Assembly (NCBI RefSeq): GCF_900220975.1
Contig: NZ_OBQD01000033.1
Span: 1 to 40,390 of the forward strand
Source: Rhizobium subbaraonis
GTDB taxonomy: Bacteria; Pseudomonadota; Alphaproteobacteria; Rhizobiales; Rhizobiaceae
DNA length: 40,390 nt
Reading direction: 5' to 3'
This document shows positions 1 through 40,390 of the stretch, one piece after another. Numbering within the stretch: position 1 is the stretch's first letter; each line of letters begins with the position of its first letter. A program made the translations under genes and the position numbers. A model generated the notes under the pieces. That model saw only the letters and a list, made by a program, of their open reading frames with translations. It ran no database searches and had not been told where the DNA came from.

Positions 1-950
1 GCCGACGGCGACGTTCTCCTTGACGCTCGTGCCCGACAGGGCAAGCGACGTCGGGGCCTCGTTGACGTCCTGGACGCCGATGGTGAAGGTCTTGGCCACC
101 GTGTTGACACCGTCGGAGACCGCGACGGTGACCTTGCCGGACTTGACCGTCTCGTAGTCGACCGCCCTGGCGGTGACGAGCTTGTTGCCATCGAGCTTGA
201 ACAGGCCGCCGGCGTTGTCGGTCAGCTTGTAGGTCAGCGTCTTGCCTTCCGGGTCCTTGGCCGACAGCGTGCCGACGGTGGTGCCGACGGCGACGTTCTC
301 CTTGACGCTGGTGTCCGACAGCGCAGGCGAGGTCGGTGCCTCGTTGACGTCAGTGACCTTGACGACAATCGACTGGGTGTCGGAGAGCGCTCCGTCACTC
401 GCCTTCACCGTGACGTTGTAGACATTGTCCTTGCCCGCATCCTTGGCATTTTCGAAGTCAGGCGCAGACTTGAACGAAAGCGCACCCGTCTTGGCATCGA
501 TATTGAACAGCGCCTTGTCGGCGCCGTCCGCGATCGAATAGGTGATCGCCTTCTTTTCCGGGTCCGGCGCCTTGACGGTCGTGACTGCCGTCTTGTTCTC
601 CGCAACGTTCACCGAAACGGACGCTCCACCGCTGAACACGGGCGCCTCGTTGACGTCGGTGACCTTGACGGCGATCGCCTGGGTATCCGAGAGCTTCCCG
701 TCGCTCGCCTTGACCGTCACGTTGTAGACGTTGTCCTTGCCGGAGTCCTTTGGTGCTTCGAAGTCGGGGGCATCCTTGAACGAAAGTGCCCCGGTGGAAG
801 CATTGATGGTGAAGAGGTTTGCGTCTGCCCCACCTGCGATCGAGTAGGTCAGGGCCGCCGATTCGACGTCCGTCGCCTTGACGGTCGTGACTGCCGTCTT
901 GTTCTCCGCAACGTTCACCGAGGCAGTCGCACCACCGCCGTTGGAGGTTA
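1..950 (-). repeat. Tandem cadherin-like repeats, about 280-303 bp period
   Basis: Near-identical DNA recurs at about 1-70 and 281-350 (encoding EAPTS and SVKENVAVG), and at about 345-445, 573-735 and 868-925 (encoding VTVKASDG and VAENKTAVTTVKA). Two repeat subtypes are interleaved, and the array continues beyond base 1. Such arrays commonly vary in copy number between strains. Confidence 0.8.
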
Positions 951-3900
951 TGACCGGAGCCGTGTTCGGCAGGACATCGATGGTGAGCTCCTTGTCGAAC
1001 GTATTGCCAGCACTGTCGACGACGCGGACGCTTACAGTGTACGCGTCGGCCTCCAGGGCGCCGGCGACCTTGATCGACGACCCATCGATGGCAAACAGCC
1101 CGCCGGCATTGTCGAGAAGCGTGTAGCTGAATGTGTCGCCGGCATCCCGGTCGGTCACGACCAGCGAGCCGACAACCGTACCGACCGCGGCTTCGGCACT
1201 CACCTCTGCATCGTCCAGCGCCAGATCAGTCGGCGTGTAGTTGGCCTTGTGGTTGGCGAAATCGTAGGTGAGGTTGTTGAACTTCAGGATCTCGACACCG
1301 GTGAGCACGTCGATGCCCGTGCCACCGGTCGCGCGCTTGTCCGTGACGATCAGCGGATTGCCGCCCGTACCGCCGGTAAAGCTGTAGTTGCCGGAGGGCC
1401 CGCCGAAGGTGCCGTCGAAATAGACGATGTCGGTGCCCGCGCCGCCGTCGATCGTATCGTTGCCGCCGCCGCCAGCGAGGAAATCGTTGCCTGCACCGCC
1501 TTCGATCGTGTCATTGAACTTCGTGCCGACATAGATGTCGGCGTAGGCCGAGCCCTTGAAGTGCTGTGCATAGGCGTCAAGCGAATCCGCAAACGTGTCA
1601 TAACGCCCCTGGGTCGACGCAGTCGCCGCCCCATACATATGCGCCAAGGTGAAGTTGTGGATCGGGCCATTCGCCTCGATTTCAGCCTCTTCCTCGGCGT
1701 TGGTCGGTTTCGCGTTGGAAAGGTTGAGCCCGGTGATCCTCAATTCGACATTGCCGCCGGAGAAGTAGCCGTCGGTATCGTAGCTGCCCGAACCGCGCGT
1801 GCCGTACTCGATGGTGTTGGCCGTGCCGGCAACGGTATGGGTCGCGAAGGAGTACTCCAGGCTGCCGTGCGCAAGCACATATTTGGAGGTTGCCTCGCTG
1901 CCGTAGCCGATGAACATCTCCTCGCCGGAGAAGGTCGAACCGTTGTCGAACACCGGGAAGCCGCCTCCGGTGGTATCGGATGCGAAACCGCCGCGAATGA
2001 ACGCTTCCAGATCAATGCCGGACGAGGCGCTCGAGGCATCGATGGTGATCGTTTCCGCCGCCTCGGTGACGGCGACCGTCAGGTCCTTTTCGAAGGTATT
2101 TCCGGCTCCGTCAGTCACACGGACGCGCAGCGTATAGTCGTCCGCCGAGAGAGGGCCCGCAACCTTGATCGATGTGCCGTCGAGAACGAACAATCCGTCG
2201 GCATCGTCGAGCAGCGTAAAGGTGTGGGTATCGCTCGTATCCCCATCCGTCACGACGAGCGAGCCGACAACCGCGCCGTGGCCGGCCGTGTCCAGGATCT
2301 CCGCGGCATCCAGCGCCAGATCGGTGGGCGTGTAGTTCGCCTTGTGGTTGACGAAGTCGTAGGTCATGTTGTTGAACTTGAGGATTTCGACATTGGTCAG
2401 CGTGTCGACGCCCGTCCCGCCCGTCGCGCGGCTGTCGGTGACGACAAGCGGATTGCCGCCCGTCCCACCGGCAAAGCTGTAGGTACCCCCCGGGCCGAAC
2501 ACGAATTCGCCGTCGAAATAGGCCGTATCCGTACCGGCGCCGCCATCGATGGTATCGTTGCCGCCGCCCCCGGCTAGGACGTCATTGCCGCCAGCGCCGA
2601 GCAGCGTGTCGTCGCCGTCGCCGCCATTGATGGTGTCGTCGCCAACGCCGCCATTCAGGTAGTCGCTGCCAGCGCTGCCTTCGATTTTGTCATTGCCGCC
2701 GAAGCCGTAGATCGAGAAGCCGATCTTGTCCCCGGCGAGCGTGCCGCCGGACAGCGCGCCATCGCCCTCGGTCGTGCCGATGACGACGGTACGGTCATCA
2801 CTCTCCAGCGGGATCAGGATCGGACCGGACGCCCAGGTGTTGGCCTCCTGCTCCGTGCCCAGGCGACCCTGGTTCATGTTGCCCCAGCCATAGACGTTGC
2901 CGTCGGCGTCGACGGCCAGCGAGTGGTTCGGGCCGCCGGAAATGCTGACGATGTCGATCCCTTCGAAGCCCGGTATCTTCGTCGGCGCGATCAGCGTGGT
3001 GATGGCGCCGGTTGATGTTTCAAGGCCGAGCCAGCCTTCATCGTTGCGGCCCCAGGCCCAGACTTCGCCATCGTCCGTCAGCGCGATTGCCCAACGCGAG
3101 CCGATGTGGACGTCGACGACATTGTCGGGAAGGCCCTGGATCTCGAACGGTGTGGAGCTGTTGGATGTCTCCGCGTCCGTCAGAACGCCATCGACGATCG
3201 TGCCCTTGATCAGTTGTCCGTAGTCGGACTGTCCCCAACCCCAGACCTTTCCGTCTGTGGTGATGGCGATCGAGGTATTCGTGCCGGCGGCAACCTTGGC
3301 GACCGTCCCGGGAATATCGACGAGAACGGGCACGTTCGAACGCGTGCCTGCGCCGGACGTGCCGTTGCCAAGCTGGCCCTGGACGCCGGACCCCATGGCG
3401 TAGACTTCGCCGCCTTCCGTCAGGACGAGCGCAAAGCTCGTGCCCCAGGCCAGGCTTGCGACCTTTTCGCCGCCGAACGCGCTCGCATCCAGCGCCACGG
3501 GAGAGCCCTGGTTGTCGAGGCTGCCAATGCCGAGCTGGCCATTGCTGTTTTGCCCCCAGGCATAGAGGACGCCGGCATCTGAGATCGCGTAGCTGGCCCC
3601 GTTCGTCATGTAGATCGAGGCGATGGTGACGCCGTTCAGGGCCTCGACCTTCTGCGGCACCAGGCTCTCGTAATTTGTGGTCGTTCCGAGCCCGAGCTTG
3701 CCGAGGTTGTTGTCGCCCCAGGTGTAGACCTCGCCGGACGCCGTCAGGAACGCGCCGTGCAGCATGCCGGCGGAAATCGCGACGATCTCGCCGGTGAAGC
3801 CTTCCGGCAGGTTGACGGTGCCCATATCGGCCCAGGCAACGCCCACGTCCGTCTGCGTGCCGCGACCGAGCTGGGCTTCGTTGTTTTCGCCCACCGAGTA

Positions 3901-3960
3901 GACTACGCCGTCCTTGTAGAACAGCGAGTAGTGATTTCCTGCGCCGACTTGAACTGTCAT
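1..3960 (-). CDS. Giant RCC1 / RTX / HasA-like / cadherin-repeat exported protein (3' end outside window)
   Basis: The frame is open from ATG at 3960 to base 1, giving 1320 residues with the C-terminus missing. Translation shows about six RCC1-type repeats at residues 1-400 (motifs such as YSVGENNEAQLGRG, YAWGQNSNGQLGIG, VWAWGRNDEGWLGL). RTX nonapeptides (GGxGxD) follow at about 421-478. A HasA-like segment spans about 637-815 and a second RTX block about 818-843. Cadherin/VCBS-like repeats of about 93-101 residues then run to the edge (DVNEAP, SVKENVAVG, VAENKTAVTTVKA). There is no N-terminal signal peptide, which suits type I secretion with a C-terminal signal outside the window; no type I exporter is visible here. 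The start is weakly supported, by GGGG about 9 nt upstream. Likely a calcium-folded cell-surface or released adhesin with possible heme binding. Function is inferred from domains only. Confidence 0.88.
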   Translation of the reverse strand, partial: MTVQVGAGNHYSLFYKDGVVYSVGENNEAQLGRGTQTDVGVAWADMGTVNLPEGFTGEIVAISAGMLHGAFLTASGEVYTWGDNNLGKLGLGTTTNYESLVPQKVEALNGVTIASIYMTNGASYAISDAGVLYAWGQNSNGQLGIGSLDNQGSPVALDASAFGGEKVASLAWGTSFALVLTEGGEVYAMGSGVQGQLGNGTSGAGTRSNVPVLVDIPGTVAKVAAGTNTSIAITTDGKVWGWGQSDYGQLIKGTIVDGVLTDAETSNSSTPFEIQGLPDNVVDVHIGSRWAIALTDDGEVWAWGRNDEGWLGLETSTGAITTLIAPTKIPGFEGIDIVSISGGPNHSLAVDADGNVYGWGNMNQGRLGTEQEANTWASGPILIPLESDDRTVVIGTTEGDGALSGGTLAGDKIGFSIYGFGGNDKIEGSAGSDYLNGGVGDDTINGGDGDDTLLGAGGNDVLAGGGGNDTIDGGAGTDTAYFDGEFVFGPGGTYSFAGGTGGNPLVVTDSRATGGTGVDTLTNVEILKFNNMTYDFVNHKANYTPTDLALDAAEILDTAGHGAVVGSLVVTDGDTSDTHTFTLLDDADGLFVLDGTSIKVAGPLSADDYTLRVRVTDGAGNTFEKDLTVAVTEAAETITIDASSASSGIDLEAFIRGGFASDTTGGGFPVFDNGSTFSGEEMFIGYGSEATSKYVLAHGSLEYSFATHTVAGTANTIEYGTRGSGSYDTDGYFSGGNVELRITGLNLSNAKPTNAEEEAEIEANGPIHNFTLAHMYGAATASTQGRYDTFADSLDAYAQHFKGSAYADIYVGTKFNDTIEGGAGNDFLAGGGGNDTIDGGAGTDIVYFDGTFGGPSGNYSFTGGTGGNPLIVTDKRATGGTGIDVLTGVEILKFNNLTYDFANHKANYTPTDLALDDAEVSAEAAVGTVVGSLVVTDRDAGDTFSYTLLDNAGGLFAIDGSSIKVAGALEADAYTVSVRVVDSAGNTFDKELTIDVLPNTAPVITSNGGGATASVNVAENKTAVTTVKATDVESAALTYSIAGGADANLFTINASTGALSFKDAPDFEAPKDSGKDNVYNVTVKASDGKLSDTQAIAVKVTDVNEAPVFSGGASVSVNVAENKTAVTTVKAPDPEKKAITYSIADGADKALFNIDAKTGALSFKSAPDFENAKDAGKDNVYNVTVKASDGALSDTQSIVVKVTDVNEAPTSPALSDTSVKENVAVGTTVGTLSAKDPEGKTLTYKLTDNAGGLFKLDGNKLVTARAVDYETVKSGKVTVAVSDGVNTVAKTFTIGVQDVNEAPTSLALSGTSVKENVAVG
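1201..2580 (-). repeat. Duplicated RTX-to-Ig-like block within the giant gene
   Basis: Bases about 2300-2580 and about 1220-1500, spaced 1080 bp apart, encode near-copies. Shared protein signatures are GGGGNDTIDGGAGTD, TGGNPL[VI]VTD, RATGGTG[VI]D, EILKFNN[ML]TYDF and ANYTPTDLALD, followed by VGSLVVTD and a cadherin-like module. The HasA-like segment lies between the copies, as if inserted into or duplicated with the module. Confidence 0.8.
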
Positions 3961-4048
3961 GATGTGCACCCCAGCCAATGATATTGAATGTTGAAGGACG
4001 CTTGCGGCTGCCGCATGGGCGTCGGTTTGATTGAGAAGTTGCGATGGA

Positions 4049-4711
4049 TCACTCTGCCGCGCCCTCTCTCAGGGCCGGCGCGAAGGGCATCCGCATGTTT
4101 TCATCGCTCTTGTTTCTGAGAGCGCCCGCCTCGGTCATCACCAGAGCGATGACAGCGAAGCCGAGAAGGAGAAGAAGCGCGTAGACGGCCATGATGGACC
4201 AGTACGGCGCCACGACGTTCAGCTGCGGTGCCGCGCCGAGCACGGCCGGCATCGACCAGGAAACGATCGACACACTGGCGCAGGCGATGAGCGCAAAGCG
4301 CACGCGCGAATGCAGGCCCGCCATCAACGGCCGGCCGATGCGCTGGCGCATGAACGGCATGACCAGTCTGTGCACGAAGACGCCGTTCGCCGACAGCATC
4401 GCCACGATCGTCATCTTGGCGTAGATCTTGGGATTGTTCAGTTTTGCAGGCTCGGCGAGGCCGTAGAGCACGAGAAAGCCAAGTCCCGAGATCCATAGCA
4501 GCGCCAGCCCCACGGCCACCAACTGGCTGGTCGCCGCAAGGAGGCCGAATGCCTCATCCGTCATGCCCTTGCGGCTGTATCGCTGAATCAGAAGATCGAC
4601 ATAGACCGCTCCGCCTGCGCCGAGCACAAGGCCGCCGAAGTGCAGCAGCCGCAGCGCTGTCCGGCAATAGGAAACCGTAACGTCACTGGCGGGCCAGATC
4701 AGAAAATCCAC
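4049..4711 (-). CDS. Conserved multi-spanning membrane protein, unknown function
   Basis: 220 codons from a GTG start at 4711, preceded by AAGAAGG about 9 nt upstream. The protein has about five to six hydrophobic spans: residues about 20-45, 58-85, 100-125, 138-160 and 168-195. Histidines lie within or next to spans (LLHFGGLVLG, NGVFVHRLVMPF), a pattern also seen in heme- or copper-handling membrane proteins, but I do not recognise the family. The stop lies 88 bp before the start of the giant RTX gene on the same strand, so the two could be co-transcribed. No assigned function. Confidence 0.72.
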   Translation of the reverse strand: MDFLIWPASDVTVSYCRTALRLLHFGGLVLGAGGAVYVDLLIQRYSRKGMTDEAFGLLAATSQLVAVGLALLWISGLGFLVLYGLAEPAKLNNPKIYAKMTIVAMLSANGVFVHRLVMPFMRQRIGRPLMAGLHSRVRFALIACASVSIVSWSMPAVLGAAPQLNVVAPYWSIMAVYALLLLLGFAVIALVMTEAGALRNKSDENMRMPFAPALREGAAE

Positions 4712-5221
4712 GGAAAGCGGCCTTCTTCAGACATGAGGGATCGGCTCCGGCCGGCAATGCCGGTCGGACTAAACTATTGGTATAATTTCAAATTTTCAGG
4801 GCTCTTGCTGCGAGGACAACCCGCGAGCATCACCTTGAGACATAATCGCCGTAATAATCGTGATAAAAAAAGTCAAGTTATATTCCATTAGCAGAAGTGG
4901 AATTTTTCCGCCACGCAACCGAGCGACCCGCATTTCGGCCAATGGCGAGCGCTGCCAAACTGCCCCCGAACGCGGCGGATCGTGCGCGTAAGTCCGGCAA
5001 CCCGCCGGCTTTCGGCGGGTCAGGTTTCGAGCGTCTACCGGTGGGATGAAAACTTCAGCCTGGTCTTAGGCGACTGGCGAAATGGTCCGGGTGGCGGGCC
5101 CTTGTGGGCGCGCTTGAAGATTGCCGGGCGGCGATGCGAATACCGCTGCGCTTGTCCGCGGGCGGACGATTATACCGCCAGCGGCATCGGCGACAGAGCC
5201 ACCGATGCCTGGATCGAAGAA
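4712..5221. other. Intergenic region, no convincing gene
   Basis: No reading frame here has a credible start, codon bias or family resemblance. A strong hairpin lies at 4747-4767 (9-bp arms with one G-T pair, 3-base loop), in the leader of the membrane gene at 4711. The stretch 4768-4910 is AT-rich, unlike its surroundings. It holds a perfect TATAAT at 4781-4786 on plus without a matching -35, a TTGACT on minus at 4871-4876, and a 6-bp inverted repeat 4882-4887/4898-4903 followed by five Ts. A GC-rich hairpin at 5000-5020 (ACCCGCCG/CGGCGGGT) may end the pseudoazurin transcript but lacks a T tract. Confidence 0.5.
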
Positions 5222-5668
5222 CTAGAGCCCTAAGGCGGCGATCGCCTCATCCATGCGCTCGCGAGCCTTTTTCGGCATCTTCGCGCTTTTGACCGCACCG
5301 ATGTTGGCCGATCCGTCGTCGACGACGACGAGCGCAACCATGCCCATTCCGAAATGCGGCATGCACCTGACACCATAGGCGCCGGGCGTATCGAAGGTGA
5401 CCTTGAGTGTCTCGTTCATCTTGCCCTTGAAGGGCTGGGTACCGTCCGGCAGCAGGCCCGGAAGGGTCTCGGCATTGTGTGACTTGTCCGTGGGGACGAA
5501 GGTTACAGTGTCGCCCCTGGCGATCCTGAGCGACGACGGCTCGAATACCATCGTTCCGTCCCGGCCCTTGTTCAACATATGGATTTCGAAGTCCGCGGCG
5601 AAGGCGTGGCCGCACAGGGCGGCGGCCAGGACTGCCGCGCCGGCGAGGGACCGGGCGATCATGGTCAT
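5222..5668 (-). CDS. Pseudoazurin (periplasmic type I blue copper protein)
   Basis: 148 residues. A Sec signal peptide ends about AFA|ADFEIH (residue 24/25). The type I copper ligands are His64 (KSHNAE), Cys102, His105 and Met110 ([10 protein letters not shown]). Their spacing (38, 3, 5) equals that of classical pseudoazurin (40/78/81/86). AGGAG lies 8 nt before the first ATG, favouring 5668 over the second Met at 5662. The family ferries electrons from the cytochrome chain to copper nitrite reductase, nitrous oxide reductase or other periplasmic acceptors. No denitrification gene is visible beside it, so the partner is unknown. It appears monocistronic, 199 bp downstream of the dhaL end of the polyol operon and on the same strand. 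Confidence 0.93.
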
Positions 5669-5858
5669 TCTCTTTGCTCCTGCATGCGAAGCCGGGGCGG
5701 CCTCGTCCGCAGCACCCTATCGCCACGCCGGAGACACCGTTTGACATACCGCAACCGCAACCCTGGACAGGGTGTCATCGGGGTGCGTCATTCCTTCGCA
5801 GGCGGCCTTCAGCTCTATCCGACCGATTTGGTTTCGATCGGGAGGAAGGCACCCCGGG

Positions 5859-5878
5859 CCCTCTCCGTCAGGAGAAGG
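5859..5878 (-). terminator. Hairpin straddling the stop codon of the last polyol-operon gene
   Basis: Bases 5859-5866 and 5871-5878 form 8-bp arms with one G-T pair around a 4-base loop, overlapping the stop at 5868. There is no T tract on the minus strand, so it may be an RNA 3'-end stabiliser or a weak terminator. Confidence 0.35.
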
Positions 5879-6506
5879 TATCTCTCATCGCCCGGAGGAT
5901 GATGACGGCGGAGGCGGCACCTGGATCGACATGGCCGAGCGACCGCTCGCCCAGTCTGGCGGCGCGACCGCGGGCAGCGACCATAGAGCGGGTGGAATTC
6001 GCCCCGGTCTCTCCGGCGGCGACGATATCGCGCCACATCTCGTCCGGCTCCGCACCACGCTCGCGCGCTGCGACCGCGGCTTCCATGGCCGGTATCCACG
6101 CATCCAGCATCGTCTTGTCGCCGCGCTGGCCCTTGCCGCGATCCTTGATACCCTGCGCAATAGCCTCGACGATCGCGACCTGTCCTGCAGGCGAAAGGCT
6201 TTCGTCCTGCTTCAGCACCTGGGCCGCCTTGCGGAAGGCGGTGGCATAAAGCGGACCGGTGGAGGCGCCGACGGCATCGAGAAATGCCGACGCGGCGGCA
6301 GAAAGAACCTCCGAGGGAAAGGCCTTGTCGAGATCAAGCTTGGCGACGGCACTGTTCACCGCGGCAAAGCCCAGAGCCATGGTGATGCCATGGTCGGCAT
6401 CGCCCACCGCCCCGTCGAGCTCGGAAAGATGGTCCTTCTCCGCCTGCATGGCCATGGCGATGAGCTGAAACATGCGGCTGAGAAAGCGAGATGCCGATTC
6501 CGCCAT
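5868..6506 (-). CDS. dhaL: Dihydroxyacetone-kinase-type ADP/ATP-binding subunit DhaL (second copy)
   Basis: ATG at 6506 is chosen because GGAGG lies 6 nt upstream and gives the usual DhaL length (212 aa); an upstream extension in frame is not DhaL-like. The nucleotide/Mg-binding aspartates are present at D31, D36 and D38 (ELDGAVGDADHG), and the later motifs are intact (GASTGPLYATAF, GDKTMLDAWIP, ARGRAARLGERSLGHVDPGA). DhaL carries the phosphoryl donor nucleotide and works with a DhaK subunit that holds the ketose. It sits 62 bp after the SorC-DhaK fusion gene, so that DhaK domain is its likely partner. No DhaM/EIIA-type phosphodonor is visible, so either direct ATP use or a PTS protein elsewhere is possible. 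Confidence 0.92.
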   Translation of the reverse strand: MAESASRFLSRMFQLIAMAMQAEKDHLSELDGAVGDADHGITMALGFAAVNSAVAKLDLDKAFPSEVLSAAASAFLDAVGASTGPLYATAFRKAAQVLKQDESLSPAGQVAIVEAIAQGIKDRGKGQRGDKTMLDAWIPAMEAAVAARERGAEPDEMWRDIVAAGETGANSTRSMVAARGRAARLGERSLGHVDPGAASAVIILRAMRDTFS

Positions 6507-6568
6507 GTATTGCCTCCGAATATTCTCTGCGTTGTCCGCCTTTATCACGAGGCGCTGCAGCAACCTTA

Positions 6569-8665
6569 TCAATTGATCCTGAGGGCGGCGCTATCACAGG
6601 GATACAGCAGCAGATCGGACAGTTCCTGGTCGAGGTGCAGAATGGAAATGGATGCGCCAACCATGTCAAGCGAGGTGCAGTAATGACCAATCCAGTTCGC
6701 CGCAATGGTGATGTTCTTGGCGCTCAGCCTTTGCTCCACGCGGCGGAACAGGATGTAGAGCTCCATCAGCGGCGTTGCGCCGAAGGAATTCACCAGCACG
6801 GCCACCCGGTCACCCGGCTGGGCGTTCATTTCTCCGAAGATCCTATCGATGATCCGGTCGGTGATCTGGTCGGCGCTCATCATCCTGTCGCGCACCACCC
6901 CGCGTTCGCCATGGATCCCCATGCCGATCTCGATGTCGTCGGGACCGATCTCGAAATTGTGACGTCGGGTTTGCGGCAACGAGCATGGCTCAAGCGCAAC
7001 GCCGATCGTAAACGTGCGGTCGTTGGCTTTCCGCGTCACGGCTTCGCACTCGGAGAGCGCCAGGCCACGATCGCATGCTGCACCGGCGATCTTGAACATG
7101 AAGAAATTGCCGGCAACGCCGCGCCTTCCATCCCTGTCTTCGACCGGCGACGAGGCGATGTCGTCTGTGGTCAGCACGGTGCGGACAGGAATGTCTTCCT
7201 CCTGCGCCATCTCAGCCGCCATCTCGAAGTTCATCACGTCGCCGGCATAGTTGCCGTAGACGAAGAGGACGCCTTGCCCGCCCGAGGCGGCGCGTGCGCA
7301 TTCGAGGATGGGGCCGGGGGGAGGGGACGAAAAGATGTTGCCGACGGCAACGGCATCGGCCAGCCCCTTGCCGACATAGCCGAGGAAGCAGGGTTCGTGC
7401 CCCGTTCCGCCCCCGATGACGAGGCCGACCTTGCCGGCGCGGGGCCCCTTGCGGGCGACAAGGGCGCGGTTCGAGCCCTTGATCGGAGTAATATAGTCTG
7501 CATGCGCCTTGAGCACGCCCTCCAGCATCTCGTCGACCACCTGGTCCGGATTGTTGAGGAACTTCTTGATGTGGGTTCGAACATTGCTGGGAAGGGGCAG
7601 GGGGCCTTCGCCCCGCGTGCGCTGGGCCAGCCTCTGGTCAACCTCAGTAACGCCGTCCGCGTTCAGGATTCCCCTGCCTGTCGCAGCATCAGTGATCAGC
7701 ACATTGATGAACCCGCCCCGCAATGCGGCAAGGATTGCCGGCACCTTGTCGAAGCCACCGGCGACTGCGATCCGCATCCCGATCTTCTGCAACATGTCGA
7801 GGGAGATGCCGATCGTCCTCTCGTCGAGCGGGCCGGCGACAGCTCGGCCCTGCGGATCGATGAACCGGCCGGCGACGACGCCGACCGCGTTCTTCGCCAG
7901 ATAGTGCTGGATCGATACGGATTCGAAAAAGCCGCTGGTGTGGATGGTGGAGTTCGGCCGAAGCGAGGAGACGCCGAAGAGCGCCTTGTTTGCGCGGCCG
8001 AGTGCCGCAAACTGCTCTTCGATCAGCGGTTCGCGCAGGAAGGCTGACTGAACTTCGGCGTTGGAAACGATCGCGGGCGCGGCAATGTTGATCAGCTTTG
8101 CGCCGGTCGCCTCCGCCATGGCCGAGGCGCAGAGCTCCGGCGTGTAGGCAAAGCTCGCCCGGGTGCCACCTGTTGCCTGCACGATGGTCACGTCCTGCAG
8201 GCCCGTCACCGCAGTGTTCCCGGCGATCGCAAGGACGGTACGGCCCCAGGCGACGGCAAGGGTATCGCCAGACTTCAAGAGTTTCGCCACCGCCTGCCCG
8301 CCGGCCGTTCCCAGCCGGTCGATAAGCGTGCGCGAACCGTCGTCGCTCGGCACGACGAGACAGTCCAGCAGGCCGAAATGGCGTTTCAGCTCCTGGGCGA
8401 TCGCAAGCGAACTCAGGCGCGAGGGTTCCAGCGAGATGTTGACGATGCCGCGGCTGCGGGCATCGGCAAGGTAACTGTTCACCGTGGCGCGCGAGATACC
8501 CATGATTTCGGCAATGTCGTGCTGGGTGCGGCCTTCCTCGTAATAGAGCCAGCACGCCCAGACATAGGGGTCGTCACCGTAGCGAAGCGGCATCGCGTCC
8601 GCCACGTCCGTCTGCCCGGTCTTTCCGGCCGTCGATTTGCCTGTGGGAGAGGTCTTGCTTGCCAT
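6569..8665 (-). CDS. SorC-family sugar-sensing regulator fused to DhaK kinase subunit
   Basis: 698 residues from ATG at 8665 (GGGA close upstream; an in-frame TTG at 8725 is an alternative). Residues about 33-75 are a helix-turn-helix (QHDIAEIMGISRATVNSYL). Residues about 85-345 are the SorC/DeoR-type sugar-phosphate sensor domain (GGQAVAKLLKSGDTLAVAWG, TGGTRA, GPLDERTIGISL, VAGGFDKVPAI). A short linker leads into a complete DhaK at about 362-698, with GGGTGHEP at 418-425 and the substrate-binding histidine H585 in GMGIHGERG. The regulator part would bind DNA and sense a ketose or ketose phosphate; the DhaK part would bind a ketose covalently through H585. It lies between two dhaL genes. I infer it both controls the operon and supplies a second kinase core. 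I believe automated annotation knows this architecture, but I know of no experiment on it. Confidence 0.92.
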   Translation of the reverse strand: MASKTSPTGKSTAGKTGQTDVADAMPLRYGDDPYVWACWLYYEEGRTQHDIAEIMGISRATVNSYLADARSRGIVNISLEPSRLSSLAIAQELKRHFGLLDCLVVPSDDGSRTLIDRLGTAGGQAVAKLLKSGDTLAVAWGRTVLAIAGNTAVTGLQDVTIVQATGGTRASFAYTPELCASAMAEATGAKLINIAAPAIVSNAEVQSAFLREPLIEEQFAALGRANKALFGVSSLRPNSTIHTSGFFESVSIQHYLAKNAVGVVAGRFIDPQGRAVAGPLDERTIGISLDMLQKIGMRIAVAGGFDKVPAILAALRGGFINVLITDAATGRGILNADGVTEVDQRLAQRTRGEGPLPLPSNVRTHIKKFLNNPDQVVDEMLEGVLKAHADYITPIKGSNRALVARKGPRAGKVGLVIGGGTGHEPCFLGYVGKGLADAVAVGNIFSSPPPGPILECARAASGGQGVLFVYGNYAGDVMNFEMAAEMAQEEDIPVRTVLTTDDIASSPVEDRDGRRGVAGNFFMFKIAGAACDRGLALSECEAVTRKANDRTFTIGVALEPCSLPQTRRHNFEIGPDDIEIGMGIHGERGVVRDRMMSADQITDRIIDRIFGEMNAQPGDRVAVLVNSFGATPLMELYILFRRVEQRLSAKNITIAANWIGHYCTSLDMVGASISILHLDQELSDLLLYPCDSAALRIN

Positions 8666-8709
8666 GGTTCCCTGCGCGTTCCGGCTTTGTGGGGCGAGGA
8701 TGGAAGCAA

Positions 8710-8724
8710 TGCAATGCCATTGCA
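8710..8724. promoter_or_regulatory. Perfect 15-bp palindrome, candidate operator of the fusion gene
   Basis: TGCAATG-c-CATTGCA: 7-bp perfect arms around one base, 45 bp upstream of the ATG at 8665. An extra GCAAT half-site abuts it at 8706-8710. The position and odd symmetry suit a regulator such as the SorC domain acting on its own gene. It lies in the 160-bp gap that separates the first dhaL from the fusion gene. Confidence 0.5.
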
Positions 8725-8759
8725 ATGTTTCTGCGCACTATGCACAAATCAAAGCGTGA

Positions 8760-8779
8760 CCGGGCCGTTGCCAGCCCGG
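8760..8779 (-). terminator. GC hairpin after the first dhaL
   Basis: CCGGGC at 8760-8765 and GCCCGG at 8774-8779 with an 8-base loop, 46 bp past the dhaL stop. On minus it is followed only by scattered Ts, so it could be a partial terminator or a processing site that separates expression of the upstream genes from the fusion gene. Confidence 0.3.
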
Positions 8780-8825
8780 CCACGCCGCCTTGGGAGGCTA
8801 TCGATGCTGCGGACGGTAGCGCCGG

Positions 8826-9467
8826 CTATTGCAGCCGGTCGCGCGCTCCTTCCGACAATTCCTTCAAAATGATGGCGCAGGACGTTGCGCCGGCGTCCAA
8901 GACGCCGAGCGAGCGCTCGCCCAGGCGGCTGGCACGGCCGATCTTGGCAACGAGATTGATTGTCGAATCCCGGCCGGTCTCGGCCGCGGCCACCAGCGCA
9001 TCAAGGGCTTCGCCGAAGGACTTGCCGTCGGCAGCCGCCGCGTCGAAGGCTTCGACTGCGGGCACGAAGGTGTCCAGCAGCGTCTTGTCGCCGACCTTCG
9101 CCGAACCGATCGACTGGATACCTTCGAGGCCGGCATGCAGCATGCGGCTGTAGGCGGCAGCGTCGATCGCGTCCACGCCCTCCAGTTTTTCGGCGAACTC
9201 GGTGAACATCACCCCGTAGAGCGGGCCCATCGAGCCGCCGATCTCCGTCATCAGGATGGTGCCGAGCGTCTCCAGCGACGCTGCGAGAGAAAGGTCCTTG
9301 CCCTTCAGCCGTTCGGCGGCCATGCCGAAGCCCTTGGCCATGTTGACGCCATGGTCGCCATCGCCGATCTTGCCGTCGATCTCGCTCAGATAGGCGCGGT
9401 TTTCAACGATGCGATCGGCCATGGCGAGCACGATGCCCCCAGCGCTGGCATTGTTCAGTGTCTGCAT
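8826..9467 (-). CDS. dhaL: Dihydroxyacetone-kinase-type subunit DhaL (first copy)
   Basis: 213 residues; AAGGAGG lies 7-8 nt before the ATG. The aspartate triad is D31, D36, D38 (EIDGKIGDGDHG), followed by MTEIGGSMGPLYG, VGDKTLLDTFVP and RASRLGERSLGVLDAGA. It starts 12 bp after the end of the stand-alone dhaK and should form the DhaK-DhaL pair with it. The protein is clearly divergent from the second DhaL in this operon, suggesting that the two pairs act on different substrates or in different roles rather than being a recent duplication. Confidence 0.93.
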   Translation of the reverse strand: MQTLNNASAGGIVLAMADRIVENRAYLSEIDGKIGDGDHGVNMAKGFGMAAERLKGKDLSLAASLETLGTILMTEIGGSMGPLYGVMFTEFAEKLEGVDAIDAAAYSRMLHAGLEGIQSIGSAKVGDKTLLDTFVPAVEAFDAAAADGKSFGEALDALVAAAETGRDSTINLVAKIGRASRLGERSLGVLDAGATSCAIILKELSEGARDRLQ

Positions 9468-9479
9468 TGATCCGCCTCC

Positions 9480-10472
9480 TTACAAAACGGTGGTGCAACG
9501 GACCTCGACGTCGAGAAGCTCTTTCAGTTCCGAATCGAGAGCCATCACGGTGAGGGTTGCGCCGACCATTTCGAGCGATGTGAAGTAATTGCCCACATAG
9601 GTCTTGTAGATTTTCAGGCCGCGCGCGCTGATTTCCTGCTCGATCGTGTCGTTGAGGATGTAAAGCTCGTTGATCGGCGTGGCGCCGAGGCCGGAGACGA
9701 GGACGGCCACTTCGGTGCCGGCCGGCAGGTCATGATCGTCGAGGACGATCTTGCACATGTCCTTGGCAACCTCTGCGGCGGTCTTCAGCGGCTCGACTCG
9801 GACGCCCGGCTCGCCGTGATGGCCGATGCCCACTTCCATGGTGCCGGGCTCGATCTGGAAGTTCGGATGGCCGACGGCCGGCAACGTGCAGGGGCCGAGG
9901 CCTACGCCGATCGAACGGCAGCTGTCGATCGCCTTCTGGGCGGTGACGCGCACTTCCTCCAGCGTCGCGCCGGTGGCAGCCTTGGCGCCGCCGATCTTCC
10001 ACATGAAGATTTCGCCGGCAACGCCGCGCCGCTTCTCGCGCTCTTCAGGCGGAGCGGAGCAGACGTCGTCGTTGGCCACGACCGTCGCGATGTCGATGCC
10101 GTCCTTGGCCGCCAGTTTGGTGGCCATTTTGACGTTCATGTTGTCGCCGGCATAGTTGCCGTAAAGCACGATCACGCCCTTGCCGCCGTTGGCCTCGCGA
10201 ATGGCGTCGTGGAAGCTCTTCGCGGTCGGCGACGAGAAGAGCTCGCCGACGGCTACCGCATCCAGCATGTTCTTGCCGGTGTAACCGATGAAGGCCGGCT
10301 CGTGGCCGGACCCGCCGCCGGTGACGACGCCGACCTTGCCGACGATCGGCGCGTTCCTGGCTGCGACGACGCGGGGGTTTTCGGCCAGGCGGACGATATC
10401 CGAATGGGCCTTGACGAAGCCGCTCACGGTATCTTCTACGACCAGGTCCGGATTGTTGACGAAACGCTGCAT
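9480..10472 (-). CDS. dhaK: Dihydroxyacetone/tetrulose kinase substrate subunit DhaK
   Basis: 330 residues, AGGAG 5 nt before the ATG. It has GGGSGHEP at 52-59 and the covalent ketose-binding histidine in GIGHHGEPG (H219, preceded by H218), plus the dimer/substrate motifs VLYGNYAGD and RRGVAGEIFMWKI. DhaK binds a short ketose as a hemiaminal and phosphorylates its terminal hydroxyl, using the nucleotide on DhaL. In mycobacteria, relatives (LerK, DerK) phosphorylate erythruloses rather than dihydroxyacetone. With a GolD/DthD dehydrogenase 28 bp upstream, a C4 or C5 ketose is as likely a substrate as dihydroxyacetone. Confidence 0.94.
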   Translation of the reverse strand: MQRFVNNPDLVVEDTVSGFVKAHSDIVRLAENPRVVAARNAPIVGKVGVVTGGGSGHEPAFIGYTGKNMLDAVAVGELFSSPTAKSFHDAIREANGGKGVIVLYGNYAGDNMNVKMATKLAAKDGIDIATVVANDDVCSAPPEEREKRRGVAGEIFMWKIGGAKAATGATLEEVRVTAQKAIDSCRSIGVGLGPCTLPAVGHPNFQIEPGTMEVGIGHHGEPGVRVEPLKTAAEVAKDMCKIVLDDHDLPAGTEVAVLVSGLGATPINELYILNDTIEQEISARGLKIYKTYVGNYFTSLEMVGATLTVMALDSELKELLDVEVRCTTVL

Positions 10473-10500
10473 GTTAACTCCTGTGGAACGGGCGTGCGGC

Positions 10501-11274
10501 TTAGAGGATCGTATAGCCGCCGTCGATCAGCAGATCGGCGCCGTTGATCATGTCTGCGCCGGCCGAGGCGAGGAAGACGGCGGCGGCGGCAATTTCCTGC
10601 GGATAGGCGAACCGGCCTGCCGGAATTCGCTTCTTGGCGGCTTCGCCCTTCTCGCCGGACCATGCCTTCTTGCCGAGTTCGGTCAGGACGATGGTCGGCG
10701 AGATCGTGTTCACGCGGATGCCATGCTTGCCCCATTCGGCGGCAAACGTCTTGGACATGCCGATGACGCCGAACTTCGAGGCGCAATAGGCGACGTGCTC
10801 CTCGATCGCAACCGTGCCGGCCTGGGATGCGAGGTTGACGATCTTGCCGCCCTTGCCGGCCGCGATCATCGCCTTGCCGACCGCCTGGGTGACGAGGAAA
10901 CTGCCCTTGAGATTGATGTTGATGGTCTTGTCCCAGTCGCCGAGGGAAAGGTCTTCGGCGGGCGCGAGGAAGACGACGCCGGCGCTGTTGACGGCGATGT
11001 CTATGCCGCCGAAGGCGGCGACGACGCCGGCGACGGCCTCATTCACCGACTGGGGGTTCGATACGTCGCAGACAAACGGCTTCGCGTCGTCTCCCAGCGC
11101 GTCGGCCTTGGCCTTCGCAACGTCGGCGTTGATGTCGAGGACGGCGACCTTGGCGCCCTTGGCGATGAAGGCTTCGGAGATCGCGGCGCCAATGCCGGAC
11201 GCTCCGCCCGTCACCAGGGCGACTTTGCCGGACAGCGGGAAGTTCAGGTCAATTTCTGGAGCGGTATCGGTCAT
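10501..11274 (-). CDS. GolD/DthD-type polyol short-chain dehydrogenase
   Basis: 257 residues from ATG 11274; a longer in-frame start at 11334 adds non-family residues. Classical SDR: TGGASGIG at 22-29, Asp47 after the second strand (predicts NAD over NADP), NSAG at 96-99, catalytic Ser150, Tyr163, Lys167 (VAYCASK). The C-terminal part (ISPTIVLTELGKKAW, PAGRFAYPQEIAAAA, DMINGADLLIDGGYTI) matches my memory of the GolD (D-arabinitol dehydrogenase) and DthD (D-threitol dehydrogenase) family. Expected reaction: polyol plus NAD to a 2-ketose. It lies between the binding protein and dhaK, so its product would feed the kinase. Confidence 0.9.
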   Translation of the reverse strand: MTDTAPEIDLNFPLSGKVALVTGGASGIGAAISEAFIAKGAKVAVLDINADVAKAKADALGDDAKPFVCDVSNPQSVNEAVAGVVAAFGGIDIAVNSAGVVFLAPAEDLSLGDWDKTININLKGSFLVTQAVGKAMIAAGKGGKIVNLASQAGTVAIEEHVAYCASKFGVIGMSKTFAAEWGKHGIRVNTISPTIVLTELGKKAWSGEKGEAAKKRIPAGRFAYPQEIAAAAVFLASAGADMINGADLLIDGGYTIL

Positions 11275-11340
11275 TGTCTTGCAAGCCTCGATCTTGTCAT
11301 GGGGTGCGGGACGGCATGGCCGTCCCGCGTTCATCTTCGT

Positions 11341-12327
11341 TTACTGGCGCGACTCGATCAACTTGTCGGCGTTGTCGGTGGTGACAGGGGTCCACGGTAC
11401 ATTGTAGTTCTTGTCCTTGCCGTCGTTGAACGGCATGTCCGGATACTGGGCCCAGATGTCGGACTGCGGCTTGTAGTCGCCCTTCCTGGCGTGGAAGATC
11501 GCCAGATCGAGCGCACCCTGAGCCTGCGCACGGGCGTCCTGAAGGATCGAGGTCATCGTGCCTTCCTTGACGGCATTCAGTGCATCCGTGATGCCGTCGA
11601 TGCCGGCAATGGCGAAGTCGCCGACGTTCAGCTTGGCAGCCTTGATGGCTTCGATGGCGCCCAGCGCCATCTCGTCATTCTGGCCGATGACGCCGTTGAT
11701 CTGGCCGGGATGCGCCGTCAGCCAGTTTTCCATCAGCGTCTGAGCTTCAGCACGCGACCAGTTGGCGGTCTGCTGTTCGAGAACCTTGACGTCCGGGCAC
11801 TCGGCAAGCGCCTTCTGGTTGCCTTCGAGGCGGGAGATCTGCGAGGACTGGCCGATCGGGCCTTCGAGGATGACGACGTTGCCCTTGCAGCCGATCTTGT
11901 CCAGAACCGTCTTGGCTTCCATGTAGCCGGAAACGGTGTCGTCGGAGCCGACATAGGCGGCAAGCAGGTCGGAATTAACACGGGTGTTGGAGCCGACGAC
12001 CGGGATACCGGCTTCGTAGGCAGCCTGGACGGCGGTCGCGCCGGCCTCGACGTCGATCGGCACGAAGACGATCGCGTCGAACTGCTGCGTGATCATCGTG
12101 TTGAACTGTTCCTGCTGGACCAGCGCATCGTAGCGACCGTCGAAGACCGTCAGTTCGACTTCGCCGCTCTTGACGGCCGGGTGCTGCTCGAGTGCGGCGG
12201 ACCAGATCTGCATGAATTCGGCATTCAGGCCGTAAGGGGCCGCGCCGATCTTCAGCTTGTCCTGCGCCAGGCCAGGCGATGCCATGAGTGCCGTGGCGGC
12301 AGCCAGCGCAATCAAAAGTTTCTTCAT
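11341..12327 (-). CDS. Periplasmic sugar/polyol-binding protein (RbsB-like, Peripla_BP_4)
   Basis: 328 residues; GGAGGAG 7 nt before the ATG. Signal peptide MKKLLIALAAATALMASPGLAQ, then a ribose-binding-protein fold with FVPIDVEAGATAVQAAYEAGIPVVGSN, the hinge region VVILEGPIGQSSQISRLEGNQKAL and GVIGQNDEMALGAIEAIKAA. It delivers the substrate to the permease encoded upstream. The gene follows the ATPase and permease genes, the reverse of the ribose operon order. The ligand cannot be read from sequence; the polyol dehydrogenase and ketose kinases suggest a small polyol. Confidence 0.92.
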   Translation of the reverse strand: MKKLLIALAAATALMASPGLAQDKLKIGAAPYGLNAEFMQIWSAALEQHPAVKSGEVELTVFDGRYDALVQQEQFNTMITQQFDAIVFVPIDVEAGATAVQAAYEAGIPVVGSNTRVNSDLLAAYVGSDDTVSGYMEAKTVLDKIGCKGNVVILEGPIGQSSQISRLEGNQKALAECPDVKVLEQQTANWSRAEAQTLMENWLTAHPGQINGVIGQNDEMALGAIEAIKAAKLNVGDFAIAGIDGITDALNAVKEGTMTSILQDARAQAQGALDLAIFHARKGDYKPQSDIWAQYPDMPFNDGKDKNYNVPWTPVTTDNADKLIESRQ

Positions 12328-12381
12328 TATCAGTCTCCTCCATTGGGATTCCGGCCACCGACGCGGTGCACCGTTCTATGC

Positions 12382-12400
12382 ACGGGTGATAGACACCCGT
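12382..12400 (-). other. Intercistronic hairpin between permease and binding-protein genes
   Basis: ACGGGTG and CACCCGT form a perfect 7-bp stem with a 5-base loop in a 94-bp gap. There is no T tract. Such hairpins often protect or process mRNA so that the binding protein is made in excess over the membrane components. Confidence 0.5.
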
Positions 12401-12421
12401 ATTTCTTGAAAAGCTTCGGGG

Positions 12422-13426
12422 TCAGCCGCCCATGTTGCGCTTCTGGTCGAGCATGACGGCGCCGACGATCAGGGCTCCCTTGAGGACCTGCTGGTAGTAG
12501 GACTGGATTCCCATCAGATCGAGGCCGTTGTTCATGACACCGATGATCAGGGCGCCGATCAGCGTGCCCGTAATGCGACCCACGCCGCCCGAAAGGCTGG
12601 TGCCGCCGATGACGACCGCCGCGATCGCATCGAGCTCGTAGGCGATACCGGCCTGGGGCAGGGCGGAGCCGGTGCGCGCCGACAGGATCATGCCGGCAAG
12701 TCCGGACAGGCCGCCGGAAATCACATAGACCGAAAAGCGCAGGCGGCTGACATTGATGCCCGACGTGTTGGCGGCATGCGGATTGCCGCCGACGGCATAG
12801 ATGTAACGGCCGAAGCGGGTGCGGTTGAGCACGTACCAGGACACCAGGAACACCACGGCGAAGAGCACGACGGGCATCGGCACGCCGAAGACGCTGCCGG
12901 TACCGATCCAGCGGAAGTCGGGCGTCAGCGCCGGCACGGGCTTGCCGCCACCATAGATCAGCGTCATGCCGCGTGCAGCCGACAGCATGCCGAGGGTGGC
13001 GACGAAGGCCGGGACCGAAAAGCGTGACACGATGATGCCAACGATCGCGCCGCAGGCGATGCCAACGAAAAGGCCGATCGGCAGAGCGACGAAGGGCGAG
13101 TACGGCGCGCCGACGATGCCGGCGGTTGCCGAGGTCGTGGCGAAGCTTGCAGAGACGATGCCGGCGAGTGCCACGACGGAACCGACGGAAAGGTCGATGC
13201 CACGCGTCAGGATGACGAAGGTCATTCCGATCGCGAGAATTCCGTTGATGGACGTCTGCAGCAGGACGTTGGAGATGTTGCCCGGCGTCAGGAAGTACTG
13301 GTTCGACACCGAAAGGATGAAGGCCAGCAGCAGGAAGGCGAGAAAGATGCCGTATTCCTGGATGATCAGCCTGCGGCGGTCCGAACCCAGCCAGGCCGTG
13401 GATGAATTGTTATCTGTCGTGGACAC
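12422..13426 (-). CDS. Sugar/polyol ABC transporter permease (RbsC-like)
   Basis: 334 residues from a GTG start at 13426 with AGAGGA about 7 nt upstream. About eight to ten hydrophobic spans. RbsC-family signatures include GMTFVILTRGIDLSVGSVVALAG, RFSVPAFVATLGMLSAARG, YAVGGNPHAANTSGI and VIGGTSLSGGVGRITGTLIGALIIGVMNNGL. The protein forms the channel, probably as a homodimer, with the RbsA-like ATPase whose gene ends 51 bp upstream. Confidence 0.94.
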   Translation of the reverse strand: MSTTDNNSSTAWLGSDRRRLIIQEYGIFLAFLLLAFILSVSNQYFLTPGNISNVLLQTSINGILAIGMTFVILTRGIDLSVGSVVALAGIVSASFATTSATAGIVGAPYSPFVALPIGLFVGIACGAIVGIIVSRFSVPAFVATLGMLSAARGMTLIYGGGKPVPALTPDFRWIGTGSVFGVPMPVVLFAVVFLVSWYVLNRTRFGRYIYAVGGNPHAANTSGINVSRLRFSVYVISGGLSGLAGMILSARTGSALPQAGIAYELDAIAAVVIGGTSLSGGVGRITGTLIGALIIGVMNNGLDLMGIQSYYQQVLKGALIVGAVMLDQKRNMGG

Positions 13427-13477
13427 TTGGGTTTCCTCTCTCGTACCGGACGTTTGTTCTGCAGTCCGGCTTGCCGC

Positions 13478-14956
13478 TTAGGTGGACAGATGGACGAGCG
13501 ATTGCGCGTCCGTCTCTTCCCTGCGGAAAATTCCGGCTGAACGGCCTTGGCGCATCACCAGGATGCGGTCGGACATGCCGAGCACTTCGTCGATCTCCGA
13601 CGAGATCATGACGACCGTTCCGCCCTGTTCGGCGAAATCGCAGATAATGCGATAGATCTCCCGCTTGGCCCCCACATCCACGCCACGGGTCGGCTCGTCG
13701 AGGAGCAGGACCTTCGGGTTGCGCAGGAACCACTTGCCAAGCACGACCTTCTGCTGGTTGCCGCCCGAAAGGCCGGATACCGACATGGTGTCGCGCGCCG
13801 CCTTGATGGCGAAGCGCTTGATCATGTCCTGGCTGGCCGCCATCTCCATCCGCCGGTTCATCGAAAAGCGCGGGCTCATCTCCGGCAGGCTGGCCAGGCA
13901 GATGTTATTGCGCACGCTGTCGGTGAGGTTGAGGCCGGTGAGCTTCCGGTCCTCGGTGACGAAGGCCAGCCCGCGCGCCATCGCATCCGCGGGCCTTGAG
14001 ACCGAAATCGCCTCGCCATCCAGCTTGATGCCGCCTTCCGAAGCGGTGTCGAGGCCAAACAGGCAGTTGAAGATTTCCGTGCGGCCGGATCCCATGAGAC
14101 CGTAGATGCCAAGGATTTCGCCCTTGTGGGCGGTAAAAGAGATATCCTTTATCTTGCCGGGAATGGTCAGGTTCGAGACCTCCAGGCCGGCAATGCCGGT
14201 GGGCGCGTTCGTCTTGATGTATTCCTCGCCGAGCTCGCGCCCGACGATCATGCGGATCAGTTCGGGCCGGTCGATGTCGGCCAGGTTGCCGCTGCCGACG
14301 TAGCTGCCGTCGCGGAAGACGGTGTAGGCATCGGCGATCTGGAAGATCTCCGAGAGCCGGTGGGAGACATAAACGATCGCCTTGCCCTCGGCCTTCAGGC
14401 GCTCGATCGCCGAAAACAGCTGCTGGGCTTCCTTCTCGCCGATCGCCGACGTCGGCTCGTCCATGAAGATGACTTCGGCGTCATGGCTGAGCGCCTTTGC
14501 AATTTCGACGAGCTGCACCTGCGCGACCGAAAGGTTCATCATGAACTGGTTGGCGCGGATGTCGAATTCCAGCCGATCGAGAAGCGCCTGCGCATTCCGG
14601 TTCATCGTCTTGAAGTCGATGCCGCCGAAGCGCGCTGACGGCTCGCGGCCGAGATAGATGTTCTCGGCCACGGTCATGTGCGGGATCGGGCTGAGTTCCT
14701 GTTCGATGATGGCGATGCCTGCGGCCAGCGCCTCAGCCGGCGTCGAATAGGCGACCTCCTGGCCACGGCGACGGATGTGGCCGCCATCGCGCGTCAGGAT
14801 GCCCATCAGGATCTTCAGGAAAGTGGATTTGCCGGCGCCGTTGCCGCCGCAAAGGGCGTGCACGGACCCCGCACGCAATTGTAGGCGGCCGTTTCGCAGG
14901 GCTGCGACACCACCAAAGGACTTCTGCAGTCCTTCCACGTCTAGCAGGTATTCCAA
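13478..14956 (-). CDS. Sugar/polyol ABC transporter tandem ATPase (RbsA-like), TTG start
   Basis: I place the start at TTG 14956 because AGGAGGAG lies 5-6 nt upstream and the protein then begins at the family N-terminus (492 aa); an in-frame start at 15028 only adds unrelated residues. Two ABC domains: Walker A GGNGAGKS at 37-44 with a degenerate first signature (LSVAQVQLVEIAKAL), and a second domain with the degenerate GLMGSGRTE loop but intact LSGGNQQKVVLGKW and LLLDEPTRGVD. This asymmetry is normal for the RbsA/MglA/AraG class. It energises the permease encoded immediately downstream and is the first gene of the operon. Confidence 0.9.
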   Translation of the reverse strand: MEYLLDVEGLQKSFGGVAALRNGRLQLRAGSVHALCGGNGAGKSTFLKILMGILTRDGGHIRRRGQEVAYSTPAEALAAGIAIIEQELSPIPHMTVAENIYLGREPSARFGGIDFKTMNRNAQALLDRLEFDIRANQFMMNLSVAQVQLVEIAKALSHDAEVIFMDEPTSAIGEKEAQQLFSAIERLKAEGKAIVYVSHRLSEIFQIADAYTVFRDGSYVGSGNLADIDRPELIRMIVGRELGEEYIKTNAPTGIAGLEVSNLTIPGKIKDISFTAHKGEILGIYGLMGSGRTEIFNCLFGLDTASEGGIKLDGEAISVSRPADAMARGLAFVTEDRKLTGLNLTDSVRNNICLASLPEMSPRFSMNRRMEMAASQDMIKRFAIKAARDTMSVSGLSGGNQQKVVLGKWFLRNPKVLLLDEPTRGVDVGAKREIYRIICDFAEQGGTVVMISSEIDEVLGMSDRILVMRQGRSAGIFRREETDAQSLVHLST

Positions 14957-15021
14957 CGTCTCTCCTCCTGATCGGCCCGTGGAGCGAGCCGCCGATGGAC
15001 AGAACTCGGCCGCCATCGACG

Positions 15022-15056
15022 TTGACAATATTCAACATGCTATCGACAAATGTCAA
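15022..15056 (-). promoter_or_regulatory. Candidate operon promoter with two phased dyads
   Basis: On minus, TTGACA (15051-15056), a 17-bp gap and GAATAT (15028-15033) form a plausible promoter 70 bp upstream of the TTG start. Two 14-bp dyads overlap it: 15043-15056 (TTGACATTTGTCGA, GACA/TGTC arms) over the -35, and 15022-15035 (TTGAnnATnnTCAA) over the -10. Their centres are 21 bp apart, two helical turns. This is typical of a repressor or inducer-responsive regulator site. Confidence 0.55.
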
Positions 15057-15360
15057 TAGGAAGCAGACTCTAAGACCAAGACACTGTAATCACTTCGTTT
15101 TCTTCAACGCAGCAACAGGCAGCGCAAGGGTAGCCGCTCTGACGCATGGCTTCTGAAAAGTCAAACCTCGGGGTAGACGCGTGGGTGAGATCGGCGCTCC
15201 CACGCACTGCAGCCCCAAATCCGTCTTGATCCGGATGTTTGGAGGTCCGCCGAAAAATATCTGAGATGCCCGTAATACGATCGCCAACTTCGGCTGGCGT
15301 CTTCTAGCCGAAGGAACTACTCGAACGACCGACAAACCGTGCTGGGAATGGAAGGACGCG
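15057..15360. other. Intergenic scar, no recognisable gene
   Basis: Short frames exist on both strands, but none has family resemblance or a credible start. A 7-bp inverted repeat (TTCGGCT 15289-15295, AGCCGAA 15306-15312) lies 50 bp before the IclR remnant and could be part of its old promoter or operator. Base composition is less GC-biased than in the flanking operons, consistent with decayed sequence. Confidence 0.45.
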
Positions 15361-15647
15361 ATGGATCACGCGGATGAGACGTTCACGGACGAGGACGCCG
15401 GGCCTGACCCTCGTCTTTTCGTCGCTTCGGTTGCGCGTGCCGCAGGGGGGTGTCCATTACCGAGAAAATGGAAGACGTGGACAGCATCTCTCTTTCGGCT
15501 CCTGTTTTTGCGGGCCGTGACGAGCCTGTCGGTGCGATCAACATATCAACGTTGAAATCACGATTCTCAAAGCTTCAGGCGGAGCGCAAGCTGGCAGTCG
15601 ATCTCATTGCGTCTGCACGGGAAGCTTCTCAGGTGGTTTCGAGATAG
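15361..15647 (+). pseudogene. IclR-family regulator remnant with internal deletion
   Basis: ATG at 15361 opens 27 residues ending DPRLFVASVARA, the usual entry to an IclR helix-turn-helix domain. At about 15443-15450, in a run of Gs, the frame jumps. From about 15451 a different frame encodes SITEKMEDVDSISLSAPVF, GRDEPVGAINISTLK and LQAERKLAVDLIASA, a typical IclR C-terminus ending at 15647. About 180 residues (rest of the DNA-binding domain plus most of the effector domain) are missing and the halves are out of frame. It may once have regulated one of the flanking catabolic operons. Confidence 0.6.
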
Positions 15648-15903
15648 CCGTTGTCTAAAGCCATGCCGAGCTGAAAATTCGCCAGCGGTGTTTCGGCCAG
15701 ATACTGCGGAGTGAAGCGGCGCTCACATGGTCTCAAGCTAAACCCGAAGCTGTCTGTCACACCCGCCCGGGCACCGAAAGTGACAATTGAACGGGGCGCA
15801 ACAGCGGATAGTGCAACCTGGCAGCCACAGGAGGTTATCTGGCTCGGTGTAAAGGTTCGCACCCCTTTCAAAAGCCTAGGACGATTTCAAGCTTGTATTC
15901 GAC

Positions 15904-16779
15904 TTACATTGGTGCGGACGCGAGTTTGCGGGCAATGTCGAAGAATGCGTTGACAAGCTTGCCGTTAGCGCGCTCGCGCAGGCAGATGAGGGCTTCATCC
16001 ATCAGCATCTCGGGTGCATCTATCTCTATAGGAACGAGGCGACTGTCCTGTCCGAATTCTGCGGAGGAGACAAAGCCTATACCTCCGCCTGCTGCGACGA
16101 TTTCCCGGACGGCCTCGCGACCCTCCGCCTGGATAAGCGGAGTCAGAGGCACGCCGCATTGCTCTGCCATGATTTCGAGTTTCTGGCGGGTCTTGGAGCC
16201 CCGTTCGCGCATGACCAGAGGGTGCTGTGCAAGCTCGGAGAACGATATCCTCTTCGTGTCCCCCAACGGGTAATCGCGGCTTGCAAATGCGATAATCGGT
16301 GTCGAGTTCAGCTTGAGAACCTCAAAATCGCTGGACTGGGGAATCTCGCCAAGCACGCCAATATCCGCTTCATAAGCATGCAAGCTGGTGGTGACCGTTT
16401 CCGTGTTGCCGGCGTCGATCGAGACCTGCACTGATGGGTAGGCACGGCGGAAGGCGGCGAGGATGTGCAGGAGGTGGTGGGCAGCGTCGGCGACGATGCG
16501 CAGCTTCCCAGCGCGGAGCGCTCGCGATTCAGACAGGAGGTCGAGCGCCTGCTGCTCGACGTCGAACATGCGGCGGGTGATTTCGAGAAGCTGCTGGCCG
16601 GCCTGGGTCAGCGTCACCTGCTTCTTGTTGCGGTTGAAGAGCAGGACGTCATATTCCTCCTCCAACTTGCGCACCTGATCCGACACCGCCGGCTGGGTGA
16701 GGAACAGCGCCTCGGCGGCGCGCGAAAAGCCCCCGTGGATGGCCACGTTGTGAAAGGCTCGGAGTTGCACATAGCGCAT
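15904..16779 (-). CDS. LysR-family regulator of the aminoethylphosphonate cluster
   Basis: 291 residues. N-terminal winged helix-turn-helix at 1-60 (HGGFSRAAEALFLTQPAVSDQVRKLEEEYDV), then the LysR substrate-binding domain from about 88. It is transcribed divergently from the Na/Pi transporter and phn genes across a 115-bp gap, the standard arrangement for a LysR activator of the adjacent operon. The box at 16811-16832 in that gap recurs upstream of phnW and the importer. An inducer such as AEP or phosphonoacetaldehyde is inferred, not shown. No Shine-Dalgarno is obvious at the start. Confidence 0.92.
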   Translation of the reverse strand: MRYVQLRAFHNVAIHGGFSRAAEALFLTQPAVSDQVRKLEEEYDVLLFNRNKKQVTLTQAGQQLLEITRRMFDVEQQALDLLSESRALRAGKLRIVADAAHHLLHILAAFRRAYPSVQVSIDAGNTETVTTSLHAYEADIGVLGEIPQSSDFEVLKLNSTPIIAFASRDYPLGDTKRISFSELAQHPLVMRERGSKTRQKLEIMAEQCGVPLTPLIQAEGREAVREIVAAGGGIGFVSSAEFGQDSRLVPIEIDAPEMLMDEALICLRERANGKLVNAFFDIARKLASAPM

Positions 16780-16810
16780 GAGGGAAAGCTTTCGATAGCT
16801 TCAGTCTATG

Positions 16811-16832
16811 CATTTATTAAAAGGAACGATTT
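16811..16832. promoter_or_regulatory. AEP-cluster box A (lysR/Na-Pi divergent promoter)
   Basis: A 22-bp AT-rich element, CATTTAT followed by AAAGGAACGATTT, identical at 19 of 22 positions to box B at 18568-18589. It lies 31 bp from the LysR start and 62 bp from the Na/Pi gene start. Confidence 0.55.
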
Positions 16833-16894
16833 GATTTATGTAAAGCGGCAAAAGATAAATTGGGGATTTCCACTCTCCTTGCGGAGCGCGCCCC

Positions 16895-18547
16895 ATGAAT
16901 CTTCCGGCCGTCGCCCTTGAGCTTGCCGCCGCCACCGTCCTTTTGCTCTACGCCGTCAGCCTGGTGAAGAAGGGCGTCGAAGCGGCCTCGGGCGATATGG
17001 TGGCGCGCACGGTCGGCGGTGGCGGGGGAAGGCTGCGCGCCGCCTTCTACGGCTGTCTCGTGGCAATCGCCCTGCAAAGCTCGACGGCGGTCGCAATGCT
17101 CGCGGCCGGCTTTGCTGTCAGCGGCGCGCTGGCGCTCGATGCGGGGCTCGCGGTGCTGCTCGGCGCCGATCTCGGCTCGGCGCTGGTTGTCAAGATTCTG
17201 TCCTTCGACCTGCACTGGCTGGCGCCGCTGCTCATAGCCGGCGGCGGTCTGCTCCACCTGAAGGCGCGTTCGCGCAAGGCGATCGAAGCCGGACGCTCCG
17301 TGCTCGGCATCGGCCTCCTGCTCTTGTCGCTGCAGATGATCGGCCATGCCACGCTGCCGCTGGCGCAAAGCCCGCTGCTGCCGTCCGCCATCGCCTATCT
17401 CGGTAAGGACGGGCTGACGGTGATGATCCTGGCGGCCGTCTTCACCTGGGCGCTACACTCCAGCGTGGCGGCGATCCTGCTCATCCTGACCTTCGCGGCG
17501 AAGGGCATCGTGCCGCTCGATGTCGGCATTCCGCTGGTCCTCGGCGTCAATCTCGGCGGCGGGCTGATTGCGCTGTGGCTAACCCGCGGCCTGCCGGTCG
17601 AGGGGCGGCGCCTGCCGCTGGGCAACCTTCTGTTCCGCGGGCTGTTCAGCGCCGCGATCTTCGCGCTTTTTTCGCTGCATGCGCCGTTCGACTGGTTACC
17701 CGGCGATACGGTCGCCGCCAGGCTCGTCAACCTGCATGTGCTTTTCAACGCCGTGCTCGTCGTCATCGGGCTTGTCGGCTGCGGCCTGATGGGACGTTTT
17801 GTCCGGCTTCTCACGCCGGAAGCAACGGGCGCGGGCGACCTGACGGCTCATGTCAGCGCGCTCGACCGCTCGCTGATCGACAAGCCGGCGCAAGCGCTTG
17901 CTGCCGCAGCGAGGGAAGTACTGCATATGGGCAACCTCATCACCCGGATGCTGGAGCCGCTCATGACGGTCATCCAGTCGCCGACGCCGGAAACGGTACA
18001 GGCGCTTCGGCGCGTGGACGGCGATATTCATCGGGCTCATAGCGAGATCAAGCTCTATATCGCGGCGGTCAACCGCGGCGTGCTCACCGAGGAGCAATCC
18101 CGGCGCGGTATCGAACTGACCGAGGCGGCGATCCATCTCGAATATGCCGGCGACGTGGTCGCAAAGAACCTGCTGCAGATTGCGCAGGAGCGCCTGGAAG
18201 GCGCAGGGGCCTTTTCACAGGAAGGCTGGCGGGAACTGACGCTGCTGCATGGCGCGGTGTTTTCCAATGTCCGGCTCGCCGCCAATCTGCTCGTCTCGCC
18301 CGATCCCGTCATCGCCCGCGAGATGGTGCGGCAGAAGGAGTATGTGCGCCATCTCGTGCAGACAAGCAGCAAGAACCATCTCGAGCGTCTGCGTCAGGGC
18401 CTTGCCGCCTCCATCCAGTCCAGCGACATGCATCTGGAGATCGTGCGCGCGCTGAAGGAGGTCAATTCGCTGGTCACGACCATGGCCTATCCGCGCCTGC
18501 GCGAGACCGGCGACCTCCTGGAAAGCCGCCTGGTGCCGGCGGCATAG
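16895..18547 (+). CDS. Na/Pi-cotransporter family protein with PhoU-like tail
   Basis: 550 residues, GGAG about 9 nt before the ATG. Two Na_Pi_cotrans repeats: the first carries the family QSST motif at 61-64 (ALQSSTAVAML), the second a variant LHSS at about 186-189. About eight membrane spans are followed by a soluble PhoU-like helical region, about residues 320-540. Members of this family move phosphate; the E. coli relative YjbB acts as a phosphate exporter. Located between the LysR gene and phnW, it may discard the phosphate freed by PhnA. Import is the alternative. Confidence 0.9.
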   Translation: MNLPAVALELAAATVLLLYAVSLVKKGVEAASGDMVARTVGGGGGRLRAAFYGCLVAIALQSSTAVAMLAAGFAVSGALALDAGLAVLLGADLGSALVVKILSFDLHWLAPLLIAGGGLLHLKARSRKAIEAGRSVLGIGLLLLSLQMIGHATLPLAQSPLLPSAIAYLGKDGLTVMILAAVFTWALHSSVAAILLILTFAAKGIVPLDVGIPLVLGVNLGGGLIALWLTRGLPVEGRRLPLGNLLFRGLFSAAIFALFSLHAPFDWLPGDTVAARLVNLHVLFNAVLVVIGLVGCGLMGRFVRLLTPEATGAGDLTAHVSALDRSLIDKPAQALAAAAREVLHMGNLITRMLEPLMTVIQSPTPETVQALRRVDGDIHRAHSEIKLYIAAVNRGVLTEEQSRRGIELTEAAIHLEYAGDVVAKNLLQIAQERLEGAGAFSQEGWRELTLLHGAVFSNVRLAANLLVSPDPVIAREMVRQKEYVRHLVQTSSKNHLERLRQGLAASIQSSDMHLEIVRALKEVNSLVTTMAYPRLRETGDLLESRLVPAA

Positions 18548-18567
18548 TTTCATAAGTTAAAACGATA

Positions 18568-18589
18568 CATTTATACAAAAGAACGATTT
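18568..18589. promoter_or_regulatory. AEP-cluster box B (phnW promoter)
   Basis: Matches box A at 19 of 22 bases, with core GAACGATTT at 18581-18589. A second CGAT copy (AACGATAC, 18561-18568) lies 21 bp upstream of the core, giving two direct half-sites two helical turns apart. It is about 60-80 bp before the phnW ATG, in a strongly AT-rich gap of 102 bp. No CTGTCAT-type PHO box is visible. Confidence 0.55.
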
Positions 18590-18649
18590 TACATATATAT
18601 CTTTCCACTGCATTGTCGGTCTCGGATATGCCAAACGTGAGGACGGACC

Positions 18650-19852
18650 ATGCCGAACACCGCTTCTGACAGCACCAGCGCGCCCCTTGAAACGCCGAGA
18701 CTCGGCGAGCCTTACCTTCTCACTCCGGGCCCGCTGACGACGGCTTACGAAGTCAAGGAAGCGATGCTGCGGGACTGGGGTTCCTGGGACGGCGCCTTCC
18801 GCGCCATGACGGCAAGACTGCGCCGTGAACTGCTCGATATCGCCGGGGACATGGCTGGCGAGTTCGACTGCGTGCCCATGCAGGGCAGCGGCTCCTTCTC
18901 GGTGGAGGCCATGCTCGGCAGCTTCGTGCCGAAGGACGGCAAGGTTCTGGTGCTGAGCAACGGCGCCTACGGCAAACGCATCGCCCAGACGCTGTCCTAT
19001 CTCGGCCGCGACCATGCGGTGATCGACAAGGGCGACTACATGCCGCCGCGCGGGACCGAAGTAGCAACAGCGCTCGATGCCGATCCGGCGATTAGCCATG
19101 TCGTAGTGGTTCATTGCGAAACCAGCTCCGGCATCCTCAATCCGTTGAAGGAAATCTCCGACACCGTCTATGCTCATGGCCGCAAGCTGCTGGTCGATTC
19201 GATGAGCGCCTTCGGCGCCGTGCCCGCCCGTGTTTCCGATTTCCGCTACGAGGCGATCGTCTCGTCGGCCAACAAGTGCATCGAAGGCGTGCCGGGCTTC
19301 GGTTTCGTCATCGCCCGCAAGAGCGAACTGGAGGCCGCCAAGGGCCGCAGCCACTCGCTCAGTCTCGATATCCACGCCCAGTGGGATTACATGAACAAAA
19401 GCGGCCAGTGGCGCTTCACGCCGCCGACCCACGTCGTCGCCGCCTTCTTGGAGGCACTGCGCATCCATCGTGAGGAAGGCGGCGTCGCGGCCCGCGGCGC
19501 GCGCTACGCCCGCAACCGCGACGTCATGGTGGCAGGTATGCGCGAAGCCGGCTTCGAGACGCTCTTGGCCGACCAGTGGCTCTCGCCGATTATCGTCACC
19601 TTCTTCAGCCCGGCCCACCCGGCCTTCGCCTTCGACCGCTTCTACGATCTCATGAAGGACAAGGGCTTCATCATCTACCCCGGCAAGCTGACGGTGGTGG
19701 ACAGCTTCCGGGTCGGCTGCATCGGCCGCATGGACGAGCATGTCATGCGCCGCGTGGTGGACGCCGCCCGCTCCTCGCTTGCCGAAATGGGCGTCGACAA
19801 TGCCGCGCCCCCGGCCATTGCCCTTGAAGAACGCAGCCGCCTTGCAGCCTAG
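18650..19852 (+). CDS. phnW: 2-Aminoethylphosphonate:pyruvate transaminase
   Basis: 400 residues, GAGGA 7 nt before the ATG. Class V aminotransferase fold with LLTPGPLTT at the N-terminus, the cofactor-binding aspartate in LLVDSMSAFGA (Asp183) and the PLP lysine K209 in SSANKCIEGVPGF. These are the hallmark motifs of PhnW, which converts AEP plus pyruvate to phosphonoacetaldehyde plus alanine. The next two genes oxidise and hydrolyse the product, and no phnX (phosphonoacetaldehyde hydrolase) is present, so this is the PhnWAY route. PhnA begins 20 bp after the stop. Confidence 0.96.
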   Translation: MPNTASDSTSAPLETPRLGEPYLLTPGPLTTAYEVKEAMLRDWGSWDGAFRAMTARLRRELLDIAGDMAGEFDCVPMQGSGSFSVEAMLGSFVPKDGKVLVLSNGAYGKRIAQTLSYLGRDHAVIDKGDYMPPRGTEVATALDADPAISHVVVVHCETSSGILNPLKEISDTVYAHGRKLLVDSMSAFGAVPARVSDFRYEAIVSSANKCIEGVPGFGFVIARKSELEAAKGRSHSLSLDIHAQWDYMNKSGQWRFTPPTHVVAAFLEALRIHREEGGVAARGARYARNRDVMVAGMREAGFETLLADQWLSPIIVTFFSPAHPAFAFDRFYDLMKDKGFIIYPGKLTVVDSFRVGCIGRMDEHVMRRVVDAARSSLAEMGVDNAAPPAIALEERSRLAA

Positions 19853-19872
19853 TGCAATATAGGATTCTTTCG

Positions 19873-21135
19873 ATGAACCAGATTTCCAAGATCACCGTCG
19901 CCGTCAACCGGCGCACTTATCCCTGGCCGAACGTCCCGGCGATTGCCATCTGCCTCGACGGCTGCGAGCCGGCCTATCTCGACGAGGCCATCAAGGCCGG
20001 CCTGATGCCGACGCTGGAACGCATCCGCAAGACCGGCACGGAGCGCACCGCGCTCAGCGTCATCCCGAGCTTCACCAACCCGAACAACCTGTCGATCGCC
20101 ACCGGTCGACCGCCGGCGATCCACGGCATCTGCGGCAACTATCTCTACGAGCCCGCGACCGGCAAGGAAGTGATGATGAACGACCCGCGCTTCCTGCGCG
20201 CGCCGACCATCTTCAAGGCTTTCTACGATGCCGGCGCCAAGGTCGCCGTGGTGACGGCGAAGGACAAGCTGCGCGCCCTGCTCGGCCATGGCCTGAAGTT
20301 CGACGACGGCCGCGCGATCTGCTTCTCCTCGGAGAAGTCGGACACGTCGACCAAGGCGGAGCACGGCATCGACAATGCCTCGGGGTGGCTCGGCCGTCCG
20401 GTGCCGGAAGTCTATTCCGCCGATCTGTCGGAATTCGTCTTCGCCGCCGGCGTCAAGCTCCTTAAGGAGTTCCGCCCGGACGTCATGTACCTGACCACCA
20501 CCGACTACGTGCAGCACAAATATGCGCCGGGTGTGCCTGAAGCCAATTCCTTCTACGAGATGTTCGACAAGTACTTGGCGGAACTGGATGCGCTGGGTGC
20601 TGCGATCATCGTCACAGCCGACCACGGCATGAAGCCCAAGCACAAGGCGGATGGCACGCCCGACGTCATCTACGTGCAGGACCTGCTCGACGAATGGCTG
20701 GGCAAGGGCACAGCCCGCGTCATTCTGCCGATTACCGACCCCTATGTCGTGCACCACGGTGCGCTCGGCTCCTTCGCTACGGCCTATCTGCCGGAAGGAA
20801 CCGACAAGGAGGAGATAATCGAACGGCTGAAGGCCATCGAGGGCATTGACGTCGTTCTGTCGCGCCCGGAAGCCTGCGTGCGCTTCGAGCTGCCGGACGA
20901 CCGCATAGGCGACATCGTGCTGGTCTCGTCGGAAAACAAGACGCTCGGCACCAGCGAGCACCGGCACGACCTTGCCGCGCTCAACGAGCCGCTACGCTCG
21001 CATGGCGGCCTCACCGAGCAGGAGGTGCCGTTCATAGCCAACCGCCCCCTGCCGGAGTTGCTTTCGGCCGGTACGCTGCGCAATTTCGACGCCTTCTACT
21101 ACGCGCTCGTCGCGGCCGCCCAGCCGGCGCATTGA
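19873..21135 (+). CDS. phnA: Phosphonoacetate hydrolase
   Basis: ATG 19873 (AGGA about 9 nt upstream) is preferred over an in-frame upstream GTG at 19852. With this start the alkaline-phosphatase-superfamily residues fall at D29, nucleophile T68, D211, H215, D250, H251 and H377, the numbering I recall for the S. meliloti PhnA structure. It uses two zinc ions to cleave phosphonoacetate into acetate and phosphate, the C-P bond-breaking step. 420 residues, cytoplasmic, no signal peptide. It lies 10 bp before phnY. Confidence 0.96.
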
Positions 21136-21145
21136 GGAGGCAGCG

Positions 21146-22600
21146 ATGACCAAGGTGGAAACGAGATTTGCGATCCGCCATGAGCCCATGCGGATCGCCG
21201 GCAAGATGGTCGATACCGAACGGAGGATCGAGGTCCACTATCCCTGGAACGATGCCGTCATCGGCACCGTTCCGGCGGGCAATGCCGAACATGCCAGGAA
21301 GGCGTTCGAGATAGCAGCGGCCTGCCAGCCGAAGCTGACGCGCTACGAGCGCCAGCGCATCCTGCTGAAGGCGGCCGAACTGCTGGTCGCCCGCAAGGAG
21401 GAGGTCTCCGACCTCATCACACTCGAGCTCGGCATTTCCAAGCAGGATTCGCTTTATGAAGTGGGCCGCGCCTTCGACGTGCTGACGCTGTCGGGCCAGA
21501 TGTGCATCCACGACGACGGCGAGATATTCTCCTGCGACCTCACGCCCCATGGCAAGGCGCGCAAGATCTTCACGACCCGAGAGCCGCTGACCGCCATTTC
21601 GGCGATCACGCCCTTCAACCATCCGCTAAACATGGTGGCGCACAAGGTCGCTCCCGCGATCGCGACGAACAACTGCGTCGTCTTGAAGCCGACGGAGCTG
21701 ACGCCGATGACGGCGCTCGTCTTCGCCGACATCCTCTACGAGGCCGGTCTGCCGCCGGAAATGCTCTCGGTCGTCACCGGCTGGCCGGGCGATATCGGCA
21801 TGGAGATGATCACCAACCCGAATTTCGACCTCATTACCTTCACCGGCTCCGTGCCGGTCGGAAAGCTGATCGCCGCCCATGCCCATTACAAGCGCCAGGT
21901 GCTGGAACTCGGCGGCAACGATCCGCTGATCATCCTGAACGACCTCTCGGACGACGACCTTGCGAGAGCGGCGGATCTGGCGGTCGCCGGCGCGACCAAG
22001 AATTCCGGCCAGCGCTGCACGGCGGTCAAGCGCATCCTCTGCCAGGAGCGCGTCGCCGACCGCTTCGTGCCGCTGGTGCTGGAGCGGGCGAAGAAGCTGA
22101 AGTTCGGCGATCCCATGGACCGCACGACGGATCTGGGCACGGTCGTCCACGCCAGGGCGGCGGAAGTCTTCGAACGCCGCGTGCACAAGGCGGCGGAGGA
22201 GGGGGCGGAAATCCTCTACGATCCCGGCCGCAGGGGCGCCCTCCTGCCGCCGATCGTCATCGATCGGGTTTCCCATTCGAGCGAACTGATCATGGAGGAA
22301 ACCTTCGCGCCGATCATCCCGATTGTGCGCGCGCCCGACGACGATGATGCGCTGATCGCGCTTTCCAACTCCACCGCCTTCGGCCTTTCCTCCGGCGTGT
22401 GCACCAACGACTTCCGCCGCATGCAGAAGTATATCGCGGGCCTCAAGGTTGGCACGGTGAACATCTGGGAAGTGCCGGGTTACCGCATCGAGATGTCCCC
22501 CTTCGGCGGCATCAAGGATTCGGGCAACGGCTACAAGGAAGGTGTCATCGAGGCGATGAAGAGCTTTACCAATATCAAGACCTTTTCCCTGCCATGGTGA
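21146..22600 (+). CDS. phnY: Phosphonoacetaldehyde dehydrogenase
   Basis: 484 residues, GAGGAGG 5-6 nt before the ATG. Aldehyde dehydrogenase family: Asn158 (TPFNHP), Lys181 (VLKPTE), general-base Glu254 (LELGG) and catalytic Cys291 (SGQRCTA), the same cysteine number I recall for S. meliloti PhnY. It oxidises phosphonoacetaldehyde with NAD to phosphonoacetate, which PhnA then splits. It is the last gene before a strong terminator, so the import genes downstream have their own promoter. Confidence 0.96.
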
Positions 22601-22633
22601 TCTGAGCAATCCCCTGCTGGATCGCCCATTCCG

Positions 22634-22660
22634 GGAGCCGCTCCGTGCGGCTCCTTTTTT
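22634..22660 (+). terminator. Rho-independent terminator after phnY
   Basis: GGAGCCGC (22634-22641), 5-base loop, GCGGCTCC (22647-22654), then six Ts. Perfect 8-bp GC-rich stem, 33 bp past the phnY stop. Confidence 0.95.
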
Positions 22661-22742
22661 GTTGCTCGCAGGAGGGCAGGGCAGGGCGTCGGCGGCAAAA
22701 ATTCTGGCTTAAATGCCTGTTTTAACGGCAAATAACATATAG

Positions 22743-22763
22743 CTTTTATCTTGTGAACGATAA
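22743..22763. promoter_or_regulatory. AEP-cluster box C (importer promoter)
   Basis: CTTTTATCTTGTGAACGAT at 22743-22761 shares TTTAT and the GAACGAT core with boxes A and B, with spacing one base shorter, and contains the inverted repeat TTATC/GATAA (22746-22750/22759-22763). It is in the AT-rich leader of the AEP binding-protein gene, about 130 bp upstream of its ATG. Confidence 0.45.
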
Positions 22764-22894
22764 GAATAATAAATTTTACTTACCGAAAACCCCTGCGCAG
22801 AATGCCTCGTGAAGCCGAACTTCATAAGGTCGACACCTAGATCGACCGCCGTGCTTCCCGGATTTTTCCAGGCCTTCAGAGGAGTTTTTAGATC

Positions 22895-23917
22895 ATGAAC
22901 AGACGCATGCTTTTTATGCTGACCGGCGCCATGTCCGCCGTGCTCCCCGCCATTGCTTTCGCTGAAACCCAGCTCACCGTCTACACCGCAATCGAAGCCG
23001 TCGACCTCGACCGCTATAAAGAGACCTTCGAGAAGGCTCACCCCGATATCAAGATCAACTGGGTGCGCGACTCCACCGGCGTCATGACGGCCAAACTGCT
23101 TGCCGAAAAGGACAACCCACAGGCCGACGTCGTCTGGGGGCTTGCGGCGACGTCGCTGCTTCTGCTCAAGACAGAAGGCATGCTCGAAGCCTACGAGCCC
23201 AAGGGCGTTGCAGAACTCGACAAGAAATTCGTCGACAAGGACACGCCGCCGAGCTGGGTCGGCATGGACGCCTATGTCGCCGCGCTCTGCTACAACACCG
23301 TGGAAGGCCAAAAGCTCGGCCTGACCGCGCCGACGAGCTGGGAGGATCTCACCAAGCCAGAATACAAGGGCCATGTCGTAATGCCGAACCCTGCCTCCTC
23401 CGGCACCGGATTCCTCGACGTCTCGGGCTGGCTCCAGATGTGGGGCGAGGAGAAGGCCTGGTCCTTCATGGACAAGCTCCACGAGAACATCTCCGCCTAT
23501 ACCCATTCCGGCTCGAAGCCCTGCAAGATGGCGGGTGCCGGCGAAGCCGTCATCGGCGTTTCGTTCGAGTTCCCCGGCGCCAAGGCCAAGAGCGCCGGCG
23601 CGCCGATCGACATCATCTTCCCGTCCGAAGGGTCGGGTTGGGAGGCCGAGGCGACGGCGATAATCGCCGGCACGGCGAACCTCGAGGCGGCCAAGACCCT
23701 GGTCGACTGGTCGGTCACCAAGGAAGCCAACGAGATGTACAATGCCGGCTACGCCGTCGTCGCCTATCCGGGCGTCGCCAAGCAGGTCGAGCATCTGCCA
23801 AACGATATCGCCTCCAAGATGATCGAAAACGACTTCGAATGGGCCGCCAACAGCCGTGGGGCCATCCTGAAGGAATGGCAGAAGCGCTACGACGCCAAGT
23901 CCGAGCCGAAGACCTGA
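22895..23917 (+). CDS. Aminoethylphosphonate-type ABC transporter binding protein (PhnS2/AepX-like)
   Basis: 340 residues, GAGGAG about 10 nt before the ATG. Signal peptide ending about AIAFA|ETQLTV (residue 23/24). The mature part is a type II binding protein of the iron/thiamine/AEP class (LTVYTAIEAVDLDRYKETFEK, DVVWGLAATSLLLLK, KPEYKGHVVMPNPASSGTGF, PSEGSGWEAEATAIIAGT). I recognise it as the putative AEP-binding family that travels with phnW operons; marine relatives are called AepX. It probably captures AEP in the periplasm and passes it to the permease two genes downstream. Confidence 0.9.
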   Translation: MNRRMLFMLTGAMSAVLPAIAFAETQLTVYTAIEAVDLDRYKETFEKAHPDIKINWVRDSTGVMTAKLLAEKDNPQADVVWGLAATSLLLLKTEGMLEAYEPKGVAELDKKFVDKDTPPSWVGMDAYVAALCYNTVEGQKLGLTAPTSWEDLTKPEYKGHVVMPNPASSGTGFLDVSGWLQMWGEEKAWSFMDKLHENISAYTHSGSKPCKMAGAGEAVIGVSFEFPGAKAKSAGAPIDIIFPSEGSGWEAEATAIIAGTANLEAAKTLVDWSVTKEANEMYNAGYAVVAYPGVAKQVEHLPNDIASKMIENDFEWAANSRGAILKEWQKRYDAKSEPKT

Positions 23918-23998
23918 TCGTGATCGACGGGGCGGGACGCTTTCGTGCCTCGCCCCGCGCATTCTCGAAGATTGCCTGACAGCCAACGGAGCTTGCAG

Positions 23999-25171
23999 AT
24001 GAGACATGCCATGTCGATCGAACCGACACCTACAGGCTCTTTGGCCGCAGATCAGCCTATGGCTGCGACAGCTCCCTACCTCGAAATCACCGGCCTCTGG
24101 AAAAGCTATGCGGATTTTGTCGCGTTGCGCGACATTTCCCTCAGCATCGACAAGGGCGAGTTCATCTGTTTCCTCGGCCCGTCAGGCTGCGGCAAGACGA
24201 CCCTGCTGCGAGCCATCGCCGGTCTAGATCTCCAGTCGCACGGCAAGATCGAGCAGGCCGGCCGCAACATATCGACGCTTCCGGCTTCCAGGCGCGACTA
24301 TGGCATCGTCTTCCAGTCCTATGCGCTGTTTCCGAATCTTACCATCGAGCAGAACATCGCCTTCGGACTGGAGAACGCCGGCCGCTCGAAGACGGAGATC
24401 GCCGCCCGGGTCGCCGAGCTGCTGGACACGGTCGGCCTTGCCGCCCAGAGCAAGAAGTATCCCGCCCAGCTTTCCGGCGGGCAGCAGCAGCGCATCGCGC
24501 TGGCCCGTGCCATAGCCATTTCGCCGGGTCTGCTCCTGCTTGACGAGCCGCTGTCGGCGCTCGACGCCAAGGTCCGGGTACACCTTCGCCATGAGATCAA
24601 GGCGCTGCAGCGAAAGCTCGGCGTCACCACCATCATGGTCACGCACGACCAGGAAGAGGCGCTTGCGATGGCCGACCGCATCGTCGTGATGAACCACGGC
24701 GTCATCGAGCAGGTCGGCTCGCCAACGGAAATCTACCGGCACCCCGCAACCCTCTTCGTCGCCGACTTCATCGGCGAGACCAACCAGTTTCCCGCCAGGG
24801 TGCTCGCCGACGGCGAGATCGGGATCGGCCATTCCGCCTTCCGCTGCGCGACGGAGGACTTTTCCGCCGGCCAGGCCGCGACCGCGGTGGTGCGCCCGGT
24901 CGATATCATCCCGCACGGTGCCGACGCCCACGCCGTCAACGCGGTCGACCGGCCCGCCACGCTGCAGAACCTGATCGATGCCGAAGTCCGGGAAATGGAG
25001 TTCCTCGGCATGTTCTGGCGCACGCGGCTGACCGCGCCGCGGCTCGGCGACCGTACGCTCGTCGCCGACTTCTCCGTCAATGCCGTCCGGCGCCTCAGCA
25101 TCCAGACCGGCGGCGTCATCCAGGTCGAAATCCCGCGCGAGCGCCTGTTGCTCTTTCCAAGGAGCGCATGA
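23999..25171 (+). CDS. Aminoethylphosphonate-type ABC transporter ATPase (PhnT2/AepV-like)
   Basis: ATG 23999 chosen for GGAG 8 nt upstream (390 aa); an upstream in-frame ATG at 23945 lacks a site. Single ABC domain: Walker A GPSGCGKT at 60-67, Q-loop FQSYALFP, signature LSGGQQQR at 158-165, Walker B LLLDEPLSALD at 179-189, switch histidine in MVTHDQEEA. The C-terminal TOBE-like domain covers about 280-385. It matches the spermidine/iron/AEP ATPase class. Its stop overlaps the permease start by 4 bp, implying translational coupling. Confidence 0.93.
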   Translation: MRHAMSIEPTPTGSLAADQPMAATAPYLEITGLWKSYADFVALRDISLSIDKGEFICFLGPSGCGKTTLLRAIAGLDLQSHGKIEQAGRNISTLPASRRDYGIVFQSYALFPNLTIEQNIAFGLENAGRSKTEIAARVAELLDTVGLAAQSKKYPAQLSGGQQQRIALARAIAISPGLLLLDEPLSALDAKVRVHLRHEIKALQRKLGVTTIMVTHDQEEALAMADRIVVMNHGVIEQVGSPTEIYRHPATLFVADFIGETNQFPARVLADGEIGIGHSAFRCATEDFSAGQAATAVVRPVDIIPHGADAHAVNAVDRPATLQNLIDAEVREMEFLGMFWRTRLTAPRLGDRTLVADFSVNAVRRLSIQTGGVIQVEIPRERLLLFPRSA

Positions 25172-27189
25172 CGATGAACATGGTCCTCGAAGCGCCCCAT
25201 CTTCCCCTCATCGGGAAAAGATTGCGGCAGGAAGCCTCCCGTGACGACCGCATCAAGCTCGGCTTCATGGCGGTCATCGGCTTCTATCTGATCATCGCGC
25301 TCGGCGCACCGCTCTTCGTCATGCTCTCGAAGTCGTTCTCGACCTACCGGTTCGATCTCGCGGCCTTCGAGTTCCAGGTGAGCGACGAAACGGGGGCGAA
25401 CTGGGGACCGGTAGTCAGCGCGGAGGCTCTGAACCGTGAGCTTGGCGCCGTTGCGGACGGGGAGCTTTCGACCAATTCCGACGGGCGGCTTGCAGCGACG
25501 AAATTCTTCCCGGAATTCAGCTTCCGCAGCCCCGTTCACTACCGCATTCGCGGCACGACAAACGAGGCGGCCTTTCTTGCCGGCTCGACGCTGGAAAAGG
25601 GGACGGAATGGCGCGACTATGATTCCAGCGAGTTCCGGCGTGTGGTGCTGCGCCCTGAAAGAAGCCTCGGCGTCGCGAATTTCGTCACCTATTTCTCCAC
25701 GCCGGCACTCGCCCAGTCGATCCGCAATTCGGTGCTGATGGCGGCGATCAGCACGGTGTTCACCGTCGCCATCGCCTTCGCGCTCGCCTTCGGTCTGACG
25801 CGCAGTTGCATGCCGCTGAAGGGGCTCTTCCGCGGCATCCTGACGATCCCGATCCTCGTGCCGTCGCTGCTGCCCGGTATCGCGCTCGTCTATCTCTTCG
25901 GCACTCAGGGCGTCTTCAAGGACTGGCTGCTGGGCTATTCCATCTATGGTCCGATCGGCATCGTCATCGGCTCGATCTTCTTCACGCTGCCGCATGCCTT
26001 CCTGATCATCCTGACGGCGCTGTCCGTCGCAGATGCCCGGCACTACGAGGCAGCCGCCTCGCTCAAGGCCAGCAAGTGGCGCACCTTCAAGACCGTCACG
26101 GTGCCAGGCGCGCGCTTCGGCCTCGTGTCTGCTGCCTTCGTCGTCTTCACGCTCGTCATCACCGATTTCGGCCTGCCAAAGGTGATCGGCGGGCAATACG
26201 GCATGCTTGCCGTCGATATCTATAAGCAGGTGATTGGCCAGCAGAATTTCGAGATGGGGGCGGTCGTCTCTGTCATCCTGCTGGTGCCGGCCATCCTCGC
26301 CTTTGCCGTCGACCGGCGCATGCAGAAGCGGCAGGTGGCGCTGCTTTCGGCCAGAGCCGTGCCTTATGCGCCGAAGCCGAACGCCCGCACGGATGCGCTA
26401 TGCTTTTCCTTCGCCTGCCTCGTCAGCCTGTTCATCCTGGGCATGATCGCCATGTGCCAGATCGCAGCCGTCGTGAAATTCTGGCCCTACGACCTCTCGC
26501 TGACGACGAAGAACTTCGCGTTCGACCTGATGGACGGCGGCGGTTGGGCGGCCTATGGCAACTCGATCAGGCTGGCGATGCTGACGGCGTTATTCGGCTC
26601 GATCATCGTCTTTGCCGGCGCCTACATGGTCGAGAAGGCGGACGGCTTTCGCGTCGGCCGCGGCATCTTCCACTTCCTGGCGATGATGCCGATGGCCGTG
26701 CCCGGCATGGTGCTCGGCCTTGCCTACATCTTCTTCTTCAACAACCCGGCCAATCCTCTCAACGCCATCTATGGCACGATGACGATCCTCGTCGTCTCCA
26801 CGGTGACGCACTTCTACACCGTCGCGCACCTGACCGCGCTGACGGCCCTCAAGCAGATGGATCCGGAATTCGAATCCGTGGCCGCCTCCCTGAAGCAGCC
26901 CTTCCACCGGCTGTTCTTCCGCGTCACGGTGCCGGTCTGCCTGCCGGCGATCCTCAACATCGCGATCTATCTCTTCGTCAACGCGATGACGACGGTCTCC
27001 GCCGTGGTCTTCCTCTATTCCACCGACACCAAGCTCGCCTCGGTCGCGGTGCTCAATATGGACGATGCCGGCGACATCGCACCGGCTGCGGCCATGGGCA
27101 TAATGATCTTCTATACCAATGTCGCCGCCAAGCTCATCCACGCGTTGATCGCCCGCGGCCTGCTGAAACGGACCCAGGCCTGGCGCTGA
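25168..27189 (+). CDS. Aminoethylphosphonate-type ABC permease, two fused halves with large periplasmic insert (PhnU2/AepW-like)
   Basis: 673 residues carrying two binding-protein-dependent permease domains, so one polypeptide forms the whole channel. Each half has a coupling loop: EAAASLKASKWRTFKTVTVPGA in the first, ESVAASLKQPFHRLFFRVTVP in the second. Between the first span (about 31-53) and the second (about 185-207) lies a hydrophilic stretch of about 120 residues (58-180) predicted to be periplasmic, which makes this protein longer than the 550-580 I expect for fused AEP permeases. It overlaps the ATPase gene by 4 bp. Confidence 0.92.
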   Translation: MTMNMVLEAPHLPLIGKRLRQEASRDDRIKLGFMAVIGFYLIIALGAPLFVMLSKSFSTYRFDLAAFEFQVSDETGANWGPVVSAEALNRELGAVADGELSTNSDGRLAATKFFPEFSFRSPVHYRIRGTTNEAAFLAGSTLEKGTEWRDYDSSEFRRVVLRPERSLGVANFVTYFSTPALAQSIRNSVLMAAISTVFTVAIAFALAFGLTRSCMPLKGLFRGILTIPILVPSLLPGIALVYLFGTQGVFKDWLLGYSIYGPIGIVIGSIFFTLPHAFLIILTALSVADARHYEAAASLKASKWRTFKTVTVPGARFGLVSAAFVVFTLVITDFGLPKVIGGQYGMLAVDIYKQVIGQQNFEMGAVVSVILLVPAILAFAVDRRMQKRQVALLSARAVPYAPKPNARTDALCFSFACLVSLFILGMIAMCQIAAVVKFWPYDLSLTTKNFAFDLMDGGGWAAYGNSIRLAMLTALFGSIIVFAGAYMVEKADGFRVGRGIFHFLAMMPMAVPGMVLGLAYIFFFNNPANPLNAIYGTMTILVVSTVTHFYTVAHLTALTALKQMDPEFESVAASLKQPFHRLFFRVTVPVCLPAILNIAIYLFVNAMTTVSAVVFLYSTDTKLASVAVLNMDDAGDIAPAAAMGIMIFYTNVAAKLIHALIARGLLKRTQAWR

Positions 27190-27214
27190 CGGCACTTTCC
27201 GAGAGCGGCGGCGG

Positions 27215-27244
27215 AGGCCTCTTCTCCGGCAGGGGAGGAGGCCT
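27215..27244 (+). terminator. Possible terminator after the AEP permease
   Basis: AGGCCTC (27215-27221) pairs with GAGGCCT (27238-27244) across a 16-base GC-rich loop, 26 bp past the stop, followed by only two Ts. Moderate stem, poor T tract. Confidence 0.45.
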
Positions 27245-27430
27245 TTCCAGTGATCGTGGCCCAATCATGTCTTCGTTGCAGCCGCCCTTGGATGCGTTCT
27301 GCCGGGACATCGCTCTGGATACGGAACCATTCCGTTCGTGACGCACTGTGCCGCTTCCAGTAAAGCCGCGGATGGTCGGCCAGGATCTGAATTCCGGCTC
27401 GGATGAGCTTCCCCGCAAACGGCCTATGAA

Positions 27431-27463
27431 GCTCCTTTCCAGCCATGGAGGAGCCTTTGTTTT
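27431..27463 (+). terminator. Possible terminator between converging genes
   Basis: GCTCCT (27431-27436) and AGGAGC (27449-27454) with a 12-base loop, then CTTTGTTTT. It lies in the 288-bp gap between the AEP permease and the convergent GlxA/AraC-type gene and could serve readthrough from the plus strand. No gene is seen in the rest of this gap. Confidence 0.4.
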
Positions 27464-27477
27464 GCGAAAAGCATGTC

Positions 27478-28521
27478 TCAAGCGACCTGCCGCTCCCCCA
27501 TCACAAGCTGCGCGCGCGTACGATTGGAGAGGGCCTGCCGCTCCGCTTCCGCCAGGCGCGTCCTCTGCGGTGTGCAGCCGTAGCGTTCGCGGTAGGTGCG
27601 GGCGAAATGAGAGGCGGTGGAGAAGCCGCAGGCCATGGCGACCTCAATGACGGGCAGCGACGAGGTGATGAGTAGCAGATGCGCCCGCTCCAGCCTCAGC
27701 TCGAGATAGTAGCGCGCCGGCGTGCGGCCCATTTCCCGGCGGAACAGGCGCTCCATCTGACGGCGGGAGAGCCCGCTCACCGGCGACATGTCCGATAGCC
27801 TGATCGGTTCGCAGAGGTTCGCCTCCATCTGCTGGATGATCCGGATCAGGAGCGCATTGTGGATGCCGAGGCGGGCCTGAAGCGGCAAGCGCTGGCGTTC
27901 GCCGGCTTCCCGCAGTCGCTCGCAAAGCGCGATCTCGCAGATGCGGTTGGCGGCGTCCGCGCCGAGATCCCTTTCGACGATGGTGAGGAACATGTCAAAG
28001 GACGCGTTACCGCCCGCGCAGGTGTGACGATCCGCGTCAATCTCGAAGGCGGTCTGATGCGGATTAACGGCGAAGAAGCGCTCGGAAAAATCTGGGAAAT
28101 GCTCCCAATGCACGGCGCAGCGCTTACCGTCGAGAAGCCCTGCACGGGCGAGCGGATAGAGACCGCCGGCAAGGCCCACCAATGTGGTCCGGCTGCGTTG
28201 GCAAAGCCGCAGCCACGCCTCCAGCGACCGGTCGGGCGCGGGGATCGCGTTTCCGCCGCAGACCACGATGACCTGCCGGCTTCCCGGCCGGTACAGCTGT
28301 CCCCGCTCCTCGGCGAGGGAGTGGTCTGCGGCAATCCGCATTGCGCAGGAGGAGCGGGCCGGCTCGCCGTCGCCCGTCACGACCTGCCAGTCATAGACCG
28401 TGCGGCCGGCGACCTGATTGGCGAGGCGCAGGGCTTCGAGCGCCGCGGAGAAGGTGTGCAACGCAAAGCCGTCGAGCAGATAGAAGGTAAAGCGGCCGCC
28501 CTGTTCGCACGCCTGTCGCAT
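27478..28521 (-). CDS. GlxA-type AraC-family regulator (amidase-like domain plus AraC HTH)
   Basis: 347 residues from ATG 28521 (GGGAG 6-7 nt upstream). Residues about 8-190 form a DJ-1/PfpI-like domain (FYLLDGFALHTFSAALEALRLAN, VVCGGNA, LARAGLLDGKRCAVHWEHF, RHTCAGGNASFDMFL). The nucleophile-elbow cysteine is absent (GLAGGLYPLA), as expected for a sensor rather than an enzyme. Residues about 235-340 are the double AraC helix-turn-helix (MSPVSGLSRRQMERLFRREMGRTPARYY, IEVAMACGFSTASHFARTYRERYG). Close relatives include GbdR, CdhR and SouR, which sense betaine, carnitine or sarcosine derivatives. It is divergent from the DeoR gene and the FAD-GcvT enzyme gene, its plausible targets. Confidence 0.9.
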   Translation of the reverse strand: MRQACEQGGRFTFYLLDGFALHTFSAALEALRLANQVAGRTVYDWQVVTGDGEPARSSCAMRIAADHSLAEERGQLYRPGSRQVIVVCGGNAIPAPDRSLEAWLRLCQRSRTTLVGLAGGLYPLARAGLLDGKRCAVHWEHFPDFSERFFAVNPHQTAFEIDADRHTCAGGNASFDMFLTIVERDLGADAANRICEIALCERLREAGERQRLPLQARLGIHNALLIRIIQQMEANLCEPIRLSDMSPVSGLSRRQMERLFRREMGRTPARYYLELRLERAHLLLITSSLPVIEVAMACGFSTASHFARTYRERYGCTPQRTRLAEAERQALSNRTRAQLVMGERQVA

Positions 28522-28692
28522 TGTCGTCTCCCGATCTGGAAAATCATTTTGAGCAGAATGGGAAAAAGAATTACATAAAGCAACATTAAACAACATATAG
28601 CGCCACAATCTGGTATGAGATGCTCTATAGCGGCCGTATTCTTGACCCAGCGGAGGGGCGAGTTTCACGCTCAGCTTGTCAAAGCGACAAAA

Positions 28693-29493
28693 ATGATCGC
28701 AGATACCGCCATGTCAGACTCTCAGAACGCCCGCGCCCTTGCCCCCCGCCGTCATGGCGAGATCCTGCGCCGTCTCGCGACCGACGGCACGGTCGGCATC
28801 ACCGAGCTTGCCGATTTCTTCGACGTGTCGCGGCAGACGATCCGTCGCGACCTGAAGCTTCTGGCCGACCGCGGCCAGCTCGATCTCGTGCATGGCGGGG
28901 CTACGCTGTTCGAGCCGGTCGAGGCGGCCTTCACCGAGCGGCGCGAGGAGAATGCAGGCGCGAAGGCGGCGATCGGCCGTACGGCCGCAGGCCTCGTGCG
29001 TGACGGCATGGTGGTCTTTCTTGACTCCGGGACGACGACGCTCGCGGTGGCACACGCGCTGTCCGAGCGGAAAAACCTCACGATTTGCACCACCTCGCTG
29101 TCGATCTCGCTTCTCATGTGCCGCCAGCCACACGTGCGGGTGCACATGCTGGGCGGCGAGATCGATCCGGTCGAGGAGGCCGCCGTCGGCATCGATGCGT
29201 TGGAGGCGATCAGGCATTTCCGGGTCGACGTCGCCTTCCTCGGCGGTGGCGGCCTGTCGCCGGATGGCGAGGTGACGGACTTCACCCGCAGCGGCGCGGA
29301 GCAGCGCTCGCGCATGACGAACACGGCGGGCAAGGCCTATTTCGTGCTCGACAGCTCGAAGTTCGGCCGGTTGACACCGCTGCGCATTCCGCGCTTCGAA
29401 TTGGCCGCCGGCGTGATCGTCGACCGGCGCCCGCCGGAGCCGATCGGTGAGGCTCTGGAGCGAAGGGGGCCTGCCTTGATCGTTGCGACGTGA
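28693..29493 (+). CDS. DeoR-family transcriptional regulator
   Basis: About 266 residues; ATG 28693 and 28711 are both possible and neither has a clear Shine-Dalgarno. N-terminal DeoR helix-turn-helix (RRHGEILRRLATDGTVGITELADFFDVSRQTIRRDLKLL) and C-terminal DeoRC sugar-phosphate-sensor fold (VVFLDSGTTTLAVAHAL, FLGGGGLSPDGEVTDF, KAYFVLDSSKFGR). It lies 87 bp ahead of the FAD-dependent enzyme gene on the same strand, with two 10-bp direct repeats in the gap that could be its operator. The effector is unknown. Confidence 0.88.
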   Translation: MIADTAMSDSQNARALAPRRHGEILRRLATDGTVGITELADFFDVSRQTIRRDLKLLADRGQLDLVHGGATLFEPVEAAFTERREENAGAKAAIGRTAAGLVRDGMVVFLDSGTTTLAVAHALSERKNLTICTTSLSISLLMCRQPHVRVHMLGGEIDPVEEAAVGIDALEAIRHFRVDVAFLGGGGLSPDGEVTDFTRSGAEQRSRMTNTAGKAYFVLDSSKFGRLTPLRIPRFELAAGVIVDRRPPEPIGEALERRGPALIVAT

Positions 29494-29498
29494 CGAAA

Positions 29499-29518
29499 TG
29501 TAATTTTCTGTAATTTTT
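29499..29518. promoter_or_regulatory. Two 10-bp direct repeats ahead of the FAD-GcvT gene
   Basis: TGTAATTTTC then TGTAATTTTT, exactly one helical turn apart, starting 5 bp after the DeoR stop and 63-82 bp before the next ATG. They are markedly AT-rich within GC-rich DNA. Candidate operator for the DeoR or GlxA-type regulator, or an UP-element. Confidence 0.4.
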
Positions 29519-29580
29519 TGTCTTGTTCTTTGACGGCGTTTTGTTACCGTGCGGCCTCCATCTTTTTCGGAGATCGTTTC

Positions 29581-32031
29581 ATGACGCCAGAATTTCCAGC
29601 ACAGGCACAGGTCGTCATAATCGGCGGCGGCATCATCGGCTGCTCGGTTGCCTATCACCTGACGAAGCTCGGCTGGCGGGACGTGGTGCTGCTGGAGCAG
29701 GGGCAGCTCAGCGGCGGCACCACCTGGCATGCCGCTGGCCTCGTCGGCCAGCTGCGCAGCCACGCCAACATGACGAGCCTCATCAAATATTCGACGCAGC
29801 TCTACAGCGAGCTGGAGGCTGAGACGGGGCTGGCCACCGGCTGGAAGAATTGCGGCTCGCTTTCCGTCGCGCGCACGGCCGATCGCATGACGGTACTGAA
29901 GCGCACCGCCGCCTCCGCCCGCGCTCAGGGTGTCGCGATCGAGGTGATCTCGTCGAAGGAGGCGCAGGACCTCTGGCCGGTCATGGCGATCGACGATCTC
30001 GCCGGCGCCGTGTGGCTACCGGGCGACGGCAAGGCCAATCCCACCGATCTCACCCAGTCGCTCGCCAAGGGTGCGCGCAGCCGCGGCGCCCGCATTCTCG
30101 AGCGCGTGCGCGTCACCGGCATATCCGTCGCCGACGGCGTTGTCACGGGCGTGAAGACGGACCACGGGGCGATTGCGGCCGAGATCGTGGTCAACTGCGC
30201 CGGGCAATGGGCGCGCAAGGTGGGCCGGATGTGCGGCGTCTCGGTGCCGCTCCATTCGGCAGAGCACATGTATATCGTCACCGGGAAGATTGACGGCGTG
30301 CATCCCGACCTGCCGGTGATGCGCGATCCAGATGGCTATATCTACTTCAAGGAAGAGGTCGGTGGCCTCGTCATGGGCGGCTTCGAGCCGGAGGCCAAGC
30401 CCTGGGGCATGACGGGCATCCCGGACGACTTCGAATTCGCGCTGCTGCCCGACGACTGGGACCAGTTCGAGATCCTCATGCAGAGCGCGCTTGAGCGCGT
30501 GCCGCAACTCGCAACCAGCGAGGTCAAGAAATTCTACAACGGCCCGGAGAGCTTCACGCCCGACAACAACTTCATCCTCGGCGAGGCGCCAGAGCTGAAG
30601 AATTTCTATGTCGGCGCCGGTTTCAACTCCATGGGCATCGCCAGCGCCGGCGGCGGCGGGCGCGCGCTGGCGGAATGGATCGTCAATGGCGCGCCGACGA
30701 TGGACCTCTGGCCGGTCGATATCCGCCGCTTCGCGAACTTCAACAACAACCCGCGCTGGCTCCACGATCGCGTCAAGGAAACGCTTGGCCTGCACTACGC
30801 CATGCCCTGGCCGAACCGCGAGCTGGACACCGCGCGACCCTTCCGCCGGTCCCCGCTTTATGACCGGCTGGCAGCCAAGGGCGCCTGCTTCGGCTCGAAG
30901 ATGGGCTGGGAGCGCGCCAACTGGTTTGCCGCAGAGGGTGAGCGGCCGATGACGGACTATGCTTTCGGCCGGCAGAACTGGCACGCGGCGGTAAAGCGCG
31001 AGATGACGGCTACGCGCGAGGCGGCCGGCATCTTCGACCAGACCTCCTTTGCCAAGCTGCTCGTCCAGGGCCGCGATGCCGCGGCCGCGCTCAACCGCAT
31101 CTGCGCCGCCGAGATCGATGTCGAGGTCGGCCGCTCCGTCTATACCGGCCTGCTGAACGGCCGTGGCGGCTATGAAAGCGATTTGACTGTCATGCGCCTT
31201 GCAGCGGACCGCTTCCTCATTGTCACTGGCTCGGCGCAGGCGGTGCACGATGCGGACTGGATTCGCAAGAACATCCCCGCTGACGCCCATGTCACGCTCA
31301 CCGACGTCACCTCGGCCTATGCGGTGCTGGCGCTGATGGGGCCGAAGTCGCGCGATATTCTTGGCAAGATCACCGCCATCGATCTTTCCAACGGAGCCTT
31401 CCCCTTCGCCGCCATCCGCGAGATCGATATCGGCTATGCCACGGCCTATGCCAATCGCATGACCTATGTCGGCGAACTCGGCTGGGAGCTGATCGTGCCG
31501 ACGGAATTCGCGGTCGGCGTCTATGAGGCGCTGCACGCGGTGGGGGCCGATCTCGGGCTTATCGATTGCGGCTACTACGCGCTGGAGGCGCTGCGGCTGG
31601 AGAAGGGCTACCGGGCGTGGAGCCGCGAGTTGACGCCGGACATCACGCCCTATGAGGCGGGCCTCGCCTTCGCGGTCGCCCTCGACAAGCCCGGCGGCTT
31701 CATCGGCCGGGATGCTCTCGTCGCCGCAAAGGCGAGGGGCGTGCCTTCGCGGCGCATCGTGCAGTTCACCGTGGATGACGCCGCACCGATGCTGTGGGGC
31801 GGCGAACTGATCCTTCGCGACGGCCAGCCGGTGGGCGAGGTCCGCTCGGCCGCCTACGGGCACACGCTCGGGCGCTCCGTTGCGCTGGCACTCATCGACA
31901 ACGCTGCCGGGGTGGATCGAGCGTTTCTGGAAACCGGCCACTTCGAGGTCGATCTTGCCGGCGATCGCTTCGCCGTGACGGCGCATCTTTCGCCGGCCTA
32001 CGACCCGAAAGGCCTGCGAGTGAAAGCATAG
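29581..32031 (+). CDS. FAD-dependent dimethylglycine/sarcosine dehydrogenase-like protein with GcvT domains
   Basis: ATG 29581 (GGAG 8 nt upstream) gives 816 residues. Residues 1-370 are a DAO-type FAD oxidoreductase with GGGIIG at 15-20 and TTWHAAGL, whose His50 matches the histidine that carries covalent FAD in mammalian dimethylglycine and sarcosine dehydrogenases. The FAO_M bridge is about 370-430. The aminomethyltransferase (GcvT) and GcvT-C domains, about 435-800, would take the one-carbon unit to tetrahydrofolate (FDQTSFAKLLVQG, GGYESDLTVMRL, YVGELGWELIVP, LRLEKGYRAW). It should oxidatively demethylate an N-methyl amino compound. The natural substrate is unknown; the AEP cluster next door makes N-methylated AEP a candidate, betaine-derived methylglycines the conventional one. 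Confidence 0.92.
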   Translation: MTPEFPAQAQVVIIGGGIIGCSVAYHLTKLGWRDVVLLEQGQLSGGTTWHAAGLVGQLRSHANMTSLIKYSTQLYSELEAETGLATGWKNCGSLSVARTADRMTVLKRTAASARAQGVAIEVISSKEAQDLWPVMAIDDLAGAVWLPGDGKANPTDLTQSLAKGARSRGARILERVRVTGISVADGVVTGVKTDHGAIAAEIVVNCAGQWARKVGRMCGVSVPLHSAEHMYIVTGKIDGVHPDLPVMRDPDGYIYFKEEVGGLVMGGFEPEAKPWGMTGIPDDFEFALLPDDWDQFEILMQSALERVPQLATSEVKKFYNGPESFTPDNNFILGEAPELKNFYVGAGFNSMGIASAGGGGRALAEWIVNGAPTMDLWPVDIRRFANFNNNPRWLHDRVKETLGLHYAMPWPNRELDTARPFRRSPLYDRLAAKGACFGSKMGWERANWFAAEGERPMTDYAFGRQNWHAAVKREMTATREAAGIFDQTSFAKLLVQGRDAAAALNRICAAEIDVEVGRSVYTGLLNGRGGYESDLTVMRLAADRFLIVTGSAQAVHDADWIRKNIPADAHVTLTDVTSAYAVLALMGPKSRDILGKITAIDLSNGAFPFAAIREIDIGYATAYANRMTYVGELGWELIVPTEFAVGVYEALHAVGADLGLIDCGYYALEALRLEKGYRAWSRELTPDITPYEAGLAFAVALDKPGGFIGRDALVAAKARGVPSRRIVQFTVDDAAPMLWGGELILRDGQPVGEVRSAAYGHTLGRSVALALIDNAAGVDRAFLETGHFEVDLAGDRFAVTAHLSPAYDPKGLRVKA

Positions 32032-32044
32032 CGGCATATCCTCG

Positions 32045-32069
32045 CGCCGCCGGGTTGTCTCGGGCGGCG
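32045..32069 (+). terminator. GC hairpin after the FAD-GcvT gene
   Basis: CGCCGCC (32045-32051) and GGCGGCG (32063-32069), 7-bp perfect stem with an 11-base loop, 14 bp past the stop. No T tract, so possibly Rho-assisted or an mRNA stabiliser. Confidence 0.45.
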
Positions 32070-32520
32070 CACGGAGACCGGCAAGGCCTACAGAATTTAA
32101 TGTGACCTTACTGTGCAGCTTCACTTATTTGACGCGATTTTGCTGCCCGGTCGCGACGGATACGGCGGCGCCATGACGGCACGCTTTTCCTGGACATTTG
32201 ATCTGCCGGATGCGCGCCGAGATGTGGCGGACGCCGGCATTGGGTGACGCCTTGGAAGTTCTTTCAGATTGAAGTCATCGAGCTTTGAAATGAGATAGCT
32301 GGCTGTCGGCGTTGGTTCGTACCTTGGTACCGCGCCCCGATGCCCCGCTGCATACTCTCAAATCACCGGCTACTCATTTTTGAAAGAAAGTCGGCGGCGG
32401 CGGCGGCCGGCGGTTGCGATAGTTCCATAAACATGATTATGCCAGCAAAGGGTGTAGCGGGGCAGATTCCATTTTCAAATGCAACGAGGACAATAATGGC
32501 CATGGCTTCAGGAGGATGGA
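32070..32520. other. Intergenic region between FAD gene and IS remnant, no gene seen
   Basis: No frame here shows coding character or a recognised family. The AT/GC mixture is irregular. The segment 32459-32510, just ahead of the IS30-type remnant, contains a sequence of the kind found at IS30 left ends (GATTCCATTTTCAAATGCAA), so an element boundary may lie here. The rest looks like decayed DNA. Confidence 0.4.
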
Positions 32521-32667
32521 ATGGCCCGCTCCTTTGCGCAGTTGAGTTTTGACGAACGCCGCATCGTTGCGCGCATGCATGAGAAGAAGTTCAGCCAGGC
32601 CGAGATCGCGCGCGCTCTGCAGCGGGATCGCTCGACCATCTACCGAGATCAGGCGAAATACGTTTAG
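32521..32667 (+). pseudogene. IS30-family transposase, N-terminal fragment
   Basis: ATG 32521 with AGGAGGA 5 nt upstream encodes 48 residues: MARSFAQLSFDERRIVARMH followed by EIARALQRDRSTIYRD, the N-terminal helix-turn-helix of IS30-type transposases. The resemblance ends at about residue 43 and a TAG closes the frame at 32667; the DDE catalytic domain is missing. The remnant abuts the end of the cobalt operon and marks a junction between gene blocks. Confidence 0.7.
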
Positions 32668-32727
32668 AACCTCAAAATTAGGAAAGAAGGTGTCTACAAA
32701 TCTGGGGGCTATTCAGGCCAATCGTTG

Positions 32728-33750
32728 TCACTGGACTAGATTGAGCCTCTCCAGGCCATCGGCGAGGATCTCGAGTCCGCGAATCGTGCGAACGGTCGGA
32801 TCCATGAACTGAACCTTCATTTCGACGATCCGCCCCTCGCGCGCCGCGTCCATGACGCTTGCAACCGGATCGTTCTTGAGGAAAACGAGCTTCACGGCGA
32901 GATCGTCGCCTTCGAACCGCCGCCGCGTCATGTCACCCGCGACGATCAATGTCGGATTGGCTTTGGCAATGGTTTCCCAGCCGACGGTTGGCCATTCCTC
33001 ATTGCTCTCGACCACGTTCTGAATGCCGAGCTCCGACATGAGATAGGCCGGCACACCGCCCTCACCCGCCACATAGGGGTCCGCATTGAGCTTGGCGCTG
33101 GAATACCAGAAGACGGCGGACACATTCCCCCTCAGTGCCGTAATTCGGGCCTTCGCCGCCTGCTCGCGGGCCTTCAATTCTGATATGACCTTCTCTCCCC
33201 GGGCGGAAACGTTGAAGATACGCGCGACTTCCTCGATTTCCTGGTAGACCAGGTCCATCGTAAACTTTGGCGGCGCGGCCCCATCCGCCTTCTTGTCCTT
33301 CAAGTGGCAATCGGCCGGCGCCGTATAGACCGGAATCCCGAGTTCCTCGAACTGCTCGACCGTGGCCACCACGCCCTCCGGGCCGATCTGCCATTGGAAC
33401 TGGGTGGCGACGAAGTCCGGTTTCGTTGCCAGGATACCCTCGAAACTCGGATCAAGTTCGGCAATGCGCGGAACACGAGCGTCCACGTCCTCATAGCCTT
33501 CAAGCACGGGGCCGATCCAGAGTGCCGAACCGACAACCTTGTCCCCGAGACCCAGGAGATAGAAAACCTCTGCGGAGTTCTGGCCATCGGCAACGGCCCG
33601 CGACGGCGCCTTGTCGAAGGTAAGCGTCCGGCCGCAATTCTGGATCGACAAAGGATATTGCGTCTCCTGGGCGGCACCCGCCGGCGCGCTGCAGAAGAAT
33701 GCGGCGGAAGCAGCAAGGGCCATGGATAGGAGTGCACTGGCTTTGCTCAA
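32728..33750 (-). CDS. Second periplasmic metal/corrinoid-binding protein (CbtJ paralogue)
   Basis: 340 residues. Signal peptide ends about APAGA|AQETQY. The mature protein is a TroA/FecB-type binding protein and is clearly paralogous to the CbtJ-like product at 36431-37462: shared blocks include GPVL[EK]GYE, PDF[VI]A, QFQWQ[IV]GPEGVVA, EQFEELGIPVYT, EWPTVGWETIAKA and PTIRTI/PTVRTI. Both keep two conserved cysteines (NCGR and DC), possibly a disulfide. Its start overlaps the methyltransferase stop by 4 bp, making it the last gene of the operon. A second binding protein on one permease suggests a second ligand form or affinity class. Confidence 0.9.
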   Translation of the reverse strand: MSKASALLSMALAASAAFFCSAPAGAAQETQYPLSIQNCGRTLTFDKAPSRAVADGQNSAEVFYLLGLGDKVVGSALWIGPVLEGYEDVDARVPRIAELDPSFEGILATKPDFVATQFQWQIGPEGVVATVEQFEELGIPVYTAPADCHLKDKKADGAAPPKFTMDLVYQEIEEVARIFNVSARGEKVISELKAREQAAKARITALRGNVSAVFWYSSAKLNADPYVAGEGGVPAYLMSELGIQNVVESNEEWPTVGWETIAKANPTLIVAGDMTRRRFEGDDLAVKLVFLKNDPVASVMDAAREGRIVEMKVQFMDPTVRTIRGLEILADGLERLNLVQ

Positions 33751-34583
33751 GACGAGATTCCTTCTGGCTGAGGCAGCGTGTTGAGATGCGGACCTGCGGT
33801 CGCGCCATCCTCTGGGCGGGACGCCGTCAGCACGAAGCGGCGATAGAACCGCGTTCGCAGCCGGTTCCTGAGATCCGCGTTGCGGCGCTGCGCAACCGCG
33901 ATCGGACGGTGGGAAGGAAAACGGACCTCCGCAAAGCCAGCGGCTGCGACAAGCGGCTTTAGGCCCTCGGGGGTGAGCCCGCCGCTGAATGGCAGGCGGG
34001 TCATGATATTCGCATGCCTTTCGCTCATGGCCCCGTCATAATAAGGATCATGACCGATGAAGCGCTCGATCACACGGACTGCAAGGCTCGCGATCCGCCC
34101 GATGGGCGTCGGCTTGGTCCAGTCACCGTCGAAGACGAGCAGCTTCCCACCCGGTTTCAGCACGCGGAACCAGTCGGCGAACGCCTGCTCCGGCTCCGTC
34201 AGCGTCCAGACGAGATGACGGCAGATCACTGCATCATAGGTCTGGTCGGGCTCCATCGTGCGCTCAGCATCCGCCAGAATAAAACGCGCGCGGGTATTAC
34301 CGTCGTGCTTGGCGCGTGCGACGCCGAGCATCGCTTCGGAGAAATCCAGTGCCGTGACCTCGTGTCCGAGCGAAAGCAGGACATTGGTTACTTCACCAGT
34401 GCCGCAGGCAAGTTCGAGGACTTTCTGCGGCGCCGGACCGATCGCCTCGCGCACGGCAGCCGCCCAGGCATCCAGCTCCGGACCGGGCGGAATGCGATGA
34501 CCGAAGGCGAGGTCGAACGTCGCCGAGCGCCGCGACCAGTATTCCCGAATGTCTTCCTTCAAATCGTAGTTGCGCATGTCCAT
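33747..34583 (-). CDS. Class I SAM-dependent methyltransferase in the cobalt operon
   Basis: 278 residues with a Rossmann-type methyltransferase core: motif I VLELACGTGEV at 55-65, the acidic residue after strand 2 (VTALDFSEAM), then ILADAE and FRVLKPGGKLLVFDGDW. UbiE/Coq5-like in general form, but the substrate is not identifiable. It lies 4 bp after the ATPase stop and overlaps the second binding-protein gene by 4 bp, so it is made together with the transporter. It might methylate a metal ligand or a corrinoid-related small molecule; this is inference from position only. Confidence 0.87.
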   Translation of the reverse strand: MDMRNYDLKEDIREYWSRRSATFDLAFGHRIPPGPELDAWAAAVREAIGPAPQKVLELACGTGEVTNVLLSLGHEVTALDFSEAMLGVARAKHDGNTRARFILADAERTMEPDQTYDAVICRHLVWTLTEPEQAFADWFRVLKPGGKLLVFDGDWTKPTPIGRIASLAVRVIERFIGHDPYYDGAMSERHANIMTRLPFSGGLTPEGLKPLVAAAGFAEVRFPSHRPIAVAQRRNADLRNRLRTRFYRRFVLTASRPEDGATAGPHLNTLPQPEGISS

Positions 34584-34587
34584 CGGC

Positions 34588-35409
34588 TCAGGCTTCCATG
34601 GCAGAGAGATTTCTCCGCCCTTGCCGAACTGGCGCGCGCCTGTGCGCCCGCCGCGTCAAAAAGCGGATGTTGCAGATGCCGCCGTCATCCTGCTCGATCT
34701 CGACATCGACGCCGAAGACCGTACGGATGCGCTCCTCGGTCAAAACGGCGCGCGGTTCACCGAGGGCGACAACACGGCCCTCCTCCAGCACCGCGATCCG
34801 GTCGCAGAACAGGGCTGCGTGATTGAGATCGTGCAGGGCCGCAACGACAGTCAGATCCTGCTGGTGCACCAGATCGAGCAGGCTGATCTGATGGCCGATG
34901 TCGAGATGGTTTGTCGGCTCGTCGAGCAGCAGGATTTCCGGCTGTTGCGCGAGCGCGCGGGCGATATGCAGACGCTGACGCTCGCCACCGGACAATGTGT
35001 GCCAGGACCGTTCCGCCAGATGTGCCATGTCCACGCTCTCGAGCGCACCATCGACGATCCGGTCGTCTTTGGGCGACCATGGCGACAGCGTGCCGACATA
35101 GGGCGTGCGGCCGAGTTCGACGGCTTGCCGCGCCGTGATGCGCTCCCCGGTCTCGGCCTGCTGTTCTACAAGGGCGAGGCGTTGAGCGACGGCGCGCCTG
35201 CCGAGCGATCCGATCGGCACGCCATCGAGCAGCACGGAGCCGGATTTCGGCGTGCGAAGGCCCGCAAGGAGCGACATCAGGCTCGTCTTGCCGGAGCCGT
35301 TGGGGCCGATAATGCCGAGAAACTCGCCAGTCTCCACCGTAAGGGAAACATCCTTCAGGATCTCGGACCCTCCAGCGGCCCAGGCAACGCTGTTGGCGGA
35401 AAGCGTCAT
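34588..35409 (-). CDS. cbtL: Cobalt/corrinoid ABC transporter ATPase (CbtL-like, FecE family)
   Basis: 273 residues. Walker A GPNGSGKT at 35-42, signature LSGGERQ at 139-145, Walker B LLLDEPTNHLD at 160-170, switch histidine in ALHDLNHA: the FecE/BtuD/FhuC class that powers FecCD-type permeases. It overlaps the permease gene by 4 bp. Placed under a cobalamin riboswitch with a permease and binding protein in the order seen for S. meliloti cbtJKL, it is most likely the cobalt importer ATPase. Vitamin B12 or siderophore uptake are alternatives the ATPase alone cannot exclude. Confidence 0.87.
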   Translation of the reverse strand: MTLSANSVAWAAGGSEILKDVSLTVETGEFLGIIGPNGSGKTSLMSLLAGLRTPKSGSVLLDGVPIGSLGRRAVAQRLALVEQQAETGERITARQAVELGRTPYVGTLSPWSPKDDRIVDGALESVDMAHLAERSWHTLSGGERQRLHIARALAQQPEILLLDEPTNHLDIGHQISLLDLVHQQDLTVVAALHDLNHAALFCDRIAVLEEGRVVALGEPRAVLTEERIRTVFGVDVEIEQDDGGICNIRFLTRRAHRRAPVRQGRRNLSAMEA

Positions 35410-36434
35410 GCGCGAGCCCTCTTTTGTCCGAGAATAAGAGCAAAGGCGGGAGCACCGACCAGCGCGGTGATGACGCCGATTGGCAGAACCTGTCCGGGAA
35501 TGAGCGTGCGCGAAAGAATGTCGGCGACGATCATGAAGACGGCACCGATCAGGGCCGAGGCGGGCAGCAGGACACCGTGGCGAACGCCGACGAGCATTCG
35601 CGCCGCATGCGGGATGACGAGGCCGACGAACCCGATCGATCCGACGATCGAGACCATCGCGGCCGTCATCATCGCTGCAGCCCCCACAAGAACCAGATAG
35701 GTCCGGCGAACGGAAATACCGAGAGAAGCGGCCGATTCGGAGCCGAAGGTGAAGGCATCGAGCGCCCGCGCGTGAAGAAGGCAGATCACGAGGCCCGCGA
35801 GCGCCGCGGGCACGGCCAGCCAGGCATCGGGCCAGCGCACTCCGGAAAGATTGCCAAGCAGCCAGAACATGATGCCCCGCGCCTGCTCCGCCGTTGCAGC
35901 CTTCGTGACGATGAAGGAGGTCAGTGCGTTGAAAAGTTGCGAACCAGCGACACCCGCCAGAATGATCGCCGCCGTGCCGCGGCCGGCCTTCACTGCCAGA
36001 ATGCTCACCAGAACGAACGCGATGACCGCCCCGAGGAAGGCGCCGAGCGGCATGGTCAGGAAACCGGCGCCGACACCCAGGATGGCAACGCTGACGGCGC
36101 CCGTCGAAGCGCCGGCCGAAATGCCGAGGATATAAGGATCAGCCAAAGGATTGCGCAGCAGCGATTGCAGCACCGTGCCGGAAAGCGCAAGTGCTGCGCC
36201 GCACGAGGCAGCGACCACGGCTCGACTGAGCCGATAGCTCCAGATGATGCCTTCATCGATCGGCTCCAGCGGATAGCCCGCGTTCCAGAGCCGGTTCGCA
36301 ACCGTCTGTGCCACGGTCGAGAAGGGTATGGCCGTTTCCCCGATTGCCGCTCCGAGCCAGAGTGCGATCAGCAGGATGGCGAGCGCGGCAAATGCCGCGC
36401 CCGTTCGTCCGAACGATGTCAGCGTCCGGCTCAC
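35406..36434 (-). CDS. cbtK: Cobalt/corrinoid ABC transporter permease (CbtK-like, FecCD family)
   Basis: 342 residues, about ten hydrophobic spans. FecCD hallmarks are present: ALSGTVLQSLLRNPLADPYILGISAGAS at 82-109, AAIILAGVAGSQLFNALTSF, MFWLLGNLSGV, and the ATPase-contact loop GFVGLVIPHAAR. Usual length for BtuC/FecD-type proteins; it should act as a homodimer with the ATPase. ATG overlaps the stop of the binding-protein gene by 4 bp, and its own stop overlaps the ATPase start by 4 bp. Confidence 0.9.
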   Translation of the reverse strand: MSRTLTSFGRTGAAFAALAILLIALWLGAAIGETAIPFSTVAQTVANRLWNAGYPLEPIDEGIIWSYRLSRAVVAASCGAALALSGTVLQSLLRNPLADPYILGISAGASTGAVSVAILGVGAGFLTMPLGAFLGAVIAFVLVSILAVKAGRGTAAIILAGVAGSQLFNALTSFIVTKAATAEQARGIMFWLLGNLSGVRWPDAWLAVPAALAGLVICLLHARALDAFTFGSESAASLGISVRRTYLVLVGAAAMMTAAMVSIVGSIGFVGLVIPHAARMLVGVRHGVLLPASALIGAVFMIVADILSRTLIPGQVLPIGVITALVGAPAFALILGQKRARA

Positions 36435-37462
36435 TTGGCGAGGCCGGCTTCGGCGATGGCGTCCGCCAGTGCCTCGATACCTTCGATCGTGCGGATCGTC
36501 GGGTTCATGGCCTGTGCGTCCATGCTGAAGACGTGGCCGTTCGTGACCGCCGGCATGAGGCTCGCGACGGGATCGGTCTTGAGGAAGGCCAGCTTGGCTT
36601 CAAGGCTGTCCAGAGGATAGCGACGACGTTCCATGGAACCGGCGACAATGATCGTCGGATCAGCCTTGGCGATCGTCTCCCATCCGACTGTCGGCCATTC
36701 GTCGTCGGTCTTGATGATGTTCTCGATGCCGAGCGCCGACATGATATAGCCCGGTGCACCGTTCTTTCCCGCAACGTAGGGGTCGGCATCCGCAGCGCTG
36801 GAGAACCAGAAGACAGCCGAGAGCTTGCCGTCCGCCGAAGCAACCTTCGCACGGGCTGCCTCTTCGCGCTTCTTCAGGTCGGCGACGACCTCTTCACCCT
36901 TCTCCTGCACGTTGTAGATCTGCGCCAGTTCGCGGATTTCCTGGTACACGAGTTCCATGGTGAAGACCTGATGACGTACACCGTCGCTTGCGGCGGAGTT
37001 TTCCTTGCCGGTGCAATCGGACGGAGAGGTATAGACCGGGATGCCCAGCTCCTCGAACTGCTCCGGCTTGGCCACAACGCCTTCCGGGCCGACCTGCCAC
37101 TGGAACTGCACGGCGATGAAGTCCGGCTTCTTGGCAAGCACGCTTTCGAAGCTCGGATCATTGTCGGCCAGGCGGTCGATCCCGGCATTGACCGCCTCGT
37201 AGCCTTTCAGAACCGGGCCAACCCAGAGCGCCGTGCCCGCGACCTTGTCGGCCAAGCCGAGCAAATAGAGGATTTCGGTGCTGCTTTGCCCAATCGAAAC
37301 GGTCTTTTCCGGCGCATTTTCGATGGTGATCTGGCGACCGCAGTTTTTCAGAGTCAAGGGATAGGCGGTCTCGGCGGCCTGTGCGTGACCGGCAAAGATG
37401 CCGGCTGCAAGCGACGCGAACAGGAAACCCGCGCGAAGCGGTGTGTTGAAAAGCGATGTCAT
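36431..37462 (-). CDS. cbtJ: Cobalt/corrinoid-binding periplasmic protein (CbtJ-like)
   Basis: 343 residues from ATG 37462, GGGGA 6 nt upstream; longer in-frame starts lie in the riboswitch leader. Signal peptide ends about GHAQA|AETAYP. TroA/FecB-type binding fold with NCGRQITIENAPEK, GQSSTEILYLLGLADKV, QFQWQVGPEGVV and AVFWFSS. It is the first full-size gene after the cobalamin riboswitch, so its synthesis should fall when adenosyl- or methylcobalamin is plentiful. In S. meliloti a riboswitch-controlled CbtJKL system imports cobalt, needed because rhizobia make B12 themselves. The ligand here is inferred from that context. Confidence 0.88.
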   Translation of the reverse strand: MTSLFNTPLRAGFLFASLAAGIFAGHAQAAETAYPLTLKNCGRQITIENAPEKTVSIGQSSTEILYLLGLADKVAGTALWVGPVLKGYEAVNAGIDRLADNDPSFESVLAKKPDFIAVQFQWQVGPEGVVAKPEQFEELGIPVYTSPSDCTGKENSAASDGVRHQVFTMELVYQEIRELAQIYNVQEKGEEVVADLKKREEAARAKVASADGKLSAVFWFSSAADADPYVAGKNGAPGYIMSALGIENIIKTDDEWPTVGWETIAKADPTIIVAGSMERRRYPLDSLEAKLAFLKTDPVASLMPAVTNGHVFSMDAQAMNPTIRTIEGIEALADAIAEAGLAK

Positions 37463-37521
37463 AGTTTTCCCCGAATTCGGATTGAAAGCCGCGCAAGGCG
37501 ACACAGCGAAACGAAGGACGG

Positions 37522-37605
37522 TCAGGCCGTCCGCACGATCGAACAATCGACAGGCTGGGGGAAAGACAGGGTCGGTCCACGCCGTGTGGCGCTGGTGATC
37601 TTCAT
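37522..37605 (-). CDS. 27-residue leader ORF between riboswitch and cbtJ
   Basis: ATG 37605 with AGGAG 7 nt upstream, a better ribosome site than that of cbtJ itself. It encodes a basic peptide beginning MKITSATRRG and ending CSIVRTA, with one cysteine, two prolines and no signal or membrane segment. The stop at 37522 lies 59 bp before the cbtJ ATG. A GC hairpin (CGGGC/GCCCG) sits just upstream of its Shine-Dalgarno. It could be a translated leader used in attenuation, a small functional protein, or chance. I know of no named family. Confidence 0.5.
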   Translation of the reverse strand: MKITSATRRGPTLSFPQPVDCSIVRTA

Positions 37606-37654
37606 TGCATACTCCTGTTCCGGGCTTCCCCGCCCGTGACGATGGATCGATCTG

Positions 37655-37857
37655 TGACGGCAGGTCTCCTGGCTCGCGGATATCTGCCGTCCATCTGCCT
37701 TCCCGTGCCGTTCGCACAGTGGCATGGCGCCAAGCGCCACGAGGATGGACGGCAATCCGCTTACAGTTGCGGGGGCAGCCACGGTTTTGGTCCCATGCGG
37801 GTCGTCCGCACCGTGTTCCCTATTATTCCCCTCCACCTCATGGGTAGGGGAACCGTC
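37655..37857 (-). ncRNA. Cobalamin riboswitch
   Basis: Read on minus, the region carries the conserved cobalamin aptamer parts in order: GGGAACACGGTGCGG, ACCGTGGCTGCCCCCGCAAC, TGTAAGCGG, the GC hairpin around GGCGCTTGGCGCC, GCCACTGTGCGAACGGCACG, CGGGAAGGC and the B12-box end GAGCCAGGAGACCTGCC. It precedes the cbtJ operon. One arm, GATGGACGGCAG (37684-37695), can pair either with upstream TGCCGTCCATC (37744-37754) or with downstream CTGCCGTC (37656-37663), a plausible switch. High cobalamin should lower expression of the importer; no terminator follows, so control is probably translational. Confidence 0.95.
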
Positions 37858-37863
37858 GCGGCC

Positions 37864-37892
37864 AGTTAAGGGAGAAGCCGGCAGCCGGTCAA
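37864..37892 (-). promoter_or_regulatory. Promoter of the riboswitch/cobalt operon
   Basis: TTGACC (37887-37892), 17-bp spacer, TTAACT (37864-37869) on minus. The predicted start point at about 37857 coincides with the 5' edge of the riboswitch, supporting the call. It sits in the 64-bp gap after the upstream fused ATPase gene. Confidence 0.6.
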
Positions 37893-37921
37893 GTCCCGCG
37901 CTGGAGACACCAGGGATAACG

Positions 37922-39346
37922 TTAGGCGGCTCGTCCATCAGCGCCTTCCAATTCGATGAGCCGCGTGGAGACCTTTTCGGCAAGATCGCGGTCATGGGTG
38001 ACCAACAGAACCGCGAGCCCGGTCTCCTCGACGAGCTCCAGCAGGAACGTGACAACGTCCTGCTGGCTAACGGGATCAAGGCGTGATGTCGCCTCATCGG
38101 CGAAGAGGAAGGCGGGATCAAGCAGAAGAGCGCGCAGGAGCGCGAAGCGCTGCAACTCGCCACCGGAAACCTGCCCCGGCAGGCGATCGAGCAAGACGTC
38201 CTGCAAACGCAGCCGCCTGCACGACGCTTCAATCCCGGACCAGTCTTTGCCATGCAGACGCGCCAGATCCTTCAGACCCTTGCGGATCGTCTGATGCGGC
38301 GCAAAGGCAGCCGGTGGATCCTGGTAGAGCTTCTGAAAACGGAGTGGCGAAAGCTCCCCTTCTCGCACGACCTCACCTGCATCGGGTTTGGTCAGGCCGA
38401 GCAGAATATTGCCGATCGTGGTCTTTCCGCAGCCGCTCGGGCCGACGATGGATACGATTTCGCCGGCGGCAACTTCAATATCGAAGCCGGAAAACAGTAC
38501 CCTGTCGCCATAACGCTTTTCCAGCCCCTGCGCTGTAACAACGGTCGTGCCGGGCGTTGCCCTTGTCTTGCGCCCCCATTGCGAAGGTTCAGCAGCAAGA
38601 AGTGTCTTGGTGTAGGCGTGCTGCGGTTCGGCGAGCAGCGCCTCGGCAGGGCCGTATTCGACCAGCCGGCCATCGAGCATGACGCCAATCGTGCCGCCGA
38701 GCGCCCTCGCCACCGCGACATCATGGGTGATGGTCAGGAGCAAGCGTCCTGCCTCGACCTCGCGGCTCAGCCGTGCCGTCACCGAGTCCCGCAGCGCTGC
38801 ATCGAGGCCTTTTGTCGGCTCGTCGGCGATCAACAATTCGGTCCCGGCCGCATGCGCCATCGCGATTGCCGCACGCTGACCCATGCCACCCGAGATCTGA
38901 AACGGATAGAGAGCCTCGGCCGCGGAAAGGGAGACCTCAGCTAGATTTTGCTTGGCCGCCACCACGCTATCGCTGGCCGTCTTGTCCTTGACGTAGCGAT
39001 GCACCTCGGCGACCTGCGGACCGACGCGCATCGTGGGATCGAGCGCCAGCCATGGTTCCTGCGGCAGGAGACCGATGCTTCGTCCCCAGCGCTTGCGCCT
39101 CTCTCCGGCCGCTTCCGCAAGGAGGTCCACCCCCTTGAAGATCACGCCTCCCGTGGCGTGCACACCCGCCGGCAGATTGCCCATGATCGCCTGGGCGACC
39201 AGGGATTTCCCAGAGCCGCTTTCACCGAGCAGGGTCAGTGGTCGACCCTTGCCGAGGGCGAGCGAGACGTCCATGACGATGGGGCCATCTTTTGCGTGGA
39301 TCGACAGATCATGAACCGCAATATCATTCATCATCTGGATATTCAT
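37922..39346 (-). CDS. Fused two-domain ABC ATPase, nickel/peptide type (NikDE/DppDF-like)
   Basis: 474 residues with two ABC cassettes in one chain. Domain 1: Walker A GESGSGKS at 41-48, signature ISGGMGQR at 151-158, Walker B LLIADEPTKGLD at 171-182. Domain 2: GPSGCGKT at 302-309, signature VSGGELQR at 393-400, Walker B FLFADEATSRLD. All key motifs look intact, though both cassettes are shorter than the separate NikD/NikE or DppD/DppF subunits. It overlaps the permease gene by 4 bp. Substrates of the class are peptides, nickel or metal-opine complexes. Position upstream of the cobalt operon makes a metal complex attractive but unproven. Confidence 0.88.
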   Translation of the reverse strand: MNIQMMNDIAVHDLSIHAKDGPIVMDVSLALGKGRPLTLLGESGSGKSLVAQAIMGNLPAGVHATGGVIFKGVDLLAEAAGERRKRWGRSIGLLPQEPWLALDPTMRVGPQVAEVHRYVKDKTASDSVVAAKQNLAEVSLSAAEALYPFQISGGMGQRAAIAMAHAAGTELLIADEPTKGLDAALRDSVTARLSREVEAGRLLLTITHDVAVARALGGTIGVMLDGRLVEYGPAEALLAEPQHAYTKTLLAAEPSQWGRKTRATPGTTVVTAQGLEKRYGDRVLFSGFDIEVAAGEIVSIVGPSGCGKTTIGNILLGLTKPDAGEVVREGELSPLRFQKLYQDPPAAFAPHQTIRKGLKDLARLHGKDWSGIEASCRRLRLQDVLLDRLPGQVSGGELQRFALLRALLLDPAFLFADEATSRLDPVSQQDVVTFLLELVEETGLAVLLVTHDRDLAEKVSTRLIELEGADGRAA

Positions 39347-40164
39347 GCGCGCTCTCCCTGGGCGAGAAGTTGCAGGCCAAGAACGAGGAGGAAGATCAGG
39401 GCTGCGGGAAGCAGCACATGCACGGGCGCCTCGGCAAAATAGGGCAGAAGTTCAACGATCATGCTTCCAAGCTCAGGCGTCGGTGGTTGCAGGCCGACAC
39501 TGATGGCGCTCAGCGTCGAGACCGCGATAATGGCTGTTGCCATCGCGAATGCGGCAAGGGTCGTGATCATCGGTGCGATGACCGGAAACACATAGTGCGT
39601 GAGGATGTAGCGCGAGCCGAAGCCCAGCATGCGAGCCGCCTCGATGTGTGGCTGGGACAGAATCGTTTTCGTGTTCGCCTTCGTCACCCGGTAGAACTCG
39701 ACCCAGAGCGTCAGCGCCAGACCAAGGAAGAGCGGGCCGTAGTTGCCGGGCGAAAAGGCGAGCAACAGCAGGACCAGCATCAGGCCGGGCAATGCCAGGA
39801 CGGTGGTGGCCACGAATTCGAACCCGCGTTCCGCCCAACCGCCTCTCCAGGCAGCGATGAGACCGAACAAGACCCCGGGTATGGCGGCAGCCAGCATGGT
39901 GAGGAAGGCCATTCCGAACGACAGGCGTGCGCCATGGGCAAGCCGCGCCAGCAGACTGCGGCCGTAGTGATCGGCGCCCAGCAGGAAATCGCCACCGATG
40001 GGCGCAAGGCTGGCGCCAAAATCCTGGGCCGCCGGATCGCTCGAAATGACCGCCGGTCCGATGATGGCAAAACCGGCGAGCAGGACCAGCAGGCCGGCAC
40101 CGGCGAGACGCGTGGCTCCGGGTCCGCTTTTGGGCGGCTGATATGTCTGGTCGATGGCTGTCAT
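39343..40164 (-). CDS. ABC permease, NikC/DppC-like
   Basis: 273 residues from ATG 40164; longer in-frame starts run into the truncated neighbour. N-terminal span about 20-42, then the family entry FLLGADHYGRSLLARLAHGAR and a coupling loop around EAARMLGFGSRYILTHYVFPVIAP; about six spans in total, typical length. It overlaps the upstream partner permease stop by 4 bp (ATGA). Such permeases need a NikB/DppB partner, and here the partner gene is only a 3' fragment, so the transporter is probably non-functional unless a partner is supplied elsewhere. Confidence 0.88.
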   Translation of the reverse strand: MTAIDQTYQPPKSGPGATRLAGAGLLVLLAGFAIIGPAVISSDPAAQDFGASLAPIGGDFLLGADHYGRSLLARLAHGARLSFGMAFLTMLAAAIPGVLFGLIAAWRGGWAERGFEFVATTVLALPGLMLVLLLLAFSPGNYGPLFLGLALTLWVEFYRVTKANTKTILSQPHIEAARMLGFGSRYILTHYVFPVIAPMITTLAAFAMATAIIAVSTLSAISVGLQPPTPELGSMIVELLPYFAEAPVHVLLPAALIFLLVLGLQLLAQGERA

Positions 40165-40304
40165 GCGATTTTCCTCATCCGCGGGTCGAGCCAAAGCGTC
40201 AGAAGGTCGACGATGGCGGCTATAGCGACGAACATCAGGCCCATGGTCAGCGCCGTGCCTTGCACCATCGGCACGTCGCGCTCGACGATGGCGTGTGTCC
40301 GACA
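40161..40304 (-). pseudogene. 3' stub of a NikB/DppB-like permease
   Basis: The frame ending TGA at 40161 encodes AIVERDVPMVQGTALTMGLM and then VDLLTLWLDPRMRKIA, the standard C-terminus of the first permease of nickel/peptide importers. In-frame resemblance stops at about 40,292 and a stop codon (40305-40307) lies just upstream. The remaining roughly 250 residues, and the binding-protein gene expected before it, are absent. Confidence 0.75.
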
Positions 40305-40390
40305 TCAGCGCCCATGAGACAGAATTGGTTTAATTGAGAAGAGAGGATTTTCGGCTCATCGTAGCTCATTCAAAGGAAGCGAAGATGAGA
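40296..40390 (+). mobile_element. Possible left end of an insertion element (runs off window)
   Basis: Unrelated, less GC-rich sequence replaces the permease at about 40.3 kb. Reading plus, it starts near TGTCCGACATCAGCGCCC, and an ATG at 40386 is preceded by AAGGA, as at the start of a transposase gene. No target duplication or second end can be seen and the family is not identified. Confidence 0.3.

Follow-up and report, generated by a model that had tools for sequence, protein, structure and literature searches.

A SorC-type regulator fused to a putative DhaK kinase subunit in Rhizobium subbaraonis, a candidate trigger enzyme

Results and discussion

A SorC regulator and a complete DhaK are encoded in one open frame

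The window analyzed here is the whole 40,390-nucleotide stretch of contig NZ_OBQD01000033.1 from Rhizobium subbaraonis (assembly GCF_900220975.1). Its minus strand carries an operon for sugar transport and ketose kinase-type proteins, followed by a gene in which a regulator and a DhaK are joined:

13478–14956, minus strand: sugar ABC ATPase (RbsA-like), likely start TTG 14956 after ggaggag, downstream of the candidate operator
12422–13426, minus strand: sugar ABC permease (RbsC-like; profile matches)
11341–12327, minus strand: periplasmic sugar-binding protein (RbsB-like; profile matches)
10501–11334, minus strand: short-chain dehydrogenase (SDR), GolD/DthD family (NF005309, 413.4 bits, cut-off 286)
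9480–10472, minus strand: DhaK1, a second complete DhaK, motif GHHGE instead of GIHGE (profile match, alignment)
8826–9467, minus strand: DhaL1 (TIGR02365, above cut-off)
6569–8665, minus strand: SorC-DhaK fusion gene, 698 amino acids, ATG at 8665
8441–8548, minus strand: helix-turn-helix (HTH) part of the fusion, residues 40–75 (Pfam match)
7661–8410, minus strand: SorC sugar-binding domain PF04198, residues 86–335 (Pfam, E 7e-59)
7562–7657, minus strand: linker joining the halves, residues 337–368 (alignments)
6572–7561, minus strand: DhaK half, residues 369–698, bearing H423, D476 and H585 (Pfam, alignments)
5868–6506, minus strand: DhaL2, likely start ATG 6506 after ggagg (TIGR02365, above cut-off; Mg/ADP-site aspartates kept)

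The fusion gene reads from 8665 to 6569 on the minus strand as a single open frame with no internal stops in translation, and the encoded 698 amino acid protein runs from the HTH through the SorC sugar-binding domain and a variable linker to a complete DhaK. The regulator half has the architecture of the SorC family, an HTH followed by PF04198 (199.5 bits, cut-off 27), as found in DeoR, LsrR, CggR and SorC, and aligns over residues 35–335 to the DeoR, LsrR and SorC chains. The closest solved chains are DeoR (8r7y), LsrR (4go1) and SorC (2w48); unlike the fusion, the solved SorC-family chains as matched lack a kinase half. Among 82 aligned fusions, 26 of the 44 residues of the HTH region (37–80) are invariant.

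The Dak1 domain (PF02733) spans residues 382–693 with an E-value of 1e-115 and 386.2 bits against a cut-off of 31.4. When aligned with E. coli DhaK, H585 corresponds to the His of GIHGE while H423 and D476 correspond to the His of GGGSGHEP and the Asp of NYTGD. We take the E. coli counterparts of H585, H423 and D476 to be H218, H56 and D109, with their respective active-site roles. The His-His-Asp active site of a DhaK kinase subunit is thus present in the fusion, and all three residues are invariant both in the 82 aligned fusions and in a broader alignment whose 103 rows comprise 92 distinct sequences. Together with the single frame, this invariance bears out the claim of a first-pass annotation of the window that one polypeptide is both a regulator and a catalytically complete DhaK. 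The fusion scores below the NCBIfam cut-off of every DhaK model (dhaK1 equivalog TIGR02363, 374.8 of 406.25 bits), and its DhaK half also stays below that of the DhaQ model (TIGR02362, 210.6 of 413.25 bits). We strongly infer that the fused DhaK half is a kinase. A structure of the fusion predicted from 50 sequences had a mean pLDDT of 54.9 and a pTM of 0.44, a quality too low for use.

The fusion is accompanied by a dedicated DhaL and by a second kinase

Neighboring genes were counted in 82 loci with a full fusion (L009–L090 minus L017, plus the window). DhaL2 lies beside the fusion in 81 of them, the exception (L048) being cut by a contig end. The GD.DHG aspartates are kept in 91 of 91 rows for DhaL2 and in 88 of 89 rows for DhaL1, the remaining one being a gap row, so the DhaL partner with Mg/ADP-binding aspartates expected of a DhaK subunit is encoded next to the fusion. 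DhaK1 and DhaL1 are likewise found near the fusion in 81 of 82 loci (not in L089). The active site of DhaK1 is complete (89 rows), and DhaK1 also falls below the TIGR02363 cut-off (346.8 bits). Its GHHGE motif is invariant in 89 aligned rows, E. coli DhaK having GIHGE; the His adjoining the covalent His may reflect a different substrate. In two loci (L110 and L124), the fusion and one DhaL2 are the sole Dha kinase genes matched within 19.9 kb. Since no other DhaK was matched in that stretch, the kinase in these loci, if there is one, must be the fusion.

An RbsA/RbsC/RbsB-type transporter and the SDR are encoded near the fusion in 74 of 82 loci, and the other eight have a transporter of a different kind or none matched. 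No isomerase is present among the operon's genes examined. The GolD/DthD-type SDR, together with the gene neighbors of an unfused close DhaK relative (L112:7388-13061), points to small polyols and ketoses as putative substrates. In the latter locus, the DhaK gene has triosephosphate isomerase-family, DUF1537-type kinase and RuBisCO-like genes as neighbors, a setting that hints at a pathway for four-carbon sugars. Pathways for D-threitol and erythritol in Mycobacterium smegmatis were reportedly described by Huang and colleagues in 2015.

Directly after DhaL2 lies a pseudoazurin gene (5222–5668; TIGR02375, above cut-off), which among the loci compared was matched beside the fusion elsewhere solely in L011 and the near-identical L091. 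The rest of the window contains a phosphonate cluster (15904–27189), each member of which scores above its NCBIfam cut-off. It includes a LysR of the aminoethylphosphonate type, phosphonoacetate hydrolase (19852–21135), phosphonoacetaldehyde dehydrogenase (21146–22600) and an aminoethylphosphonate ABC transporter (23945–27189). Positions 27478–39346 resemble a region for metal-chelate uptake, with genes for an AraC-type regulator, two Peripla_BP_2 binding proteins, a methyltransferase and ABC ATPases. PADLOC returned no match.

The fusion is conserved across rhizobia and its regulator halves form one clade

Relatives were collected by a contig scan with residues 1–378 (regulator half plus linker) as query. 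The 80 loci compared are the best 80 of 144 relatives found in this way and are therefore not a random sample. The full fusion lies in one open frame in 79 of these 80 loci, the remaining one (L017) stopping at a contig edge, and identity to the window protein ranges from 97% to about 70%. A sequencing frameshift, which the first-pass annotation had itself raised as an objection, consequently cannot account for the fusion. One annotation might suggest an artefact of this kind or a fusion with a decayed half: in the Roseibium record NZ_CP045628.1 (H87), positions 445403–447450 are annotated as two genes, whereas the sister records H86 and H88 show one fused gene. The frame kept across the loci and the invariance of both the catalytic residues and the HTH-region residues refute such an artefact for the window, making it scarcely credible as an explanation.

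Full-length fusions were also found elsewhere at 54–68% identity, and 109 of 1017 matching plasmid records cover at least 80% of the fusion. The homologue of Sinorhizobium meliloti 1021 (L009) is located on pSymB. Genomes were also sampled in three draws, which overlap in part and whose strict E-value limits would miss distant fusions. The fusion was present at full length in 5 of 398 genomes of the phylum (limit 1e-110), in 14 of 297 genomes of the order and, among 385 genomes of the class, solely in the window's own (limit 1e-130). The distribution is patchy and mainly within the order, with two cases of the phylum draw coming from another family of the class.

The SorC halves of the fusions, including a contig-cut member, form one clade (support 94/95), next to which an unfused SorC neighbor from L122 groups with weak support (83/52). 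In the tree of DhaK halves, the fused label needs two changes, with L093 and L124 placed beside an unfused DhaK group; either two fusions of a neighboring gene pair or one fusion followed by splitting may have yielded this tree. L122 (7338–9506) encodes a SorC and a DhaK of the same kind as separate adjacent genes with a Shine-Dalgarno sequence between them, likely representing an ancestral or split state. As the two proteins are separate neighbors there, fusion appears to be dispensable for function.

These observations bear on whether the joining matters at all. Two neighboring genes could have fused neutrally, with regulator and kinase working independently and the tether merely ensuring 1:1 expression and perhaps placing the kinase at the operon. 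The unfused pair in L122 with its intervening ribosome-binding site would agree with this, as would L117 and L118, where a separate SorC gene adjoins a DhaK-DhaL gene, and the linker, whose length varies from 29 to 39 residues (103 aligned rows). However, the fusion persists down to about 50–60% identity and across many gene orders, and the fused SorC halves need one ancestor only; had the joining been neutral, more frequent splits would be expected. We thus consider an inconsequential tether unlikely.

A conserved candidate operator accompanies the fusion

Four elements in the intergenic regions are relevant to regulation:

15022–15056, minus strand: conserved candidate operator, two imperfect 14-bp palindromes with starts 21 bp apart (motif scans)
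15027–15056, minus strand: best promoter-like site of 8500–15400, TTGACA-18-AATATT, 10 of 12 (promoter scan)
8753–8786, minus strand: 15-pair hairpin after dhaL1, possible terminator with a weak T tail (folding scan)
8697–8725, minus strand: conserved promoter-like element of the fusion gene, TTGCAA-17-CATCCT (TTGCAA 8725–8720, CATCCT 8702–8697)

The core GACA-2-TGTC is common to 73 of 77 regions upstream of the operon's first gene, and the left half of the operator, TTGACATTTGTCGA, is matched at at least 12 of 14 bases in 70 of these 77 regions. At up to three mismatches, the full element occurs at a single place in the 6.58 Mb assembly (reversed-pattern control, 0), and no shuffle of the window yields a match. 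The half-site occurs at five other places in the genome at one mismatch (reversed control, 1). A matrix built from 64 distinct sites reaches the threshold of 15 bits in 87 of 91 fusion loci. No site reaches this threshold in L062 (8637 N), L111 (13.7 bits), L123 (7.9) and L128. Most scored loci were used to build the matrix, so the 15 fusion loci outside it are more informative. Of these, 13 score 21–57 bits, with a largest shuffled score of 6.9, and L123 and L128 are the two misses. Eleven of these 13 sites adjoin a transporter, DhaK1, SDR or fusion gene. In contrast, no operator score exceeds -5 in the 11 loci where the DhaK relative is unfused (L112–L122). The 15022–15056 site proposed in the first-pass annotation is therefore exact, conserved and unique in the genome.

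A matched gene adjoins 85 of the 87 scoring sites (not in L089 and L125), and 74 sites stand before the ABC ATPase gene as in the window. Elsewhere, the site is found before DhaK1 (L009, L048, L076, L127), between DhaK1 and a divergent permease gene (L037, L066, L086), before the SDR (L109), before a different transporter (L083) or between the fusion and a divergent gene for SBP_bac_1, a solute-binding protein of another class (L110, L124). It is the transport/SDR/DhaK1 unit, not the fusion, that follows the operator in L083, L109, L126 and L127. In L110 and L124, the operator stands before the fusion itself, which would consequently regulate its own gene. As the operator is kept when the transporter changes and is absent from loci with unfused DhaK, it travels with the fusion and not with the transporter. 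This pattern strongly suggests that the SorC half binds 15022–15056, the predicted operator.

The best promoter-like site lies wholly within the operator; three other sites in 8500–15400 reach 9 of 12, shuffles averaging 1.4. Because of this placement, the regulator is read as a repressor, and repression is probably, though not certainly, its mode of action as opposed to activation. The fusion gene appears to have an element of its own: TTG(C/A)A-16/20-CAT.(C/T)T is present in 56 of the 82 gaps before the fusion gene (shuffled mean 0.0), and hairpins in the gaps have a mean best energy of -29.1 kcal/mol versus -19.0 kcal/mol for shuffled sequence, 69 of 82 gaps lying below all 10 shuffles, both counts coming from related loci that are not independent. 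The region has five terminator-like sites, which is not an excess over shuffled sequence (5.3). Readthrough from the operon promoter could reach the fusion in the 74 of 91 loci where it is encoded downstream of the operon.

A further palindrome at 8710–8724, overlapping the promoter-like element of the fusion gene, had been put forward as another site for the fusion. It is perfect, which none of 100 shuffles achieved, but the pattern was chosen post hoc. Of the loci scanned, only the nearest relatives L011 and L091, possibly one genome, also have it beside the fusion gene. We therefore rejected it as a conserved or general operator; it may be a site specific to this lineage.

The fusion as a candidate trigger enzyme

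We propose that the fusion acts as a trigger enzyme, serving both as a local repressor of the SorC type and as a working DhaK subunit with DhaL2, and assign this sequence-based reading a probability of roughly 0.55. In the uninduced cell, its own promoter would provide a low level of the fusion and DhaL2, and the SorC half, bound to the double palindrome at 15022–15056, would cover the -35 and -10 elements of the transport/SDR/DhaK1/DhaL1 operon. A small polyol that enters the cell would be oxidized by the SDR, and the product would be a triose or tetrose ketose, for instance dihydroxyacetone or erythrulose. The fused DhaK would hold this ketose on H585 for phosphorylation by DhaL2-ATP, and the resulting ketose phosphate, formed beside the SorC half, would act as the inducer that frees the operator, after which DhaK1-DhaL1 would take the bulk flux. 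With two kinases and two promoter-like elements, a division of labor fits in which the fusion and DhaL2 may represent a low-level starter and sensor while DhaK1-DhaL1 and the transporter would make up the induced unit.

SorC relatives with solved structures (DeoR, LsrR, CggR) respond to phosphorylated sugars. The Lys of the DeoR QLKGG motif, presumably the Schiff-base residue, is replaced by Thr165 in the fusion (Thr in 91 of 92 distinct sequences). This makes a covalent inducer of the aldehyde type unlikely, while a ketose phosphate fits. That the inducer is the pathway's own ketose phosphate may be given somewhat less than even odds. More tentative is the idea of a self-inducing repressor, in which the ketose phosphate made by the fused kinase frees its own SorC half so that the protein reads local kinase flux and not the cell pool. 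This idea depends on a putative link between kinase activity and DNA binding. The variable linker favors a flexible tether over a rigid allosteric rod, although both are compatible with it.

The link could also be more direct, as the first-pass annotation had it: a ketose on H585, or docking of DhaL2 with ATP or ADP, would alter how tightly the SorC half binds DNA, all within one chain. Conservation of the three catalytic residues would suit such a covalent-ketose sensor, and E. coli DhaK and DhaL, according to what Bachler is said to have shown in 2005, act on the regulator DhaR. DhaR belongs to another protein family than SorC. Kinase subunits are thus functionally linked to the operon regulator in E. 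coli, as proposed for the fusion, but DhaR is separate from DhaK while the regulator in the window is SorC-type and covalently joined. A DhaK homologue with a regulatory function is known from Lactococcus lactis, where DhaQ (solved structure 2iu4) is a separate protein paired with the TetR-type regulator DhaS. The fused half, in contrast, falls far short of the DhaQ model. In addition, a complete catalytic site and a retained DhaL2 exceed what a sensor needs, the linker is long and variable, and the SorC sugar-binding domain would sit idle, all of which makes a sensor of this type unlikely when compared with a trigger enzyme that is also a working kinase. E. coli DhaR is activated by dihydroxyacetone according to the accessible part of PMC6643234.

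Relation to known systems and implications

The protein itself has a name in RefSeq, 'bifunctional sugar-binding transcriptional regulator/dihydroxyacetone kinase subunit DhaK'. One entry so named, WP_223730486.1 from Ensifer adhaerens, represents the same protein in the same gene order with 75.6% identity over the whole length. Unlike the name of an experimentally characterized system, this one was assigned automatically, and we found no functional study of the fusion in the open-access literature. The earlier view of an undescribed system thus holds with regard to function in that literature, but not with regard to the protein, which RefSeq already names as bifunctional.

The accessible parts of two papers describe enzymes that are also DNA-binding regulators: the trigger enzymes PutA, BirA, NadR, PepA and PyrH (PMC8249747) and archaeal RbkR, an enzyme that also regulates by binding DNA (PMC8305020). 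By its domain order in one frame, the fusion likewise combines catalytic and DNA-binding modules in one protein. In these parts, neither a SorC regulator nor a Dha kinase is named among trigger enzymes, and the accessible part of PMC4777399 mentions neither SorC nor rhizobia.

Enzymes that double as regulators form a small known class, and the fusion unites a sugar-kinase subunit with a SorC regulator in one chain. Many rhizobia, and some other Alphaproteobacteria, retain it alongside differing transporters. In this soil bacterium and many of its relatives, the apparent switch of the operon is therefore physically part of a pathway enzyme. The system is suited to asking whether a regulator can sense how active its attached enzyme is, as opposed to the concentration of a metabolite, and because a candidate operator and a partner protein are defined, this question is accessible in vitro.
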